64,000 bases of DNA from Verrucomicrobium sp. BvORR106 (GTDB taxonomy: Bacteria > Verrucomicrobiota > Verrucomicrobiia > Verrucomicrobiales > Verrucomicrobiaceae), in the NCBI RefSeq assembly GCF_000739655.1, contig NZ_BATR01000163.1, positions 1 through 64,000 of the forward strand. The letters are read 5' to 3'. Numbering within the stretch: the first letter of the stretch is position 1; each line of letters opens with the position of its first letter. Shown in pieces: positions 1 through 64,000 of this stretch. Position numbers and translations under genes: made by a program. The notes under the pieces are model-generated. The model saw only the letters and a program-made list of their open reading frames with translations, did no database searches and was not told the DNA's origin.

Positions 1-1287
1 CCCCACCTTGAGCGTGGTGAACCAGCCGAACAGGTAGCAAAACGCCGTCATCAGCCCCGCCACGTAGAGCAGCTCCCATTTCCATTTCAGCACCCCCAGG
101 GACGCCTGCTCCCAGTTCACCGCCATCGCCATCAGCATGAGCGCCCCCCAGAGGAGCAGCATGGCAAAGAACGGTGGGTACTCCGCGAGGGCGTTGTTGA
201 ACATCATCACCACCCCGCGCTCCACCCGTCGCTCGATGCTCTCCAGCGAGTGCTCCCGGAAATACTTCTTGGCGCTCGGCAACTCGTCCGGGTTGTCCAC
301 CTTCCCGTCACCGTCCTTGTCCACGCTCTCCAGAGAGCGGTCCAGCCCCATCCCCTGCATATCGTGCTTGTCGTCCACGTCAGTGGCCCACATGTAGTAC
401 ATGCTCTGCACGTTGTAGAGCGGATTGCCGAAGGTCTTATACGAGGTGTAAAGGTACGGAGAAATCGGCAGCATATAACCCAGCACCATCACGGGTCCGG
501 CAATGAGGATGGCGATCCGGCGCTTGTTGCTGGCAAAGATGAGCTGCAGCCCCATGATCCCCCCTGCCGCCGCCAGCGCGACGAGCGCATTCGCCTTGGT
601 CATGTGCCAGGCACACAGGTAGAATCCTGCAATCATGGCATGCCACCACTTCGGCTCCTGAAGGGTTCGCACGATCCAGGCCACGGCCACCACAATGAGA
701 GCCGCCACCAGCACCTCCGGCTGCACATAGGGGGCTTTCAGGATGAAGAGCTGGAATGCCACAATCAGACAGAAGGCCAGCCCCATCCAGTTCCCCAGCC
801 AGCGTTTCAGGGCAAAGAACATCCCCACCAGCAACACCAAAGAGAGACCAATGTTAAATGCCCGGGCGACTGGGAAGTACTCGTTGTAGAACTTCTTCAA
901 CCCTTCCGGATCCTGGGGGCGCAGGGTCGAATCCGCCGTGGTGGAGAGCAGATACATGAAGAGCGGCATCCGCATGCGGGTGATGAACATCTCGTAGTTC
1001 GACTCCCGGAGGCCCTTGCCATAGTTCATGTACACCCGCTGGTCATTCAGGTCATAGGCGTTCACCGGGCGGTTGGCCTTGGCTGCTGCCGCCTCGTCCC
1101 CATTGAAACGGTCCTTCACCTCCGTGTCCATGGCCCGCTGCAGCTTGGCGTTCACTTCATAGCCGTGGTCCACCGCCCGCGTCACGTAGAACCAGCCCGC
1201 CCCCACCAGCACCAGCAGGAGCAACGCAGTCGCCCAACGAGGAAGTTTGGCACCAGGGGCGAAGGCATCGAGCAGAGCGGAAAGCAT
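1..1287 (-). CDS. Polytopic membrane glycosyltransferase (GT39/PMT-like), 3' end cut by window edge
   Basis: The minus-strand frame starting with ATG at 1287 stays open to base 1, giving about 429 residues with no stop in the window. An N-terminal transmembrane segment (about residues 14-31) is followed by a long extracytoplasmic loop and then several hydrophobic segments, the layout of lipid-linked-sugar glycosyltransferases and mannosyltransferase-like proteins. A late hydrophilic loop (about residues 322-336) contains D-K-D-G-D-G-K-V-D-N-P-D-E, which matches an EF-hand or dockerin-type calcium loop. Codon use is strongly GC3-biased, whereas the opposite strand of the same interval translates to His/Gln-rich low-complexity sequence, so the minus strand is the coding one. 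The specific sugar donor and acceptor cannot be read from the sequence. The C-terminus lies outside the window. Confidence 0.72.
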   Translation of the reverse strand, partial: MLSALLDAFAPGAKLPRWATALLLLVLVGAGWFYVTRAVDHGYEVNAKLQRAMDTEVKDRFNGDEAAAAKANRPVNAYDLNDQRVYMNYGKGLRESNYEMFITRMRMPLFMYLLSTTADSTLRPQDPEGLKKFYNEYFPVARAFNIGLSLVLLVGMFFALKRWLGNWMGLAFCLIVAFQLFILKAPYVQPEVLVAALIVVAVAWIVRTLQEPKWWHAMIAGFYLCAWHMTKANALVALAAAGGIMGLQLIFASNKRRIAILIAGPVMVLGYMLPISPYLYTSYKTFGNPLYNVQSMYYMWATDVDDKHDMQGMGLDRSLESVDKDGDGKVDNPDELPSAKKYFREHSLESIERRVERGVVMMFNNALAEYPPFFAMLLLWGALMLMAMAVNWEQASLGVLKWKWELLYVAGLMTAFCYLFGWFTTLKVG

Positions 1288-1852
1288 GGGCAACAGGCGT
1301 AAGAAATCGGAAAAAGCTGGCGCATTAGAGGCGGATTGCGGGAAAGGGCAAGGCGGGAGGCCGATTTTGAAGCATGTTTTCACGTTCGGGTGATGTGGCG
1401 CATCGGGTCTCCCGAGCGCAACTACCGGGGTTCGATGCATCAATCTTGCGAGTGCCCCTTGGAAAGGGTGCCCCACCCCAACAGCGCAAATTGCCAACTT
1501 CATTGCGCGTTTTGCGAATCCGGCCGGATTGCGTATTCCGGCCACTTCTCCAGTATGCCGGAAGCGCCTCCAAGATCCCATACAAAGAGATCCGTGTGTT
1601 CCCGCCGTACTCCCCGGCCTCTCCGCGGTCGCCTCGATTTTCTCCCAACCGTCCAAAAGTCCAGCTCAAGACCCATCGGACTCCGGAGCCCCCGGTAGTC
1701 CTTCACCAGCCAAACCACGATCCGTCGCGGGTCGGCCGGGCAGCATTGCCCGGCCGCCCTCGATGTCCACGCCCTTTTTCGGCCGCTGACTAGCCTCAGT
1801 CAAAGCCGGGAGGGCCGGAGCCGGCGGATCCAGAAACAATCTCCTGTTTCCC
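1288..1852. other. Intergenic region between divergent genes
   Basis: This 565-base gap separates the divergent glycosyltransferase and the first beta-strand repeat giant. No frame in it has convincing coding character. The one clear structure is a perfect 9-bp hairpin at 1734-1755 (GGCCGGGCA, loop GCAT, TGCCCGGCC), about 100 bases before the giant's start codon. It has no T-run, so a leader structure or palindromic repeat is more likely than a terminator. Promoters for both genes presumably lie here, but no clear -35/-10 pair was identified. Confidence 0.5.
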
Positions 1853-4800
1853 ATGATGCCGTCCCTGCCCCGTAAATCTGGCCTCCAGACTCTCTTTCTC
1901 AGCCTGTTGACCTCCGTCGCCCTCGGGGCCGACTACACCTGGCAGACCGGAGGCACCACCAACAACTGGAGCACCGCCGGCGGCGACACGAACTGGTTTA
2001 TCAATCCCGACACCACCACACTCGCCGCCTGGGCGAATGCGAACCACAACGCGATTTTCGCCGGGGCCACGGGAGAGACGATCACGGTCAACGGCACCAT
2101 CACCCCAGCCAGCACCACCATCAATGACAATGGGAACTGGACCTTCGCCAACGGCACGAGCGGAGCCATCAACGGCGGCACCTTGGTGAAAAACGGCAGT
2201 GGCATCCTGACCATCGGCCTGCTTGCCAACGGATTCACCGCCACCACGATCAATGGCGGGACCATCTCCATCGGCACCGGAGGCACCTCGGCGAACACCT
2301 CGACCGTCACCGCCCTGGGGACTGCGACGGTCACCATCAACAACACCGGGACGCTGCGGCTTTGGATCAAAAACGATGCTGCCTTCACCCTGACGAACAA
2401 CCTCGTGATCGATGGCGGCACCCTGCGCAATGAGGACGGCAACCACACCATGTCCGGCACCATTTTGGTGAATGCCGGAGGGGCCAACTTCACCACGCAA
2501 TGGGACGCCAAGAACCTCACCCTCAGCGGCGTCATCTCCGGGGCGGGAGCGGTCCGCATTGCCACTGCCAACCAAGCCAGTTCCCGGGTCATCATGACCG
2601 CCACCAACACCTACTCTGGCGGCACCACGGTCAACAGCGGGACCCTGCAACTGGGCAACAGCACGGGCGGCGACCAGGGTGGCAATGGGGTCATTCGAGG
2701 GGCCATTACCGTGAACTCCGGCGCGACCCTGTCGCTCAACATCAACAACGCTTTCGGATACACCAACGGCACCAAGGTCGACACCGTGAATCTCAACGGT
2801 GGCACCCTCACGCATGCGGCGAACGGCGACAACGGCTGGGGTGTTACCTACAACCTCACCGGTGCTCTCATGCAGACGACGGGCGGCGGTCGTTTTTCCT
2901 TTGGTGGCAGCAGCGGTGGCACCGGCACGGCGGTCAACTCCCTGGCCTCCGCCAACAGCTCCGTCATCTCCGGGCTCATCCGGCTCCGGGAGAACAACGT
3001 GAACAACAGCGTTGCTTTCAACATCGCGGATGGCGGAGCGATCAACGACCTCATCGTTCATGCAAATATTGATCAAAACAGCCCAGGCTACGGCATCACC
3101 AAGACGGGCACCGGGTTGATGCTGCTCAACGGTGCCAACACGTACACTGGCTCCACCATCATCAACGGAGGCACCCTCTCCCTCACCAGCATCGGCACCC
3201 TGGCCAGCTCCCCTGTTGTGATCAACAGCACCGGAACCCTCCGTCTGGACTCTACAGGTAAAACCCTTGCATCGATCACCGCCAACAATGGCTCCACGAT
3301 GGTCCTCGGTGCCCGCACCGGGGCTACCACAACACTGACCGGTGCCCTTACTCTCGCCGACGCTGCGGCGATCACGCTGGCACCCGTCTTCAGCGGCTCA
3401 CCTGCCACGGCAGGCAGCACCTATGACCTCATCACGGCCGCCAGCATCACCGGCACAGGGACGGTGAGCACCAACTTCAACTACTTCGGCCAATCCCGCA
3501 TCACCGGCAGCACCGCGGTGGTGGGCAACGTCTTGCGTCTTACCCTCGCGACAGGAGCCGCCAACCTGGTTTGGAACAATGCCTCTGCCAACGGCCAGTG
3601 GGACATCAATACAAGCACTAACTTCAACAACAGCGGCACCAATGACGTCTTCATGTCCTACGATGCCGTCACGTTCGATGACACAACGGCCCCTGGCACT
3701 GCCAAGGCCGTCAACCTCTCCGGAACGGTCGCGCCTGCCCTGCTGACCGTCAACAACACCACCGGAAACGACTACACCTTCAACGCCACGAGTGTGGGAT
3801 CCGGACAGCTCGTGGGCGCAGGTTCACTCGTGAAAAACGGCACTGGCACCCTGACCCTGGGCACAAACCTGACTTATGCCATGACCGGCGACATTACGGT
3901 GAATGCCGGCACCTTCAGCCTTGGCAGCAAGGCCCTGGTGAACGTGGCCAGTGTGATTCTAAACGGCGGCACTCTCTCAACAGGATCGATCTACGCCGCC
4001 AGCTTCGACCTGCGTTCCGGCACGGCCAGCACGGTGCTCACCGGCACCAGTGGCCTCACCAAATCCACTTCCGGCACTGTAACCCTCAGCGGGGTGAACA
4101 ACTACACCGGCACCACCACCGTCAGCGGCGGCACTCTCATCCTTACCGGAAACAACACCATCACCGGAGCGGTGGCAGTCAATGCCGGGACCTTGCAGGT
4201 TGGCTCCGGCAGCACCTCGGGCTCCTTGGGCTCAGGCGCAGTCTCCATCGCCTCAGGTGCGACGGTGCTCTACAATCGCAGCGACTCTCCTGGCATCGCC
4301 AACGTTTTCAGCGGAGCAGGCGCGCTGAACTTCAACGGCACCAACAATGGAATCAGCAATGGGGCCTCTGGATTCTCCCTCTCCGGCAACAACAGCACTT
4401 TCAGCGGCACCATGGCCATCTCCAATGCCAGGCTGACCGTCGACAACACCGCGGACATCGGCACGGCCGCCATCAACATCGGTACCAATGGCCAGTTCTA
4501 TTTCAGCGCAGGGGGCACCTACACGAACAATCTGACCATCTCTGGCAACGGCTGGGGGGAAACCGCCGGACTTTTGGGCGCGATTCGGCTGGGAGGCAAC
4601 GTCAACCTCGCCGGTTCCATCACTCTGGCAGGGAATGCCCGTATCACCGCCTATGGCAACAGCGGAACAATCTCCGGGGCAATTGGGGATGGCGGTAACA
4701 ATTTTGGCGTCACCTTTGGCGTGACGGGAGGCACCTCAACCCTCACCCTCTCAGGGGTCAGCACCTACACAGGGGCGACCAGCATCTTCTCGGCTGCGGC

Positions 4801-7609
4801 CAACCAGGCCACCATGGTCACCCTTTCCGGCAGTCTCGGCAACACAGCGGTGACAGTCAGTAATTTCTCCACCCTCGCGGGTGAGGGCACGATCGGAACC
4901 ATCGCTGGCAGCGCCTCACTCATCCACGAAGCAGGAAGTTTCCTCAATGCCGATCTTGGCACGACTGCCGCCCTCACTGTCAACGGCACGGTCAACGTCA
5001 GTGGAGCCACCACTCTCAACCTCACCTCCCTGGCGGGCATCACTCCGGGCGGAGCCTACACGATCTTGAATCATACCGGCACGCTCACGGGCCTGGCCAA
5101 TCTGATCCTGCCCAACGCCGCAACCTACCGGGCCGCCCTCATCACCGACACGGGCTCAGCATTGCAGGTCTCTCTCGGAAACAAGGCCGTGACCTGGACC
5201 GGGGCCGCCAGCGGGGCCTGGGACATCGGCACCGCCATCAACTGGGTGGACGGATCCAGCCTCGCCGAACGCTACTTCCAGGCGGATGCCGTGACCTTCG
5301 TGGACGGTGCAGCCAACACCAGCATCACTGTGACCGGTGCCCTCACCCCTTCGAGCGTCACTTTCAACAACAGCACCGCCACGACTTACACCATCACCAC
5401 CAGTACAGGTAACACGATCGGTGGAACCTCCGCGCTGACGAAGACCAATACGGGGACCGTCAACCTCTCCGGCCCCAACACCTATACCGGCGGAACGCTT
5501 GTCCGTCAGGGCACTCTGGTGGGGCTGAATGCCACCGCCTTTGGCACCGGCACGATCACCCTGGGGGACGCCAGCACAGCCGCTGGAACCCTGGCGTTGT
5601 ACCTCGATCCCATCACGGCAGGCGCCAACATCACCGCCTCCAACGCCATCAACGTCGGTCCTGTCAGCGCGGCCACCACCGCAGTCATCGGCACGCTCGG
5701 ATCTACCACCACCCAGGTCACCCGCTCCGCGACCTTCAGCGGGGCCATCACGCTGAATGACGATGTCATCCTCCGCTCAGGCGCACACGACAGCACCACA
5801 TTCTCCGGTGCTATCACCGGAGGCAGCGGATTTACCATCTCAGTTGAAAACGGCCTTATTGCTCCCAGCAATGCCACGGCCCAACAGTTCGGTGCCGGCC
5901 AGGCTGGCAACCGGGTCATGCTCAGCGGTGACGCCAATGGTTTCACGGGCAACTGGAACATCCGCAGCGGATCATCCACCAACCTCACGATCCTCCAAAT
6001 CAACACCGGCGAGCGGATCAACAACAACTCCAACGTGAACATCGAGGAGTTCGCGGTCTTCCGGCTGAATTCTGCCGAGACCATCAACGCCCTCACGGGC
6101 AACGGCCGTGTGCGGGCCGTAAGTTCCCGCCTCCTCACCGTTGGCGCCGGCAATGGTTCCGGCACCTTTTCAGGCGTGCTGGAAAACGATACCTTTGACG
6201 CAGGCACGCTCTCCTTCGCCAAGTCCGGCACTGGCACGCAGATTCTCACGGGAACCAACACCTACACCGGGACGACCACCGTCAGCGGGGGCGTGTTGCA
6301 AGTGGGCGATGGCGGCATGACCGGAACCCTGGGTGGATCCGGCGCAATCACCGTCTCCTCAGGCGCAACCTTGACCTACAACCGCTCCGACCTCGTCACG
6401 CTGGACCGGGCATTCACCAACAGCGGCGGCACCTTGATCAAAGATGGCGCAGGCAATATGACGATCGCCTCCTTCCTCCTGCTCCCCACGAATTTCATCG
6501 TCAACAGCGGCGTCGTCACCATCAACGGCGGCAGCTTTGGCGGCAATCGCATGGAAGGGAACGGAACGCTCACCATCAATGCCGGGGCCAGCGTCATCCT
6601 GACCGCCACCCACACTCTGGGTGGAGGCAACGGAAGCATGTCGGACTCCGTGGTGATCAACGGGGGCCTGTTGACGCTGAATGAGGAGCAGTACTTCAAC
6701 AATCTGACGCTTCAGAACGGCGGCAACGTCAACGGGATCGACGAGGTCCGGGCCTCCAGCGCCACCAACTGGCAGGTCACAGGCAGCAGCGCCACCGCAT
6801 CAGAGATCAGCACTCTGGTCAGCCATGTTGCCGCCGCCAACTGGACGGTTCAGGATATTACGGCAAACTCAGAGACGGACCTCATCATCAGCGGCCGGAT
6901 CACCAACACCGGAGCCCTTAACAAGGGCGGTGCAGGCACCATGGAGCTCAGCAATGACGCCAACAGCTACAGCGGCGGCACCAACATCAATGCAGGAACC
7001 CTGCTCGTGAACACCCTCACCGGCAGCGCCACCGGCACCGGGCAGGTCACCATCGCGGCCGGGGCCACCTTGGCGGGACGCGGAGCGGTCAACACCACCA
7101 ACGCCAACATCACGATCAATGGGACCCTGAGAGTGGGCAATCTCGGCGACGACCTCTTCACCTCCGACCTGAACCTTCATCTCGGCACCGGCACCGGCAC
7201 CGTCCTGCTCAATGGCGTGCTCCTGCTCGACATCTTCGGCCAGGAGGACGACACGATGGGCAGCGATCACGGCCAGCTCTACGGCGATGTCTTGAAGTTC
7301 AACAACACCGCTGCCGTACAGCTCGGTGGCACCCTCAAGATCGTGGACGCCTCCTCCGATGCCCTCAACTGGAACGAAGGAGACGCCTGGCAGCTCATTG
7401 ACTGGGCCAACGTCACCGCAGGTGGCATCACCGGCACGTTCACCACCTACGAACTCCCCACCCTCGCCGAAGGCCTGAAGTGGGACACCAGCCTCATCAG
7501 CCAGACCGGTTACATCTCCGTCGTCGCCGTCCCCGAACCCTCCCGCTCGTTCCTTCTTGTCGTAGCGGGAGCCGGCTTCCTCATGCGGAGACGCCGCAAA
7601 CAGGGCTGA
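1853..7609 (+). CDS. Giant autotransporter-associated beta-strand repeat protein with PEP-CTERM tail
   Basis: This 1918-residue secreted protein starts with a signal peptide (about residues 1-25, ending near ALGA). Most of its length is Gly/Thr/Asn/Ser-rich sequence with many copies of the PATR-type unit: forms of L-S-G-x-N-T-Y-T-G-x-T-x-V-x-x-G-T-L recur, for example near residues 415-435, 745-770, 1205-1225 and 1465-1490. Such units fold as parallel beta-helix rungs. The extreme C-terminus is a PEP-CTERM sorting signal: V-P-E-P-S, a hydrophobic segment and then R-R-R-R-K, expected to be handled by an exosortase not seen in this window. There is no C-terminal beta-barrel, so it is not a classical autotransporter. 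The start is the first of two adjacent ATGs (1853, 1856), with no strong ribosome-binding site. It is probably a surface or matrix adhesin-like protein; the ligand is unknown. A second protein of the same build lies at 15090. Confidence 0.92.
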   Translation: MMPSLPRKSGLQTLFLSLLTSVALGADYTWQTGGTTNNWSTAGGDTNWFINPDTTTLAAWANANHNAIFAGATGETITVNGTITPASTTINDNGNWTFANGTSGAINGGTLVKNGSGILTIGLLANGFTATTINGGTISIGTGGTSANTSTVTALGTATVTINNTGTLRLWIKNDAAFTLTNNLVIDGGTLRNEDGNHTMSGTILVNAGGANFTTQWDAKNLTLSGVISGAGAVRIATANQASSRVIMTATNTYSGGTTVNSGTLQLGNSTGGDQGGNGVIRGAITVNSGATLSLNINNAFGYTNGTKVDTVNLNGGTLTHAANGDNGWGVTYNLTGALMQTTGGGRFSFGGSSGGTGTAVNSLASANSSVISGLIRLRENNVNNSVAFNIADGGAINDLIVHANIDQNSPGYGITKTGTGLMLLNGANTYTGSTIINGGTLSLTSIGTLASSPVVINSTGTLRLDSTGKTLASITANNGSTMVLGARTGATTTLTGALTLADAAAITLAPVFSGSPATAGSTYDLITAASITGTGTVSTNFNYFGQSRITGSTAVVGNVLRLTLATGAANLVWNNASANGQWDINTSTNFNNSGTNDVFMSYDAVTFDDTTAPGTAKAVNLSGTVAPALLTVNNTTGNDYTFNATSVGSGQLVGAGSLVKNGTGTLTLGTNLTYAMTGDITVNAGTFSLGSKALVNVASVILNGGTLSTGSIYAASFDLRSGTASTVLTGTSGLTKSTSGTVTLSGVNNYTGTTTVSGGTLILTGNNTITGAVAVNAGTLQVGSGSTSGSLGSGAVSIASGATVLYNRSDSPGIANVFSGAGALNFNGTNNGISNGASGFSLSGNNSTFSGTMAISNARLTVDNTADIGTAAINIGTNGQFYFSAGGTYTNNLTISGNGWGETAGLLGAIRLGGNVNLAGSITLAGNARITAYGNSGTISGAIGDGGNNFGVTFGVTGGTSTLTLSGVSTYTGATSIFSAAANQATMVTLSGSLGNTAVTVSNFSTLAGEGTIGTIAGSASLIHEAGSFLNADLGTTAALTVNGTVNVSGATTLNLTSLAGITPGGAYTILNHTGTLTGLANLILPNAATYRAALITDTGSALQVSLGNKAVTWTGAASGAWDIGTAINWVDGSSLAERYFQADAVTFVDGAANTSITVTGALTPSSVTFNNSTATTYTITTSTGNTIGGTSALTKTNTGTVNLSGPNTYTGGTLVRQGTLVGLNATAFGTGTITLGDASTAAGTLALYLDPITAGANITASNAINVGPVSAATTAVIGTLGSTTTQVTRSATFSGAITLNDDVILRSGAHDSTTFSGAITGGSGFTISVENGLIAPSNATAQQFGAGQAGNRVMLSGDANGFTGNWNIRSGSSTNLTILQINTGERINNNSNVNIEEFAVFRLNSAETINALTGNGRVRAVSSRLLTVGAGNGSGTFSGVLENDTFDAGTLSFAKSGTGTQILTGTNTYTGTTTVSGGVLQVGDGGMTGTLGGSGAITVSSGATLTYNRSDLVTLDRAFTNSGGTLIKDGAGNMTIASFLLLPTNFIVNSGVVTINGGSFGGNRMEGNGTLTINAGASVILTATHTLGGGNGSMSDSVVINGGLLTLNEEQYFNNLTLQNGGNVNGIDEVRASSATNWQVTGSSATASEISTLVSHVAAANWTVQDITANSETDLIISGRITNTGALNKGGAGTMELSNDANSYSGGTNINAGTLLVNTLTGSATGTGQVTIAAGATLAGRGAVNTTNANITINGTLRVGNLGDDLFTSDLNLHLGTGTGTVLLNGVLLLDIFGQEDDTMGSDHGQLYGDVLKFNNTAAVQLGGTLKIVDASSDALNWNEGDAWQLIDWANVTAGGITGTFTTYELPTLAEGLKWDTSLISQTGYISVVAVPEPSRSFLLVVAGAGFLMRRRRKQG

Positions 7610-7678
7610 GCGAGAGCCGTTCAACCAAAGAGGGCACAGAGGTAAATCTTAAAAGCCACTCAAGGCTTGTCCACCCCC

Positions 7679-7840
7679 AAGGAGCGGCGGTTTGTGCTTG
7701 CACAACCGCCGACGGTGGCCGGAGGCGAGGATTCGCAAGCAATCCAGGCAGCGATGGGATGGCCTAGCGCATTGGGAGATTTGGCGGACTGTCACTCCGC
7801 TTCCAATCGGCGGTTGTGCAAGCACAAACCGCCGCTCCTT
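7679..7840. repeat. Inverted pair of GGAG-type REP-like palindromes
   Basis: Two 32-base arms (7679-7710 and 7809-7840) are perfect reverse complements separated by 98 bases. Each arm is also a near-perfect hairpin: GGCGGTT(T)GTGC, TT, GCAC, AACCGCC. It is preceded on its own 5' side by GGAG. A tetranucleotide plus hairpin, present as an inverted pair, is the hallmark of REP sequences mobilised by RAYT (TnpA-REP) transposases. No RAYT gene lies in the window. The pair sits downstream of the first giant gene and could also act as a transcript-end structure. Confidence 0.7.
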
Positions 7841-7880
7841 GGACTCCCAGGTATCATTGACACACTCCGTGAAGTGAGAG

Positions 7881-8143
7881 CTCAACCAGGCGCAGCCGCC
7901 TCAACCAGCGCAGCCGCCTCAACCAGCGCAGCCGCCTCAACCAGCGCAGCGTCTCAACCAGCGCAGCGTCTCAACCAGCGCAGCGTCTCAACCAGCGCAG
8001 CGTCTCAACCAGCGCAGCGTCTCAACCAGCGCAGCGTCTCAACCAGCGCAGCGTCTCAACCAGGCGAAGCCGTCTCAACCAGCGCAGCGTCTCAACCAGC
8101 GCAGCGTCTCAACCAGGCGAAGCCGTCTCAACCAGCGCAGCGT
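7881..8143. repeat. Tandem array, 15 copies of a 17-19 bp unit
   Basis: The core unit is CTCAACCAGCGCAGCGT (17 bp), with 18-bp (ending GCAGCCGC) and 19-bp (CAGGCGAAGCCGT or CAGGCGCAGCCGC) variants. Reading from 7881 the lengths are 19, 18, 18, then seven of 17, then 19, 17, 17, 19, 17. The array runs right up to the stop codon of the minus-strand gene ending at 8150, which lies in a degenerate tail (CTCAACTCAA). Mixed unit lengths shift frame repeatedly, so an open frame across it is not a sensible protein. The rest of 7610-8149 outside this array and the REP-like pair holds nothing recognised. Confidence 0.9.
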
Positions 8144-8149
8144 CTCAAC

Positions 8150-10714
8150 TCAACTTCCCTTCCCTTCCAGCGCTGCATCCCATTCGCCGGCATCGTGAAA
8201 CGTTGGTGCATCGAACCCGCTGCTCAACCCTTCCTTCACGAACAGGCTGCCCAGCTCCGGATGGTCTTCCGGACGTTGCAGGCGGAGCTTCAGTGTCTGC
8301 CCCAGCTGCAGCTTCTGAGCAGGGAGGGCCTGTGCCCCCATCCAGCTCCACTGGGAAACCACGATCTGGTCTCCCGGTTTCACGCCCAGGTCACCGGCTC
8401 CTTCCACAAGCTCGGTCACCTCATAGAGGTGGTTCACCAGAGCCTCGGTGTACGGCTGAAACTCCTGCAAAGTAGGCGTGGGCGACATCTCCACCAGCTT
8501 CGCCCACACCACGCCTTCCTTCACGGGGAGACGCTGGCCGGACATGACGATGGATGAGTTGGCATGCTGGGCCACCTCCTCATCGCTCAGCTTGCGATTG
8601 TAGATCAGCACCCGCTCGATCTCCCCACGCCAGGGCTGCTTGCCTTCAGAGGAGGCCCCCAGACGCATCTTCATAGACTCCCAGTTGCTGAAGTCGCCCG
8701 TGATGCGGTTCCTCGTCCAGGCCGCCTGCCCGTCCACATACACGGTCAGCTTGTCCTTGCCATAGGCCAGCACGAGGTGGTGCGGGTACCCCTTCTGAAC
8801 CACCGCGAGCGAAGTTTCCTCGACATCGCCAGCAGGCCCGTTGGCCGGGGTCCTCATCCAGAGGAAGAGTCGTGGCCCGCGCTGGATGATCGTCAGATTC
8901 CGCTCCTGATCATTGTTTGCCAGGGTCAGGATGCGCCGGTCCTCCTTCTCCTTCACGTTGCCCTGCGGCGTGATCACCATCTCCAGGCTCACCTCATGGG
9001 TCTTCCGGCATTCGGAAGAGACCAGTTCGCCCGCCTCCGGAGCATCAAACCAGCCCCCGCGCAGTTTCATCGCACCCCGCTGGTCCCAGAAGGCCACCCC
9101 CTGGGGCACCACCGTACAGGGGTTGCCATTGGGTAGCTTGGTCAGCCCTCGCACCTGCTCCCACACGAAAACCAGCCCTTCATCAGTAGCCGGCCAGGCA
9201 GCCTTCGGCACGCGCAGGGATGTCGCAGACATCCTGTTGGGCTGCTGTGCCCGGTCTTTGAATCCCTCGATCACCAACGCCTCTGCGTCCTTGGACTGCT
9301 CCGGAAGCTTCACGGTAAGTGAGAGGTCACCTTCACTCAGCTTCCAATTCGTGAGCACCGTCCCATCTGCCAGCTTGACGACGGCCTCCCTGCTGTCCAC
9401 CGGCTCATCGAAATCCACCACAATGCCATCCTTGCCCTCGCGCCGGGCTCCTTCGACCTTGGGTGGAGCAGGCGGGCTCACATGCACATAACCACGCAGC
9501 TTCCCCCCATCCGGAAGCTGGCGGGCCTCAATCCAATATTCGCCCGGCTTTTTGAAGGTGTGCTGCACCTTGTTCCCCTCGTAGTTCACCTTGCCGGTCA
9601 TGTGCCAGCCCCAGTTCCCCTTCCCCGCCTCGTTCACGGCAAAGTCCAGAGTTGTTTCCCCTTCCACATATCGTGTGCCCAGGGGGAGTTCCGTACGGTA
9701 CACGTCAGGATACCGGTCCGTGCCCTTGAAGCTGGTGTAACGCACGGGTTTGCCGATGATCTCCAGCGTCACTGGGTTCAGGTGAGCGAGGTACAAATCA
9801 TAATCCGCCTCGAAATGGTCGTGACTATCGGGAGAGGCGCCGAACGCTATCAGCCGCTGACACGGGGAAACCATGGGGAAGTAGATGTAGTTCCGCTTTC
9901 CGTGCATGCGCTCATCGTCTTTTTGCAGGATCTGGCTGATTTCCCGCGTGGCCAGGCGCATCTTGTTCACCGGTCCGCCGGCCCCACCCATCCAGAAGCC
10001 CCACTTGCTGTCAGCGGTGAAGTACGGCTGGCAGCCACTCTGCCGCTGCTCATGCCAGAGGGTCTGCCCCTCCGTATCCACTCTGGCAAATTCGGGTGTG
10101 CCAGAGGTGGCATGCTTCCCATCCGGGCTCATGAGGTAGCCGAAGACCTCACTGGGCTGCTTGAGCAGCCGCGTGGTCTGCCCCGTGCTCAAACTGAACT
10201 CCTGGGTGAAGCCCTTGTTGTCGATGAAACAGAGTCGATCCTCGCTCCTCCACACCACCGCCCGGTGTTCCGCATAGCTGCGGGCTTCCGGAGCCACGGC
10301 GCGGCGCTTCCGCGTCTTCAGATCCATCACCCAGAGCACTCCGTGCCGGCCTACATGGCCTGGGTAACCGGTGGATCCACGCGGATAGCTCACGTACGCC
10401 AGACGTTTGCCATCGGGAGAAATCTTGGGACAGAAGTGGTCCCGCCCTGATTCTGTAGGAACCACCCGATACTCTTTCCCGCCGTTGAGGCGCTTCGACC
10501 AGATCTCCCACGCTCCCGACTTGGTCCGCCTTTCCCACACCAGGAACCCGGAGCCCACCCGGGACAGCCCCCGCATGTTTTTGGGATCCAAGTCCAGCGG
10601 CACCTCCTCCGCACGGTCATCCTTCTCACGATTCCGCCTCCAGTCCACCACGGCAATCGCTGCCGCAGTAATCACCACAAAAACAGGAACATAGATCTTC
10701 CAAATGCGCGACAT
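8150..10714 (-). CDS. Membrane-anchored TolB-like propeller / PKD / LamG-like protein
   Basis: This 854-residue protein has a single N-terminal transmembrane anchor (about residues 5-22) followed by a basic stretch, so the bulk should be periplasmic or surface-exposed. Residues of roughly 45-340 contain repeated P-D-G-K and W-S-type strands (for example I-S-P-D-G-K-R-L-A-Y and M-S-P-D-G-K-H-A), typical of TolB/WD40-like propellers. A PKD-like segment follows around residues 360-425 (H-T-F-K-K-P-G-E-Y-W). A concanavalin/LamG-type fold occupies about 540-720. The C-terminal 100 residues are unassigned. No catalytic motif was seen; binding of glycans or envelope polymers is possible but unproven. 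Its 3' end touches a tandem repeat array. The divergent photolyase gene begins 173 bases upstream. Confidence 0.75.
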   Translation of the reverse strand: MSRIWKIYVPVFVVITAAAIAVVDWRRNREKDDRAEEVPLDLDPKNMRGLSRVGSGFLVWERRTKSGAWEIWSKRLNGGKEYRVVPTESGRDHFCPKISPDGKRLAYVSYPRGSTGYPGHVGRHGVLWVMDLKTRKRRAVAPEARSYAEHRAVVWRSEDRLCFIDNKGFTQEFSLSTGQTTRLLKQPSEVFGYLMSPDGKHATSGTPEFARVDTEGQTLWHEQRQSGCQPYFTADSKWGFWMGGAGGPVNKMRLATREISQILQKDDERMHGKRNYIYFPMVSPCQRLIAFGASPDSHDHFEADYDLYLAHLNPVTLEIIGKPVRYTSFKGTDRYPDVYRTELPLGTRYVEGETTLDFAVNEAGKGNWGWHMTGKVNYEGNKVQHTFKKPGEYWIEARQLPDGGKLRGYVHVSPPAPPKVEGARREGKDGIVVDFDEPVDSREAVVKLADGTVLTNWKLSEGDLSLTVKLPEQSKDAEALVIEGFKDRAQQPNRMSATSLRVPKAAWPATDEGLVFVWEQVRGLTKLPNGNPCTVVPQGVAFWDQRGAMKLRGGWFDAPEAGELVSSECRKTHEVSLEMVITPQGNVKEKEDRRILTLANNDQERNLTIIQRGPRLFLWMRTPANGPAGDVEETSLAVVQKGYPHHLVLAYGKDKLTVYVDGQAAWTRNRITGDFSNWESMKMRLGASSEGKQPWRGEIERVLIYNRKLSDEEVAQHANSSIVMSGQRLPVKEGVVWAKLVEMSPTPTLQEFQPYTEALVNHLYEVTELVEGAGDLGVKPGDQIVVSQWSWMGAQALPAQKLQLGQTLKLRLQRPEDHPELGSLFVKEGLSSGFDAPTFHDAGEWDAALEGKGS

Positions 10715-10887
10715 GTACTAGGATGAGGAGGGGGCGGACAACGAACTAGATGAACAAAAATTCAGAATCGTAAATCTGCACACATCCCTGCCACCGGGCA
10801 ACGAGGAAAAGATTCTTGATACAATTAAACCATGCCTCCGGTTGCGGTGCGCCCGGCGTATAGGCTGCACCTTCATCTCCGCTTCCG

Positions 10888-12315
10888 ATGTCGACCAAAA
10901 CACCTGTCTCCCTGCACTGGTTCCGCCGTGATCTCCGGCTCACGGATAACACCGCGCTGCATGCCGCGCACACCGGGTCAGACCAGGTGATCCCCGTGTA
11001 CATCCTCACCACCTGGAAGACGCAGCACTCCTGGACAGGCCCCAACCGCCAGCACTTTCTGTGCGGTAATCTGGACTCCCTGGCCAGGAATCTGGAGGCC
11101 ATCGGCTCCCGTCTCATCATCCGGTCTGGAGATGCAGTCTCGGAGATCGAGCGACTTCTCCGCGAGACCGGGGCCACCGCGCTCTATGTCAATCGCGACC
11201 CCGATCCGTACGGGAAAATGGTGGAAGTGAAGGTGGCAGCCCTCTGCAAAAGTCTTGGGGTGACGTTCCACTCCTGCAAGGACGCCGTCCTTCATGAATC
11301 AGATGAGGTGCTCACCGGGAGCGGCGGCCCCTACCGGGTCTTCACCCCCTACTCCCGGAACTGGCTGTCGCTTCCTAAAACCCAGCCCCTGGGCAAAGTC
11401 CGCACCCTGGGGGACGCAGCCCCGCCCAAGCTCAAGAGCCTGCCTCTCCCCACAGTGGCTCACTGGAGCCTGCCCGAGCCCACCGCCACCCTGCCCGCCC
11501 CCGGTGAAAAAGCCGCCCGCGACCGGATGAAGGCCTTTGTGGAAGGCAAGAAGCTCCCCCAGTACGAGGAAACGCGAAACTTCCCCTCCGTGCCCGGCAC
11601 CTCCCAGCTCAGCCCAGACTTGCGCTACGGGCTCATCAGCATCCGGGAGCTCTATCACCGCTGTCAGCAGGCGTTGGCCGGGGCGGCATCCCAGCCTGCA
11701 GCACAACTAGGCATCAACACTTACATCAAGGAGCTGGCCTGGCGGGAATTCTACATGGCCGTTCTTCATTTCTTCCCGGAGGTGCTGGAAACAGACTTCA
11801 ACCCGGAGCTGCGCGGAGTCTCCTGGCATGACGATCCTGCGGCCCTCACGGCGTGGAAGGAAGGCCGTACCGGCTTCCCGCTGGTGGATGCTGGCATGCG
11901 CCAGCTCCTCGCCACCGGCTGGATGCACAATCGCGTCCGCATGATTGTTTCCATGTTCCTCACCAAGGATCTCCATGTGCACTGGATGGAGGGCGAGAGT
12001 CATTTCATGCAACTGCTGGTGGACGGTGAGATTGCCAGCAACAACGGCGGCTGGCAATGGAGCGCCGGCACCGGGGCCGACGCCGCTCCGTGGTTCCGCA
12101 TCCAGAATCCGTGGACTCAGACCAAACGCTTCGATCCAGAGGGCAAGTACATCAAGACCTGGGTGCCGGAACTCAAGGACGTGCCTGCGGACAAGTTCTT
12201 TGCCCCGCCCGTCAACGGCCTGCCCCTCGCCAAAGGCTATCCCCTCCCGATGGTGGATCACGCCACAGAACGGGACCGCACGCTGCAACGGTTCAAGGCA
12301 GCAACGAAGCGATAA
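10888..12315 (+). CDS. phrB: Deoxyribodipyrimidine photo-lyase (class I photolyase/cryptochrome)
   Basis: This 475-residue protein has full photolyase length. The N-terminal Rossmann-like antenna domain opens with W-F-R-R-D-L-R-L-T-D-N-T-A-L (residues 11-24). The C-terminal FAD-binding domain shows the diagnostic blocks W-R-E-F-Y (285-289), G-F-P-L-V-D-A-G-M-R-Q-L (329-340), G-W-M-H-N-R-V-R-M (344-352) and N-N-G-G-W-Q-W-S-A-G-T-G (385-396), followed by R-I-Q-N-P. The enzyme reverses UV-induced cyclobutane pyrimidine dimers in DNA using light and reduced FAD. The ATG at 10888 gives the expected N-terminus directly before the first beta strand. The gene stands alone on the plus strand. The motifs fit a CPD photolyase better than a cryptochrome, but the antenna cofactor cannot be told by eye. 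Confidence 0.96.
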   Translation: MSTKTPVSLHWFRRDLRLTDNTALHAAHTGSDQVIPVYILTTWKTQHSWTGPNRQHFLCGNLDSLARNLEAIGSRLIIRSGDAVSEIERLLRETGATALYVNRDPDPYGKMVEVKVAALCKSLGVTFHSCKDAVLHESDEVLTGSGGPYRVFTPYSRNWLSLPKTQPLGKVRTLGDAAPPKLKSLPLPTVAHWSLPEPTATLPAPGEKAARDRMKAFVEGKKLPQYEETRNFPSVPGTSQLSPDLRYGLISIRELYHRCQQALAGAASQPAAQLGINTYIKELAWREFYMAVLHFFPEVLETDFNPELRGVSWHDDPAALTAWKEGRTGFPLVDAGMRQLLATGWMHNRVRMIVSMFLTKDLHVHWMEGESHFMQLLVDGEIASNNGGWQWSAGTGADAAPWFRIQNPWTQTKRFDPEGKYIKTWVPELKDVPADKFFAPPVNGLPLAKGYPLPMVDHATERDRTLQRFKAATKR

Positions 12316-12321
12316 AGATTA

Positions 12322-12493
12322 AACCACAGAGACACAGAGAACACCGAGACTGAAACTGAGGTTTGGACAGAATTTATGGAACTAGTTATGGTGCCTCACG
12401 ATGCGTGTGGCACCCACATCCTCAATCTGGAACCCCAACTCCCTCAATTCTGTCGAAAAATCAGTGCTCTGTGTTCTCTGTGCCTCTGTGGTT
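12322..12493. repeat. MITE-like element with imperfect terminal inverted repeats
   Basis: The ends are a near-perfect 23-base inverted repeat: AACCACAGAGACACAGAGAA-type sequence at 12322-12344 and its reverse complement at 12471-12493 with one mismatch. A second inverted pair lies inside (TTGGACAGAATTTA near 12364 against a TTCTGTCGAAA stretch near 12447). The element of about 172 bases carries no gene. It begins 7 bases after the photolyase stop and ends 6 bases before the stop codon of the convergent ATPase gene. CACAGAG-rich terminal sequence of this kind recurs in many bacterial genomes; a similar single motif occurs at about 7624-7642. No target-site duplication was evident. Confidence 0.55.
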
Positions 12494-12498
12494 CCTAA

Positions 12499-13191
12499 CT
12501 AAACTTCCGCATCTCCCATCTCCACCAGCCAGGAGGCCTGCGTGAGGCGGCGGACGATGGCCCAACCTTCTCCTCCATAGCGGGCTGCCAGATCGTTCAA
12601 TCCAAACTGGCTGGTCCACAGCACAGGCAGGCCGCAGGAACCACGATGGTCGAGCAGAGCTTCCAGCTCCGGCGCAGCCTCGCGGGGCGAGTCTTCTTCA
12701 CCCATATCGTCCAATAGGAGCACCCGTACCCTCCGGGCATCGCTCAGCAACCGACGGGCTCTCTGCACCACCCGGGCGTCATCATCACGTTGATCCATTA
12801 CCGCCGTGGCCAGACGGGAGGCTGGCAAATACATCCACGAGCAGGTATCCGGCAGTTGGAGCAGCAAGGTGACGAGCAATCGAGTCTTGCCCATGCCATC
12901 CGGACCCAGCAGCCCAATGCCATGCGAATCCTCAGCCCCTTCCACACACCAATCCAAGGCGCGCTGCACCACTTCCCGGGGCAAACTGGTCCGCCAAGGT
13001 TCAAAAGGCTTCAGATGGCTGTCCGGAATCTCCGCCAGACGGCGTGCCCGACGACGAGCAGACTCCCCGCGTTCCTTCGCGGCCACATGCGGGCGAAAAG
13101 GTCCCGCCTCTCTTTTGGAGGTCGAGGCAGCCTGAAGCGCCTGATCGGGCCTGGCTTCGTGCGATGATAAGGTGTCTGAGAGAGCGAACAT
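12499..13191 (-). CDS. DnaC/IstB-type AAA+ ATPase, orphan
   Basis: This 230-residue protein has a Walker A motif G-P-D-G-M-G-K-T (residues 96-103) and a Walker B motif V-L-L-L-D-D-M-G-E (157-165). It also has a sensor-like W-T-S-Q-F segment (about 194-198) and a C-terminal R-R-L-T arginine region. This is the layout of DnaC helicase loaders and IstB transposition helpers. The N-terminal 50 residues are polar and Arg-rich, without the DnaC zinc cysteines. No transposase, DnaB or phage gene is adjacent, so an IS21 IstB role is unlikely from context. A replication-loader or other DNA-remodelling role is possible. The ATG at 13191 is the only reasonable start. It converges on the photolyase gene across a repeat element. 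Confidence 0.7.
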   Translation of the reverse strand: MFALSDTLSSHEARPDQALQAASTSKREAGPFRPHVAAKERGESARRRARRLAEIPDSHLKPFEPWRTSLPREVVQRALDWCVEGAEDSHGIGLLGPDGMGKTRLLVTLLLQLPDTCSWMYLPASRLATAVMDQRDDDARVVQRARRLLSDARRVRVLLLDDMGEEDSPREAAPELEALLDHRGSCGLPVLWTSQFGLNDLAARYGGEGWAIVRRLTQASWLVEMGDAEV

Positions 13192-13631
13192 TTTCGTGAT
13201 ATTCGCCGCAAACTTCAGATTGGCCGTAATGGACTCGTTACTTTTTTGCCACTGCCTAAAGCCCCCTGACGCACCCCCTCTAAGCTCCTCAAAATGAGCA
13301 AAAAGCCTGCCTAAAAAGTGTTCAAAATCTGTTCTAAAATTGACCGTGCATTGCCTTGCATCGAATTGCCCACTTCCAGATGGATGTTCGCCAAGTCGGC
13401 AGTCGCTTTTCGCGCCATCTTTCTTAGGCCGCCATCCTCGTATCGTTGAAGCATTCGACGGCCACGAGCATACCCAGGAGGTTGCCTCAACAGACGAACT
13501 CAGTCTTATCCGGTTCGCGGCACGTATGGTCCCTTAAACCCATGAAAAGGGAACTGACTTCAACCACTCGTCACAATCGACGCGCAGATGACATGAAGTT
13601 GGATAAGAGCCGCCCACAAGGCAAACAGAAC
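13192..13631. other. Intergenic region, promoter-bearing by position
   Basis: This 440-base gap lies between the divergently transcribed ATPase gene and a small hypothetical gene. The part nearest the ATPase (13195-13350) is less GC-rich than its surroundings and contains several A/T runs, as expected for promoters. No convincing -35/-10 pair, hairpin or repeat was recognised. The frame of the downstream gene is open from 13446, but codon use before 13632 is not typical of the neighbourhood, so I treat that stretch as non-coding. Confidence 0.4.
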
Positions 13632-14033
13632 ATGAAAACCAACACCCAGACAGACCGCACCCGTCACTTTGACGAAAGCGAGACCACTTCCATCGAGACC
13701 ACCATCTACTCGGAGAACTCCATCTCCATGAGCGAATACCGCATCCTCAATCCCCAGACTGCCGAGGTGCCCACTCTGACCCAGAGCCGCGTGCTGGCCG
13801 CTGTGCTGGAGCGCGTGCGGATCAAAGAAGCCCGCCGTGCCAAGAGCGCCGCTCGTCGCAAGGCTCTGATGGAAGCTGCGATGAACGCGGTCATCCATCC
13901 TTGGGAGCAGCTCATGAGCGTGTTCCATCATGCTCCCCAGCCTGCCCTGGCTCGTGTGCATGTGGCGTCCGGTTCCCAGGCTGGCAAAAGCGTGCGCGTG
14001 ACCTCCTCCTATCTGGCGCTGCCCCGCGCCTGA
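13632..14033 (+). CDS. Hypothetical protein, basic helical segment
   Basis: The 133-residue product resembles no family I recognise. The N-terminus is Thr/Ser/Glu-rich. A middle segment of about residues 60-85 is rich in Arg, Lys and Ala (K-E-A-R-R-A-K-S-A-A-R-R-K-A) and should be a strongly basic helix, which could bind nucleic acid or be a simple amphipathic region. The strong GC3 bias from 13632 onward supports real coding. The frame extends upstream to in-frame ATGs at 13590, 13542 and 13446, but codon use there is poor. I chose 13632 for that reason; 13590 is the main alternative. It has no evident partner gene. Confidence 0.5.
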   Translation: MKTNTQTDRTRHFDESETTSIETTIYSENSISMSEYRILNPQTAEVPTLTQSRVLAAVLERVRIKEARRAKSAARRKALMEAAMNAVIHPWEQLMSVFHHAPQPALARVHVASGSQAGKSVRVTSSYLALPRA

Positions 14034-14269
14034 TCCGTCTGAAGTTTCGATCACGCAGACAGGGCGTCTGAATGGCGTCAACTGCCCCTCATTCGCGCAA
14101 GAAATCTACTGCTGCGCCCCTTCTGCAGGTTTCCGGCCCGGCCAACCGGAGCCTCAGCAGAATCCCTTTCAGGATCATTCCCGATGGCGACCCGAAAATC
14201 GGTTGTCAGTCGGCACCGGTCCATGGTCTAAGTTGGGCAGAACGCTTTTGTTCCCATCCGGCCATCGCC

Positions 14270-14803
14270 ATGATCCACATCCTCCCTGCCGCCTCTGAGC
14301 ATCACGATGCCATCTGGCATATCTTCCATGAAGTGATCCAGGGTGGTGACGCGTACGTCTTTGCGGAGCACACGAGCCGGGCCGAAGCCCTCGCCTACTG
14401 GCTTGCGCCGGGCCACCACGCGTATGTCGCTGTGGACGGGAGCGGTCAGGTTGTTGGCAGTTATATCCTAAAGCCCAACCAGCCGGGACGCGGGGCCCAC
14501 GTGGCCAACGGCAGCTACATGACCGCCAGCAGCGCGCGCGGCATGGGCGTCGGCTCCATCATGGCGGAGCACTCCATTGCCGAGGCCGAACGGCTCGGCT
14601 ACCGGGCCATCCAGTTCAATATCGTCGTCAGCACGAACGGCGCAGCAGTACGCCTCTGGCAGCGGCACGGTTTCAAGATCCTGGCCACCCTTCCCCAGGC
14701 ATTCCAACATGCCAAGTTGGGCTATGTGGATGCCTACCTCATGCACCGGTTTGTGGGTGAGGCGCCAGCCAATGCGACGTCGTCGACTGAATCCCTGCAT
14801 TGA
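14270..14803 (+). CDS. GNAT-family N-acetyltransferase
   Basis: This 177-residue protein begins M-I-H-I-L-P-A-A, the usual first strand of GNAT enzymes. It carries a recognisable acetyl-CoA motif A region, A-S-S-A-R-G-M-G-V-G-S-I-M (an R/Q-x-x-G-x-G/A variant), near residues 85-97. Motif B (N-G-A-A-V-R-L-W-Q-R-H-G-F) is near 123-135. It should transfer an acetyl group from acetyl-CoA to an amine; the substrate is unknown. The frame is open further upstream to 14072, but that extension is low quality. The ATG at 14270 matches the family start. It stands alone upstream of the second beta-strand repeat giant. Confidence 0.85.
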   Translation: MIHILPAASEHHDAIWHIFHEVIQGGDAYVFAEHTSRAEALAYWLAPGHHAYVAVDGSGQVVGSYILKPNQPGRGAHVANGSYMTASSARGMGVGSIMAEHSIAEAERLGYRAIQFNIVVSTNGAAVRLWQRHGFKILATLPQAFQHAKLGYVDAYLMHRFVGEAPANATSSTESLH

Positions 14804-15089
14804 TCACACGGGGCAACTCCCACGGGCATCAGAAAGCCCCTTATTGCCCTACCAAGGGGAGGCTAACGTCTCGCCTGGAGCCTCCTGATTTTGCAGGTGC
14901 ATGTCCGTGTGCGCATCCTTTGAGAGCCCTTTTCCTGCCCACTACTGGTACGAATATGACCCACCCCTACACCTATGACCTGGGTGGCATGCGGACTGCT
15001 TGGTGAACATCGGCCCAAGACTCCCTTAAAAACACCGTTTCCCGCGGAACAAGGGATGTCCACGGCCACGCCACCAGCAGTCCCGCCGT

Positions 15090-18000
15090 ATGAGACACAT
15101 CACATTCGTATTTTTTCCACTTCTTGTCTGTACGATTCTGACGCTCCCCGGCTTGGCCCAGACGCTCACCTTTGACGGCGTGCCCACACCGGCCAACTCC
15201 GGGGCACAGAACGGCGGCGGCGACTGGAATACCACCGCCTTGAACTGGTATGATCTTACTCTCAACCAGAATGTTTCCTGGGCCAACAACGGCACCACGG
15301 ACGCCGCCTTCGGCAATACTAACAGCGTTACCGGCGGCACGATCAATCTCACGGAGAACATTTTCGTCCGCAACATGCGGTTCAACAGCCTTCAGAGCGG
15401 ACCTACTCTCACCGGGGGCATGACCCACACCTTCAGCTCCACCAACGGCAGCACCCTGAACTTCGCAGACAGCGCCGTCATCATCGCGGCGGAAAACAGC
15501 TCCTCCGGTTCCGGCACCATCCTGTTCATCAACTTCAACCTTGCCGTCAAAGCCCATAACCTGACGATGGCCCGCGATACCGGCACGCTGTCAGCGACTT
15601 TCCAGTATCTGCGCTTTGCCAATGACAACGACCTCACGGGCACGCTAACGCTGCAATCCGCCCCTGATCTGACCAAGGGCATCTTCCTGCTCACTGCTGG
15701 CAACAACACTATCGAGGGCCTCGACAAGGTGGTGGTCCAAGCAGGCAGCGTCCTTGCCACCAGCGGAACGGGCCAGACTTACGTGACCGACATCCACCTG
15801 GCTGGCAACGGCGTCGGAAACGGAGCCATCCGGGTGGACTCCGCAAACATGACGTTTACCGGCGAGATCGTTTTGACGGCAGATGCGGGCATCATGACCA
15901 ACGCGTCCGCAGGAAACGCCACTATCTCCGGCGGCATCTCCGAGCAGGGCGGCAGTTTCGGTTTCGCAAGATTCGCCTCGGCAGTGGACACCATCCTGAC
16001 CATCACTGGAATCAACACCTACACTGGAAAGACAACGTTCGGCCGCTCTGGTTCGGTCGCTGGCGGCATCACCACCTTGGACTTCAACGGAGCCGGTGCC
16101 CCGGAGGACGACATTCTCTACCACAACGTGGCCACAGCGGGGATCCTTGAACTCATAGGCGGCTCGTACGGGAGGGCCGCACTGGTCTTGCAGGGGAAGG
16201 ACGGTGCCGCTAACAGCCAGCGCTTCGGGAACCTCAGTGTGAACGGTACCCGGTCCACCCTCACGTTGATCTCAGGCACCGCAGGCACCATGGATATCTC
16301 GCTGGGAACTATCAGTCGTGTCCTGGCCTCCAGTACCTTGGCGATCGTCACCCCAGCGTCAGGCACCATCACCACCACCCAGGCCAACGGCCTGATCGGT
16401 CCTTGGGCAACGATTGCCGATGCCTCAGGTAATGGCGGCTGGGCTCAGGCCAGCAACGGTGTCGTGACCCGCTTCAACGGCACCACCACTCACGCTTTGG
16501 GCAGCACCTTAAACTCCTACACTGCCACCACGGATCTCCAACTGAGCAACGCTTCCCGTGCCGTCGTGACCAATAGCGGATCGGCGAGCGTGGCCACCAT
16601 CTCTCAAACCGACGCCGTCTCAAAGCGCTTGCTCGACATCGGCACTGGCAATCAACTGCAGTTGGGCCAGACAGCCGGCATCCAAATAACAGGCGGAGCC
16701 AAAGATCTGATCGTGGGACGAGTTGGGAGCGCAGGCAAGCTCACGGCAGGCACTGCCACCGGGGCCAGCCTCTTCCTCACCAACATGTCGCCCAGCGCCA
16801 CCCTGACGATCCATTCTCAGATCGTGAACAATGCCGCCGGTCCCGTGAACCTCTACATCAACGGCTCGGGCAATGTCGTCCTGGATGGTGACAACACCTT
16901 TACAGGCAGCGTCCAGATCGCCAGCGGATCTCTGGAGATACGTCACCCAGGGGCTCTAGGCACCACAGCGGGCTCGACCTCCGTCCTCGCGGGAGCTGCG
17001 CTACGACTCTCCGGGGGCGTCTCCTCGGCAGAAGCCATCAGCATTGCGGGGAACGGAGTGAACAATGACGGAGCGCTGCGCAGTGTGGGCGGCAGCAACA
17101 CGCTGACGGGTCTCCTCACCCTGGCCGGGCCGGGCCGCATCAATGTGGATACTGGCACGCTGACGCTTCAGGGGGCCACCCTCGCCACCAACGTGATTAC
17201 CGTCAGCTCCACCTCCAACACCTTGACCTTTGGCGGGGCTGGCACCCTGGTGGTCAACGGCCGGATCAATTCCTCCACTGGCACCGCCTTTACGAAAGAC
17301 GGCAGTGGCTTGATGATCGTGAACGGTGACAATGCATTCACCACTGCGACCGCCGTGAGCAATGGCATCCTGCGCATTGGCCACGTCAACGCGCTAGGCA
17401 CCGCCGCCGGGGCCACCACGGTCTCCGGCACGGGAGCCGTCGAACTTAGCGGGAACGGCTGGTCCATAGCAGAGACCTTCACACTGGGCAGCACCGGCAC
17501 CAGTCTGGGCGGGGGTCTGCGCAGCACAGGCGGGAACAACAGCCTTACCGGGCTCATCACTGTCAACAACGCCTCCCGCATCCAGTCGCTGGATGGAACC
17601 CTCACCCTGGATGTCGCCAGTGGCAGCGCCATCATCAAGGACAACTCCAGCACCAACCGGGCGCTCGCCTTCGGAGGCACGGGAAACATCTTGGTACTCG
17701 ATGCCATCTCCAGGCAGAGCACCGGCATCTTCTCCATCACCAAGGACGGCAGCGGCACCTTGACGCTGCGTGCCGCCAGCAACTATGACGGCACCACCAC
17801 GCTTGGCGGAGGCGAACTGCACCTGGACTTCGCCGATGCGGGTGTTTCCACGAACCTCCTCTACAATGGTCTCTCCACGCCGGGCGCGCTCACCATCACG
17901 GGCAGCACCTTGCGGGTCACCGGACGTTCCGGCACCACTACGAGCCAGCAGTTTGGCAATCTGGCCATCGGCGTCGGCCAGTCCTACATCACCACGGTGC

Positions 18001-20120
18001 AAAATGGTGCTACCGCTGTAAACATCTCGTTTGGGAACATTGCCCGCGCGCTCTCCGGCAGCGTTCTGGAGTTCACCCCACCTGCTGCTGGCAGCTACAG
18101 CACCACCGGCGGCGTGAACAATGCCCTCATCACCCACGATGGCACCGCCTCCGTCACCTGGGGCAAGAACGACTGGGCTGCCACCACCGCGGCAGTGGAT
18201 GGACGACGTCAGATCGTGGGACTCTCCAGCATTGTGGACGGCTACACTGCCAGCACATCCACAAGCCTGTCCGGCAACGCCGATGTGGTGCTGGGCGCAG
18301 GCATCATCACACTCGCAGCCAGTGCAGATACCAGCAGCCTCCGGTTCAATGCCGCACAGAGCAGCTACATCGGCATGAGTGACGGCATCACGCTCACCAC
18401 CGGAGGCATTCTCGTGGGAGAGGGCGTGGGCGCCCACACGACTTACATTGACGGTGGAACACTGCGAAGCAACTCCACTGGCCTGTCATTCACCACCTCC
18501 GACTTGGTGATCGTGCAGAACAATACCTTGGGCGATCTCATCATCACCGCGAACATCGACAACAACCTGGGTGGCACGAATACCAGCACATCTCTCACCA
18601 AGAGCGGTGCTGGCACCGTCATCCTGGACACGGCCACGCACAACTACTCTGGCACCACCAAGGTGATAGAAGGCACCTTGCACCTCCGCACGGGCAACAT
18701 CAACACCGCAGGTCAGTACACCCTCGGCGGAGGCGCTACCAGCGGCAAGTTTAAGATCGGCAACAACACCACCTCGATCCTGGTGTACTCAGACTGGCTG
18801 CAAATCGACGGCTATGGCACCCAGAACGCCCTCGTGGGGGGCGGGACGGTGCTCTCCACCTTCCTGCTGGATGGCTCCAACATCACCAGCGACTTCCGCA
18901 AAGGCTACATCGGCGGCGCCGGACAGTATGAGAACAACATCAGCATCCGCATGGCGGCCGACAACGCCCCGCTGATCCTGGGCGCGAACAACACCTATGC
19001 AGGAAAGACCACGATTTCCTTCGGCATCATCGAGGTGGAAAAGCTGGCCGACCTTGGTCAAGTCAGCTCTCTGGGCACCGGCACCTTCAACGGCACCGGC
19101 CTCACAGCAGACTCCGGCATCATTGACCTCTCGAACCGCACGACTGGCTCGACGGGTCTCAATGCCTACTCCGTGCTCCGCTACATCGGGAGCACGGACT
19201 CATCCACCAATCGCGTGGTCCGGATTTCAAACACTGATCTACCCAATGAGATCATTTCCGTCGTGGCCGTGCTCGAAAACAACGGCACCGGCACGGTGAA
19301 ATTCACCTCTGCGATGCAGGCAGCCGGGTCCAATCCGGTCGAGCGCCTCTTGCGTCTCAGCGGCACCAACACCGGAGCGAACTCCATCGTCAGCATTAAC
19401 AACCCGAGTGCAACCATCCTAACGCGCATTGAGAAGACTGGCACCGGTACCTGGGCCGTCACCGGCGCCAGCACCCACGGCGGCGGCACCAACATCCTGG
19501 CGGGAACCTTCCTGGCCATGAACACCGGTGGCAGCCCCGGATCCGCCACCGGCACTGGCAATGTCACCGTGGCCGCAGGAGCCACGCTGGGAGGCATCGG
19601 GCGGGTGGCACCGGGAACTGGTTCGAACATCACAGTCAATGGCATCGTCGCAGTGGGAGACTCCACCCTGGCCATCGCGCAGGCCGCCCGCCTCGAGATC
19701 GCCACCACTGGCAGTGGCACCCTCACCTTCAAGACCGGCAGCAGCCTCGCCCTCGACCTGCTCCATGGTCAGATGTTGGGAAACAACACCAGCGACGGCA
19801 CCGCGGCAGATGTCATGGTCATCAACGGCTCCCTGGTGATCGAAAGCGGGGCCACCCTGGTCATCAACAACCCCACGGACATGATGGAATGGGCGGTGAA
19901 CGACTCCTGGAAACTCTTTGACTGGTCCGGCCTCGGGTCCCGCACGGGAGAGTTCAGCCTCCTCTCCCTCCCAGGGCTGAGCGGCGATCTTTCGTGGGAC
20001 ACCAGCAAACTCTACACGGATGGCATCATCTCCATCACCAACGTCCCCGAACCGGGCAGGATGGTGCTGCTGATGGTGGCTCTGGCGGCGGGAGTGATGA
20101 GGAGGAGAAGGCGTGCTTAG
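15090..20120 (+). CDS. Giant autotransporter-associated beta-strand repeat protein with PEP-CTERM tail (second copy)
   Basis: This 1676-residue protein has the same plan as the one at 1853. A signal peptide (about residues 1-23, ending L-A-Q) comes first. A long Gly/Thr/Ser/Asn-rich beta-helical body follows, with PATR-type units such as I-T-G-I-N-T-Y-T-G-K-T-T-F (about residue 305) and further A-N-N-T-Y-A-G-K-T-T-I-type repeats. It ends in a PEP-CTERM signal: N-V-P-E-P-G, a hydrophobic helix, then R-R-R-R-R. The C-terminal region before the signal (L-V-I-N-N-P-T-D-M, then D-S-W-K-L-F-D-W) resembles the corresponding D-A-W-Q-L-I-D-W segment of the first giant, so the two are paralogues with a shared C-terminal module. 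It is probably exported and anchored or released by an exosortase. The function is unknown; adhesin or biofilm matrix protein are plausible. Confidence 0.92.
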   Translation: MRHITFVFFPLLVCTILTLPGLAQTLTFDGVPTPANSGAQNGGGDWNTTALNWYDLTLNQNVSWANNGTTDAAFGNTNSVTGGTINLTENIFVRNMRFNSLQSGPTLTGGMTHTFSSTNGSTLNFADSAVIIAAENSSSGSGTILFINFNLAVKAHNLTMARDTGTLSATFQYLRFANDNDLTGTLTLQSAPDLTKGIFLLTAGNNTIEGLDKVVVQAGSVLATSGTGQTYVTDIHLAGNGVGNGAIRVDSANMTFTGEIVLTADAGIMTNASAGNATISGGISEQGGSFGFARFASAVDTILTITGINTYTGKTTFGRSGSVAGGITTLDFNGAGAPEDDILYHNVATAGILELIGGSYGRAALVLQGKDGAANSQRFGNLSVNGTRSTLTLISGTAGTMDISLGTISRVLASSTLAIVTPASGTITTTQANGLIGPWATIADASGNGGWAQASNGVVTRFNGTTTHALGSTLNSYTATTDLQLSNASRAVVTNSGSASVATISQTDAVSKRLLDIGTGNQLQLGQTAGIQITGGAKDLIVGRVGSAGKLTAGTATGASLFLTNMSPSATLTIHSQIVNNAAGPVNLYINGSGNVVLDGDNTFTGSVQIASGSLEIRHPGALGTTAGSTSVLAGAALRLSGGVSSAEAISIAGNGVNNDGALRSVGGSNTLTGLLTLAGPGRINVDTGTLTLQGATLATNVITVSSTSNTLTFGGAGTLVVNGRINSSTGTAFTKDGSGLMIVNGDNAFTTATAVSNGILRIGHVNALGTAAGATTVSGTGAVELSGNGWSIAETFTLGSTGTSLGGGLRSTGGNNSLTGLITVNNASRIQSLDGTLTLDVASGSAIIKDNSSTNRALAFGGTGNILVLDAISRQSTGIFSITKDGSGTLTLRAASNYDGTTTLGGGELHLDFADAGVSTNLLYNGLSTPGALTITGSTLRVTGRSGTTTSQQFGNLAIGVGQSYITTVQNGATAVNISFGNIARALSGSVLEFTPPAAGSYSTTGGVNNALITHDGTASVTWGKNDWAATTAAVDGRRQIVGLSSIVDGYTASTSTSLSGNADVVLGAGIITLAASADTSSLRFNAAQSSYIGMSDGITLTTGGILVGEGVGAHTTYIDGGTLRSNSTGLSFTTSDLVIVQNNTLGDLIITANIDNNLGGTNTSTSLTKSGAGTVILDTATHNYSGTTKVIEGTLHLRTGNINTAGQYTLGGGATSGKFKIGNNTTSILVYSDWLQIDGYGTQNALVGGGTVLSTFLLDGSNITSDFRKGYIGGAGQYENNISIRMAADNAPLILGANNTYAGKTTISFGIIEVEKLADLGQVSSLGTGTFNGTGLTADSGIIDLSNRTTGSTGLNAYSVLRYIGSTDSSTNRVVRISNTDLPNEIISVVAVLENNGTGTVKFTSAMQAAGSNPVERLLRLSGTNTGANSIVSINNPSATILTRIEKTGTGTWAVTGASTHGGGTNILAGTFLAMNTGGSPGSATGTGNVTVAAGATLGGIGRVAPGTGSNITVNGIVAVGDSTLAIAQAARLEIATTGSGTLTFKTGSSLALDLLHGQMLGNNTSDGTAADVMVINGSLVIESGATLVINNPTDMMEWAVNDSWKLFDWSGLGSRTGEFSLLSLPGLSGDLSWDTSKLYTDGIISITNVPEPGRMVLLMVALAAGVMRRRRRA

Positions 20121-20228
20121 CGCTTGGTTCTTTGAAGGCGAGGCTCTGTTTGTTTCAAACAGCTTCCTCCGGGATCCAGATTGACATCCATTTGGCCTCG
20201 TCACGAGACACTACATTCGTTGGCCCTC

Positions 20229-20345
20229 GAACCCGGAGGGTTCACCAAGAATAGCCACGGGGAAGCGAGCGTAGCGAGTGCAACCCATGGAATAGGGCAC
20301 CCCGTATTCTACGGCGGAGCGGTAGGCCCATCGGGTGCAAATCGC
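20229..20345. repeat. Candidate intergenic palindromic repeat
   Basis: The gap after the second giant holds a small hairpin (GAACCC, GGA, GGGTTC at 20229-20243). It is followed by AATAGCCACGGGG, GCGAGCGTAGCGAG and a GCACCC...GGGTGC-type pairing in the last 50 bases. This string of G/C palindromes around a GCGAGCG-TAGCGAG core resembles intergenic repeats I know from Planctomycetes and Verrucomicrobia. Only one copy is in the window, so repeat status is inferred. It may also act as a structure between the convergent genes 15090-20120 and 20359-21201. Confidence 0.4.
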
Positions 20346-20358
20346 CAAACCGCGCCCT

Positions 20359-21201
20359 CTAACCGAACAACTTCGTCAGCGCCTCACGCATCACGCCCTT
20401 GTCCGGTGAAACCCCAGACCAATACTCAATGTTGGTCGCACCCTGGTTCACCAGCATACCCAGACCGTCCAGCACCTTGCAGCCCAGATTCTCCGCCTCT
20501 TTGAACAGTCGGGTGTAGGGAGGGTTGGGAATGACATCCGCCACCACCATTTTGGGCTTCAAGGTGGCCAGATCGATCTCCGGCATGGCATCCACGTCCG
20601 GATACAGTCCGATGGAGGTCGCGTTCACCACCACTCCAGCATCCTCGGGGATGGCGAAAGGTCCCGTCCACGGTGCGAACACCGCCGCAGCGGGCGTGTT
20701 CCGTGTGACGTGCGTTGTCAGCTCCATACCGCGATCCTCGGAGCGGTTCACGATGGTGAATTTCCTCGCTCCCGCGAGGGCCAGCTCCACGGCGATGGCC
20801 CGAGCCGCGCCTCCGGCACCCAAGATGACGACATGCTGGCCACTGGGGTCAGCCACCTCCTGAAGGCTGTTGAGGAAACCTTTGCCGTCAGTGTTCTCCC
20901 CGATCCACTGGTCCCCGCGTTTCACCGCGCAGTTGACCGCGCCAATCAGCCTCGCCGATTCCCCCAGCCCGTCCAAATGCTCGATCACCGCCACCTTGTG
21001 GGGCAGGCTGCAGTTGAATCCCACGTACCCCTGGGCCTTGGCCCCGCGCACGGCGTCTGCCAGATCCTCCGGAGCCACCTCCATGTTCACATAGAGATAA
21101 TGCAGCCCGTGGTGACGGAACGCCGCCTCCATCATCACCACAGTGGGGTTTTCAGCGACAGGCTTGGCAAAACAGCCAGTGAGGGTGGGCAGAAAGTTCA
21201 T
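20359..21201 (-). CDS. aroE: Shikimate dehydrogenase-like protein (AroE family)
   Basis: This 280-residue protein has AroE length and folds. The catalytic lysine lies in N-C-S-L-P-H-K (K69), the partner aspartate in E-N-T-D-G-K-G-F (D105), and the NAD(P) loop is G-A-G-G-A-A-R-A (128-135). A late G-L-G-M-L-V-N-Q-G-A segment is also typical. AroE reduces 3-dehydroshikimate to shikimate with NADPH. What is odd is the N-terminus: the usual H-S-x-S-P, whose serines bind the substrate carboxylate, is replaced by A-E-N-P-T-V (residues 16-21). Substrate specificity may therefore differ, or this may be a lineage-specific form. No other aromatic-pathway gene is adjacent. Confidence 0.85.
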   Translation of the reverse strand: MNFLPTLTGCFAKPVAENPTVVMMEAAFRHHGLHYLYVNMEVAPEDLADAVRGAKAQGYVGFNCSLPHKVAVIEHLDGLGESARLIGAVNCAVKRGDQWIGENTDGKGFLNSLQEVADPSGQHVVILGAGGAARAIAVELALAGARKFTIVNRSEDRGMELTTHVTRNTPAAAVFAPWTGPFAIPEDAGVVVNATSIGLYPDVDAMPEIDLATLKPKMVVADVIPNPPYTRLFKEAENLGCKVLDGLGMLVNQGATNIEYWSGVSPDKGVMREALTKLFG

Positions 21202-21317
21202 GCTGCGACAGGCGGTGCATACAGGACGAACCGACCGAGTCCAGACTTTCGATCCATCGAGTAAAGATCATGACTCCCGGATTGTTTCCTTGTCAACCGT
21301 TGCGTAAACTGGCGCTG

Positions 21318-23888
21318 ATGAACGGTGTCTCCCTCCCGCCAATCCCGGCCCTGACCTTGTCGGCTGGACTTGCCCTGCTGTTGATGGCCCCTGCCTGGGG
21401 CCAGAACGGGAACGGCGGCACCTCGAAAGAAAAAATTGAGTCCCCTGCCGTGGCGGACACCGCCCTGAAGGTAGACCTTTTTGCCAGCGATCCACTACTA
21501 CGCACGCCCATCGGGCTGACGTTCACCCAAGACGGCAAGTTGCTCGTCATCGAAAGCAACACCCACTTCCGCCCTCCCGGCTACCAGGGACCCGAGCACG
21601 ACCGCATTCTCTGGCTGGAAGACGCCGACAAAGACGGCAAGGCCGAAAAGGCCAATGTGTTCTTTGAGGGCACCAGCATGACGATGGATCTGGCCACGGC
21701 TCCGGATGGCTCCGTCTATGTGGCCACGCGCAATGAGATCCTCCGGCTGCGGGATGCAGACGGGGATGGCAAGGCTGAGCAGGTGGACCGCAAGCTCGTC
21801 TTCCTGGAGTCGGAAGGAAACTACCCTCACAACGGCCTGGGCGGGCTGGCCTTCGACGGCAATGGTGGCCTTTACTTTGGGCTGGGAGAGAATCTCGGCG
21901 CCGCCTACACAGTGTTGGGTTCAGACGGCAGCAAGCACAGCGATCAAGGAGAAGGCGGAAACATCTTCCACGTCACCATCGAGGGAGCCAAGCTCCGCCG
22001 CATCGCCACCGGCTTCTGGAACCCCTTTGGAGTCTGTGTCGATTCCTGGGGCGATCTCTTCGCCACCGACAATGATCCTGACTCCCGTCCGCCCTGCCGT
22101 CTGCACCATGTCATCGAAGGGGGCGACTACGGCTACCAGTTCCGCTATGGCCGCAGCGGTCTGCACCCCTTCATCAGTTGGGACGGGGAACTCCCCGGCA
22201 CCCTGCCCATGCTTGCCGCCACGGGCGAGGCCCCATGCGACATCACCTTCTACGCCCCGAATGCCACCAAGGGCTTCCGGGGGCTTTCCGCCCCCTGGCA
22301 TGGCAGCCTGCTGGTTGCCTCCTGGGTGGATCACACCATCGAGGCCTACAGCTTGCCGGACACGGCCCATGCCTACCTCCCCGCGGAAAAGAAGGTCCTG
22401 GTTCATGGTGGCAACGATTTCCGCCCAGTCGCCTTTGCCACGGCTCCCGATGGCTCCCTCTATGTGAGTGACTGGGTGAAGCGAGACTACGAACTCCACG
22501 GCAAGGGACGCATCTGGCGAATCTCAGCCAAAAAGGTGACCGACCTAAAGGGCCCGCTCGCTGTGAAAAGCGGCGTCGCCTGGAAACAGGAACAACTCGA
22601 CAAAATCCTGAAGAAGGAAAAGGTCACCGCCCTGGAGGCTGCCGAGTGGCTCAATGACCCCAATCCGTGGACCTTCTCCGCCGCCATCACCCGGTTGGCC
22701 AGGGAGCAGGACCTCCTTTGGATTCTCAAGGACAACAAGCTCCCCTACCCACGCCAGCGACAGGGATTGCTCCTCGCGCTCAGCCGCGACGCCAAGCGCA
22801 CGGGAGCCGAGCCTCTGCTGCTGCCCAGGGAATTCCTGGCCGACACGGATCCCACCGTCCGCCTCCTGGCTTTGAAGTGGGTTTCGGACAACCGGATGGC
22901 GGACTATAAGGCAGACGTAGAAAAACTCCTGACCGACCCCGAACTCACCCCCGCTCTCTTTTACGCCGGCGTCACCGCCCTGGGGCGGCTGGAGTCAGAG
23001 CAGCTCCAGGAGCCAGATCTCATCAAGCGATTGAAGGCACGGCTGGCAGATGCCCAGACCCCGTTCCGACTCAAGCGTGCCGCTCTGGAAATCCTCCCAG
23101 ATCGCGAACATCAACTTCTGGCTTCCGATCTCGCTCCCCTCTTGAACGAAGGCGACGGCAGCTTCCAGGAGTTTGTCACCCAGATCATTGGCTCCCTCCG
23201 CGACAACAATCGCGAAGGCCTCCTCAGACAAGTGGCGTTTGATCCCAAGAAGTCCCCGGAAGCAAGATCTGCCGCCTTGATGCGCATGACTTTGAATGAG
23301 GAGGACAAGAAGGCTCTCGGCATCCTCAACATGGACTCCGCCCCCGTCATGAAGCGCGCCAAGGAGCTCGCCATGAGCGATGCCCCGCTTCCGCCCCCAC
23401 CAACCGGCCGTCCACCGCTCAACGACATTCCCGCGTGGGAGAAGTATCTGGCCGCGGTGCCGGGCAAGACCGACCTTGCGCAGGGACGCGAGGTTTTCTT
23501 CCACCCCAAACTTGGCGGCTGTGTGCTCTGCCACCGCATGGACGGTGTGGGCAGCCCGGCCGGCCCCAACCTCTCCACCATCGGCGCCGCCAAGTCGCCC
23601 GATTATATCCTTGAATCCCTGCTCCAGCCCAGCCGCAATGTCCCGCCCCAGTACGAATCCTACAACCTGACCACGAGCGAGGGGAAAGCCCGTACCGCCT
23701 TCCAGCTGATGGAGCGCGGCAACGTCCACACCTACATCGGCCTCGACGGCCGGCCGTTTGATGTGAAGATTGAGGAAATCACCAAACGCGAGCACCTCCC
23801 CGTTTCCATCATGCCCGAGGGCATGGTCGCCCGTCTCAGCGATGTGCAGATCCGGGATCTTGTGGAGTATCTGAAGTCGAAGAAATAG
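21318..23888 (+). CDS. PVC-type membrane-bound dehydrogenase with C-terminal CxxCH haem domain
   Basis: From the ATG at 21318 the product has 856 residues. After a signal peptide (ending near A-W-G-Q) comes a glucose/sorbosone-dehydrogenase-like propeller of the PVC N-terminal type (about residues 35-400: F-A-S-D-P-L-L-R-T-P-I-G, H-N-G-L-G-G-L, D-P-D-S-R-P-P). A helical HEAT-like middle (about 430-670) follows. The C-terminal cytochrome domain carries C-V-L-C-H at about residues 735-739 and a likely distal Met in S-I-M-P-E-G-M. Such proteins are predicted periplasmic oxidoreductases in Planctomycetes and Verrucomicrobia, often tied to sugar or polysaccharide breakdown; the substrate is unknown. 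The frame is open to 21270, but the ATG at 21318 fits the signal peptide better. It is divergent from the AroE-like gene. Confidence 0.9.
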   Translation: MNGVSLPPIPALTLSAGLALLLMAPAWGQNGNGGTSKEKIESPAVADTALKVDLFASDPLLRTPIGLTFTQDGKLLVIESNTHFRPPGYQGPEHDRILWLEDADKDGKAEKANVFFEGTSMTMDLATAPDGSVYVATRNEILRLRDADGDGKAEQVDRKLVFLESEGNYPHNGLGGLAFDGNGGLYFGLGENLGAAYTVLGSDGSKHSDQGEGGNIFHVTIEGAKLRRIATGFWNPFGVCVDSWGDLFATDNDPDSRPPCRLHHVIEGGDYGYQFRYGRSGLHPFISWDGELPGTLPMLAATGEAPCDITFYAPNATKGFRGLSAPWHGSLLVASWVDHTIEAYSLPDTAHAYLPAEKKVLVHGGNDFRPVAFATAPDGSLYVSDWVKRDYELHGKGRIWRISAKKVTDLKGPLAVKSGVAWKQEQLDKILKKEKVTALEAAEWLNDPNPWTFSAAITRLAREQDLLWILKDNKLPYPRQRQGLLLALSRDAKRTGAEPLLLPREFLADTDPTVRLLALKWVSDNRMADYKADVEKLLTDPELTPALFYAGVTALGRLESEQLQEPDLIKRLKARLADAQTPFRLKRAALEILPDREHQLLASDLAPLLNEGDGSFQEFVTQIIGSLRDNNREGLLRQVAFDPKKSPEARSAALMRMTLNEEDKKALGILNMDSAPVMKRAKELAMSDAPLPPPPTGRPPLNDIPAWEKYLAAVPGKTDLAQGREVFFHPKLGGCVLCHRMDGVGSPAGPNLSTIGAAKSPDYILESLLQPSRNVPPQYESYNLTTSEGKARTAFQLMERGNVHTYIGLDGRPFDVKIEEITKREHLPVSIMPEGMVARLSDVQIRDLVEYLKSKK

Positions 23889-23961
23889 CAACGGTTCAGG
23901 CTGAGGTGCTGGAGCGGCCAACAATTCCAGGCCCATTCCCGCATTCCTCTCCGCTCCCGCC

Positions 23962-24026
23962 CCGACGGGGACCGTCGGACTACTCCCGCAGCGCCGCCTC
24001 AGGTGTAGTCCGGTTGTCCCAACCGG
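23962..24026. repeat. REPIN: inverted pair of GTAG-type REP palindromes
   Basis: Two palindromic units face each other. On the plus strand 24005-24026 reads GTAG-TC, then CCGGTT, GTCCC, AACCGG-type pairing. The unit at 23962-23983, read on the minus strand, is GTAG-TC followed by CGACGG, TCC, CCGTCG-type pairing. Flanks and loop are conserved, while the three variable stem positions differ in a compensatory way (ACG/CGT versus GTT/AAC). A GTAG tetranucleotide plus hairpin in inverted pairs about 20 bases apart is the standard REPIN form, normally mobilised by a RAYT. The rest of 23889-24173 shows nothing else. Confidence 0.72.
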
Positions 24027-24173
24027 CTCAGTTGCCGCAGAGCGATACGCCCAAGCCACCGTTCCCCATGTTCCGCAGCCCCGTCTGCCAATGGCGTCAC
24101 TTCTCCCGGATCACCTCTCCCCGCCAAAACCTCAGGCCTTGCGCCTTGTGTCTTCCAGTCTTGCGTCTCTCTC

Positions 24174-25250
24174 CTACTGCCTCATGATCAGCACATCCTC
24201 AGTCCGTGCCATCAGCCGCAGTTCATCAGGGCTGGGTTGGTACAGCGTGGAGGGATTCATCTCGCTGATGCGGAGCAGCGTCCCGTCCCGGGTGCAGAGT
24301 TCATACTGCACCATCTCACCCAGGTAGGTGGTCTCGATGATGTTCCCGAAGAAGCGATTGGGGGAATCCCCCACCTCTCCCAAGAAGAGGGCCTCGGGCC
24401 GGATCGACAAGGTAACCGGCTGTCCTGCCACGGGCACAAACTCCCCGCTCGGGCTGCCTCGCAGCATGCCACAGGGGGTGTCCACGTCCCAGAGACCATG
24501 CCGGTAGCTCTGTTGTTTCACCGTACCATTGATCAGGTTCGTCTCGCCAATGAAGGCCGCCACCATCTTGCTGGCCGGCTGGCAATAGATCTGCGGAGGG
24601 GTTCCCACCTGCACGATCCTTCCTCCATCCATCACGGCCATCCGGTCCGCCATGCTCAGAGCCTCCTTCTGGTCGTGGGTCACATAGACCGCCGTCAGTC
24701 CAGAGTCGCGGCAGATCCTGCGGATCTCGGAGCGCATCTCAATGCGCAAACGCGCGTCCAGATTGGAGAGCGGTTCATCGAGCAGCAACACTTGCGGACG
24801 CACCACCAGTGCCCGGGCCAGAGCCACACGCTGCTGCTGCCCTCCGCTGAGTTGTGAAATGCGCCGATCCCCCAGCCCGTCCATCTTCACCATGGCAAGT
24901 GCGTCCTCCACCCGCTGGTCAATCTCCTTGGCCGGACGGCGACGCTCCTCCAGACCAAACGCCACGTTCGCCGCCACATCCATGTGGGGCCAGAGGGCAT
25001 AACTCTGGAACATCATGGCCGCCCCGCGCCGATGCGGCGGCAGGCCGCTGACGTCTTCCCCGTCAAAAAGCACCTGCCCCTTGTCCGGCCGGTAAAAGCC
25101 CGCGATGTGGCGCAGCAAAGTGGTTTTTCCACAGCCGCTCGGCCCGAGCAAGAAGAACATCTCCCCACGCAGGATCTCCAGGCTCACGTCATTCAGCCCG
25201 AAGACTTGGCCGAACCGTTTTGTGACGTGCTTGATGGAAATCGAAACCAT
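24174..25250 (-). CDS. ABC transporter ATP-binding protein (PotA/FbpC/UgpC class), orphan
   Basis: This 358-residue ATPase has every motif of an importer ATPase. Walker A is G-P-S-G-C-G-K-T (36-43), the Q-loop glutamine is at 81, the signature is L-S-G-G-Q (133-137), Walker B is V-L-L-L-D-E-P (153-159) and the switch histidine is in V-T-H-D (H191). The C-terminal 110 residues form a TOBE-type regulatory domain (S-I-R-P-E-A near 290). This class powers uptake of polyamines, iron, phosphonates or sugars together with two permeases and a binding protein, none of which lies nearby. The substrate cannot be assigned. The ATG at 25250 gives the usual start. Confidence 0.9.
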   Translation of the reverse strand: MVSISIKHVTKRFGQVFGLNDVSLEILRGEMFFLLGPSGCGKTTLLRHIAGFYRPDKGQVLFDGEDVSGLPPHRRGAAMMFQSYALWPHMDVAANVAFGLEERRRPAKEIDQRVEDALAMVKMDGLGDRRISQLSGGQQQRVALARALVVRPQVLLLDEPLSNLDARLRIEMRSEIRRICRDSGLTAVYVTHDQKEALSMADRMAVMDGGRIVQVGTPPQIYCQPASKMVAAFIGETNLINGTVKQQSYRHGLWDVDTPCGMLRGSPSGEFVPVAGQPVTLSIRPEALFLGEVGDSPNRFFGNIIETTYLGEMVQYELCTRDGTLLRISEMNPSTLYQPSPDELRLMARTEDVLIMRQ

Positions 25251-25344
25251 CCCGCTTTCTAGTGGGTCTCAAGGGTGGTGGCAAGCAACGAACCTCACAA
25301 CCTGACCGGAGCCTCAAGCCCCGGTATCAGCTGCATGCTGCCTG

Positions 25345-27585
25345 CTACCGGCGCGAAGGCGAAGCTGCGTGCTTGAGGATGAACTCCACAATCGGTGTGC
25401 TGTCCTGCAACCCGTGGGGGTGATGACCCACGCCTGCCTTGGCGATCAATTCAATCGGGGCACCCAGCTTGCGATAGCGCTCCGCCACGAGGCCGGTGTT
25501 CTCCTGCCAGGGCACGATGTCGTCCGAATCTCCGAACACGTGGATGATCGGCACCTTGCGCTTGGCCAGCCCTTCCAGATTGTCCACCGGGTTGCCTTTG
25601 AACGCGAGGGCCTCGGCTTCGTCCTTGAACCCCCAGAGGTCCATCACGAGCTGCCAGTTCTTCGCGTCACCCTTGCCCTTGCCTTTGCCACCGGGCCAGC
25701 TCTTGAAGTCGCACACCGGTGCATCGCCATAGATGCAGGCCACCTTGTCCGGGTTGGCGATGGCCCAGTTGTAGCAGTACAGACCGCCGCGGCTCAGACC
25801 AACAAGAGCGGGTTTCTTGTTGAACCCATACTGCTTGGTAAGCACGGCATAGAAAGCGTTCCAGTGCTTCACCGCAGGGGGGCTGCCCAGCATGTCACTC
25901 ACCCGCATGTAGGCGATGTGGAAACCTTTTTCCAGCAGGGCCACATCAGGGTCCGGCTTGTGACCAAAGAACTCCCCATGCCAAACCCAAGGCTTGCCCT
26001 TAGCCGCCGTCTTCGGCGCGACCACGGTCACCGTCGGCCCATTCACATCGAAGTCGTAGCGGTCAAAGCCCTGCCACTTGCTGCGACGCCCCGGGAAGAG
26101 CGCGGGACCAGTCGGTTCTGAAGTCGCGTCCACCGTGCCCACGGGCAGCGGAATCACCCCTGGGTTCTTCAAAGCTGGCGGTGGTACCGGCGCGGAGAGC
26201 GGCACGGCTTCCGCCTTCACCAAGGTGGCCGCAGCCACCATGGGCGCGGGGGGGAGTGACAGGGAGGGTGCCGCTTCTGGAGTGGCAGCGGGAGGAGCCG
26301 GCGCAGGCTCGGGGGCCGGGGCAGGCTCAGGTTGCGATGCGGGAGCAACGGCCACCATCGGTGCCGCTTGCGGTTCCACCACAGGGGCTGGAGCTGGAGC
26401 AACCGCCACAGGCATCGGGGGAGCCGCAGGCTCCGGAGCGGGCGCAGGTGCAGGCTCCACCGCAGGAGGCACTGCCATGGGAGCGCCTGTCGCAGGTTCG
26501 GGAACAGGCACCGCTGTGGGCACCGGCGCTTCAGGAGCAGGGCTGCCAGCCAGCACTGCGGAGCCGCCTTTGAGGATCGCCTCGATTTCCGTCGTCAGGG
26601 CTGCGGCTTTCTGCTGCGCTTCTTCCAGAGGGAGACCGTCCTTCACCCCGGGTCGCTTGTGCCCCACCTCGCTCAGCCAGGCGGCTTTCATCAGCTGCTG
26701 ACGCTCCGCCACCACGGCATAGAGCTTGCCCAGGCGCCCCTCTGGCGTGGTCAGATCTTCCAGCTTGTAATCATGCTTCACACCCCACGAGGCCAGCACC
26801 GGCTGAGCCATTACCCAGTGCCCCTCAGCATTGGGATGCACGCCATCTTTGGCCAGGGTGAACTCGGGATCCGTTTTGCGCTTCTCCTCCAGGTAGTCCG
26901 CCATGACGGTGTGCACGTCCACCACCCGCCATCCCGTGCGGCGGGCCTTGCCATTCATCCACAGGGTGTAGCGGTCGAGCACTGAATTGTAACGCTCAAA
27001 GGGCTGGGGATAGGTATTCCGCCCCGCTGGCAGCACCTTGTCCTTGATCGGCAGTGGATCAAATACCGGTGGGGTCAGATGAGTGATGGCAATCTTTCGA
27101 TCCCAAGACCGGTCGCGCATGACCTGAACCCCCGCCACAAACTTGACGAAGCGGTCATCCCGATACGGATGGTAGATGCCGTCGTTCATCCCATAACAAG
27201 CCACAATCAGCTGGGGCTTAGTCTTCTCCAGAGCCCGCACCAGGCGCTCATGCAGATTGGGACGCGGGAACTTTCCCTCCGCGTGGCCGTTCTCAGAAAG
27301 CCCGGACACCGTCTCACTGGCGAGCCCGAGGTTGATCATGTCGTACCGCTTGTCCGTGGTCGCCAGAACAATGGTCTCCAAGTACTCGATGTACTTGCCA
27401 TCCGCGGTGATGCTGTCGCCGAGGAAGAGGATGCGCTCCGCCTTGGGCAGCTCCCCCACCTTTCCCACGGAGTAGCCGGAGGCGGAACTTTGCGCGGACA
27501 CTTGGCTGGCCCCCAGCCCAGCGCAGACGGCCATCACGGCAGACAACACGGAGGTCGGCCAGGCGTGCTTCAAAAAGAGATTCAT
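25345..27585 (-). CDS. Secreted two-domain esterase: SGNH hydrolase + alpha/beta hydrolase
   Basis: From the ATG at 27585 the product has 746 residues. A signal peptide (about 1-31) leads into an SGNH/GDSL hydrolase with F-L-G-D-S-I-T (Ser58), G-M-N-D (Asn134) and D-G-V-H (Asp247, His250). A very long Pro/Ala/Glu linker (about 343-480) follows. The C-terminal alpha/beta hydrolase has the nucleophile elbow G-L-S-R-G-G (Ser598), a likely acid in H-V-F-G-D-S-D-D (Asp686 or Asp688) and a histidine in G-V-G-H-H-P-H-G. Both domains look catalytically intact, which suggests an exported carbohydrate or polymer esterase. Domain order and sequence match the next gene upstream (27753-29603), so this is a tandem duplicate. 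A longer frame to 27708 lacks a sensible N-terminus. Confidence 0.82.
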   Translation of the reverse strand: MNLFLKHAWPTSVLSAVMAVCAGLGASQVSAQSSASGYSVGKVGELPKAERILFLGDSITADGKYIEYLETIVLATTDKRYDMINLGLASETVSGLSENGHAEGKFPRPNLHERLVRALEKTKPQLIVACYGMNDGIYHPYRDDRFVKFVAGVQVMRDRSWDRKIAITHLTPPVFDPLPIKDKVLPAGRNTYPQPFERYNSVLDRYTLWMNGKARRTGWRVVDVHTVMADYLEEKRKTDPEFTLAKDGVHPNAEGHWVMAQPVLASWGVKHDYKLEDLTTPEGRLGKLYAVVAERQQLMKAAWLSEVGHKRPGVKDGLPLEEAQQKAAALTTEIEAILKGGSAVLAGSPAPEAPVPTAVPVPEPATGAPMAVPPAVEPAPAPAPEPAAPPMPVAVAPAPAPVVEPQAAPMVAVAPASQPEPAPAPEPAPAPPAATPEAAPSLSLPPAPMVAAATLVKAEAVPLSAPVPPPALKNPGVIPLPVGTVDATSEPTGPALFPGRRSKWQGFDRYDFDVNGPTVTVVAPKTAAKGKPWVWHGEFFGHKPDPDVALLEKGFHIAYMRVSDMLGSPPAVKHWNAFYAVLTKQYGFNKKPALVGLSRGGLYCYNWAIANPDKVACIYGDAPVCDFKSWPGGKGKGKGDAKNWQLVMDLWGFKDEAEALAFKGNPVDNLEGLAKRKVPIIHVFGDSDDIVPWQENTGLVAERYRKLGAPIELIAKAGVGHHPHGLQDSTPIVEFILKHAASPSRR

Positions 27586-27752
27586 CGCGAGAGAAGTCGG
27601 AGGTGGGTGAGAAAGGACGGGCAGGAGTTCGCCAGACGTGCCCGAAGACACGCCGCCCTGCCGAGAAGGCAGGGACTGCAAACCGACCTCTGAAAACGCC
27701 CCTCGCAAGCGATTTTTGACAATCTGTGCGGGTTCCCGCCCCGCAGTACCCC

Positions 27753-29603
27753 TTAAGATGCAGGCTTCGAGGGTTCGCTGGCGTGCTTCAGAATGAATTC
27801 CACAATCGGGGTGCTGTCCTGCAGGCCATGCGGATGGTGACCCACACCTTTTTTCTCGATCAGCTCAATGGGGCCACCCAGGCTCCGATAGCGGGTGGCG
27901 ATGATCCCGGTGTTCTCATCCCAGGGCACCACGTCGTCCGCATCACCGTAAACATGGAGCAGCGGCACCTTGCGCTGCGCGAGAGGCCCTAGGTTGTCCA
28001 CCGGATTGCCCTTGTAGGCCAGAGCCTCCGCCTCGTCCTTGAAGCCCCACAGCTTCAGCACCAATTGCCAGTTTTTAGGATCACCCTTCCCCTTCCCTTT
28101 CCCGCCGGGCCAGCTCTTGAAGTCGCACACCGGAGCGTCCGCATAGATGCAGGAGACTTTGTCCGGGTTGGCGATGGCCCAGTTGTAGCAGTACAGACCA
28201 CCACGGCTCAGCCCGACCAGCGCAGGTTTCTTACCCAGTCCGTACTGCTCGGTCAGCACCTTGTAGAAGCCATTCCATTTCTCCACGGCGGGCGGGCTGC
28301 CCAGCATGTCATTCACTCGGAGGTAGGCGATGTGGAAGCCCTTTCCCAGCAGAGCCACATCCGGATCCGGTTTGTGGCCAAAGAATTCCCCATGCCAGAC
28401 CCAGGGTGCCCCCTTCGCGATCGTTTTGGGCACCACCACACTCGCCACCTGCCCATTCAGATCGAACTCATAGCGATCAAATCCCTTCCAGTTGCTCTTC
28501 TTGCCGGGGAACGGCGCAGTAGCCGAAGCAGAGGCCGGTGCGGGAGCAGAAGCCTCTGGCTTGGCCACCCCTACCCAGGCGGAAGGCCCTGCCGACAGCA
28601 GAGTCTGGATCTCGGTCGTCAGAGCGGCGGCCTTCGCTTGTGCCTCAGGCAGCGGCAGCCCCGGGGCCACCCCGGGCCGCTTGTGGCCCACATCGCTCAT
28701 CCAGGCCGCTTTCATCAGGCGCTGGCGGGCAGCCACAGACTTGTAGAGCCTCGCCAGCCGTCCCTGAGGCGCCGTGAGATCCTCCACGCGGTAGTCATGC
28801 TTTACCCCCCAGGCGCTGAGCAATGGCTGGGCCATCACCCAGTGCCCTTCGGCATTGGGATGGATCCCGTCACGACAGAAGCTGAATGCTGCGTCCGCTT
28901 TGCGTTTCTCCGCGAGCGCCTTGGTCATTGCCCCATGGACATCCACCACCACCCATTTATCACTCTCCGCCATCCGCTGGAGCCAGGCACCATACTGCGC
29001 CAGCACACCATCATAACCTTCAAAGGGCCTCGGGTACGCGTCCAGTCCCGCCGGCAGGACCTTGTCTTTGATCGGCAAGGGGTCGAACACGGGGGGCGTC
29101 AGGTGGACGACGCCGATGCCGCGGGAAGCAGCTTCCTTGCGCAGGTCACGCATCCCAGACTCATATTTGCCAAACCGCTCCTCACTGTAGGGGTAGTAGA
29201 TCCCGTCATTCATCCCGTAGCAAGCCACCACCAGCTGCGGCTTGGTCTTCTCCAGAGCCCGGGTCAGCCGCTCGTGCAGATCCGGGCGCGGGAACTTCCC
29301 ACCCGCGTGCCCGTCCTCTGAAAGCCCGGAGACAGTCTCGCTGGAAAGGCCAAGATCGATGATGTCATACCGCTTGGAAGTCGTGGCTAGCAGTACGGTC
29401 TCGATATACTCCACATATTTGCCATCCGCGGTGATGCTGTCCCCCAGGAAAACGATCCGCCCCGCATCGGGAAGCCCTTTAGGTGTGGCGGAGGAAGCAC
29501 TGGCTGACTGGGCCAGGAGGGTATCCGCGCCCATCAAGGTGGATACGGAAACGGCAGCCGACAGCAGCAGGGCCGACCAGGAACGATTCAATAGAGTGGA
29601 CAT
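27753..29603 (-). CDS. Secreted two-domain esterase, tandem paralogue with short linker
   Basis: From the ATG at 29603 the product has 616 residues. The signal peptide (about 1-32, ending L-L-A-Q) is followed by an SGNH hydrolase (G-D-S-I-T, Ser56; G-M-N-D, Asn132; D-G-I-H, Asp245/His248). The alpha/beta hydrolase domain has G-L-S-R-G-G (Ser466), an acid in V-Y-G-D-A-D-D and a terminal histidine in G-V-G-H-H. The domains are very similar to those at 25345-27585, including a shared G-G-K-G-K-G-K-G-D loop. The linker is only about 20 residues (348-368) against about 140 in the paralogue. It lies 167 bases upstream of the paralogue on the same strand, so the two may be co-transcribed. The first ATG (29636) is possible but less signal-peptide-like. 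Confidence 0.82.
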   Translation of the reverse strand: MSTLLNRSWSALLLSAAVSVSTLMGADTLLAQSASASSATPKGLPDAGRIVFLGDSITADGKYVEYIETVLLATTSKRYDIIDLGLSSETVSGLSEDGHAGGKFPRPDLHERLTRALEKTKPQLVVACYGMNDGIYYPYSEERFGKYESGMRDLRKEAASRGIGVVHLTPPVFDPLPIKDKVLPAGLDAYPRPFEGYDGVLAQYGAWLQRMAESDKWVVVDVHGAMTKALAEKRKADAAFSFCRDGIHPNAEGHWVMAQPLLSAWGVKHDYRVEDLTAPQGRLARLYKSVAARQRLMKAAWMSDVGHKRPGVAPGLPLPEAQAKAAALTTEIQTLLSAGPSAWVGVAKPEASAPAPASASATAPFPGKKSNWKGFDRYEFDLNGQVASVVVPKTIAKGAPWVWHGEFFGHKPDPDVALLGKGFHIAYLRVNDMLGSPPAVEKWNGFYKVLTEQYGLGKKPALVGLSRGGLYCYNWAIANPDKVSCIYADAPVCDFKSWPGGKGKGKGDPKNWQLVLKLWGFKDEAEALAYKGNPVDNLGPLAQRKVPLLHVYGDADDVVPWDENTGIIATRYRSLGGPIELIEKKGVGHHPHGLQDSTPIVEFILKHASEPSKPAS

Positions 29604-29708
29604 GAGGTGACGGTGAAGGAAGCGAACGGGGCGCATACCGACGGGTTCAGCACTTGCCCCTCCCTCTAATAGCCAGCACCCTGGCCTTTCTTCCCAACTA
29701 TTTGCAAC

Positions 29709-30497
29709 TCAATGTGGTAAAACTTCGCCAACGGTCACCCTCATGGCCTTGAGCTTGAAGGGGCCAAACAGGGTCGCCAGAGCCACATCCGCCGCGTCAC
29801 GTCCATAGGCCACCACGATGCGGTTCCCCTTGGTCACATCCTCCGTGGCATCAAAGGTAAACCAGCGCCCTCCCAGATAGGCCTCAAACCACGCATGGAG
29901 ATCCATCGGCTGCAGTTCGTGCAGGAAACCCACCACCATGCGCGCCGGGATATTCATCGCCCGGCAGAGACTGATGCCCAGGTGTGCGAAATCCCGGCAG
30001 ACGCCTGCCCGGCTCTGGACGGTGTCCAGAGCGGAGGTAGAGGAGTGGCTCGCTCCGTGTTCATACCTGACATTCCGGTGAATCCAGGTCCGGATCCGGG
30101 CAGCTCTCAGGTAAGTCTTGGGGGAGTTCCCGGCCACCTGCATCGCCAGCTTCCCGAGCTGGTCAGACGGGCAATATCGGCTGGGCAGCAGATAGTGCAT
30201 CACCTCGGTGGGGAGCTGCTCCACCGGCAGTATGGGCGCCATCAGGTCCACATCCACTCCATCCGCCACGTCCGCCCGGTACTCCACCGCCAGATGCAGC
30301 CGCCCCTTGGGCATGACGAGCCTTTGGCAGAGGTTGCCATAGAGATCGTCAAACTCCACCACCGGCACCCGTGGATGGAGATGAAACGACTCCTTCATGA
30401 TCCACTGGGCCCATCCGCTCCGCGGACGCAGCATGAAGACGGCGGAGACGGGACTGGGACATTCATAGTCCAACTGGCAGGTGGCATCGAGGATCAT
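29709..30497 (-). CDS. Transglutaminase-like cysteine protease family protein
   Basis: This 262-residue protein has the transglutaminase core triad: Cys in S-R-A-G-V-C-R-D-F-A-H (C167), His in M-D-L-H-A-W-F-E (H201) and Asp in F-T-F-D-A-T (D216). Residues 1-110 form a beta-rich N-terminal domain typical of this bacterial class. There is no signal peptide or transmembrane segment, so it should be cytoplasmic. Related bacterial proteins are thought to be proteases or amide-bond enzymes, some linked to cyanophycin-like or ATP-grasp clusters, but no such partner lies here. The ATG at 30497 is well placed. Confidence 0.85.
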   Translation of the reverse strand: MILDATCQLDYECPSPVSAVFMLRPRSGWAQWIMKESFHLHPRVPVVEFDDLYGNLCQRLVMPKGRLHLAVEYRADVADGVDVDLMAPILPVEQLPTEVMHYLLPSRYCPSDQLGKLAMQVAGNSPKTYLRAARIRTWIHRNVRYEHGASHSSTSALDTVQSRAGVCRDFAHLGISLCRAMNIPARMVVGFLHELQPMDLHAWFEAYLGGRWFTFDATEDVTKGNRIVVAYGRDAADVALATLFGPFKLKAMRVTVGEVLPH

Positions 30498-30623
30498 GGG
30501 GTGAAAAATCGCGACCGGGTTCCGCCAGGCCGCCTACCCCGGATTCGCCCTGCCCTGCAGCGATGGCCGTGAAGCATGCCGGGGAAGTTGCCTTCCCGCT
30601 CAAAATGGTTTTACATCACATCC

Positions 30624-30866
30624 ATGCGTACCAACCCTGCATTGGCCATGGCGACTCTTTGCCTCACCCTTCTGGCCCTGGGCCCGGTGGCGTGCAGCGG
30701 CCCGGTCAATCCCCGCACACCTGTCTCACGCAAATCAGCCCGGCAGATGGAGCATTACAACAACGTGTACGGTGGGACCCCGGTACTGGGAGAGCCTTCC
30801 CGTGACTCCCAGTATGTGCCACGGCAGCAGGAGCAGAATGGGTTCAACACCTTCCAGATTCATTGA
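30624..30866 (+). CDS. Small predicted lipoprotein
   Basis: This 80-residue product has a hydrophobic signal segment ending in G-P-V-A-C (residues 20-24), which is a weak lipobox with Cys24 as the likely lipidated residue. The mature part is short, polar and Gln/Asn-rich, without a known domain. The ATG at 30624 gives M-R-T-N-P, a good basic start for a signal peptide; upstream in-frame codons are poor. The next plus-strand gene begins 55 bases downstream, so the two may form a small operon. The function is unknown. Confidence 0.6.
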   Translation: MRTNPALAMATLCLTLLALGPVACSGPVNPRTPVSRKSARQMEHYNNVYGGTPVLGEPSRDSQYVPRQQEQNGFNTFQIH

Positions 30867-30921
30867 TCGAGGCGGAGCCCCCCCTGCCCTCTCCGCAACT
30901 CAGCCCCTCCCCAGCCTCGCC

Positions 30922-31500
30922 ATGGATCCCCTCACTCCACCTGTGCTTCCTGAAACCACGCTGGGCGGATTGACGCCCGGTGAGATCCGGGCGGTCACCC
31001 ATGAGCGGCTCCGTCTGCTCTCCTGGGGTTATTTCATCGCTGGTGGCATGGGCATCTTGTTCTCCAGCTTCTTCCTCATCTATGTGGCGATCTTTGGCGC
31101 GGTTTCGATGATTCCCGCCTCCCAGTGGGAGTCTTCCTCTTCCCACCAGCACCGTCATGACGAGCAATTCGTTGGTGACCATGCCCCGTCAGCGCAGGAC
31201 GGAAACCGCGAGGAGACGCCTTCAGCCACTTCACAAAGTCAGCATTCCTCCGGGCCACCACCGGTCTGGATCTTCCGTATCTTTGCCGGGGTGATGTTTG
31301 TGGTCGTCCTGATCGGCTGGGCCATCTCCGGGCTTACCATCTATGCCGGCCGCTGCATCCGCCAGCGTCGCAATCGCCTGCTCATCCTGGTGATGGCGGG
31401 CGTCAACGTGATGAATATTCCACTGGGCACACTGCTGGGAATCTGCACCTTCATCGTCTTGCAGTCTGAGCCGGGCCGCAAAGAGTTCGCTGGAGCGTGA
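30922..31500 (+). CDS. Uncharacterised membrane protein with N-I-P-L-G-T-L-L-G motif
   Basis: This 192-residue protein has a first hydrophobic block at about 33-62. A soluble polar loop rich in Ser, His and Gln (about 67-112) follows, then a transmembrane pair at about 115-140 and 155-182. The last segment carries M-N-I-P-L-G-T-L-L-G, which matches the L-Q-F-P-I-G-T-I-L-G block of the small membrane protein at 36950-37318. The two belong to one family. The loop is probably variable in length between members. The ATG at 30922 follows the lipoprotein gene closely. The role is unknown. Confidence 0.65.
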   Translation: MDPLTPPVLPETTLGGLTPGEIRAVTHERLRLLSWGYFIAGGMGILFSSFFLIYVAIFGAVSMIPASQWESSSSHQHRHDEQFVGDHAPSAQDGNREETPSATSQSQHSSGPPPVWIFRIFAGVMFVVVLIGWAISGLTIYAGRCIRQRRNRLLILVMAGVNVMNIPLGTLLGICTFIVLQSEPGRKEFAGA

Positions 31501-31542
31501 GACACCTGGCAAAGACGCAACCAGCTGCTACGCACCAGGCGC

Positions 31543-32601
31543 TCACCTGCCTGCGGGCCCGCCCCGCAATGAGAGGTTCTTGAACTCAATGTCAGTATCA
31601 AACCCTCCCCAAATCTCCCAGCCCACCAGCATGGAAGCGAGCCAATAGTCCTCGACCCGATACAAGCGATTCTTCTTTTGAGCGAGGCTCCGCTGAGTCG
31701 CAGCGGCCAGGCCTTCACGGATGAGCTGCTTCACATCAATGTCGTAAGACACCCACGAACTCGCCTTGAGCGTCGGGTGGGCCCCTGAGAAATACACGCC
31801 ATCACCGAACTGGTCGAGCCCGATCCACGGCGCCGAGCCTGGCACGTTTGCCTCATTTCCTTCCGAAAAGATCGCCGGAACCAGCATGTAGAACTTGCCA
31901 GTGTCCGCAAGCCGCGACGCGCTACGTGGCATGAGAATAAAGGCCATGTAGAAAATGGCATGATTGGAGGCGCCGTATTCGGCCTGATGATCCCAGTCAC
32001 TGCTCTTCTGCAGACGGTTCAAACGGATATCGATCCCAAATCGAAGCCGTTGCGGCCCCTCGACTCCTAGCTTCTCGCCCTCAGAGAGGACAGTGCCGGG
32101 GGCGTTGTCCTTGGCAAAATGCTGGCCGATGAGGAAGTGCGGCCACACGGTGTGAGGGTCTCCATACTTCGGAGCCCTCCCCTCCTTGTCAGGCAGGTTC
32201 AGGCTACCGCCTTCGCGCCATTCTTTTGCCGTATCCAGCTTCATGCGCACCACCCCATCTTCGATCTGGAACTGCTTGGCTCCATTGGCGGTGGTCCAGT
32301 TGAAACTGCCCGGTCGCGGGAGGGTCGGGGTCTTTCCGTTGTGGGCGAAATGCAACTGCTCACTGATTTCCCAAAACGCCCACTGGGAGTTCTTGACGCC
32401 CTTCTTTGTCCAGCGCGACAGGCAGTCGGCCTGCTCCTCCGGGGACAAATGGTTGGCATAGCCCTGAGTCACGCCTTGCACGAAGCCGGGATCACGAAGG
32501 ATTTCGACTTCTCCATTCGCCCCGGACTCTGAGCGACCTTCCTGTGAATAAGCGACTACGGTGCCGAAGAGGAAGGCAGTGAGCGTTATCTTGAATATCA
32601 T
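31543..32601 (-). CDS. Secreted hypothetical protein
   Basis: This 352-residue protein has a clear signal peptide (residues 1-19, ending V-A-Y-S-Q). It is rich in Trp and aromatic residues with repeated beta-strand-like blocks (G-S-F-N-W-T, R-L-R-F-G-I-D-I-R-L, W-E-I-W-G-G-F-D-T-D-I-E-F). The final block has the look of a jelly-roll domain ending, as in carbohydrate-binding or polysaccharide-lyase-like folds. No catalytic motif or family was recognised. It is convergent with the preceding plus-strand membrane protein. Codon use is slightly less GC-biased than in its neighbours. Confidence 0.65.
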   Translation of the reverse strand: MIFKITLTAFLFGTVVAYSQEGRSESGANGEVEILRDPGFVQGVTQGYANHLSPEEQADCLSRWTKKGVKNSQWAFWEISEQLHFAHNGKTPTLPRPGSFNWTTANGAKQFQIEDGVVRMKLDTAKEWREGGSLNLPDKEGRAPKYGDPHTVWPHFLIGQHFAKDNAPGTVLSEGEKLGVEGPQRLRFGIDIRLNRLQKSSDWDHQAEYGASNHAIFYMAFILMPRSASRLADTGKFYMLVPAIFSEGNEANVPGSAPWIGLDQFGDGVYFSGAHPTLKASSWVSYDIDVKQLIREGLAAATQRSLAQKKNRLYRVEDYWLASMLVGWEIWGGFDTDIEFKNLSLRGGPAGR

Positions 32602-32744
32602 ATTCTTCAGCGTCTGGCAGGGCCACTGGCCATCGCCATCCGGCCTCGTGGCTCGCAGTTCACGAGCCGCCTCCTAAACCTCTTGCAACAGTGCTTGTCC
32701 CGCCGTTGGCCGGGCAAGCGTTGCCTCGCAGGAGGAACAGCCGG

Positions 32745-33836
32745 CTAACCTCCTTGGCTGACCGTCACCGCCAGTCCCGGCACCGCTTTGATTTTCTCAG
32801 CCAGATATCGCGAATAGATGCTCGCCCCCAGCTGGTTCAAGTGGGTGCGGTCGGCAAGATCGCCCTCGCCCGCCCCACACTCGTCGGTGTCCAGAATCTG
32901 GATCACGGCCGCGGGAGTTGGCTTGAGGGAAGCCACGTAGTCGGAGAACTGCCGGAATCCCTTGCTGTAGCGCGGATCCGACTTCACGAGCTTCACCACA
33001 TCAGGATGCACGGGCATTTGGTGAAGCACCACCGGCACCTTGTGTTCATCAAGCCAGGCCAGAAGATTCCGAAGAGATTCATCCTGCAATTCCGACACCC
33101 GCCAGTTGCCAAAGAAACGACGCGCCACCATCTCCGGTGACACCTTCTGACGATCACGGTTGTAGCGATGGGCGTGATTCACCACCCAGCCAGCCGCTGG
33201 GAGAGCCTTCTGCTCCGGGCAAGGGCAGAGCGCATTGCCCGGGCAGGGATCAAGCACATTGAGGAACACTGTGCGCAGAGATCGCCGGGCCGAGTAGAGC
33301 GGCAACACCAGATCCATCAACTGCCGTCTCCGCATGTGAGCACTGGCGATCGTGAGGCGCTCATGCAGGGTCGCCTTCTGACTCAGACTCAGCACCATGC
33401 GGTCATCACCTTCCAGGCCCTTCTGCAGGACGAAGGGGTTGATCTCCACCACCGCCAGATGCAGGTCCTTGAAACTCTCAGGATTCCGTCGCACGAGGCT
33501 CCACATATCGAACGGTGTGCCTCCGGGGGTACCGAGATTGCGCACCCGCTCCGCTTTTTCCCCGAGGCAGGTGGCCACTTCGCTCTCAGAGATCCCGAAG
33601 ACGCTCTGGCTGGTGCCAAAGCAGGCAACCTCCACCGGATTGGGATTCTTCTTCAGGTAGTAGGTTTCCACCGCGCCGTACGCGTCCATCCCGCCCCGCT
33701 CGTCGAAGTGGGGCAGCCCCCGCAAGTTTTCCGCTGCGAACCGGCCCGCCAAGAGGACGGCCAGCGCCACGAGCGCTCCTGAACCGAACCACTGCGAAAC
33801 GCCGCGCTTGGGTGGGGTGGGAAGAGTGTCTGCCAT
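32745..33836 (-). CDS. Membrane-anchored SGNH-like protein, possible MBOAT partner (copy 1)
   Basis: From the ATG at 33836 the product has 363 residues with one N-terminal transmembrane segment (about 18-35). The body carries an SGNH-like block I, F-G-T-S-Q-S (73-78), and a block V D-R-T-H (D329, H332) followed by L-N-Q-L-G-A. This arrangement is seen in DltD, AlgJ/AlgX and other membrane-tethered partners of MBOAT acyltransferases. Such proteins move an acyl group to a surface polymer. An MBOAT gene lies about 3.5 kb away on the same strand. The paralogue at 33910-35022 shares the whole plan. Upstream in-frame ATGs exist at 33887 and 33863; 33836 leaves a usual short cytoplasmic tail. Confidence 0.72.
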   Translation of the reverse strand: MADTLPTPPKRGVSQWFGSGALVALAVLLAGRFAAENLRGLPHFDERGGMDAYGAVETYYLKKNPNPVEVACFGTSQSVFGISESEVATCLGEKAERVRNLGTPGGTPFDMWSLVRRNPESFKDLHLAVVEINPFVLQKGLEGDDRMVLSLSQKATLHERLTIASAHMRRRQLMDLVLPLYSARRSLRTVFLNVLDPCPGNALCPCPEQKALPAAGWVVNHAHRYNRDRQKVSPEMVARRFFGNWRVSELQDESLRNLLAWLDEHKVPVVLHQMPVHPDVVKLVKSDPRYSKGFRQFSDYVASLKPTPAAVIQILDTDECGAGEGDLADRTHLNQLGASIYSRYLAEKIKAVPGLAVTVSQGG

Positions 33837-33909
33837 GTGGAGGGTAGAGTGCCGGAAACGCATAACATACCCAAGTAAAAAATCCAACCTCGAACCGGGA
33901 GTGATTTAC

Positions 33910-35022
33910 TCAGAGGTCATCCCGCACCTTGTCTGCCGTCACCGGGTCCATCAGGGTGCGGATGTTTTCCCCCAGATGCAGCGAGTAGTAGCTGGCACCG
34001 CTTTCATTCAGGTGCATGCGGTCCGCCATCCCTGACTTCCCGGCACCACATTCATCGGGATGCAGCAGTCGCACCATGCCTGCCGCCTTCGGTCGCAGGG
34101 TCTCTACGTAGGCGGAGTACTGGGTGTAGCAGTGATGAAACTGGGTGTCGCTGCGGATGAGATCCACCACCTCAGGATGCAGCGGGAACTGGTGAATGAG
34201 CACCGGGATTTCATGCTCCTCCATCCAGGCCAGCACCTTCTTCAGGCAGAGATCCTGCAGGGCGGAGGCCTTCCACCCCTTGGAGCCCACGAGCCTGCGG
34301 GCGGCCACCTCCGCAGGCACCATGGAGCGTTTGGTCACGGCCCCGGCATTTTGCATGTACCAGTCGGCAGCCGGGTGAATGCGTCCTTCCGGGAAGGGAT
34401 AGAGCTCCGCACCCTCTACGGGATCCGCCAGAGCAAGGAACACCGAGCGCAGGGAGTGCCTGGCTGAAGTCAGCGGGAGCAGCCACTCCGCCTGCTGCTT
34501 CATCCGTTCATGCCGGTAGTGCAACAGGTTGCGCTCCTCGAGGGTGGCGTACTGGCTGATCGAGTGCTGCAAGCGTGGATCGCCCTCCTTCACCGCCTGC
34601 ATCATGACGGGATTCACCTCCACCACGGCCAGCTTCAGATCATCAAAATACTCCGGATTTCGGCGGATCAGGTTCCACATGTCGAAGGGCGTCCCCGCCT
34701 CCACCCCCAGCACCCGCAGTTCTTTCGGATCATGTCCAGAAGCGCGGCCCACCACCTCCGGCACTAGCCCCCAGAACGTCTGGCTGCTGCCAAAGAAAGC
34801 CACCTGTGGGTCCACCGCCTTCTTGCGCAGACCATAGTGCTCCACGGCAGCAAAGGCTTCCATCGCCCGGCCATCGTAGTGTCCCAGCGTCCGGAAGGGC
34901 TCCGCAGCCAGCCTCCCCAAGATGAACAATCCGGCGGCGATCAGCGCCCCTGAACCGAGCCAGCGTCTCCGGATAGGAGGGGCCACCGGAGCATCAGGGT
35001 TCGGGGAGTCGGTGTGAAGCAT
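33910..35022 (-). CDS. Membrane-anchored SGNH-like protein, possible MBOAT partner (copy 2)
   Basis: From the ATG at 35022 the product has 370 residues. An N-terminal transmembrane segment (about 22-38) precedes an extracytoplasmic SGNH-like domain with F-F-G-S-S-Q-T (77-82) and, near the C-terminus, A-D-R-M-H-L-N-E-S-G-A, whose Asp and His match the catalytic D-x-x-H. The protein is a clear paralogue of 32745-33836 along its full length (shared T-P-F-D-M-W-x-L-I/V-R-R-N-P-E block). The 73-base gap between them suggests a tandem duplication and joint transcription. An alternative ATG at 35046 adds 8 residues. The role of acyl-transfer partner is inferred from fold and neighbours. Confidence 0.72.
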   Translation of the reverse strand: MLHTDSPNPDAPVAPPIRRRWLGSGALIAAGLFILGRLAAEPFRTLGHYDGRAMEAFAAVEHYGLRKKAVDPQVAFFGSSQTFWGLVPEVVGRASGHDPKELRVLGVEAGTPFDMWNLIRRNPEYFDDLKLAVVEVNPVMMQAVKEGDPRLQHSISQYATLEERNLLHYRHERMKQQAEWLLPLTSARHSLRSVFLALADPVEGAELYPFPEGRIHPAADWYMQNAGAVTKRSMVPAEVAARRLVGSKGWKASALQDLCLKKVLAWMEEHEIPVLIHQFPLHPEVVDLIRSDTQFHHCYTQYSAYVETLRPKAAGMVRLLHPDECGAGKSGMADRMHLNESGASYYSLHLGENIRTLMDPVTADKVRDDL

Positions 35023-35110
35023 GGTGAATAATGAATGAATTTTCATTCATAGTCCAGCGCCCACCGATTCTGTTGGGGATCTTTTTTATCACCTGCCTTG
35101 GGTGAACGGA

Positions 35111-36736
35111 TCAGGCCGCCAAGACGTCTTCACCACCCTGGCCGTCCGTGAAGGGGCCGTCAGACAACTCGATGTCCGGATTGCGATTCTGGAAGGTGCC
35201 CAGGTACCACGCGTCGGAGATCAGCAGCACCGGGCGGCCCAGTTCATCGCGAGCCAGCGCCGTTTCGCGAACGGCGGTCACTGCATCATCCGACCAGGCC
35301 TCCCCACCCTTGCGGCGGACCCAGCGGACCACCTGCCAGGAGGCGTTCTCCAGGCGGGATTCCGCGTTGTACTCGGACTGGAGGCGATATTTCACCACTT
35401 CAAACTGCAGAGGCCCCACTGCCCCCAGCAGAGGCACTCGCTGCACGGAGCCTGGCTGATGGAACTGCTGAATCACGCCTTCCTGGAGGAGTTGCTGCAA
35501 CCCTTCGCGGAAACGCTTGTATGTGGCAGGTGAGTCACCATGCAGGTAGGCGAAGCACTCCGGCACAAAGCGGGGCATCACATCGAACTTCAGCTTGGGA
35601 TCATCCGCCAAGGTGTCACCGATCATCAGGTCGTAGTTGCCCACCACGCCCAGCACATCCCCTGCGAAGGCCTCATCCAGGGTCTCCCGCTCCCGGGCGA
35701 ACACACGCTGGGAGTTGGACAGCCTGACCGCCTTACCGGTGCGTGGGTTGTTCACCACCATATCGCGACGGAAAGCCCCTGAGACCACACGGAGGAAATA
35801 AATACGATCCCGGTGACGGGGATCCATGTTTGCCTGAATCTTGAAGACGAAAGCCGAGAAGGCCGGAGCTTCGGGAGCGACAGCGCCGGTATTCGCCACG
35901 CGAGGCGCGGGCGGAGGGGCCATCTCAAGGAAGGCATCCAACAGGAGTTGCACACCGAAGTTGTTGCTCGCACTGCCGAAAAACACGGGAGTGAGTTCAC
36001 CACGCGAGATGGCATCCATGTCGAACGCGTGACCCGCCCCATCCAGCATCTCCAGCTCTTCACGGGCCTGGGCCAGGGCATGCTCATCGACATGCTCCTT
36101 CACATACTCGTCATCCAGTCCACCCACCCGAACCGGAGCCCGGTACGCACCGCCGGCAGTACGCTGGAAAAGGTGCACCTGGCTTTCGCGGCGCTCAAAG
36201 ATCCCTCGGAAGCGGTCCCCCATGCCCAGCGGCCAGTTTTGCGCGCAGGCACCGATGCCCAGCACCGTCTCCAGCTCGTCCAGCAGCGTCAGCGGCTCCC
36301 GGGCGGGCCGGTCCAGCTTGTTCATGAACGTGAAGATGGGCACGCCGCGCTTGCGGCAGACTTCAAAGAGCTTCCGCGTCTGGCTTTCGATACCCTTACC
36401 CGCATCCACCACCATGATGGCAGCGTCCACCGCCGTGAGCACCCGGTAGGTATCCTCGGAGAAGTCCTTGTGACCGGGGGTGTCCAAAAGGTTCACGACG
36501 CAGTCCTTGTACTCGAACTGCAGAACGGTGGAGCTCACCGAGATCCCACGTTGCTTTTCCAGCTCCATCCAGTCGGAGGTGGTGGACCGCTGATTCTTTC
36601 TGGCTGTGACCGATCCCGCAAGCTGCACTGCGCCCCCGTAAAGGAGGAGCTTTTCCGTCAGCGTGGTTTTCCCGGCGTCCGGGTGGGAAATGATGGCAAA
36701 GGTGCGGCGGCGGCGGACTTCGGAGGCAATGTCCAT
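35111..36736 (-). CDS. prfC: Peptide chain release factor 3 (RF3)
   Basis: This 541-residue translational GTPase is of full RF3 length. G1 is S-H-P-D-A-G-K-T-T (17-25), the switch region contains R-G-I-S-V-S-S, G3 is D-T-P-G-H (85-89) and G4 is N-K-L-D (139-142). The C-terminal domains include the RF3-type M-P-R-F-V-P-E and Q-L-L-Q-E-G segments. RF3 uses GTP to release RF1 or RF2 from the ribosome after termination. It is a housekeeping gene inserted between the SGNH-like pair and the MBOAT/FkbH/ACP genes, all on the minus strand. The ATG at 36736 is unambiguous. Confidence 0.97.
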   Translation of the reverse strand: MDIASEVRRRRTFAIISHPDAGKTTLTEKLLLYGGAVQLAGSVTARKNQRSTTSDWMELEKQRGISVSSTVLQFEYKDCVVNLLDTPGHKDFSEDTYRVLTAVDAAIMVVDAGKGIESQTRKLFEVCRKRGVPIFTFMNKLDRPAREPLTLLDELETVLGIGACAQNWPLGMGDRFRGIFERRESQVHLFQRTAGGAYRAPVRVGGLDDEYVKEHVDEHALAQAREELEMLDGAGHAFDMDAISRGELTPVFFGSASNNFGVQLLLDAFLEMAPPPAPRVANTGAVAPEAPAFSAFVFKIQANMDPRHRDRIYFLRVVSGAFRRDMVVNNPRTGKAVRLSNSQRVFARERETLDEAFAGDVLGVVGNYDLMIGDTLADDPKLKFDVMPRFVPECFAYLHGDSPATYKRFREGLQQLLQEGVIQQFHQPGSVQRVPLLGAVGPLQFEVVKYRLQSEYNAESRLENASWQVVRWVRRKGGEAWSDDAVTAVRETALARDELGRPVLLISDAWYLGTFQNRNPDIELSDGPFTDGQGGEDVLAA

Positions 36737-36949
36737 AAGGTCAGGTCAGAATCGAGCAGGCTCCCCCGAGAAGTCCCAGAGGAGAAAAGTGGGTGGCGAG
36801 CAAACCACGGAAAGCCGGTGCTGGCAAGCGATGGCACTCGCAAGCAACGAGGTTCCAAAGAACTTGTCACCTGATTCAGCCCCCATTTGCTCGACACGGA
36901 GGCAAATTCATCGCATTGCGAGCAGCCCAAACCTTTGTCCCTTCATCCA

Positions 36950-37318
36950 ATGAGCAAAAGCGCCCCTACTCAGCTGAAATCAGCAGCCAATGCCCTTATC
37001 GCGATAGGCTTCTTCTACATCCTCATCATTGTCATGGTCTTCACCATGGCCTCACGGCCACCGGACAAGTTTGGCTCCATTTTTGGCAGCATCGTGCTCG
37101 GCTTCGGATTGCTGCTCTGGTTCGCAGCTTTTTTGCTATACCGCTGCAATAGAACTGGTCGCATCATCTGGTACATCTGTTCACCGATTGTCCTGCTTCA
37201 GTTTCCGATTGGGACCATCTTGGGCGTCATGGTGTATGTGCATCTCGGGAAAGAGGAGTCTCGGAAAGCTCTCGCCTCACGAAAGACCTCTCCTCCGGCT
37301 CTGCCAGTGACGGACTGA
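36950..37318 (+). CDS. Small membrane protein, relative of the protein at 30922
   Basis: This 122-residue protein has three hydrophobic segments (about residues 13-33, 44-64 and 74-96). The last carries L-L-Q-F-P-I-G-T-I-L-G, shared with the larger protein at 30922-31500. The C-terminal tail is polar (K-E-E-S-R-K-A-L). The ATG at 36950 gives M-S-K-S-A-P-T. It is divergent from prfC and convergent with the MBOAT gene; a 9-base inverted repeat spans both stop codons. Its function is unknown, and it sits inside the candidate acyl-transfer locus only by position. Confidence 0.65.
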   Translation: MSKSAPTQLKSAANALIAIGFFYILIIVMVFTMASRPPDKFGSIFGSIVLGFGLLLWFAAFLLYRCNRTGRIIWYICSPIVLLQFPIGTILGVMVYVHLGKEESRKALASRKTSPPALPVTD

Positions 37319-37362
37319 GTAGTCTCCGCCCGCCACTGGACCAGTAGTCATCAACTACTCAG
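37315..37362. terminator. Inverted repeat spanning two convergent stop codons
   Basis: CTGAGTAGT at 37315-37323 pairs perfectly with ACTACTCAG at 37354-37362 across a 30-base loop. The left arm includes the TGA of the plus-strand gene, and the right arm includes the reverse-complemented TGA of the MBOAT gene. There is no T-run, so intrinsic termination is uncertain. It may be a weak bidirectional end structure or chance. Confidence 0.3.
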
Positions 37363-38828
37363 AACTGGAAATAGACGAAGGACACGCCCGTCATCTCGCC
37401 CAGGTAGGTGAGCAGCAGCAACAGGCACCCGAAGACAAGTCCCCGCTTCCAGGAGGGCGCATCGTCCGCGACAGGGCGCTCGCGATCATTCCACCAGCAG
37501 GGGAAATCCAGCAGTACGATGACGAGTCCGTAGAACGCAAAGTAAACGGCAGGGATGGTGTCCGCCGTGGAGAACCCCTTGGTGAAGATGCCCGCAATGT
37601 GGTTCCATGCCTCCATCAGGTTCCTCGTCTTCACGAACACGAGGGTCAGGCACACCGCGTGGAAGGTGAGAAACATGCCCGCCAGCTGCACTGCCCAGGC
37701 GCGGGGAGTGTGCGGACGGTGCGGATGCTTGCCTGCCTTCGGCCCCGCCCAGAGCTTGTGGATCACCAGCAACAGCCCCAGCACCACACCCCAGAACACG
37801 AAGTTCCACGAGGCCCCGTGCCAGATGCCGGACACCAGCATGGTGACGAAGAGGTTGAACGGAATCCACTTCTTCCCCCGGAAGATGCGGCACAGCGGGA
37901 CGAAGAGATAGTCCCGCAACCAGCTCGACAGGGAAATGTGCCAGCGCTCCCAGAACTCCGTGATGTTGCGCGAGAAGTACGGCTGGCGGAAGTTGATCAT
38001 GAGCTCCACCCCCATGAGGCGGGAACAGCCGCGCGCGATGTCGCTGTAGCCGGAGAAATCCCCGTAGATCTGCAAGGCAAAGAGGTAGATGCCCAGCAGC
38101 AACCCCACCCCGGAGTGCGGTAGAGCAGGATTGAAGGCGTCCGCTGTAATTGGGGCTATGGCATCCGCAATCGCCACCTTCTTCACATAGCCGATGATCA
38201 CCAGTTGGAGGCCGCTCCAGAAGCGTTCTGGCGTCAGCGTGCGCTGCCGCATGAGCTGGGGCAGCAGGTTCGGTGTCCGTTCAATGGGCCCGGCGACCAA
38301 CTGCGGGAAGTACGCATGAAACAACGCGAAGTCCCAGAAGCGATCCGGCGGCTTTTGGGAACCGCCATCCACGTCGATCAGATAGGACAGGCCCTGGAAG
38401 GTGTAGAAGCTGATTCCTGCCGGGAGGATGAAGTTCCGTTCCACCGCCGTGAGATGCCAGCCCATCTGGGCGGCCAGCGCCTCCACGTTCTCCATGAAGA
38501 AGCCGCGATACTTGAAGTACCCCAGCATGCCCACATTGATCGCCACCCCCACCCAGAAGATGACCCGCCTTCGCTTCGACTCCTCAGGCAAAGGATACAG
38601 CGCCACGGCGCAGACATGCGTGGCCACGGTGGACGTGATCAACAGTGCCAGAGGCAGCACGCGGTCGAAGCCATGCAGGCCGGGCGCGTTAAGCCCCCAC
38701 CATCCGTAGAAGACATAGCTCGCCGCCAGGAGAAACCAGTTCTGCCAACGCCAACGGCGTGCCATCATCCAGTAGACGGCGAAGACAACGAGAAAAAAAA
38801 CGACAAACTCCGGTGAGTTAAAAAGCAT
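37359..38828 (-). CDS. MBOAT-family membrane O-acyltransferase (AlgI/DltB-like)
   Basis: This 489-residue polytopic protein has about ten hydrophobic segments and the full MBOAT pattern: P-A-G-I-S-F-Y-T-F-Q (137-146), V-A-G-P-I-E-R (178-184), F-W-E-R-W-H-I-S-L-S-S-W-L-R-D-Y (292-307) and the catalytic-histidine block W-H-G-A-S-W-N-F-V-F-W-G (His337). Such enzymes carry an acyl group from a cytoplasmic donor across the membrane to a surface polymer, usually with an SGNH-type partner. Upstream on the same strand lie an FkbH-like gene and an acyl carrier protein gene, which may supply the donor. The 159-base gap to FkbH leaves room for a separate promoter. The polymer is unknown. Confidence 0.92.
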   Translation of the reverse strand: MLFNSPEFVVFFLVVFAVYWMMARRWRWQNWFLLAASYVFYGWWGLNAPGLHGFDRVLPLALLITSTVATHVCAVALYPLPEESKRRRVIFWVGVAINVGMLGYFKYRGFFMENVEALAAQMGWHLTAVERNFILPAGISFYTFQGLSYLIDVDGGSQKPPDRFWDFALFHAYFPQLVAGPIERTPNLLPQLMRQRTLTPERFWSGLQLVIIGYVKKVAIADAIAPITADAFNPALPHSGVGLLLGIYLFALQIYGDFSGYSDIARGCSRLMGVELMINFRQPYFSRNITEFWERWHISLSSWLRDYLFVPLCRIFRGKKWIPFNLFVTMLVSGIWHGASWNFVFWGVVLGLLLVIHKLWAGPKAGKHPHRPHTPRAWAVQLAGMFLTFHAVCLTLVFVKTRNLMEAWNHIAGIFTKGFSTADTIPAVYFAFYGLVIVLLDFPCWWNDRERPVADDAPSWKRGLVFGCLLLLLTYLGEMTGVSFVYFQF

Positions 38829-38987
38829 CAGTGAAACAAGAATGACGATAGGCGCGTGATCTCACACCTCCGATGGCCATATGCCCGGAGGTTAAGTTAT
38901 TGGGGTGTGCCTCACTCATCTGAAGCACGTCAGCCCGGCATCACGGCGGCGTCATGGTCTTGGTCAATGGCATCGCTGGTCTTGAGC

Positions 38988-40826
38988 TTAGGAAACCTGC
39001 GTTGGCAAATCGGAATATGAAGAAAGTTTCAGCATGGATTCACCCGCACGCCCTTCGCGAGCCGCGAAGCCAAAATCCGCCAGGAGCGTCTGCACTGGCA
39101 CATTTTTCGCCGTGGGCAGGTATTCGCCAACGACGGCATCGTAACCTTGTGCCAGAGCTTGGTGCACCAAGTGATTGAGCGTCCAATGCTCAACGGTCCG
39201 CCCCATCGCCCGGCAGCTCATCAGCCAAGTGTCCAGCCGCAGGGCATTCTCCTCCCCTGTCTCTTTCGTTCCCAGCACCACCGCGATCAATCCGTAGTCG
39301 CCAAACTTGTCTGCCAGACTCACGGCAAATGCCACGGTTCCAGGGGCAGCGATCATTTCCTCCACGGCCGCGCGGGAATGGCGTCGGGTGGTGAGATTGA
39401 ACTGGTTGGTCTTGGTGATGAGATCCACCACCCGATCGAGATTGGCTTCTGCGACAGGTTGGGCTTCGGCCTTCATCCCGAGCGAGGCAAGGTAATCCTC
39501 CGGGGAGGCTGCGGTCTCCTGACTGGCACGCCGAGAACTTTCCGCCTGATACTGCGCGGCCCGTTCTGTATCCGCGCTGGTCACATCCACCGCCTCAAAT
39601 GCCAGGGACTCCTGGAGCGCCCGGATGTAGAGGTCCGGATCGACCGGAGCCTCCACCACCGTCACTTCTGGCAACTCGGCCCGCATGCGCTCGCGTTCCA
39701 CCGGGTTGTCATCAAAGAACACAAAACTGTCCAGCCCCAGATTGAGCTCCTTTGCCATGAGCCGCAGGCGCACCGGCTTGGGATCCCAGCTCGCGTGAAA
39801 CGCCGCGAAATCGGAAAGCTGCAGCACCATTTCATCATTCTTCTCGAAGGGCTCGCGAGCATCGGCGTCGTTGTTCTTGGAGGAGACCGCGAGAATCACG
39901 CCCGAGTCTTTGAGGCGCTTGGCGTATTTCTGGAAGGCGGTAAACGCCTGCCCTTCCCCGGTGCCTCCCACCGCGATGCCATGAGGCCCGTTCTCCCCCA
40001 CCACGCCCCCCCAGAGCGTGTTATCCAGATCCAGCACCAGAACCTTCCGCCTCCCGGAGGTCAGGGCGCGCACGCCCGTGGCCAGATGACGGCCGACCCG
40101 TGACAACCCCGCCGGCGAAAAGGGCTGCTTGAGCCAGTGGTAGTTGCGCTCATCATAAAACTCCGCCTTGCCGCGCCAGGCGCTCAGGCTTTCGAGATCC
40201 ACGTAGTAAGCCCCTGCCGGCAGGGCCGCCCGCTGCGCCGCATTGACGCGTTGCACCAGTTCCACCGTGCCACCACGTCGGGAGGAAAGGCTGTAACCCA
40301 AGGGACCGGGATGCACCCAGTCATAGGAGACCTGCACCAGTTTCGATTTCAACCGGGCCACTTGTGCCCAGACCTGCTTGAGAAAGGCCATCTCATCATC
40401 CACACGCTCCACCGTGCCACGATCTCCGGCCCCAAGGAGACGCTGATGCCAAGGCAGGACCACGATCACGGCCGGAGCACTCTCCGGGGACAGCTGCATG
40501 AGCTCCTGCAGCACCTGATCATACTCGCCATCCTTCACACTCACCCGCAGGCCTTCAGACCAGGCCCATGCGGTGACCACCGGCGGCAGATAGGTGGTGG
40601 TGCATTGTCCCAGCAGCAGCACTTCCACAGCCGACGCGTCCCCTTCACCTGCAAGTCCGGCGGAGGCGGGAAGGTCTTTTTGCAGCAACTTTCCCATTTG
40701 CGCGACCTGCCCCGGCTCCAAGATCGGCACCACCTTTCGAGCCAGCCGCAGGGCCTCGTTGAGGGCACCGTCCTTGCGCAGACGGCGGTAGTTGGCAACG
40801 GGATCCGGAGAGGTGTTTGGCTCCAT
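38988..40826 (-). CDS. FkbH-type HAD-IIIC family protein
   Basis: This 612-residue protein has three parts: an N-terminal SGNH-like region (about 65-250), a HAD-IIIC phosphatase core with D-L-D-N-T-L-W-G-G (266-274; Asp266 and Asp268) and V-F-F-D-D-N-P-V-E-R (about 367-376), and a C-terminal GNAT-like region (from about 470). This is the FkbH architecture. Characterised FkbH proteins bind 1,3-bisphosphoglycerate, load a glyceryl unit onto an acyl carrier protein and remove the phosphate. An ACP gene lies 58 bases upstream on the same strand, which strongly supports that role here. Its pairing with an MBOAT suggests the carrier-bound unit goes to a surface polymer rather than a polyketide; no polyketide synthase is nearby. 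Confidence 0.88.
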   Translation of the reverse strand: MEPNTSPDPVANYRRLRKDGALNEALRLARKVVPILEPGQVAQMGKLLQKDLPASAGLAGEGDASAVEVLLLGQCTTTYLPPVVTAWAWSEGLRVSVKDGEYDQVLQELMQLSPESAPAVIVVLPWHQRLLGAGDRGTVERVDDEMAFLKQVWAQVARLKSKLVQVSYDWVHPGPLGYSLSSRRGGTVELVQRVNAAQRAALPAGAYYVDLESLSAWRGKAEFYDERNYHWLKQPFSPAGLSRVGRHLATGVRALTSGRRKVLVLDLDNTLWGGVVGENGPHGIAVGGTGEGQAFTAFQKYAKRLKDSGVILAVSSKNNDADAREPFEKNDEMVLQLSDFAAFHASWDPKPVRLRLMAKELNLGLDSFVFFDDNPVERERMRAELPEVTVVEAPVDPDLYIRALQESLAFEAVDVTSADTERAAQYQAESSRRASQETAASPEDYLASLGMKAEAQPVAEANLDRVVDLITKTNQFNLTTRRHSRAAVEEMIAAPGTVAFAVSLADKFGDYGLIAVVLGTKETGEENALRLDTWLMSCRAMGRTVEHWTLNHLVHQALAQGYDAVVGEYLPTAKNVPVQTLLADFGFAAREGRAGESMLKLSSYSDLPTQVS

Positions 40827-40884
40827 GGTCAGTCGGCTCAGAAAAGCAAATCGGGACGCTGTCTCGGCAGATCAGATGGGCGTC

Positions 40885-41121
40885 TTACTTCTTCTTTTTC
40901 CGGTCCACGAGTTCCACGAGATCCCCCACGTTCTTAAGATAAGCCATCTCCGAAGTGGAGAGACGCACCTTGAAAGCATCCTCCACCTCCATCATCAGCG
41001 TCACGTGCTGGACAGAGTCCCAAGCCTCAATGTCCTGGGCGGTGGTTTCATTGGCGATCACCAGTGAGTCGTCGTCGAAAACATTGCGAAAAACCTCCTG
41101 AAGCTGCGCGAGAGTGCTCAT
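40885..41121 (-). CDS. Acyl carrier protein paired with FkbH
   Basis: This 78-residue acidic four-helix protein has the phosphopantetheine attachment site in A-W-D-S-V-Q-H-V (Ser36), followed by the acidic helix M-M-E-V-E-D-A-F. The Asp-Ser is conserved, while the W-D-S-V-Q variant differs from the D-S-L-D of housekeeping AcpP, so it is a dedicated carrier. The tail is Lys-rich (K-K-K-K). It is the first gene of the minus-strand run ACP, FkbH, MBOAT, with 58 bases to FkbH. It should carry the unit made by FkbH. The divergent lipoprotein gene starts 131 bases away, so the promoter probably lies at 41122-41252. Confidence 0.9.
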   Translation of the reverse strand: MSTLAQLQEVFRNVFDDDSLVIANETTAQDIEAWDSVQHVTLMMEVEDAFKVRLSTSEMAYLKNVGDLVELVDRKKKK

Positions 41122-41252
41122 GATTCTTCCGCTAGCTCAAGCCGGGGTTTTTATCAACCCGGTGTTGCTGGAGGCTGGCTCTGCCCTGGATTTCGAACAG
41201 TCCGTTTCTCGACAACTTCTCCGGGCTGCCCTAGCTTGGGCCAACCCTGGCC

Positions 41253-42473
41253 ATGAAATCCCCCCTCCTTCTCCCGCTGTGTGCCGCCTTGGCAACCACC
41301 CTCGTGGTCCTGCCTGCCTGTTCCAAAAAACAGGAAAGCCCCCCAGCCAATGCGGAACAACTGGCACCCGCGCCACCTGCCTACAAAACTCTGGCCGATG
41401 CGCCGGAAGCGGATCGCGTAGCCGTGGATGCCTTTGCGAAAAAGCTGGAGCAGGATCTGAAGACTGACAATGCCGCCGGCGTAAAGGCAGCCTTTCACCT
41501 CAAAGGCATCATCGCCAAGATCCTCAGCGGCGTGCATACCTCTGGTCCGGACATGGACAAATTCCGCCTGGGGATGAATCAGGGTCTGCGACAGAACCTG
41601 GACCACCTCATCAAGATGTGGTCGGAACAGCACGTGGCCTACAAGCATCTGGTCATCCATGAAGGCCTGCTCAAGCCCCGCTTCCGCTTCTCCTCCGACA
41701 CCACCGGCACCATCCTCCTCGACTTCACCGTCGAAAAGGATTCCGAAGGCAAATGGGGGATTGTCGACTTCTACAATCAGGTTCTCGGCACCGGGATGGT
41801 TGAGCAGAGCCGTCAAACCGCACTTCCTGCTCTCGCAGAGCTGGACAAGTCCTTCATGAAGCGCCTGTTCGACAAACCCAACACCAAGCTGGAGGACATC
41901 GAGAAGTTCGGAAAGCTCTCAGACAAGTTCCGCCAGCAAGATCACAAGGGCGTGGTCGAAATTTACAACTCGATGCCCACGGAGTTGCAAAACAACGTGA
42001 CAGTCAATGCCCTGTATCTGGGCGCATTGCAGGCATTGGGTGACGCAGAAGGGTATAAAAAGGCCCTGCTGGCCTCCGCAAAAAACTCCACCTCTGCCAA
42101 CTTCCAGTTCAAACTGGTGGATCTCTACTTCATGGAGAAAAACTACGACAAGGCGATCGAGTGCCTGGATGCCTTCATGGCGTCCTTGGAGAAGGACGCC
42201 GAGCTCCTCTCCTGGAAGGGACAGCTGCAGGTGGCCAAAGGAGAATCCGCCAACGCGGCCACCACCCTCCGTGAAGCCTTGACCCTGGAGCCCAAGAATG
42301 AAGACATCCATGCCCAGGCTCTGGACGTGTTCCTGGCCGTGAAAGACTTCGAGGCCACGGCCAGCAGCATGAAGTTCCTGGAAACCACAGGCAAGTTCAA
42401 GTTCAAGGACTCCCTGAAGGATCCTCTCTGGGCGGAGTTCCTCCAGTCTCCCGCCTCCCAGCCCTGGCGTTGA
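41253..42473 (+). CDS. TPR-containing lipoprotein
   Basis: This 406-residue protein has a lipoprotein signal peptide with lipobox V-L-P-A-C (Cys23), so it should sit in a membrane facing the periplasm. The first half (about 45-200) is an uncharacterised mixed domain. From about residue 250 the sequence becomes helical with tetratricopeptide-like repeats (F-K-L-V-D-L-Y-F-M-E-K-N-Y-D-K-A-I-E-C-L, then S-W-K-G-Q-L-Q-V-A-K-G and L-T-L-E-P-K-N-E). TPR lipoproteins often scaffold envelope complexes. It is divergent from the ACP gene and shares an upstream region with it. No specific partner can be named. Confidence 0.78.
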   Translation: MKSPLLLPLCAALATTLVVLPACSKKQESPPANAEQLAPAPPAYKTLADAPEADRVAVDAFAKKLEQDLKTDNAAGVKAAFHLKGIIAKILSGVHTSGPDMDKFRLGMNQGLRQNLDHLIKMWSEQHVAYKHLVIHEGLLKPRFRFSSDTTGTILLDFTVEKDSEGKWGIVDFYNQVLGTGMVEQSRQTALPALAELDKSFMKRLFDKPNTKLEDIEKFGKLSDKFRQQDHKGVVEIYNSMPTELQNNVTVNALYLGALQALGDAEGYKKALLASAKNSTSANFQFKLVDLYFMEKNYDKAIECLDAFMASLEKDAELLSWKGQLQVAKGESANAATTLREALTLEPKNEDIHAQALDVFLAVKDFEATASSMKFLETTGKFKFKDSLKDPLWAEFLQSPASQPWR

Positions 42474-42559
42474 GCCAGGCCCGGAGGCGAGAGCACAAAA
42501 GTACCTCTTGCTGGCACAAAGGCGCGCCAGTTGCTCGCTGGGATTCCCGTAATCCCCGC

Positions 42560-44023
42560 ATGACCCGACGTTTTGTGATTTCTGCGCTGGCTGCGGTTGC
42601 CACCGTGCTGGCCGCATCCGCCTCTCCTGCCGCCCCGGTATTCCAAGCCGGAGCGCACGCCCAGGACATCTCCCCCACTCACTTCCCCACGCCGGTGAAC
42701 GGCAGCCTGAAGGGCGGCTTTGCCAAGGGGATCACCGACCCCATTCACGCGCGATGCCTGGCGCTGCAGGATGGCAGCAACGCGATGATCCTGGTGGTGG
42801 TGGATGCCTGCATGATCCCCCAGGACATCTGTGTCAAGGCCAAGGCGCTGGCTTCGGCGAAGACGGGCGTGCCGGTCAACAGGATGCTCATCTCCGCCAC
42901 GCACACGCACAGTTCCGCCACACTGGCCTCCGTGTTTCAAAGCGATCCTGATCCCGCCTACATCGCCGCCCTGCCCGAGCGGATCGCAGCAAGCCTGATC
43001 ACGGCCTATCAAAACCTCGAACCTGCGGAAGGGGGCTGGGCCATGGGGGAAGATGCCACCCAGGTCTTCAACCGACGCTGGCTGGTGAAAGAGGGAGCCA
43101 GCTATGAGAACCCCTTCGACGGCATGGCCGACCGGGCCTGGATGAACCCCGGCGTGGGCAATGCCAAGGTGAGCGGGCCCACCGGTCCCGTGGATCCTCA
43201 GGTGGCTGTCTTCGCCGTGCGCTCCGCCGCCGACAAACGGCCGCTCGCGGTGCTGGCCAACTACAGCCTGCACTATGTGGGAGGGAATCCGGCGATCTCA
43301 GCGGACTACTTTGCGGCCTTTGCCAATGAGCTCTCCCATCAACTGGACGCCGGGGACCAGCGCTATCAGAACAAGCCCCCCTTCGTAGGGATCATGTCCA
43401 ACGGCACCAGCGGCAACATCAACAACATCAACTTCGGAGCCACCGTACCGGCAGGAAGACTGCGCGCCGGGCAGCGCATCCAGGAAGTGGCCGCCTCCGT
43501 GGCCGGGGCGACCATGAAGGCCTACGGAGCTATTCCGTGGAAAAAGGACCTCACCCTGGACTCACGCGAGGAAGTGCTGCAGCTGGATGTGCGCAAGGCA
43601 ACGGGTGACGAGCTGGTTCGAGCCCGCAACATCCTGGAAACAGTGCCCAAGGACAAGGACGGCCAGTGGGCCGACCGCAAGGCCATCTATGCGCGGGAGG
43701 CCGTGCTGCTGGACGCCTACCCTGACAAAGTCCCGGTCAAGCTCCAGGCGCATCGCATCGGCGATCTCGCCATCACCAGCATCCCCTGCGAGGTATTCGT
43801 GGAGATCGGCCTGGATCTGAAGAAGACGAACCCATTCAAAGGCAGCTTCACCATCTCCCTGGCGAACGGCTACAACGGCTACCTGCCAACCACGGAACAA
43901 CATGCCATGGGCGGCTACGAGACTTGGAGAGCCCGCAGCAGCTATCTGGAGGTGCCCGCGGCAGACAAGATCAGCGCCTCGTTGAAAGCCATGCTCGCCA
44001 GCCTGAAGAAAGACGCATCCTGA
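42560..44023 (+). CDS. Neutral/alkaline ceramidase-like secreted hydrolase
   Basis: From the ATG at 42560 the product has 487 residues with a signal peptide (about 1-25, ending S-P-A-A-P). The motif A-T-H-T-H-S-S (113-119) supplies the His pair of the neutral-ceramidase zinc centre, and N-Y-S-L-H-Y-V-G-G supplies another His. The length is shorter than true ceramidases (about 650-700 residues), so the C-terminal Ig-like domain is missing. Bacterial relatives hydrolyse amide bonds in ceramide-like lipids, and many PVC relatives have unknown substrates. The frame is open further upstream, but those codons lack a signal peptide. It is preceded by the TPR lipoprotein on the same strand with an 86-base gap. 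Confidence 0.78.
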   Translation: MTRRFVISALAAVATVLAASASPAAPVFQAGAHAQDISPTHFPTPVNGSLKGGFAKGITDPIHARCLALQDGSNAMILVVVDACMIPQDICVKAKALASAKTGVPVNRMLISATHTHSSATLASVFQSDPDPAYIAALPERIAASLITAYQNLEPAEGGWAMGEDATQVFNRRWLVKEGASYENPFDGMADRAWMNPGVGNAKVSGPTGPVDPQVAVFAVRSAADKRPLAVLANYSLHYVGGNPAISADYFAAFANELSHQLDAGDQRYQNKPPFVGIMSNGTSGNINNINFGATVPAGRLRAGQRIQEVAASVAGATMKAYGAIPWKKDLTLDSREEVLQLDVRKATGDELVRARNILETVPKDKDGQWADRKAIYAREAVLLDAYPDKVPVKLQAHRIGDLAITSIPCEVFVEIGLDLKKTNPFKGSFTISLANGYNGYLPTTEQHAMGGYETWRARSSYLEVPAADKISASLKAMLASLKKDAS

Positions 44024-44122
44024 GGTTTCAGGAAGCACAGGCGCGCGGGAGGAGTATGACTCGCGGGCTGACTGAAGGAAAAGCGTGCTTTGCCGGAGCA
44101 AATTCGGTATGTAATAGGAAAA

Positions 44123-44144
44123 CGCCACGGGTTACCCCGTGGCG
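44123..44144. other. Perfect 9-bp hairpin between genes
   Basis: CGCCACGGG (44123-44131), loop TTAC, CCCGTGGCG (44136-44144) forms a perfect stem in the 143-base gap between two plus-strand genes. It lacks a T-run. It could be a 3' end stabiliser for the upstream transcript or part of the leader of the gene starting at 44167. Confidence 0.35.
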
Positions 44145-44166
44145 GAACCCCCACCCGATAGCACCT

Positions 44167-45351
44167 ATGCAACCTCGCGTTTTCCGGGCCGCCGTAGCGG
44201 CCGCCGGTCTTCTGTGCCTGCCCGCCTTGATGGGCGCACAACCCAATCTGGCCCAACCGGTGAATCCCGCCCTGCTCTACTGGCAGGGCATCGGACTCCT
44301 CACAGAGATGACCCGAAATGAGGTCGCCCTGTTGCAAGGGCATCGCAACGGAAACCATTGGGATCCAGAGAACGTGCGAGCCATTCTCTCACACCAAAAG
44401 GCCGCCCTCAATCGTTTCGCGAAAGCCGGGGTTTCCACCGCGCCTTGCGACTGGGGCCTGACCCTGGAGGAAGGCCCCTTCATGCCGCTGCCTCATCTGG
44501 GGAAAATGCAGACGCTCAGCAACCTGGCGCTCATGAAGGCGGCGCTTGAATTCAGTGAAAGCCGCCCGGGGAAGGCTCTGGATGCACTGGAGGCCGTCCG
44601 ACGGGCGGCGCGGCATGTGGCAGAGGGCGACATGATCGTCACCGCCATCACCCAGTACTCCATGGAGAGCGACGCTCTCGCCCTGCTGGCCAAGCATCTC
44701 CTCACGCTGGATGAAGCCACGCGGAAGGAACTCCTCACCAGGGAAACCAAACTGCCGCCTCTACACACGATGGCCCAGGCCATTTCTGGCGAACGGGGCT
44801 TCGCAGCCTGGGCCGAGCAACAGGCAACTGAGGTGGCCACGCTGATGATGCTGCAAAACTCAGCGCAGGCCGCTGGTGCCACTGAAACGGGGTCGACCCC
44901 GCCCCTCCCTCACACTGCCAGTGGCGTGGACGAGCATCTATTTTCCACCCTGACTCCGGAACTGTTGAACACCTGGCTGGCGGAGATGCGGTCGCGCTAT
45001 GCCGACGCCGAGTCCGCCCTCAGCCTGCCCTGGCCGCAATCCCAATCAGCCATCAAGGAACTCCAGGAGAAGCTCAAAGCGGGCAATCCGCTGGTGCGCA
45101 CGATCTTCCCTTCCCTGCAAGCCGCACGGGACACCCAAGCCCGCACAGAGACCCATCTCCTTATGGTGAAGCTCGCCCTCCAGCACGGCGCGGGCCTGAC
45201 GGCCGAGATTGCGGCAAAAGCCACCGACTCATTTGCCGGGCAACCCCTCCAGTTCAAAAGCAACCCAGACGGCGGTTACACGCTCTCCAGTCAGCAGGTC
45301 GTGCGGGGCAAACCAGTGGCCCTGAAGGTTGCAGGCTTGAAGCAAAACTAG
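44167..45351 (+). CDS. Secreted hypothetical helical protein
   Basis: From the ATG at 44167 the product has 394 residues. It has a signal peptide (about 1-25, ending A-L-M-G-A-Q). The mature part is nearly all alpha-helical with leucine- and alanine-rich segments, and has the pattern N-P-A-L-L-Y-W-Q-G-I-G-L-L near the start, which I associate with uncharacterised secreted proteins of the PVC group. No catalytic motif was seen. The frame opens much earlier (43924), but that part overlaps the preceding gene in another frame and is not real. The function is unknown. Confidence 0.65.
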   Translation: MQPRVFRAAVAAAGLLCLPALMGAQPNLAQPVNPALLYWQGIGLLTEMTRNEVALLQGHRNGNHWDPENVRAILSHQKAALNRFAKAGVSTAPCDWGLTLEEGPFMPLPHLGKMQTLSNLALMKAALEFSESRPGKALDALEAVRRAARHVAEGDMIVTAITQYSMESDALALLAKHLLTLDEATRKELLTRETKLPPLHTMAQAISGERGFAAWAEQQATEVATLMMLQNSAQAAGATETGSTPPLPHTASGVDEHLFSTLTPELLNTWLAEMRSRYADAESALSLPWPQSQSAIKELQEKLKAGNPLVRTIFPSLQAARDTQARTETHLLMVKLALQHGAGLTAEIAAKATDSFAGQPLQFKSNPDGGYTLSSQQVVRGKPVALKVAGLKQN

Positions 45352-45437
45352 AATTTCTGAACTCTTGTTAAGCAATTCTGTCAAAACCGGGTCTCTGGCG
45401 AATGCCTCACCATTCTGGAGGTGCCGTCAATCAGGTC

Positions 45438-46166
45438 ATGAATTCGTCTTCCCCAGCGGATCCCGGTCCTGCCGGACCGAAGATCCTCTATCACGATGAG
45501 TGGGTACCCAACCGGAACCGTCGGCGCATCGCCGCAGCCCTGGCTGGTACCGCAGCGGGAGCGTTGCTCGGCACCGTAGGGTACCCCTGGATCGCCGGAT
45601 CGCGTCAGAAGGAACTCGCGTCCCTCTGGGACCGGGCCTGGAATGGAGCACCCCAATCCCCCCGCGAGCTGGTGCAGCGCATCCGGGAAGAGGCAGGCGA
45701 CCGGGAGAGCACGCACCGGCCCATGGTGCTGGACGCCACCGGAATGGCGTACCAGACTTTCCTGGAAGAGCTGAAGCTCCAGCACATCCGTCCGCTGGAC
45801 CTTCTGGCCGCCCACTTTAGGAGCCGCCAAGGGGTAAACAACGAACTGCCCGGCCGCCACCTCTGGAAAAACATGGTGGCCACCTTGCGCATCGCAGACC
45901 GCCTTCAGGACGAACTCGGCGTGCGCCTGGTGACTATCGCCAGCGCCTACCGCAGTCCCGCCTACAATGCCACCTGCCCCGGCGCGGCCCCCCAGTCCTT
46001 CCACCTGCAGAACCTCGCGCTGGATCTGGTTTACGACTGCCCTCCTGCCAAGGTGGCGGAAGCGGCCCACGCCCTCCGCAACCGCGGCCTGTTCCGCGGC
46101 GGCATCGGCAAATATCCGAGTTTCACCCACATCGACACTCGCGGAAAGAATGCGGATTGGGGCTGA
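45438..46166 (+). CDS. MepK/YcbK-like peptidase of the M15 group
   Basis: From the ATG at 45438 the product has 242 residues. A twin-arginine-like basic stretch (R-N-R-R-R, 26-30) precedes a hydrophobic segment (about 31-50) that serves as anchor or signal. The C-terminal domain has the DUF882/MepK pattern: S-A-Y-R-S-P-A-Y-N, then F-H-L-Q-N-L-A-L-D-L (zinc His and Asp), then Y-P-S-F-T-H-I-D-T-R-G (second zinc His). Such enzymes cut murein cross-links during wall growth. A start at 45402 is also possible. It is plus-strand, with an 86-base gap after the preceding gene. Confidence 0.78.
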   Translation: MNSSSPADPGPAGPKILYHDEWVPNRNRRRIAAALAGTAAGALLGTVGYPWIAGSRQKELASLWDRAWNGAPQSPRELVQRIREEAGDRESTHRPMVLDATGMAYQTFLEELKLQHIRPLDLLAAHFRSRQGVNNELPGRHLWKNMVATLRIADRLQDELGVRLVTIASAYRSPAYNATCPGAAPQSFHLQNLALDLVYDCPPAKVAEAAHALRNRGLFRGGIGKYPSFTHIDTRGKNADWG

Positions 46167-46240
46167 GGAAATGCGGAATGGGAAGCGGACCAGTCGTGTC
46201 GATCCGAGTCCGTCAGTCTGGCCAGTTCAATTGCCCCCTT

Positions 46241-46300
46241 CCTCGAAGAGGATCCGGCCACAAGCCCACCGTTGACGAGCTTCCAGCGAGTCTAGGTGGG
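46241..46300. repeat. Intergenic repeat, copy A (matches 55065-55125)
   Basis: The 379-base gap 46167-46545 contains a 60-base segment starting CCTCGAAGAGGAT that is clearly related to 55065-55125. Both keep the CCTCGAAGAGG palindrome, the CGGCCAC block and the GCGAG core. The distal stem is CCCACC (46265-46270) with GGTGGG (46295-46300). In copy B the same positions form CCCAACGT/ACGTTGGG, so pairing is kept while bases change. The remainder of the gap shows only the hairpin at 46456-46474. Confidence 0.65.
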
Positions 46301-46455
46301 GTAGCGAGCAATGCGTTCTTACTCTGTAGGAGGCAGAGCGTCCCAAACCCCTGCATTTTGCAATCAAAGTCGCGGTTTGCATGGCATTTCGGGATCTTCA
46401 AGGCCAAACCTGACACACAACTCCATGGAGCAATCAAAAATCATGTTGCTAACAA

Positions 46456-46474
46456 CCGCCTCAAAATGAGGCGG
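46456..46474. other. Perfect 8-bp hairpin in leader region
   Basis: CCGCCTCA (46456-46463), loop AAA, TGAGGCGG (46467-46474) is a perfect short palindrome about 70 bases before the start codon of the next gene. It lacks a T-run and could be an operator, a leader hairpin or a small repeat unit. Confidence 0.35.
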
Positions 46475-46545
46475 ATTCATCGACCCTCCTTCCTCAGCTC
46501 ACGAGCGATCTGTCACGGGGCACGTTTGATGCACCAGAAGACAGT

Positions 46546-47337
46546 ATGAAGACGCCCAAATTCCACTGCACCGAGCTTCGAGGATGCCTCACGGTGCTTG
46601 GCATCATCTCCCTCACCAGTTTGAGCGTCAACGCCCAGACCTACTCCAACTCCAACAGCAATTCGAATTCCCGCCGGACCACCGCTGCCGCCACCGCCTC
46701 CACCCGTGAGGAGCCAGGGTTTTTGGACCGTCTTTTCTCCCGCCCAACGCGGCGGGAAACCACCCAGACCCGTTCCCAACCCCAACGCTTGCAGCAGCAG
46801 CAATATGCCGCCGCCAGGACCAACACCCAGTACTACACGCCACCCACGTCCACTTACATCCCCACCCAGCCCGTGACCCCGGGGATGAAGCTGACCAACC
46901 GCACCAGCCCGGCACGCAGCACCGTCATCTACCAGAACAACCCAGCGCAGTCAGGTGTTGTCACATCGAACTACACCTCCAGTTACACCACGAACTCCAG
47001 CACCCGCTATCTCCAACCGGGTGAGTCTGCCACAATCACGGCCGACGGCACCGTGTTCCGGAGCCAGGACGGACAGGCTCTAACCACCACGCCACCCGCT
47101 GACACTGCCGCCGTCACCCCTCCGCCCCGGGACCTGATGCCCGTGACGGAGCCCAAGCCCGCAGCGCCGCCCAAGGCCCTCCTCGACAGAGAGTCCCTGC
47201 CGGTCGCCAAATGGGCCCCTACCTTCGGCCGGGTTGTTTCCCCCTACCCTCCCCATCATGAACTGGATGTCACCGGTCTGCCCCCCGGTTCCCTCGCCCG
47301 TGACCCCCTCTCGAAACTGATCTTCCGCCTGCCATGA
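46546..47337 (+). CDS. Secreted low-complexity protein
   Basis: This 263-residue protein has a signal peptide (about 1-28, ending S-V-N-A-Q). It is rich in Ser, Asn, Thr, Gln and Pro throughout, with blocks such as Y-S-N-S-N-S-N-S-N-S-R. A more ordered C-terminal segment (about 215-260) ends D-P-L-S-K-L-I-F-R-L-P. No domain was recognised. The stop codon overlaps the next gene's start by four bases (ATGA), so the two are translationally coupled. It may be a structural or surface-linked protein. The function is unknown. Confidence 0.65.
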   Translation: MKTPKFHCTELRGCLTVLGIISLTSLSVNAQTYSNSNSNSNSRRTTAAATASTREEPGFLDRLFSRPTRRETTQTRSQPQRLQQQQYAAARTNTQYYTPPTSTYIPTQPVTPGMKLTNRTSPARSTVIYQNNPAQSGVVTSNYTSSYTTNSSTRYLQPGESATITADGTVFRSQDGQALTTTPPADTAAVTPPPRDLMPVTEPKPAAPPKALLDRESLPVAKWAPTFGRVVSPYPPHHELDVTGLPPGSLARDPLSKLIFRLP

Positions 47338-47828
47338 GCAAAGCCCCCAGCGCGGTTGGAACTGATGATCCGACCGCCAAAGGACGAGGACAACAACAAG
47401 GTCGAGGTCAGGGTCAGGGACTTCGTGAACGCATTGAACACCAGTGGCAACTGTTTGCCAGTGACAAGCCAGGTGAACGGTTCGTCAATCTGCACAAACG
47501 CCGCCAGGAGCATCGGGACGGCAAGTTCAGCTGGGAACGGATCTTGTTTGTCGGCGCGGGATTGTTTCTGATCGTGGTCGGGCTGTTCTTCATGGCCGTG
47601 CCCGGCCCCGGACTCCCCGTGCTGGTAGCCGGGCTGGGCCTCATGGGCAGCGAAGCCCTCTTCATGGCCCGGGGGCTGGACTGGGCGGAGCAGAAGCTCC
47701 GTCCGCCCGTGCTGAAACTCAAGGCGCGCTGGGATGCCTTATCACCTCGAACTCGGTTGCTTTTCTGGTGCGCGGCAGGGACGGCGGGAGCTACTGCAGG
47801 CGTTCTGCTGCTGATGTGGTGGAAGTAA
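47334..47828 (+). CDS. PGPGW-type transmembrane protein
   Basis: This 164-residue protein has a polar Gly/Gln-rich N-terminus, then two transmembrane segments around V-P-G-P-G-L-P-V-L-V-A-G-L (about 79-110), the PGPGW signature in variant form, and a last membrane segment at about 140-162. Family members are small inner-membrane proteins of unknown role. The four-base ATGA overlap with the upstream secreted protein gene implies coupled translation. It is convergent with the SRPBCC gene, nine bases away. Confidence 0.78.
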   Translation: MSKAPSAVGTDDPTAKGRGQQQGRGQGQGLRERIEHQWQLFASDKPGERFVNLHKRRQEHRDGKFSWERILFVGAGLFLIVVGLFFMAVPGPGLPVLVAGLGLMGSEALFMARGLDWAEQKLRPPVLKLKARWDALSPRTRLLFWCAAGTAGATAGVLLLMWWK

Positions 47829-47837
47829 AGGAGGCGG

Positions 47838-48260
47838 TCAAGCTGCTTCCAGAGACTCCAGGAGCCCCTTAAGCCGGCGCAGATCCGCCAGTACCAGGCG
47901 CTGATCACCGGCGAATTCGGGGTCCGTCATGCCCGGCAGACGGAACAGGGTGAACATGACTTCGCTGCCGTACGGTGCCGCGACCACGCGCATGGGCACG
48001 TGAATCTCCACCTCCGGTGCCGGTCTCACCCAGTGGTCCAGCACGCCCAGCGCATTGCGGGCCGCGAACTGAAGGCGCACTTGTGCATCCGGGGTGTCGA
48101 TGATCCACTCATCGCTCCCTTCATCCCGTCGGATGTTATTGCATAAACCGGGCGCCCATTGCGGCAGATTGGCCGGATTGGAAGTGAAGTCATAGACCAC
48201 CTGCGCCTCACGGAGGATGGAAATGGTGAGCGTGACAGAATTGGGGGACGAGTCGGACAT
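47838..48260 (-). CDS. SRPBCC (polyketide cyclase/START-like) protein
   Basis: From the ATG at 48260 the product has 140 residues. It begins V-T-L-T-I-S-I-L-R-E-A-Q-V-V-Y-D-F-T-S-N-P-A-N-L-P-Q-W: the helix-grip start with the characteristic aromatic W in N-L-P-Q-W. It should form a hydrophobic ligand-binding pocket; the ligand is unknown. The frame is open upstream to 48440, but that part is not signal-like or conserved. A 26-base perfect palindrome lies 31 bases before the start codon and may regulate it. Confidence 0.72.
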   Translation of the reverse strand: MSDSSPNSVTLTISILREAQVVYDFTSNPANLPQWAPGLCNNIRRDEGSDEWIIDTPDAQVRLQFAARNALGVLDHWVRPAPEVEIHVPMRVVAAPYGSEVMFTLFRLPGMTDPEFAGDQRLVLADLRRLKGLLESLEAA

Positions 48261-48290
48261 GATCAGAGCGCATACTGCGATCATCGCGCA

Positions 48291-48316
48291 GAAGATGCAA
48301 GGCACCTTGCATCTTC
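48291..48316. promoter_or_regulatory. Perfect 12-bp stem palindrome upstream of SRPBCC gene
   Basis: GAAGATGCAAGG (48291-48302), CA, CCTTGCATCTTC (48305-48316) is a perfect inverted repeat 31 bases upstream of the start codon at 48260. The position suits a repressor operator or a leader hairpin. The base composition (few G/C runs, no T-tail) does not fit a terminator. Confidence 0.45.
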
Positions 48317-48549
48317 CAGAAACGTAGTATCTTGTAACAGGGGCCGCAGTTAGCGGTGCCGATTCGCCATGACTCCCGCACAAAAAACTTCCAGCCCAGC
48401 CCTCCCGGTAATCCGGCGGAGGACGGGCGGGCGCGGGCACCGTCTGGACGCCAGCCGCGCGTAAGCGGGGCAGGCCTTTGCCAAGGATCGTCCGGCCATC
48501 GCGCCCGTCCTGGTCTGCTCTGATTCATTGATCTCCAATCGCATATCCG

Positions 48550-48567
48550 CGGACCTGCGCAGGTCCG
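48550..48567. promoter_or_regulatory. 18-bp perfect palindrome upstream of Rnk-like gene
   Basis: CGGACCTGCGCAGGTCCG is a perfect 18-base palindrome 71 bases before the Rnk-like start at 48638. It is a plausible dimeric regulator site. The rest of the 377-base gap 48261-48637 holds this site, the palindrome at 48291 and otherwise nothing recognised. Confidence 0.4.
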
Positions 48568-48637
48568 TCATGGCCCGGTCTCTTCATGCCCGGAGCCTCC
48601 CCCAAATCGTGCCCTCATCTCATTTGATTGACCCATC

Positions 48638-49051
48638 ATGAAATCTTCCCCTCTTTTCGCCATTTCCCAATCCGACCTTCACACGCTTCGCACTTTCCTG
48701 GAGCACGACGATGCTTTCAACCCCCTCGATGCACGGGAGCGCGGCCTGCTCGTGGACCGACTGCGTGAAGCCAAAGTCGTTGACGATGAATCCAAAGACG
48801 GCCTTTCTGTGGCCGGGCTTCAGACGCTGGTGCAAGTGGAGGACCTTTCCACTTCCCCGCCGGACCGGTTTGATTTCACCCTTGTGCTTCCGCATGAGGC
48901 GAACTTCGAGGACGACCAGATATCCATCCTCTCTCCGCTGGGGGCGGCCGTCTTTGGCCGTGCCGCTGGCACTCAGGTGGCCATGGACTCCCCAACGGGC
49001 ACCAGAAGGTTGCAATTGCTTGCAGTTTTTAAAAAGGCGGCGATCCATTGA
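48638..49051 (+). CDS. Rnk/GreA-GreB C-terminal domain protein
   Basis: This 137-residue protein ends in the FKBP-like C-terminal domain of GreA/GreB/Rnk: I-S-I-L-S-P-L-G-A-A-V-F-G-R-A-A-G-T-Q-V (residues about 103-122). The N-terminal half is helical and shorter than the GreA coiled coil, so it is closer to Rnk, which binds RNA polymerase without cleavage activity. The stop codon overlaps the next start by one base (TGATG), implying an operon. The ATG at 48638 is well placed. Confidence 0.72.
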   Translation: MKSSPLFAISQSDLHTLRTFLEHDDAFNPLDARERGLLVDRLREAKVVDDESKDGLSVAGLQTLVQVEDLSTSPPDRFDFTLVLPHEANFEDDQISILSPLGAAVFGRAAGTQVAMDSPTGTRRLQLLAVFKKAAIH

Positions 49052-49584
49052 TGGCCCCGGGCTCCATGAATCACGACGATCTTCTCAAAGCCGCCGAACC
49101 CACCAGCCACGGAGGCACCAGCGCCGCGACGCTCGCTGAAGTCCCTCGACAGGGCTGTCCGGACTTGTTGGAAGCGTGGATCCGCCGCGTCAACGACCGG
49201 TGGCTCGTGCGCTCGGGGTTAAATCACCACGCCCGCGCCTACATGGACCGGCTTGTGGTGGCGGATCCCCGCAGGCTGGCGCGCTCATGTGAAATTGTAC
49301 ACCGGCTCATGAAGCTGCATGACCCGGAGTCTGACCCCAAGCCCTGGTTCTATGGAGGGCTCTTTTCCCTGGCCACGCCGGAGGAAGAGAGCCAGTACCT
49401 GGACGGACACCGTTTCACGCGGATGCTGCTACCCTCCACTCCGGAAGGCCGCGTACGCGCGGAGGCAGAAGACTTGGAACTGGCTCCAGAAGTGCTGCGG
49501 CGGGTGCAGAACATCCGCTCCCAGATCCGGGAGCAGATCTACCACACCAGCCGGGTGGATGTAGAACTCAAGGCTGCTTGTTGA
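49051..49584 (+). CDS. Hypothetical protein, coupled to Rnk-like gene
   Basis: This 177-residue cytoplasmic protein is helical and matches no family I recognise. It contains charged segments (E-E-E-S-Q-Y, R-A-E-A-E-D-L-E) and W-F-Y-G-G-L-F. Its ATG at 49051 shares one base with the previous stop codon, so translation is likely coupled with the Rnk-like factor. The last 17 bases overlap the 3' end of the convergent phosphatase gene (stop at 49568-49570). The function is unknown. Confidence 0.6.
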   Translation: MAPGSMNHDDLLKAAEPTSHGGTSAATLAEVPRQGCPDLLEAWIRRVNDRWLVRSGLNHHARAYMDRLVVADPRRLARSCEIVHRLMKLHDPESDPKPWFYGGLFSLATPEEESQYLDGHRFTRMLLPSTPEGRVRAEAEDLELAPEVLRRVQNIRSQIREQIYHTSRVDVELKAAC

Positions 49585-51268
49585 GCACGTCCTTGATGGG
49601 CCGCCCGACACAGCCGTTGGGCATTTGAATGTGCAGAAGTGCCGCCACGGTGGGCGCAATGTCGTGTTGATACACCACCTCGTTGCTGCTGCCGTGGCGG
49701 ATGCCCCAGCCCATGAACACCACAGGAATGTGCGTGTCATAGGGGTACCAGGAGCCGTGTGTGGTCCCCTGTTTGCCGGCACCCGTGACCCAGCCGGGAT
49801 TGGGCACCACATGAATGCTGCCGCAGCGCTTGGAGTTGTAGCCATTGATCATCATGGTGCGCAGCGGTTCCGGAATGGGCGCCCCATCCAGGTTCTCCAT
49901 GTCCACCGCGAAGAGCACGCCAGGATATTTCCGGATCCAGCGTACCGCAGCGTTCTTGATGGCGGTGAAGTCCAGGTTCTTCTCATCAATCTTGGCCAGA
50001 TCAAAGTTCAACAGATAGTTTGCCTCGCCGGCCACCAGCTTTTCTTCACCAAACTTCCCGCCCAGATATTCGTTCAGCTCCCGTACCAGCCCCTTCGGGT
50101 TCCAGCCTTCTGAAGGGAGGCGATTTTCTTTCATATAACCCACCGTGTGGGCCACGCCGTGATCAGCGGTGAGAAAGACGAGGTAGTTTCCCTTACCCAC
50201 CCGGCCGTCCAGGAAGGTGAAGAAGTCCGCCAGGTCCTGGTCAAGCCGCAGGTAGGTATCCTCTGTCTCCATGGAGTTCGGACCGAACTTGTGGCCCACA
50301 TAGTCGGTGGAGGCACAGTTGATGGTGAGGAAGTCTGTGACCGGGCCTCCGCCGAGGTTGTAACCTTCCACCGCCGCCTTGGCGAAGCGCAGACTCAACG
50401 TGTTGCCGAAGGGAGTGGTACGGATGGTCTCCTTCTTCATCTTGTAAGTGAAGGAAACGCGATGCGGGAACACGGCTGCTTGTTCTTTTTCGAATTTCCC
50501 TTCCCAAGGCGCATCATCACGGGTGCTCTGGACATATTCCTCAGCAGGACGGAGGAGGTTCCATTCGCCGGAGAGGAGTTGCTCCCCCACCTTGGCATCA
50601 TTGAACTGCTGCACCCACTCCGGCAGTTCATTCATGTAGTAGGTGCTGGAGATGAAGTTCCCCGTCAGATCTTCCAGCCAGTAGGCAGCCGTGGCCGTGT
50701 GCCCCGCCGGGAGAATGGAGGCGCGGTCTTTTAGAGACACACCCACCACTTTGGACCGGTAGTTGGTCGCGATCCGCAGTTCATCCGTCACTGTGGAGGT
50801 CAGCATGTTACGTGGCGACATCTTGCCGTCGTCGCTGGTGCCTCCCACGGTCTGCACCGTGTCATCCTGCGTGCAGTACATGCTTTTTCCCGTGAGCTGG
50901 TCAGTCCAGTCATTTCCTGTAATCCCGTGGATGGCGGGCACCGAGCCCGTGAAGACGGTGGCATGCCCCACCGCAGTATAGGAGGGAAGATGACCGATCA
51001 TCCCGTTTTCACACGAGAAGCCCTCACCCACGAGGCGTCGGAATCCGCCGGCACCGTAGCGTTCCTGATACTTATAGAGAAAGTCCCAGCGCATCTGGTC
51101 CACGGCAATTCCGACCACCAGCTTGGGCCGATCAGGACCGGGGCCTCCGACAGGGGCACTGGCGGGATCCTTGGTCGCCTCTTGCGCGGTGGAAAATGTG
51201 GGGAGCCAGACGGTGGAGAAAGTGACGACTGAGCAGAACAGGGCCAGGGGCGGACTGGAGAATCTCAT
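49568..51268 (-). CDS. PafA-like alkaline phosphatase / phosphodiesterase
   Basis: From the ATG at 51268 the product has 566 residues with a signal peptide (about 1-29, ending S-T-A-Q). The alkaline phosphatase superfamily core shows V-D-Q-M-R (metal Asp57) and the nucleophile region L-P-S-Y-T-A-V-G-H-A-T-V-F-T-G (likely Thr98). Further metal-ligand blocks are T-A-D-H-G-V and the C-terminal T-H-G-S-W-Y-P-Y-D-T-H-I-P-V. The combination with a Thr nucleophile fits PafA-type phosphatases. It should hydrolyse phosphate mono- or diesters outside the cytoplasm. The frame is open to 51328, but the ATG at 51268 matches the signal peptide. Confidence 0.88.
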   Translation of the reverse strand: MRFSSPPLALFCSVVTFSTVWLPTFSTAQEATKDPASAPVGGPGPDRPKLVVGIAVDQMRWDFLYKYQERYGAGGFRRLVGEGFSCENGMIGHLPSYTAVGHATVFTGSVPAIHGITGNDWTDQLTGKSMYCTQDDTVQTVGGTSDDGKMSPRNMLTSTVTDELRIATNYRSKVVGVSLKDRASILPAGHTATAAYWLEDLTGNFISSTYYMNELPEWVQQFNDAKVGEQLLSGEWNLLRPAEEYVQSTRDDAPWEGKFEKEQAAVFPHRVSFTYKMKKETIRTTPFGNTLSLRFAKAAVEGYNLGGGPVTDFLTINCASTDYVGHKFGPNSMETEDTYLRLDQDLADFFTFLDGRVGKGNYLVFLTADHGVAHTVGYMKENRLPSEGWNPKGLVRELNEYLGGKFGEEKLVAGEANYLLNFDLAKIDEKNLDFTAIKNAAVRWIRKYPGVLFAVDMENLDGAPIPEPLRTMMINGYNSKRCGSIHVVPNPGWVTGAGKQGTTHGSWYPYDTHIPVVFMGWGIRHGSSNEVVYQHDIAPTVAALLHIQMPNGCVGRPIKDVLNKQP

Positions 51269-51430
51269 GGAGCAGGTTGCGTTGTGATGAGGCCGGATGG
51301 AGGCATACACCTTCATCAGCAGACCCAAGGCAACGCACTGGCCCCTGGCATTCTGTCTGGCAATTGGGAATCAGTGCAACATCGGAACGCGGATTGCCCC
51401 CATAATGAGGCTCATCACGAGGGCGCGCGA

Positions 51431-51748
51431 TCAGTAGCGCCGGATGTGGACAGACGCGCCTGGCGTCCGATAAGCACCACCGTAGTAGTAGCGACCCCGG
51501 TGATAGTAGCGGTTGTCATAGTAACGGCCGCGGTAGAGGTAGCGGCCCACGTCATACCGTCCGCCATAGTAATACCGGTTCCCATAGTAATAAGTGGGGC
51601 CGGCGTATCCGACGGGCAGGGTGCTGTAGTAGCCCACGTCTGCCGTAACCACCCGCCCGGGTGGAGGAGGAGGCAGGGGTTCCACTACGCAGGAGGGCAG
51701 GACGGCCATCGCCGTCACCCCCAGGGCGAAAAGTGCAAGTGTCTTCAT
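51431..51748 (-). CDS. Tyr/Gly/Arg-rich small lipoprotein
   Basis: This 105-residue protein has a lipoprotein signal peptide with lipobox L-P-S-C (about residues 17-20). After a Pro-rich stretch, the body is dominated by Tyr, Gly and Arg in a pattern like R-Y-Y-Y-G-G-R-Y, repeated along about residues 45-95. Composition this biased suggests a structural or surface-coat role. The ATG at 51748 is used; the preceding codon is TTG. No partner is evident. Confidence 0.7.
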   Translation of the reverse strand: MKTLALFALGVTAMAVLPSCVVEPLPPPPPGRVVTADVGYYSTLPVGYAGPTYYYGNRYYYGGRYDVGRYLYRGRYYDNRYYHRGRYYYGGAYRTPGASVHIRRY

Positions 51749-51859
51749 CAATGCGGAATCGCCCCCCTGCGATGGCAGGACTTAAAATTCAGCTGCAACC
51801 AATGTTCCGACTTCTTGGGTCCGCGTTGACCCGCCAGTCAGGCGGTGCCACCTTTCTCC

Positions 51860-52555
51860 ATGACCTGGCGTTTCCAGTTCCCGGAAAGAACCTTCCTGCT
51901 GGCCATTCTTGCTGCCTGTCTGAGCCTGTGGATCTTCATCGAGGTGGCAGACGAGGTGCGGGAGGGCGAAAGCCACGCTTACGACGAAGCAATCCTGCGC
52001 AGCCTCCGCCAGCCAGCCGATCCCTCCGTACCCGTCGGCCCCACCTGGCTGCGGGAGGCGAGCCGTGACATCACCGCGCTGGGCGGCGGCACCGTGGTTA
52101 CCTTGGTGACGCTGGCTGTCCTCGGCTTCCTCCTTCTGAGGCAAAAGTTCGCCCTCATGCTCGTCGTCCTGGCCGCCATCGCGGGCGGCGGACTGCTCTC
52201 AAGCGTGCTCAAGGGCTTCTTCGGCCGGGAACGCCCTGCCCACATCCCTCATTTGATGGAGGCCACCTCGCCTTCCTTCCCCAGCGGCCACTCCATGCTG
52301 GCAGCGATTGTCTATCTCACCTTGGGGGCCATGCTAGGGCGCATCACCCAGCGCCGGAGGGAGAAGTACTACTTTCTCATCGTGGCCGTGGTCATTGTTA
52401 TCCTGGTCGGCCTGAGCCGGATGTACTTGGGGGTGCACTTCCCCACTGACGTGCTTGCCGGCTGGTCCGCGGGCATTGTCTGGGCGGTCTTCTGCGCCTC
52501 CGTGGCCCGCTGGTTGCAACAAAAGGGGCAGGTCGAGCCGCCTGACGCCGCCTGA
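51860..52555 (+). CDS. PAP2-family membrane phosphatase
   Basis: From the ATG at 51860 the product has 231 residues with about six transmembrane segments. The three PAP2 motifs are intact: K-G-F-F-G-R-E-R-P (118-126), P-S-G-H (141-144) and S-R-M-Y-L-G-V-H-F-P-T-D (186-197; catalytic His193 and Asp197). Such enzymes remove phosphate from phosphatidic acid or undecaprenyl pyrophosphate. The C55-PP role (BacA-like recycling) is plausible but cannot be distinguished here. A GTG at 51845 would add 5 residues. Confidence 0.92.
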   Translation: MTWRFQFPERTFLLAILAACLSLWIFIEVADEVREGESHAYDEAILRSLRQPADPSVPVGPTWLREASRDITALGGGTVVTLVTLAVLGFLLLRQKFALMLVVLAAIAGGGLLSSVLKGFFGRERPAHIPHLMEATSPSFPSGHSMLAAIVYLTLGAMLGRITQRRREKYYFLIVAVVIVILVGLSRMYLGVHFPTDVLAGWSAGIVWAVFCASVARWLQQKGQVEPPDAA

Positions 52556-52743
52556 TCGATTCGGAAAAACCATCACCAAAATTTCTCCATGCAGCCACCA
52601 TCATGCAACTTTTAGCTTGAAATGGCGACCGCGTCTCAATCCCGCTGGGAGGCCGATTCCAGCGTCTTTTTGTTGACAGCCTGCTCATGAAAAGGCCTGC
52701 GCAGATTCTTGACAGCGCGCCTTTCCGACCCCTAACATGCGCC

Positions 52744-53022
52744 ATGGCCAAGAAATCCACCTCCTCCGAGCGCAAACCCAATCCTGCGCTGATGAAACCC
52801 GTGCAGCCCGATGAAATCCTCGCGGTCATCGTGGGCTCCACGCCCATCCCGCGCAGCGAAGTCACCAAGAAGCTCTGGGACTACATCAAGAAGAACGAGC
52901 TCCAGGATCCGAAGAAGAAGACGAACATCAACGCGGACGATGCGCTCAAGGCCGTATTTGGTGGCAAGAAGCAGGTCACGATGTTTGAGATGACGAAGCT
53001 CGTCTCTGCACACATCAAGTAA
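52744..53022 (+). CDS. SWIB/MDM2-domain protein
   Basis: This 92-residue protein has a basic N-terminus (A-K-K-S-T-S-S-E-R-K) followed by a SWIB domain (about 20-92: L-M-K-P-V-Q-P-D-E-I-L, then S-E-V-T-K-K-L-W-D-Y-I-K-K-N-E-L-Q-D-P-K-K-K-T-N-I). SWIB domains are familiar in eukaryotic chromatin remodelling and in Chlamydia, a PVC relative, where they occur alone or fused to topoisomerase. It is probably a DNA-associated protein. The ATG at 52744 starts directly before the basic stretch. A terminator at 53146-53179 follows. Confidence 0.85.
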   Translation: MAKKSTSSERKPNPALMKPVQPDEILAVIVGSTPIPRSEVTKKLWDYIKKNELQDPKKKTNINADDALKAVFGGKKQVTMFEMTKLVSAHIK

Positions 53023-53145
53023 GCGACCCGCTGCCCGCCGTGCAAGGCGGTTTGCGACGGGGAAGCTCCGGCTGAGGCCGGACGCGCACCGCAGCACTCC
53101 CACCGCCTCTGCCGAAAGGCACCCATCATCCTAGGTATTCCTGTC

Positions 53146-53179
53146 GAAGGAGGGCTCTCACCGGCCCTCCTTCCTTTTT
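53146..53179 (+). terminator. Rho-independent terminator after SWIB gene
   Basis: GAAGGAGGGC (53146-53155) pairs perfectly with GCCCTCCTTC (53164-53173) across an 8-base loop and is followed by CTTTTTG. It lies 124 bases after the SWIB stop codon on the plus strand and looks like a strong intrinsic terminator. Confidence 0.82.
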
Positions 53180-53260
53180 GCCCCACCGGTTCCCCGGCAG
53201 TTCCTTTGAGTAAATTCGGGCCAGTCGCTGTCGGAATGTGCCAGTTCCCCCATTCAGCAT

Positions 53261-54622
53261 ATGAACACGCTCACCCGACTCCCCCTTCTGGCGACCCTGG
53301 CCCTGCTGGCGGCATGCCCGCAGCTGAGCGCCGCGAGCGCGGCCTCTCCACAAGTCCCCTCTTCCGCCGTGGAAGCCACGGGCACTCCAACCAAGGCGGA
53401 GCCCGCCCCAGCTTTGGTCACTCCTGATGCCCTGGCCCACCTGCCAGGCGTGGGGCTGGCAGAAGGCGTCTCCCAGATCACCGGCACCGCCGTCAGCCCG
53501 CTGCTGGGAGTCAGCGCTGTGGGCGCTTGGAAGTACTTCGCCACGGAGGAGGCCCTGCGCTCCCGCCTGCCTTGGTACTGCCACCCAGGGGTCTGGGGCA
53601 GCTGCTTCGTAATGCTGGGGCTCTGCTTTCTGAAAGACTTTCTGGGAGCCGCCGCCCCGCCGCTGGTGAAGAAACCGCTGGATTTCATCGAACTCTTCGA
53701 AGACAAGGCCAGCGCGCTGGTGGCAAGCACGGCCTTTGTCCCACTCGTGGCCGTGGCCATGGCGCAGATGAACGCCATCCCGGTTCAACCGGAGGAAGCG
53801 GCCCACCACGCCGCCGCCATCACCCAAACCGCGCAGATGGGATTTGCGACTCTGCCTGTGCCCGGACCAGCGCTCGCCGCGACGGATCTCACCTGGGTGA
53901 AGACGGCCCTCTACATTCCCGTTGGCTTTGCCATCTTCGTCGTGGTGTGGCTCTCCAGCCATGCCATCAACGTTCTCATCGCCCTCTCGCCATTCGGCAT
54001 CGTGGATGCCGCGCTGAAAGTGGTGAAGCTGGGTGTACTGGGGCTCATCACCGCCAGCGCCTTCATCCACCCCGCCTTGGGGCTCTTGGTGTGCCTGCTC
54101 GTGATCGTCCCCGCGTGCTTCATCGCCGGACCCGCCTTCCGCCTCATGGTCTTTGGCAATGTCTTCGGCCTCGACCTGCTGCTCGCCCGCAAGGCCGCCC
54201 CTACCGACGTCGCCGAGGGCGTGCGCGCCTTTAACTCCTCCCGAATCGGTGGCACGCCTGCCCGCACCTATGGCCGACTGGGGAGAAACGCTCAGGGCGC
54301 GGCAGTCTTCCGCTATCGCCCCTGGCTCATCCTTCCCACACGGGAGACAGCCGTGGCCGCCACCCCGCAACCCGATGGCGTCGCTCAGGGGCTCATTTAC
54401 CCCTCCCTGACTCGGGACGATGGCTCCGGGAAGGCCAAGACCTCGTTTGTGCTGCTGCCACGCTATCGCGACTGCGTCACCCGCATCACAGAACACTTCG
54501 GCATCACCAAGGTGACCGACAGCACCCTGCTGCGCGGTTTCAAGGCCATGCGCAACTGGCTGGTGGAGGCACTCAGCTTTGGCCGCAGTCCCGTTCCCCT
54601 GCCCGCCTCAGGCCGGCAGTGA
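53261..54622 (+). CDS. Uncharacterised polytopic membrane protein
   Basis: This 453-residue protein begins with a signal-like segment (about 1-24) that contains L-L-A-A-C, a possible lipobox. Several hydrophobic segments follow between about residues 105 and 310 (for example Y-I-P-V-G-F-A-I-F-V-V-V-W-L near 225-238 and L-L-V-C-L-L-V-I-V-P-A near 275-285). The block A-L-S-P-F-G-I-V-D-A-A-L-K resembles DUF4126-type proteins, though I am not certain. The C-terminal 130 residues are soluble. The function is unknown. It begins 81 bases after the SWIB terminator. Confidence 0.62.
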   Translation: MNTLTRLPLLATLALLAACPQLSAASAASPQVPSSAVEATGTPTKAEPAPALVTPDALAHLPGVGLAEGVSQITGTAVSPLLGVSAVGAWKYFATEEALRSRLPWYCHPGVWGSCFVMLGLCFLKDFLGAAAPPLVKKPLDFIELFEDKASALVASTAFVPLVAVAMAQMNAIPVQPEEAAHHAAAITQTAQMGFATLPVPGPALAATDLTWVKTALYIPVGFAIFVVVWLSSHAINVLIALSPFGIVDAALKVVKLGVLGLITASAFIHPALGLLVCLLVIVPACFIAGPAFRLMVFGNVFGLDLLLARKAAPTDVAEGVRAFNSSRIGGTPARTYGRLGRNAQGAAVFRYRPWLILPTRETAVAATPQPDGVAQGLIYPSLTRDDGSGKAKTSFVLLPRYRDCVTRITEHFGITKVTDSTLLRGFKAMRNWLVEALSFGRSPVPLPASGRQ

Positions 54623-54699
54623 GACGCGCCTGAGCGTGCCGCAGCGAGGTGCCACGATGCTCGCGTTGCATTGTGGCGGTCCTGCGCTGTAGTGGCTGC

Positions 54700-55044
54700 A
54701 TGATCGTCGAACGCGTCAAATACATCATCTGGGCCGCAGACATGGAGCGCGCCTCGCGCTTCTACACGCAGGTGCTGGGAGGCACGGTGCTGCGCCAGAA
54801 TCCGCACATCTGTGAGATCCAGATCGCCGGCGGCATCATCGGCATCCATGGAGGCGGCGAAGGCACCCGCACCTGGACCGGACTCAGCTTTCAAGTGCCC
54901 GATGTGTTGACGGGTGCGGCCGAGATCGTCGCCGCCGGTGGCCAATTGGTCCGCGAACCCGAACCCGAGGATGACGAACCTCCCCACCTCGCCATGTGCG
55001 TGGACACAGAAGGCAATGAGATCATGCTGACGCGCAAGCGGTGA
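54700..55044 (+). CDS. VOC-family (glyoxalase-like) protein
   Basis: This 114-residue protein has one VOC domain: V-K-Y-I-I-W-A-A-D-M-E-R-A-S-R-F-Y starts the first beta-alpha-beta unit, L-G-G is typical of the turn, and C-V-D-T-E-G-N-E-I-M-L closes the second unit. The domain supports metal-dependent reactions such as isomerisation, dioxygenation or antibiotic binding, and the metal and substrate cannot be read here. The ATG at 54700 is chosen over upstream in-frame codons because it starts the fold. It is 77 bases downstream of the membrane protein gene. Confidence 0.83.
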   Translation: MIVERVKYIIWAADMERASRFYTQVLGGTVLRQNPHICEIQIAGGIIGIHGGGEGTRTWTGLSFQVPDVLTGAAEIVAAGGQLVREPEPEDDEPPHLAMCVDTEGNEIMLTRKR

Positions 55045-55064
55045 GGGCAATCGGCGAAGTTCCT

Positions 55065-55125
55065 CCTCGAAGAGGATACGGCCACCAGCCCAACGTTGGC
55101 GAGCCTCAAGCGAGCTCACGTTGGG
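55065..55125. repeat. Intergenic repeat, copy B (matches 46241-46300)
   Basis: This starts with CCTCGAAGAGGAT and continues CGGCCACCAGCCC, with the distal stem CCCAACGT (55089-55096) pairing ACGTTGGG (55118-55125). It is the second copy of the family at 46241. The remaining part of the 328-base gap 55045-55372 contains a weak AACTCC...GGAGTT hairpin near 55139-55157 and otherwise nothing recognised, apart from a GC-rich stretch 55160-55210 that I could not assign. Confidence 0.65.
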
Positions 55126-55372
55126 AACACAGGACAGAAACTCCTCCTCCTAAGGAGTTGTGGTGGTCTGGCGGAAGAGTCGGCGACGCCACTTCCTCGA
55201 ACCTAGTTCAACCTCCACAAGTGCATCGCACCCAGGCGTTGGATGTACCGCTTTACCGATCGCTGCATGGGCCTGCAGGATCGAATGAGGGGATCACACA
55301 CCTGTAGATCCCAACTCTCATTCGACCCCAGATTCTCAACGTAAACCGGGCCGATTCAAGCAACCCGTGGCG

Positions 55373-55999
55373 TCAGGGATTTGGCGGACGAGTGGGATCC
55401 GTGAAAAAGACGAACAACTCATCATAGTCATTGACCCCATCACCGTCCGTGTCAGCCTCTCGCGGATTGGTGAAATAGTTCCACTCCTCAAGGTTGTTGG
55501 AAATACCATCACCGTCAAAGTCATAGCTCGGCGCACCATATCCAAAGAAAAGCTCTCCATCTGTCCAAATGCTGGAACTGGAAAGGGCGTGGTCGGGCGG
55601 GGTACCGGTGTAAAACACTTCGAAACCATCCTTCAGGCCATCTCCATCCGAATCTACCGTGCTTGAAGACGTCGCATAGCCCGTTTCCTCTACATCCGCC
55701 AGCCCATCGCCATCGCTGTCGTTGTAGTATACCGGAACCTGCACGTAGTCGGTAAGGTACTCTGTGTGCCCCCACTCCACACCGAACTCGTCAACATAGT
55801 CCACCACCCAGTAGGGAGTGTAGACCGTCTCCATGTTGTAGTGGGAGATGGGATAGTTCGTCCGGTACCAGGCAGAGTAGATCTCCTGGGGTGTCAACGC
55901 CCATGTCATTGCGGATGATCCCATCCACAGCATTGAAGCAATGAATCCCACTCGGAGCGATTTGGACCAGCTGAAGCTAGATTTTTTTGTGCATTTCAT
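55373..55999 (-). CDS. Secreted calcium-binding TSP3/EF-hand-repeat protein
   Basis: This 208-residue protein has a signal peptide (about 1-34, ending W-A-L). An N-terminal Tyr/Trp-rich domain (about 35-90) precedes four acidic loops of the thrombospondin type 3 kind: D-S-D-G-D-G-L (94-100), D-S-D-G-D-G-L (116-122), D-F-D-G-D-G-I (160-166) and D-T-D-G-D-G-V (183-189), each followed by Asp/Glu. Such repeats bind calcium and stabilise surface proteins. No anchor motif was seen. The start ATG at 55999 is enclosed by an inverted repeat. The sequence around and upstream of it is visibly AT-rich. Confidence 0.78.
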   Translation of the reverse strand: MKCTKKSSFSWSKSLRVGFIASMLWMGSSAMTWALTPQEIYSAWYRTNYPISHYNMETVYTPYWVVDYVDEFGVEWGHTEYLTDYVQVPVYYNDSDGDGLADVEETGYATSSSTVDSDGDGLKDGFEVFYTGTPPDHALSSSSIWTDGELFFGYGAPSYDFDGDGISNNLEEWNYFTNPREADTDGDGVNDYDELFVFFTDPTRPPNP

Positions 56000-56031
56000 A
56001 CCAATCCATATTCACATGAATATGCACAAAA
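55985..56031 (-). promoter_or_regulatory. Nested inverted repeat around a start codon
   Basis: On the plus strand TTTTGTGCAT (55985-55994) and ATGCACAAAA (56022-56031) are perfect 10-base inverted arms. Between them CATATTC (56007-56013), ACAT, GAATATG (56018-56024) forms a second hairpin. In the minus-strand mRNA the ATG (55997-55999) lies in the loop next to the outer stem. The two structures overlap and are mutually exclusive, which would suit translational control, temperature sensing or protein binding. It could also be a DNA operator. Confidence 0.4.
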
Positions 56032-56146
56032 CTGGCAACACAAAAATAATCGCAACCACAATTTCAATAAGCGAGCACCATACAAACAACACTCCAAGCC
56101 CGCAGAAGCGACCACAACAGACTGGCAGAAAGCCCCATCCAGCAGG

Positions 56147-56971
56147 CTATTCCCCCACTGCTAGCAGGCTCACCTTCAACTCCGCGCACCGGCGAAACAC
56201 TTCGCTTTGATCCAGGATCAGGGTCATGCCGGCCTCAACTGCAATCACATCCACCCCTGCCGCGGCGGCGGTGGAGATGGTATCCGGCCCCACGACTGGG
56301 ACGTCAAAGCGCATGTCTTGATTGGGCTTACTCACCTTGACCATGGTGGCGCTGCCTTTTCCCAGCGCACCGCCGCGTTTGATGGCCTCGTTGGTGCCCT
56401 CAAAGGCTTCAACGGCGAGTACCGTCCCGTTGCGCACGACCACGGTCTGCCCGATGTCGAGCTTGCTGGAGGCCTTGGCAATGGTGAAGCCGTACTCGGC
56501 ATCTTCCCAGCGGCGCTTTTTGGGATTGGGCCCTGCCACATGCCCGGCGGCGGGCATGAACTCCTCCAGGAACGTCGTGGCGGGCAGCAGCTCGATGCCG
56601 TCCTTTTTCATCTCATCGGCGATGCCGCCAAAGAGGGTCTCGGCGTTGCGTCGCTTCAGCCTGGCCAGCATCATGAGCAGGCGCAGGTCCGGACGTAGGT
56701 CGAACAGGTTCTTGGGCGCGATCTGGCCCACCATCACCACATGCTTCACGCCTTCTTTCTTGAAGAAGGCGATCATCTTGCTGAGCTGCCCGACGCGAAA
56801 CCAAGCCATCGCATCCACGGTCTCTTCAAGATTGGGGCGGGTCTCATCAATGAAGCCTGCCACCACGAGGCGATCCACTCCCGCTTTGCGGGCAGCACGA
56901 ACAAAGGTTTCCGGATAAACGCCGTTGCCGGCGATCAAGGCGATGGTGGACGGAGGGGGCGAGGCAGACAC
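56147..56971 (-). CDS. lpxI: UDP-2,3-diacylglucosamine diphosphatase LpxI
   Basis: This 274-residue protein matches the LpxI (DUF1009) family over its length: I-A-L-I-A-G-N-G-V-Y-P near the N-terminus, G-Q-I-A-P-K-N-L-F in the middle, and D-I-G-Q-T-V-V-V-R-N-G-T-V-L-A-V-E-A-F-E-G-T-N-E-A-I as the conserved C-terminal block. LpxI makes lipid X and UMP from UDP-diacylglucosamine, replacing LpxH in many Gram-negatives. This implies a lipid A-bearing outer membrane. The start codon is GTG at 56971; there is no nearby in-frame ATG. Confidence 0.93.
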   Translation of the reverse strand: MSASPPPSTIALIAGNGVYPETFVRAARKAGVDRLVVAGFIDETRPNLEETVDAMAWFRVGQLSKMIAFFKKEGVKHVVMVGQIAPKNLFDLRPDLRLLMMLARLKRRNAETLFGGIADEMKKDGIELLPATTFLEEFMPAAGHVAGPNPKKRRWEDAEYGFTIAKASSKLDIGQTVVVRNGTVLAVEAFEGTNEAIKRGGALGKGSATMVKVSKPNQDMRFDVPVVGPDTISTAAAAGVDVIAVEAGMTLILDQSEVFRRCAELKVSLLAVGE

Positions 56972-57077
56972 TGGAAGGCAATGGAAGGGCTGAAGCCAGT
57001 GGGCTAGTTAGACGCGGTTGTACGCCAAATCAACTGTGCAGCACCCATGCAGGCTCCCGAAGCACCATTCCGGACCG

Positions 57078-57881
57078 TCAGTCCAAGTGAAATTTCCCGC
57101 TCTGCTTCATGAAGGCCACGGGATTGTCATAAGCCACCCGCTGGATGGCCGTGGGGCTCCAGCCACGACGCTTCATCTCCAGCATGGTCTTGGGGACAGC
57201 CAAGGGATCGCTGATTCCCCAGTCACACGCTGAGTTCATCCAGATGCGCTCCCCGCTGCGAGCTTCGAGCATGTCGATCGCACGGTGCGGGGTGCACTTG
57301 CTCTCTGGGTACAAGGTGATGCCCGCCCAGAAGCCCTGATTCAGCACGAGGTCAATGGTGTGCTCCTCCACGTGATCAATGATGACGCGGTCAGGTGTGA
57401 TCTTCGAGTGGTTCTTGAGCGCATCGAGAATCAACCGTGTGCCCTTGAGCTTGTCCTCCAGGTGCGGCGTATGCACCAAGATCAACTGGTCAAAATCCGC
57501 CGCGATCTGGATGTGCTTCTCGAGCACTTGCAGCTCATTGCGGCTGTTCTTGTTCAGACCAATCTCACCGATGCCCAGAACGTTGGGCTTGTCCAGAAAC
57601 TGTGGGATGAGCGCCAGCACATCATCCGCAAGCTCGGGATCCTCGGACTCTTTGGGGTTGATGCATAGCCAGGTGTAGTGCTTGATGCCGAACCGGGCCG
57701 CACGCTTGGGCTCATACTCCGTGATCTGTCGGAAGTAATCGTAGAACCCCTGGGCGCTGGCGCGGTCAAACCCTGCCCAGAAGGCAGGCTCGCAGATGGT
57801 TTCACAGCCAGCCAGGGCCAGCTTTTCGTAGTCATCCGTCGTGCGGCTGACCATGTGACCATGAGGCTCAATATAAGGCAT
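57078..57881 (-). CDS. TatD-family metal-dependent hydrolase, EboB-like
   Basis: This 267-residue protein opens E-P-H-G-H-M-V-S-R-T-T-D-D-Y-E, with the H-x-H metal pair at His7/His9, followed by A-F-W-A-G, V-L-G-I-G-E-I-G-L-N and V-H-T-P-H. The S-R-T-T-D-D-Y and N-S-A-C-D-W-G-I-S-D-P-L blocks match EboB of the ebo cluster better than housekeeping TatD. Ebo genes in cyanobacteria and other bacteria help deliver metabolites to the periplasm. No other known ebo gene is visible nearby besides the small upstream gene. The reaction is unknown; a metal hydrolase on a small molecule is likely. Confidence 0.8.
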   Translation of the reverse strand: MPYIEPHGHMVSRTTDDYEKLALAGCETICEPAFWAGFDRASAQGFYDYFRQITEYEPKRAARFGIKHYTWLCINPKESEDPELADDVLALIPQFLDKPNVLGIGEIGLNKNSRNELQVLEKHIQIAADFDQLILVHTPHLEDKLKGTRLILDALKNHSKITPDRVIIDHVEEHTIDLVLNQGFWAGITLYPESKCTPHRAIDMLEARSGERIWMNSACDWGISDPLAVPKTMLEMKRRGWSPTAIQRVAYDNPVAFMKQSGKFHLD

Positions 57882-57968
57882 CTTGAGGAAGGGAGAGGGA
57901 GGAAGCGAGTGCGATGACGAGTGTAGGCCGCAGAGATTTGACCACGACAGACCGATGGAGCGCCTGGC

Positions 57969-58256
57969 TCAGCCCTGGCCAGGGGGGACGGCGCCTACCG
58001 CCCCTTGGGTCGTCGCCTTGGGAATGGGCTCAGTACTGGGATCGCTAAAGCTCAACAAGATGTTCCGGGCCCGCTCGGGCTGGTCGCCGGCGAGAAGCTC
58101 GATTGCCTGCTTCAACGCGGCCACACGAAAATCCCCCTCCTGCCCAGCGCGCTGCACCCGATCCAGGAATGCGGCAAGATCGATGAGCTTGCTTCGCGAA
58201 TCCATGAACCCGAGGTCCACAAGATTCACATTAGCAGGAGGCGTCCAGGTGTTCAT
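57969..58256 (-). CDS. Small conserved-looking protein upstream of EboB-like gene
   Basis: This 95-residue protein has V-D-L-G-F-M-D-S-R-S-K-L-I-D-L-A-A-F-L-D-R near its start, then a helical middle with L-A-G-D-Q-P-E-R-A-R-N-I-L, and a Pro/Gly-rich tail. It lies 87 bases upstream of the EboB-like gene on the same strand and is probably in the same transcript. The layout resembles small proteins next to eboB in other genomes, but I cannot place it in a named family. The ATG at 58256 is clear. Confidence 0.6.
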   Translation of the reverse strand: MNTWTPPANVNLVDLGFMDSRSKLIDLAAFLDRVQRAGQEGDFRVAALKQAIELLAGDQPERARNILLSFSDPSTEPIPKATTQGAVGAVPPGQG

Positions 58257-58435
58257 GGGTAAGCGTGAGAAAGCGGCAAGTGCAAAAGACGGGATACGAC
58301 AGACAATGCCGTCGAATCAAGTATTTTGGACATCTAACCGCTCGGGACGCTTGTTTTTACCCACACCTGCACCTGCTAGGGTGCCACCAGCACCCGACAC
58401 CCTTGTTCACGCCCCGCATGGGGCGGAATCCGGCC

Positions 58436-58479
58436 AAAAAAAAGCGCTGGCAGGACTCTCTTTGAGCCCCAGCCAGCGC
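58436..58479 (-). terminator. Rho-independent terminator (minus strand)
   Basis: Read on the minus strand, GCGCTGGC (58479-58472) pairs with GCCAGCGC (58451-58444), followed by a run of eight T (58443-58436). It sits 11 bases after the stop codon of the small membrane protein gene 58491-58790, which it should terminate. Confidence 0.85.
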
Positions 58480-58490
58480 CAAGAAAATGA

Positions 58491-58790
58491 CTATTGCGCC
58501 CCTTGTTCGATCGAGAAGCGGATCGGCTCCACACTCGCGGTCTTGGAGTACCGGTGATAGTCCGGTTGAGCCGCACTCGCCTGCACCGCCCTTACCTCCC
58601 GCTTCTTAGGTTGCGAGTTAGTCGCACTAACACGATTTGCGTCGATCAATTCCAGAACAATCCAGAGACCGAACCCGACTGACAAGGTTGCCATCATCAG
58701 ACCTGATCCGAGCAAAAGGATGGCTGCAAGCCAGGATCCCTTGCGCTTTACGGTCCGCCTCACTGGAGTCTGCAAACGCTTCGAAGTCAT
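58491..58790 (-). CDS. Small single-pass membrane protein
   Basis: This 99-residue protein has a basic N-terminus (T-S-K-R-L-Q-T-P-V-R-R-T-V-K-R-K), one transmembrane segment (about 21-48: a Leu/Met/Val-rich stretch) and a polar tail with K-K-R-E-V-R-A-V. By the positive-inside rule the tail should face the periplasm. A clear intrinsic terminator follows the stop codon immediately, which supports an expressed gene. The function is unknown. Confidence 0.65.
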   Translation of the reverse strand: MTSKRLQTPVRRTVKRKGSWLAAILLLGSGLMMATLSVGFGLWIVLELIDANRVSATNSQPKKREVRAVQASAAQPDYHRYSKTASVEPIRFSIEQGAQ

Positions 58791-59407
58791 GTGTGCTTAA
58801 TGCCCTATTTTTCGCCACACGTCGAGGAATAATTTCATCATAACCCCCTCACCATCAATAATCTTCAGTTCGAAACTATTTCGACACCATAGATTTCGTT
58901 GACATATTATTGTCCGACGCAACCCCCTTCTTTTTGATACAGTTTACCACTATATCGCACCAACCGAAGCTCTCAGTCGTTCAACATGTGTAATTTTTAC
59001 TAATATTTGCAATTGCCAGCATATCCCCTATTTCATCTATCCTATGCACTAACTATTTGGGAGATACAGACACGCATTTCTAGTTTATCAATATTTTCAA
59101 CCCGGAGCTATCTCTCGGGCTGTAGGTATAATTTTTTAGGAGGAAACAACCCCCGGACTTTCCAGCCTTCAGTTTCTCACAATATTTGCGGGTATTTATG
59201 GGAAAGTGAGATGTAACCGAGGTCCCCCATTCAGCCACCGGAGACCCCCTTCGGAGACAGGCTTCTCTCTATCCCGCCTCACAGCGGTGCATGCTGGCTT
59301 CCCTGGGACATTTTCCCTGGTTGCAATCCCCGGTCTGGACGTACCTTGGGTAGCCCGAACCTCAGCCGTCCGAAGTGCCGAAGTCCGCCCTTCCTTCTTG
59401 ATTCTTC
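58791..59407. other. AT-rich gene-free stretch
   Basis: This 617-base gap separates the divergent small membrane protein and moeB. Its first 430 bases (to about 59220) are visibly AT-rich compared with the GC-rich flanks and contain many A/T runs and no coding frame with neighbour-like codon use. A TTGACA hexamer lies near 58898. An isolated AGGAGG (59140-59145) is not followed by a start codon in a usual position. No repeat pair or RNA was recognised. Regulation of the flanking genes or a remnant of transferred DNA are both possible. Confidence 0.5.
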
Positions 59408-60583
59408 ATGCCAGCCCCCCTCCCCACCCTGTCCCCCGATGAATTGCGTCGCTACGCGCGGCATCTGAGTATCCCGGAGTTCGGCATTGATGCTCAGCGC
59501 CAGCTCAAGGCTGGTGGGGTGCTCTGCATTGGCGCAGGCGGGCTGGGCTCCCCCATTGCCATGTATCTGGCGGCGGCTGGCGTCGGTCGGATTGGCCTCG
59601 TAGACGCCGATGTGGTCGATGTGTCCAACCTCCAGCGGCAGATTCTGCACGGGACGGCAGATGTCGGACGGCCGAAGCTGGAGTCCGCCCGGGACCGGCT
59701 GCACCAGATCAACCCCCACGTGCAGATCGACCTTCACCGGACCGTCTTCACCAGCGAGAACGCGATGGCGATAGCGGCCGACTACGACGTGATCATCGAC
59801 GGCACGGACAACTTCCCCACCCGATACCTCAGCAATGACGTGGCCGTCTTTCTGAAGAAACCGAACGTGTACGGCTCCATCCTGCGGTTCGAGGGGCAGT
59901 GCAGTGTCTTTGCCCCACACCTGGGCGGCCCCTGCTATCGTTGCATGGCCCCACAGCCCCCCGCTCCCGGGCTGGTCCCCAGTTGCGCCGAAGGCGGCGT
60001 CCTCGGCGTGTTGCCAGGTCTGATCGGCACCATGCAGGCGACCGAGGCGATCAAGCTGATCACCGGCATCGGCCAGCCTCTCGTGGGCCGGCTGTTGCAT
60101 GTGGAGACCCTGAGCATGAAGTTCCGCACCTTCAACCTCAGGCGGGATCCCGAATGCCCGGTCTGCGGCGACCATCCGACCATCACTGAACCGATCGACT
60201 ACCAAGGCTTTTGCGGCCTGCCTTCCCAGAACCACCCCACCATGAGCTCCTCCTCCACCCCCGACGTGCCCGCCATCACTGTAAAGGATCTCCAGGCCAT
60301 GCAGGCCAACGGGGAAAACTTCTTCCTTCTGGATGTGCGTGAGCCCTATGAGTTCGAGATCGCCAGCATCCCCGGCTCCACCCTGATCCCTCTGGGACAA
60401 CTGGCCGACCGTCTGGGAGAAGTACCGCAGGATCAGAAGGTGGTGATCCACTGTCGCAGCGGCATGCGTAGCGCCAAGGCTCTGGGGCTGCTCCAACTGG
60501 AGGGGTACAAAGACCTCTGGAACGTGACAGGTGGCATCCTGGCCTGGAGTGACGAGATTGATCCCTCCGTGCCGACCTACTAA
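59408..60583 (+). CDS. moeB: MoeB/ThiF-type adenylyltransferase with C-terminal rhodanese domain
   Basis: This 391-residue protein combines two domains. The E1-like domain (about 1-265) has the nucleotide loop G-A-G-G-L-G-S-P (42-49), N-L-Q-R-Q (74-78), D-G-T-D-N-F (131-136), the conserved Cys in P-S-C-A-E-G-G-V-L-G (Cys193) and structural zinc cysteines C-Y-R-C (176, 179) and C-P-V-C (250, 253). The rhodanese domain (about 280-391) has the active Cys in H-C-R-S-G-M-R-S (Cys349). Such fusions adenylate the C-terminal Gly-Gly of MoaD- or ThiS-like carriers and hand on sulfur for molybdopterin or thiamine. No MoaD or ThiS gene is adjacent. Confidence 0.92.
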   Translation: MPAPLPTLSPDELRRYARHLSIPEFGIDAQRQLKAGGVLCIGAGGLGSPIAMYLAAAGVGRIGLVDADVVDVSNLQRQILHGTADVGRPKLESARDRLHQINPHVQIDLHRTVFTSENAMAIAADYDVIIDGTDNFPTRYLSNDVAVFLKKPNVYGSILRFEGQCSVFAPHLGGPCYRCMAPQPPAPGLVPSCAEGGVLGVLPGLIGTMQATEAIKLITGIGQPLVGRLLHVETLSMKFRTFNLRRDPECPVCGDHPTITEPIDYQGFCGLPSQNHPTMSSSSTPDVPAITVKDLQAMQANGENFFLLDVREPYEFEIASIPGSTLIPLGQLADRLGEVPQDQKVVIHCRSGMRSAKALGLLQLEGYKDLWNVTGGILAWSDEIDPSVPTY

Positions 60584-60869
60584 AGCCCTCTAGAAGGAAA
60601 GGCGCCCGACAAAGGGCCCCCTCTTGCCGATGCAGCCACAGGCTGTAGGGAGGATCGTGGCCGCGCCCGAAAGCGAAGTGGCTTCGTTGCCCCCTGCTTT
60701 TCCCACCGCCAAGGTCCAAACTTCGCGTCACACCCGGTTCATTGCGGTCATTCGATACCGTGCCTGGTAAAAGCTCGTGCGCTCCATCTGATGATTTTGT
60801 AACCTTTATCTACTCCAAACTTTCTTCGAGTTGAAGCAAGTGCGGCGCAATCTACCATCTGATTGAATC

Positions 60870-61535
60870 ATGCACGAAGTTCTCGCCCAAATTGAGAAGC
60901 TCGCCGTTGTCCCCACGATCGTCCTTTCAGACGTTTCACATTCCGTCCCCCTCGCGGAGGCACTGATCGATGGCGGTCTGCCCTGTGCCGAGGTCACCTT
61001 ACGCACCCCTGTGGCTCTGGAAGTGCTGCGCCGTATGGCCAGCATCAAAGAATCCTTCCTTCTGGGAGCGGGTACGGTCTTGAACATTGAGCAGGCAGAT
61101 GAAGCGATCGCTGCCGGAGCGAAGTACATCGTCTCTCCCGGCATGGATGAAGCACTCATCCGCCATTGCCAGTCCAAGAACGTGCCCATCATTCCCGGAG
61201 CCTGTACCCCCACGGAGGTCATGCTGGCGGCGAAGCTGGGGCTGGATTGTGTGAAGTTCTTCCCCAGCAGCGCCTATGGTGGCATCACGGTCATCAAGGC
61301 CCTGCATGGACCGTTTCCACAGATGCGCTTCCTCCCCACCGGTGGTGTCACCCGGGAGACGATGGGTGAATACCTCGGCTTCAAGCCGGTGATTGCCGTA
61401 GGCGGCACCTGGATGGTGCGGAAGGAGTGGCTCGCCAACGAGCGCTACGACATCGTCACGGACGCCTGCATCGTCACCCGCAGCACCATTGATCTCATCC
61501 GTCGCTCGAAGCCTCAGGAGGGCACTGACGAATGA
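60870..61535 (+). CDS. eda: KDPG/KHG aldolase (Eda)
   Basis: This 221-residue class I aldolase has the catalytic Glu in A-E-V-T-L-R-T (Glu41) and the Schiff-base Lys in V-K-F-F-P-S (Lys129), with G-A-G-T-V (67-71) and P-T-G-G-V (phosphate binding) between and after. It cleaves 2-keto-3-deoxy-6-phosphogluconate to pyruvate and glyceraldehyde-3-phosphate in the Entner-Doudoroff route and also handles keto-hydroxyglutarate. The next gene, nagB-like, serves amino-sugar breakdown, so the two may belong to a sugar-catabolic set. The ATG at 60870 fits family length. Confidence 0.95.
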   Translation: MHEVLAQIEKLAVVPTIVLSDVSHSVPLAEALIDGGLPCAEVTLRTPVALEVLRRMASIKESFLLGAGTVLNIEQADEAIAAGAKYIVSPGMDEALIRHCQSKNVPIIPGACTPTEVMLAAKLGLDCVKFFPSSAYGGITVIKALHGPFPQMRFLPTGGVTRETMGEYLGFKPVIAVGGTWMVRKEWLANERYDIVTDACIVTRSTIDLIRRSKPQEGTDE

Positions 61536-61647
61536 TCTCCAGGCTGCGCTGATCCCTCTGCTGCGATGAGAGTTCTCTTCATTCCGTAACACTCCCCTGC
61601 CCCGAGACATATCCTCCATTGCAGTCTGCTTTCCTCACCACACTACC

Positions 61648-63528
61648 ATGAACCGACGCTCCGCTGCTGAAGCCTACGAAAAAGTCCCCACCAGCATCTT
61701 TGAATCCTCATCGGCCGCAGCCGCCGCACTGGCCAAGGAAGTGCGCGAACTGATCGAAGCCCGCAACAAGGAGGGCAAGCCCGCCATTCTGGGTCTCGCC
61801 ACGGGGTCCACCCCGGTGCCCTTCTACCGCGAACTCATCCGCCTGCATCGTGAGGAAGGCCTCAGCTTCAAGAACGTCATCACCTTCAACCTGGACGAAT
61901 ACTACGGCCTGGGCTCCGACCACCCGGAGAGCTACTACCGCTTCATGTGTGATCAGCTCTTTGATCACATCGACATCCCGAAGGAGAACATCCACCTCCC
62001 CAGCGGCACGGTGCCCGGGGACCAGGTGTTCGAGCACTGCCGTCAGTACGAGGAAATGATCGATGCCGCCGGCGGCGTGGACTTCCAGATCCTGGGCATT
62101 GGCCGTACCGGTCACATCGGTTTCAACGAACCAGGGTCCTCCCGCGAATCACTGACCCGCCGCATCACGCTGGACCGCATCACCCGCCAGGACGCAGCAG
62201 CGGACTTCCGCGGGGAGGAGAACGTGCCCCGCTTTGCCATCACCATGGGGGTGGGCACCATTCTGCGGGCCAAGCAGATCGTCCTGATGGCCTGGGGTGA
62301 GAACAAGGCCGGCGTGGTCGCCCGCGCTGTGGAGGGTCCGGTGACGGATGCCGTCTCCGCCTCCTTCCTGCAGGATCACGAGACAGCCCGCTTCTTCATT
62401 GATCAGGCCGCCTCACGCGAGCTGACACGTATCAAGCTGCCTTGGCTGGTGGGTCCGGTGAAGTGGTCCCCCAGCGAGACCCGCCGCGCTGTCTGCTGGC
62501 TCTCCAGCACGTACAAGCGCCCCGTGCTGAAACTCACCGATGAGGACTACAATGAGCACGGTCTCTCTGACCTCCTCAGCGAGCAGGGCCCTGCCTACCA
62601 GCTCAACATCCGCATCTTCAATCAGCTCCAGCACACCATCTCGGGTTGGCCCGGTGGCAAGCCCAATGCGGACGACACTTTCCGCCCGGAACGCGCCAAG
62701 CCTTACCCGAAGCGCGCCCTCATTTTCAGCCCGGAACCGCAGGATGCCATTGTCAGCATCGGTGGCACCATCGACCGACTCATCGAGCAGGGCCACGATG
62801 TCTGCCTGGTGAGCATGACCAGTGGCAACCTGCGCGTGCCCGACAGCGAGGCGGACAAGTTCGCCAGCATTCTACAGGAACTCGCCATCGCCTCCTCCGA
62901 TGGATGGAGCGAGCAGACGGAGTATGCCCGGCACATCTTGCGACTCCTGGAGGAGAAGGGCCCCTTTGGCGAAGACCCGCCCGCCGTCCGCCAGCTAAAG
63001 AGTCTGATCTTGCGTGGTGAGCTGCGTGATGCCGCCCACGCCCTGGGCCTGCCGCCGGAAAAAGTGCAGTTCCTGAATCTGCCCTTCTACGAGTCTGGCC
63101 GCTATCGCCGGTTCAAGCCCACGCACGATGACACCGCGCAAATCGTGAACCTGTTGCGCGAGTTCAAGCCCCACCAGATCTATGCCACGGGGGATGCCGC
63201 AGATCCCTCCAGCGTGGCCGCTTTGTGCTACCGTGGTATCGAGGCTGCTCTGGCGGAACTCCAGAGCGAAGACTGGGCCGCCGCCTGCTCCATCTGGCTC
63301 TACCGCGGCAAGGAAAAGGCTCTCGAACCGTGGGAAATCGACATGGCCATGCCCATGAGCCCCAACCAGCTCGAGCGCAAAGCCCGCTCCCATACCCGGT
63401 ACCAATCGCTGACCACCATCGAGAAGGATGTGGTGCGCAGCAACCAGTCCACCGCGGAGCAGTACGACTCCCTTGGCCTCGCCAACTACGAAGCCATGGA
63501 GAGCTTCCAGCGCAGCCGTCGGGCATAG
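61648..63528 (+). CDS. nagB: Glucosamine-6-phosphate deaminase fused to a degenerate PIG-L-like domain
   Basis: This 626-residue fusion starts with a NagB domain (about 15-275): G-L-A-T-G-S-T-P (49-56), the catalytic Asp in F-N-L-D-E-Y (Asp83), and G-R-T-G-H-I-G-F-N-E-P (152-162; His156, Glu161). NagB turns glucosamine-6-phosphate into fructose-6-phosphate and ammonia. A long linker follows, and from about 355 a PIG-L/LmbE-like fold whose normal metal motif H-P-D-D is replaced: F-S-P-E-P-Q-D-A-I-V (360-369). The later His pair is also lost (G-D-A-A-D-P-S-S-V, 516-523). The second domain is therefore probably not a deacetylase. Two-domain NagB proteins are known in Bacteroidota and Verrucomicrobiota. 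A strong terminator follows at 63555-63589. Confidence 0.9.
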   Translation: MNRRSAAEAYEKVPTSIFESSSAAAAALAKEVRELIEARNKEGKPAILGLATGSTPVPFYRELIRLHREEGLSFKNVITFNLDEYYGLGSDHPESYYRFMCDQLFDHIDIPKENIHLPSGTVPGDQVFEHCRQYEEMIDAAGGVDFQILGIGRTGHIGFNEPGSSRESLTRRITLDRITRQDAAADFRGEENVPRFAITMGVGTILRAKQIVLMAWGENKAGVVARAVEGPVTDAVSASFLQDHETARFFIDQAASRELTRIKLPWLVGPVKWSPSETRRAVCWLSSTYKRPVLKLTDEDYNEHGLSDLLSEQGPAYQLNIRIFNQLQHTISGWPGGKPNADDTFRPERAKPYPKRALIFSPEPQDAIVSIGGTIDRLIEQGHDVCLVSMTSGNLRVPDSEADKFASILQELAIASSDGWSEQTEYARHILRLLEEKGPFGEDPPAVRQLKSLILRGELRDAAHALGLPPEKVQFLNLPFYESGRYRRFKPTHDDTAQIVNLLREFKPHQIYATGDAADPSSVAALCYRGIEAALAELQSEDWAAACSIWLYRGKEKALEPWEIDMAMPMSPNQLERKARSHTRYQSLTTIEKDVVRSNQSTAEQYDSLGLANYEAMESFQRSRRA

Positions 63529-63554
63529 CCTCCCTTCAGTCGCGAAATTCTTCA

Positions 63555-63589
63555 GGCCTCCTGACAACCCGTTGTCAGGAGGCCTTTTT
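63555..63589 (+). terminator. Rho-independent terminator after nagB
   Basis: GGCCTCCTGACAAC (63555-63568) pairs perfectly with GTTGTCAGGAGGCC (63571-63584), a 14-base stem with a CC loop, followed by TTTTT. It lies 26 bases after the nagB stop codon and is one of the strongest intrinsic terminators in the window. Confidence 0.92.
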
Positions 63590-63610
63590 ATGCTACCCCG
63601 ATTTGCGCCC

Positions 63611-63687
63611 CTCATTCCTCATTCCTCATTCCTCATTCCTCATTCCTCATTCCTCATTCCTCATTCCTCATTCCTCATTCCTCATTC
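63611..63687. repeat. Heptanucleotide tandem repeat (ATTCCTC)n
   Basis: Ten perfect copies of ATTCCTC occupy 63614-63683, with a partial CTC before and ATT after. The array lies between the nagB terminator and the tag start codon, ending about 16 bases before the ATG at 63703. Because seven is not a multiple of three and the array is non-coding, copy-number change would alter promoter spacing or leader length rather than a reading frame. Confidence 0.93.
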
Positions 63688-63702
63688 ATAATTCGCCCCC
63701 CC

Positions 63703-64000
63703 ATGTCCCGCTGCCCCTGGTGCCCTCCCGACGATCCACTTTATGTGGCCTATCATGATGAAGAGTGGGGCGTCCCCACGAAGGACGGTCATCACCTGTT
63801 TGAGATGATCAACTTGGAAGGAGCCCAGGCCGGTCTGAGCTGGCGGACCGTGCTGCACAAGCGCGAGGGATACCGCCGTGTGTTTGAGGACTTTGATCCC
63901 GCGAAGCTGAGCAAGTGGACGCAGAAGCAGATCGACCACGCCTTGCTGGATGCCGGCATCGTGCGCAACAAGCTCAAAGTCGCCGCCGTCGTACGCAACG
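63703..64000 (+). CDS. tag: DNA-3-methyladenine glycosylase I, 3' end outside window
   Basis: The first 99 residues are present. They contain the Tag signature: C-P-W-C (4-7), Y-H-D-E-E-W-G-V-P (17-25) and L-F-E-M-I-N-L-E-G-A-Q-A-G-L-S-W (33-48), which holds the base-recognition Glu and Trp. The enzyme removes 3-methyladenine from alkylated DNA. The full protein is usually about 190 residues, so about half lies beyond the window. The ATG at 63703 follows the heptanucleotide array directly, so the promoter or leader may include that array. Zinc ligands Cys4 and His18 are present; the C-terminal ligands are outside. Confidence 0.95.
   Translation, partial: MSRCPWCPPDDPLYVAYHDEEWGVPTKDGHHLFEMINLEGAQAGLSWRTVLHKREGYRRVFEDFDPAKLSKWTQKQIDHALLDAGIVRNKLKVAAVVRN

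Follow-up and report, generated by a model that had tools for sequence, protein, structure and literature searches.

The locus lies in a window of 64,000 nucleotides, the whole stretch analyzed, from Verrucomicrobium sp. BvORR106. Here a run of genes on the minus strand comprises, in order, ACP, FkbH, MBOAT, prfC and two SGNH genes, every one an open frame in the window list of frames of at least 70 aa. This confirms the positions, strand and order that the first-pass annotation gave for the ACP, FkbH, MBOAT and SGNH genes.

The first gene encodes an acyl carrier protein (ACP; 40885..41121, minus strand, 78 aa) that matches PF00550 with 22 bits against a cut-off of 20.8, and carries a WDS site and a predicted phosphopantetheine serine at Ser36 (codon 41014-41016). 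It is a dedicated carrier, distinct from the housekeeping acpP, which is encoded at another genomic site and scores 114 bits, versus 26 for the cassette ACP. A gap of 58 bases separates it from the gene for an FkbH-type glyceryl transferase/phosphatase (38988..40826, minus strand, 612 aa), the single FkbH of the genome, which is matched by TIGR01686 with 295.5 bits against a cut-off of 146.65. Its HAD motif DLDNTLWGG extends from Asp266-Asp268 (40023-40031, minus strand) and its SCR motif contains Cys538 (39213-39215, minus strand), whose role we presume; D266, D268 and C538 are invariant in an alignment across 10 relatives. The N-terminal portion resembles BF1531 (3slr). Membership in the FkbH class is indicated, as far as sequence criteria go, by the curated cut-off, the HAD motif, the conserved Cys and the adjacent lone ACP with its putative Ser site. 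Among the best 80 of 591 FkbH loci, HAD motif I was recovered in 77 ORFs, 75 of which also have the Cys motif.

The third gene encodes an MBOAT acyltransferase (37359..38828, minus strand, 489 aa), which matches PF03062 with 78.1 bits (cut-off 27) and whose AlphaFold model (pLDDT 84.0) retrieved DltB (8jem; E 1.2e-14) as the top Foldseek match. The predicted catalytic His337 in the motif WHGA (37818..37820, minus strand) stays invariant in three sets of aligned MBOATs, with 8, 20 and 25 members; two of the MBOAT alignments of this analysis consist of hand-picked, mostly whole proteins. The protein ends in the hexapeptide FVYFQF (37362..37379, minus strand), a putative acyl-shuttle motif with Tyr486 as the predicted acceptor, which is likewise invariant in the 25 hand-picked MBOATs; the pattern FxYxxF ends only 26 of 41 FkbH-linked MBOATs, and Tyr occupies that place in 28 of the 41. 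Such a C-terminal shuttle hexapeptide is a feature of PatA-type MBOATs, according to the available portion of PMC12148441, and given its presence in the window protein no DltX should be needed. Likeness to DltB was considered as a sign of carrier use and rejected, because linked and unlinked MBOATs score alike against the DltB equivalog TIGR04091: the window MBOAT scores 177.9 bits, below the cut-off of 375, and the other MBOATs of the genome, at 136-181 bits, are at the same level as the linked ones.

Between the MBOAT and the SGNH genes is prfC (RF3; 35111..36736, minus strand; NF001964, 717.6 bits), which we do not count as part of the system. The two membrane-anchored SGNH proteins, SGNH_A (33910..35022, minus strand; alternative frame start 35046) and its paralog SGNH_B (32745..33836, minus strand; alternative frame start 33887), are 45-46% identical and have one N-terminal hydrophobic segment each. 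The triad codons, all on the minus strand, are Ser 34783-34785, Asp 34021-34023 and His 34012-34014 in SGNH_A, and Ser 33609-33611, Asp 32850-32852 and His 32841-32843 in SGNH_B. In Pfam, SGNH_A had no match and SGNH_B recovered Lipase_GDSL_3 with an E of 0.0069, below the cut-off. The predicted model of SGNH_B (pLDDT 70.3, pTM 0.68) found DltD (6o93) as its first Foldseek match (E 1.6e-5, TM 0.41) and reached Z 12-14 with SGNH-fold chains. Ser, Asp and His are all invariant in 13 relatives, and in a wider set of 17 SGNH proteins invariance is left at Ser and His only. The cassette thus includes a linked anchored SGNH protein with a predicted Ser-His-Asp triad.

Distribution of the gene cassette

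Two other species of the genus (G001 and G003) retain all six genes in the same order with 89-97% identity, which indicates that the run is not a chance arrangement. In another genus (G007), ACP, FkbH, MBOAT and SGNH are contiguous with their ends touching. There, as in G004 and G014, prfC is missing between MBOAT and SGNH; within the window run it appears to be an insertion. Copies of the ACP in these five genomes are 72-97% identical to that of the window, and in G004 and G014 the ACP has been relocated away from the other cassette genes, yet is still 72-74% identical. Given that a single SGNH gene serves in the G007 cassette, we interpret the SGNH pair as a duplication, and the idea of an obligatory pair after the manner of AlgJ/AlgX is weakened. 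A further SGNH gene is present in both G004 and G014, at a distance of 4-5 kb from a different MBOAT and on the opposite strand.

The subfamily of FkbH proteins with at least 64% identity to that of the window (6 genomes) is adjoined by an MBOAT in every one, and the FkbH-MBOAT linkage spans four genera. The other FkbH genes of the phylum have an MBOAT within ~1.5 kb in just 3 of 24 loci, and some FkbH of the phylum or order sit in frames of 1300-4200 aa resembling polyketide or peptide synthases. Relatives in which FkbH and ACP lie apart from the MBOAT, named beforehand as evidence against a joint module, are thus found among these other FkbH genes, but not within the subfamily of the window. 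We then considered the best 80 of 591 FkbH loci, a sample biased toward the window FkbH, using MBOAT and ACP profiles built in this analysis. An MBOAT was detected in 40 of these 80 and an ACP in 71, against a chance expectation for the MBOAT of ~0.4 by a rough density estimate (80 MBOAT matches per ~206 Mb; loci totaling 1.09 Mb). In this sample of the best 80, the set of FkbH, ACP and MBOAT spans ~12 phyla, and the cassette is not peculiar to the Verrucomicrobiota. The cassette is also found on pSymB of Sinorhizobium meliloti and in Rhodobacteraceae SC52.

Among 20 hand-picked proteins from ORFs 3' of the MBOAT in FkbH loci, 11 matched GDSL, DUF1574 (which we take to be SGNH-like), DltD, ALGX or SGNH in Pfam at E <=0.1, 8 gave nothing useful and 1 was an epimerase. 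The candidate SGNH genes of S. meliloti, SC52, Tistrella and Metabacillus, which had no Pfam match, were assigned by eye from motifs. FkbH and ACP occur without an MBOAT at four loci (L030, L032, L033 and L034), and in Niveispirillum they stand alongside WcbI and SDR genes. MaoC, SDR, glyoxalase-like or methyltransferase genes are added in some cassette loci, so that the group moved may not be the same in all of them.

The docking-site loop and the type of acyl donor

Residues 307-325 of the window MBOAT (YLFVPLCRIFRGKKWIPFN; 37854..37910, minus strand), a carrier-type loop, match the place of the helix at which DltB docks its carrier DltC, and are without the PLGG motif typical of unlinked MBOATs. 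A PLGG-type loop was found in 67 of 68 MBOATs without a neighboring carrier gene, versus none of 51 readable carrier-linked MBOATs; it is present in Neisseria PatA and absent from DltB. The pattern was broadened after variants such as PLGGT, PLGGSH and PIGGN came up, and the rule is therefore partly post hoc. The initial sample of 32 unlinked MBOATs had been drawn from the top PF03062 scorers, with flanks of only ~1.5 kb, and a second set of 37 stretches with 38 more genes was therefore added, with flanks of ~4 kb where contigs allow. Of a further 36 complete MBOATs from relatives, 5 were without the loop; each of these 5 has an ACP gene nearby, and two belong to Dlt-like operons. A second ACP profile run over 72 unlinked loci matched five (L254, L255, L264, L267 and L269); the ACP of L269 had been missed by the first profile, was spotted by eye and was then built into the second. 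Certain cases are less tidy: the 16-kb stretch of L254 has a further PLGG-type MBOAT ~3.9 kb from its ACP, scored as not linked, and a PLGG-type MBOAT of Paludibaculum lies 4.2 kb from a HAD-IIIC gene, with no annotated ACP. G006, a genome 91% complete, has an MBOAT-SGNH pair with a carrier-type loop, and neither an FkbH nor a close ACP was found in it.

On MBOAT trees made with a quick method and having long branches, 8 pairs fell on starred branches, with 7 in the expected direction, 1 showing no difference and 0 in the opposite direction, so that 7 of 7 informative independent pairs agree (p 0.0156); the last tree was built without L235 and without L268 and L270, whose genes are split over two frames. 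The trait of carrier linkage and loop type has changed repeatedly on the MBOAT tree. The proposed use of a carrier by the window MBOAT is well supported.

A proposed pathway and its alternatives

We consider it probable that the cassette specifies a carrier-fed envelope O-acylation machine, in which an acyl group passes from the FkbH-loaded ACP to the MBOAT, then to the SGNH protein and an envelope polymer. Loading of glyceryl onto an ACP from 1,3-bisphosphoglycerate is a known step of FkbH enzymes. By analogy, the window FkbH would take the C3 unit of 1,3-bisphosphoglycerate, strip the phosphate and leave a glyceryl thioester on the ACP, which would dock on the MBOAT from the cytoplasmic side, at the equivalent of the DltC-binding site of DltB. 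The MBOAT may then carry the acyl group across the membrane via His337 to its own Tyr486, as PatA and DltX suggest, and the anchored SGNH proteins would accept it from the Tyr on their Ser and place it as an ester on a polymer of the envelope that is probably a glycan. We infer that glyceryl is the group moved and a glycan the acceptor; no sugar polymer gene cluster was recognized beside the window genes from open frames and a Pfam scan. The first-pass proposal of a carrier-bound unit handed to the MBOAT, with FkbH replacing DltA, is strengthened by the G007 block, the cassette in many phyla, the shuttle motif and the loop that tracks the carrier; the paired SGNH proteins are read as a duplication, and an analog of DltX should not be needed.

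The system is probably a variant of MBOAT-SGNH acylation with a Dlt-like donor, a Pat-like shuttle and a new loader. It shares with Dlt (DltABCD-X, teichoic acid D-alanylation) the proposed carrier donor, the DltB-like MBOAT fold, the DltD-like SGNH protein and a docking site without the PLGG loop. However, the loader is the AMP ligase DltA there and FkbH here, with no DltA-type ligase among the ten window proteins scanned; the shuttle hexapeptide is on DltX there and fused to the MBOAT here; and the window MBOAT is well under the DltB cut-off. The alginate proteins AlgI/AlgJ/AlgX likewise combine an MBOAT having its own C-terminal hexapeptide with separate SGNH partners. The same arrangement is seen, in the partial account available, in PatA/PatB peptidoglycan O-acetylation, but the donor of PatA is acetyl-CoA, whereas here the operon includes a carrier and a loader and the PLGG loop is gone. 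Polyketide glycerate-utilization modules have in common with the cassette the FkbH family and a lone ACP, and differ from it in that no PKS/FabH-like partner was seen here (none in the ten window proteins) and that the product is proposed to be for a membrane transferase.

Three other readings were weighed. The pathway could be carrier-fed and yet move something other than plain glyceryl, be it lactyl, a methylated or dehydrated unit, some other acyl group derived from C3, or one loaded by a different enzyme; in related loci the FkbH, ACP and MBOAT genes have MaoC, SDR, glyoxalase-like or methyltransferase genes between them, and polyketide pathways oxidize and methylate FkbH products (PMC7489565, in the portion available). 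We regard this as unlikely for the window, where the cassette is without such a modifying gene within 31.5-41.2 kb and FkbH is the only loader there. Still less probable is an ordinary acyl-CoA-fed O-acetylation pair next to which FkbH and ACP lie by accident with a separate role. MBOAT-SGNH pairs are common (PMC12148441, in the portion available), with 80 MBOAT matches in 38 relatives, and G006 retains such a pair without FkbH. Against this stand the linkage over four genera, the MBOAT in half of the best 80 of 591 FkbH loci, and the fact that the PLGG loop seen in PatA, a CoA user, has been lost here, in a change that goes together with carrier linkage on the tree.

That the locus is a remnant of secondary metabolism, in which FkbH and ACP supply a small molecule with an extender or tetronate unit and the MBOAT acylates the resulting compound, we hold to be very improbable. 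Tetronate and methoxymalonate pathways do obtain units of this kind from FkbH and a lone ACP (excerpted text of PMC7489565), and some FkbH matches of the order sit in the very long frames noted above. However, a motif search of the best 80 of 591 FkbH loci found the ketosynthase motif in 0 and the adenylation motif in 1, no PKS family was detected in the ten window proteins scanned, and the SGNH partner and shuttle motif indicate the envelope.

In the open PubMed Central literature we found no envelope pathway that combines FkbH with either an MBOAT or DltB, and FkbH, MBOAT and acyl carrier protein together matched solely a review of aeruginosins. Returning to the carrier-fed pathway, we see about an even chance for its broadest form: that D-glycerate esters from 1,3-bisphosphoglycerate are a widespread, undescribed decoration of envelope glycans, and that MBOATs have switched between acyl-CoA and carrier donors many times, with one docking-site loop telling which. 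If true, cell-surface chemistry would be tied directly to a glycolytic intermediate and MBOAT-SGNH systems would have a third loader, contradicting the generalization, in the available text of PMC12148441, that non-Dlt MBOAT-SGNH pathways lack a carrier protein. With the loop signature, donor type could be tested simply for the thousands of MBOAT genes that await study; S. meliloti is a tractable laboratory host for the cassette.

Gene run and encoded proteins

On the minus strand of the window, the genes for an ACP (40885-41121), FkbH (38988-40826), an MBOAT (37359-38828), RF3 (prfC, 35111-36736), SGNH_A (33910-35022) and SGNH_B (32745-33836) follow one another with successive gaps of 58, 159, 622, 64 and 22 bases. 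Family searches bore out the identities of the ACP, FkbH, MBOAT and RF3; SGNH_A and SGNH_B had no clear match in a Pfam search. The Ser/Asp/His triad of the SGNH proteins is retained in an alignment across 13 relatives, and in a wider alignment of 17 SGNH proteins Ser and His alone stay invariant. Each of the pair bears a hydrophobic anchor at its N-terminus, and the SGNH_B model has DltD as its top Foldseek hit, at a modest TM-score (0.41), and Z-scores of 12-14 against SGNH-fold chains. ORF positions, family searches, triad and anchor thus agree with the ACP, FkbH and MBOAT order, and with the two anchored SGNH-like proteins beyond prfC, that the first-pass annotation had described.

Between the MBOAT and prfC lies a small membrane-protein ORF (36887-37318, plus strand), which looks like a local insertion, since the same gap spans only ~125 bases in two relatives, Verrucomicrobium sp. 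BvORR034 (G001) and G003; a similar-looking ORF occurs at 30772-31500. We also noted a GDSL/SGNH domain and an alpha/beta hydrolase (peptidase S9-like) region in a single frame (27753-29636, minus strand), and a neutral/alkaline ceramidase-like protein adjoining the cassette (42470-44023, plus strand), kept in G001 and G003. A transglutaminase-like gene (29709-30497) is intact in the window and G001, and is interrupted by ~1.2 kb in G003 (L026:761-2786).

Putative donor loop and carrier linkage of the MBOAT

According to an excerpt of PMC11035591, DltB contacts its carrier DltC through Val305, Ile306, Met309, Lys312 and Arg317, in a stretch between His289 and His336, with which residues 310-325 of the window MBOAT align. 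At this docking site, MBOATs with no carrier gene nearby (unlinked) display a loop, PLGG[NS]R or variants thereof, which is absent from those with one (linked): it was detected in 0 of 38 readable linked MBOATs as against all 32 of the first unlinked set. Neisseria PatA has PLGGSK here and four other plasmid MBOATs possess the loop; the DltBs of Lactobacillus and of the PDB lack it, as does a Metabacillus MBOAT adjoining an ACP and an AMP-binding protein. Another 36 whole MBOATs of the relatives, picked less selectively, include 31 with the loop, and all five without it (L254, L255, L264, L267 and L269) have an ACP gene nearby, L255 and L267 being Dlt-like operons with an AMP ligase. Across the combined 122 MBOATs, the loop is found in 0 of 51 readable carrier-linked and 67 of 68 unlinked representatives, the sole exception among the latter being that of G006; three linked MBOATs are unreadable by the loop pattern, with no PLGG in their sequences.

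On the best MBOAT tree, computed after removal of the loop columns, carrier linkage switches at least 13 times, or 8 times counting starred branches alone. The loop differs as expected in 7 of 8 independent pairs and is alike in the eighth, no pair showing the opposite pattern (sign test, p 0.0156); 6 pairs behaved as expected in earlier trees of 87 rows. The window MBOAT clusters with those of G007, G014, G006 and L038, the G001 copy (starred branch). As it falls, in the first tree, within a starred set in which unlinked MBOATs make up 10 of 16 rows, its carrier linkage was probably gained separately from that of DltB.

Proposed acyl transfer

An excerpt of PMC12148441 describes a route from the MBOAT to a Tyr, the SGNH Ser and the polymer, with PatA acylating a Tyr within its own C-terminal hexapeptide and DltX holding an equivalent motif; there, MBOAT/SGNH pathways apart from Dlt are stated to be without a carrier protein. 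FVYFQF forms the C-terminus of the window MBOAT, whose Tyr486 is invariant in an alignment of 25 chosen MBOATs. Among all 41 linked MBOATs, 26 have the FxYxxF ending and 28 a Tyr at that place; some of those without either are short types.

The cassette is not a member of the Dlt pathway, as no DltA is present among the ten window proteins scanned and its MBOAT scores under the DltB cut-off, and it probably does not belong to the classical acyl-CoA PatAB type; it would operate as a mixture of the two. The genes, their linkage, the residues, the folds, the loop and its co-change with carrier linkage are established here, and the likely function is an MBOAT-SGNH acylation fed by a carrier, with FkbH as loader. 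The acyl group would move from the MBOAT through Tyr and the SGNH Ser to the polymer, presumably an envelope glycan, and glyceryl is on balance the favored candidate for the transferred group. Additional MaoC, SDR, glyoxalase-like or methyltransferase genes in relatives' loci suggest that this group varies in other lineages. No paper on FkbH-loaded MBOAT-SGNH acylation was found in searches of the open-access literature.

Phyletic distribution

The entire six-gene run is present in G001 and G003, at 89-97% identity. G007 has ACP-FkbH-MBOAT-SGNH with ends overlapping or touching and without prfC, and G013 a distant version with FkbH, ACP, a MaoC-SDR protein, MBOAT and SGNH. G004 and G014 keep FkbH-MBOAT-SGNH as a block, with the ACP located elsewhere, yet 72-74% identical; it adjoins a TetR-like gene and pyruvate carboxylase-like and E2 subunit-like genes (named by eye). 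G006 retains MBOAT and SGNH, with FkbH and this ACP absent. FkbH was above cut-off in 14 of the 38 relatives, and the MBOAT adjoins it in 7 of these (G000, G001, G003, G004, G007, G013 and G014); no MBOAT lies near FkbH within 9-20 kb in G009, G023, G024 and G034, or within the ~1.5 kb viewed in G026, G033 and G037. In the phylum, FkbH was above cut-off in 25 of 193 genomes. The 24 loci besides that of the window have an ACP in 17 and an MBOAT in 3 within ~1.5 kb, and the eight viewed over 8-14 kb have MBOATs in 2; therefore, FkbH-MBOAT linkage belongs to some FkbH subfamilies, not all. In the phylum survey proposed in the first-pass annotation, adjacency holds for those subfamilies and fails for most FkbH loci.

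Among the best 80 of 591 bacterial FkbH loci in named genomes, 40 have an MBOAT, 71 an ACP and 39 both (18 and 31 for MBOAT and ACP in the 33 full-length loci), against a rough chance expectation, from the MBOAT density of the 38 relatives, of ~0.4 MBOAT loci. By record titles, the MBOAT-bearing loci among these 80 span ~12 phyla; motif searches of the 80 found a ketosynthase motif in none and an adenylation motif in one. Sinorhizobium plasmid records contain FkbH in 40 and MBOAT in 41. In the one annotated region read, from CP140955.1 (Sinorhizobium), an MBOAT, a 409-aa protein annotated as a TonB-dependent receptor, an ACP and FkbH occur at least ~4 kb upstream of capsule export genes; from SGNH-like motifs seen by eye, this S. 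meliloti protein (L194:14054-15283) is probably of the SGNH type. In Rhodobacteraceae SC52, genes for ACP, HAD-IIIC and MBOAT and for a protein bearing SGNH-like motifs lie consecutively.

Other arrangements were also observed. A Niveispirillum plasmid (L197:5899-10379) combines FkbH and ACP with a WcbI-type acetyltransferase and an SDR; here the same carrier-bound unit may have another receiver. In a Lachnospiraceae genome (L046:4802-9155), FkbH-ACP is followed by GcvH-, dihydrolipoamide dehydrogenase- and lipoate ligase-like genes (by eye). A genome of the same order as the window (L229:1591-12066) has two carrier-type MBOATs, FkbH, two ACPs, an SDR and an AMP ligase within 10 kb. Two relatives from this Gram-negative phylum possess Dlt-like operons with an AMP ligase, a DltB-like MBOAT and a small ACP (L255:507-4854 and L267:1745-4843), the former also with an SGNH-like gene (by eye). 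In L254:3520-7250 and L264:3496-7199, the gene of a carrier-type MBOAT precedes an ORF (447 or 472 aa) in which an ACP domain close to the N-terminus leads into a long remainder of no recognized kind; in L254 an SGNH-like gene sits between the two.
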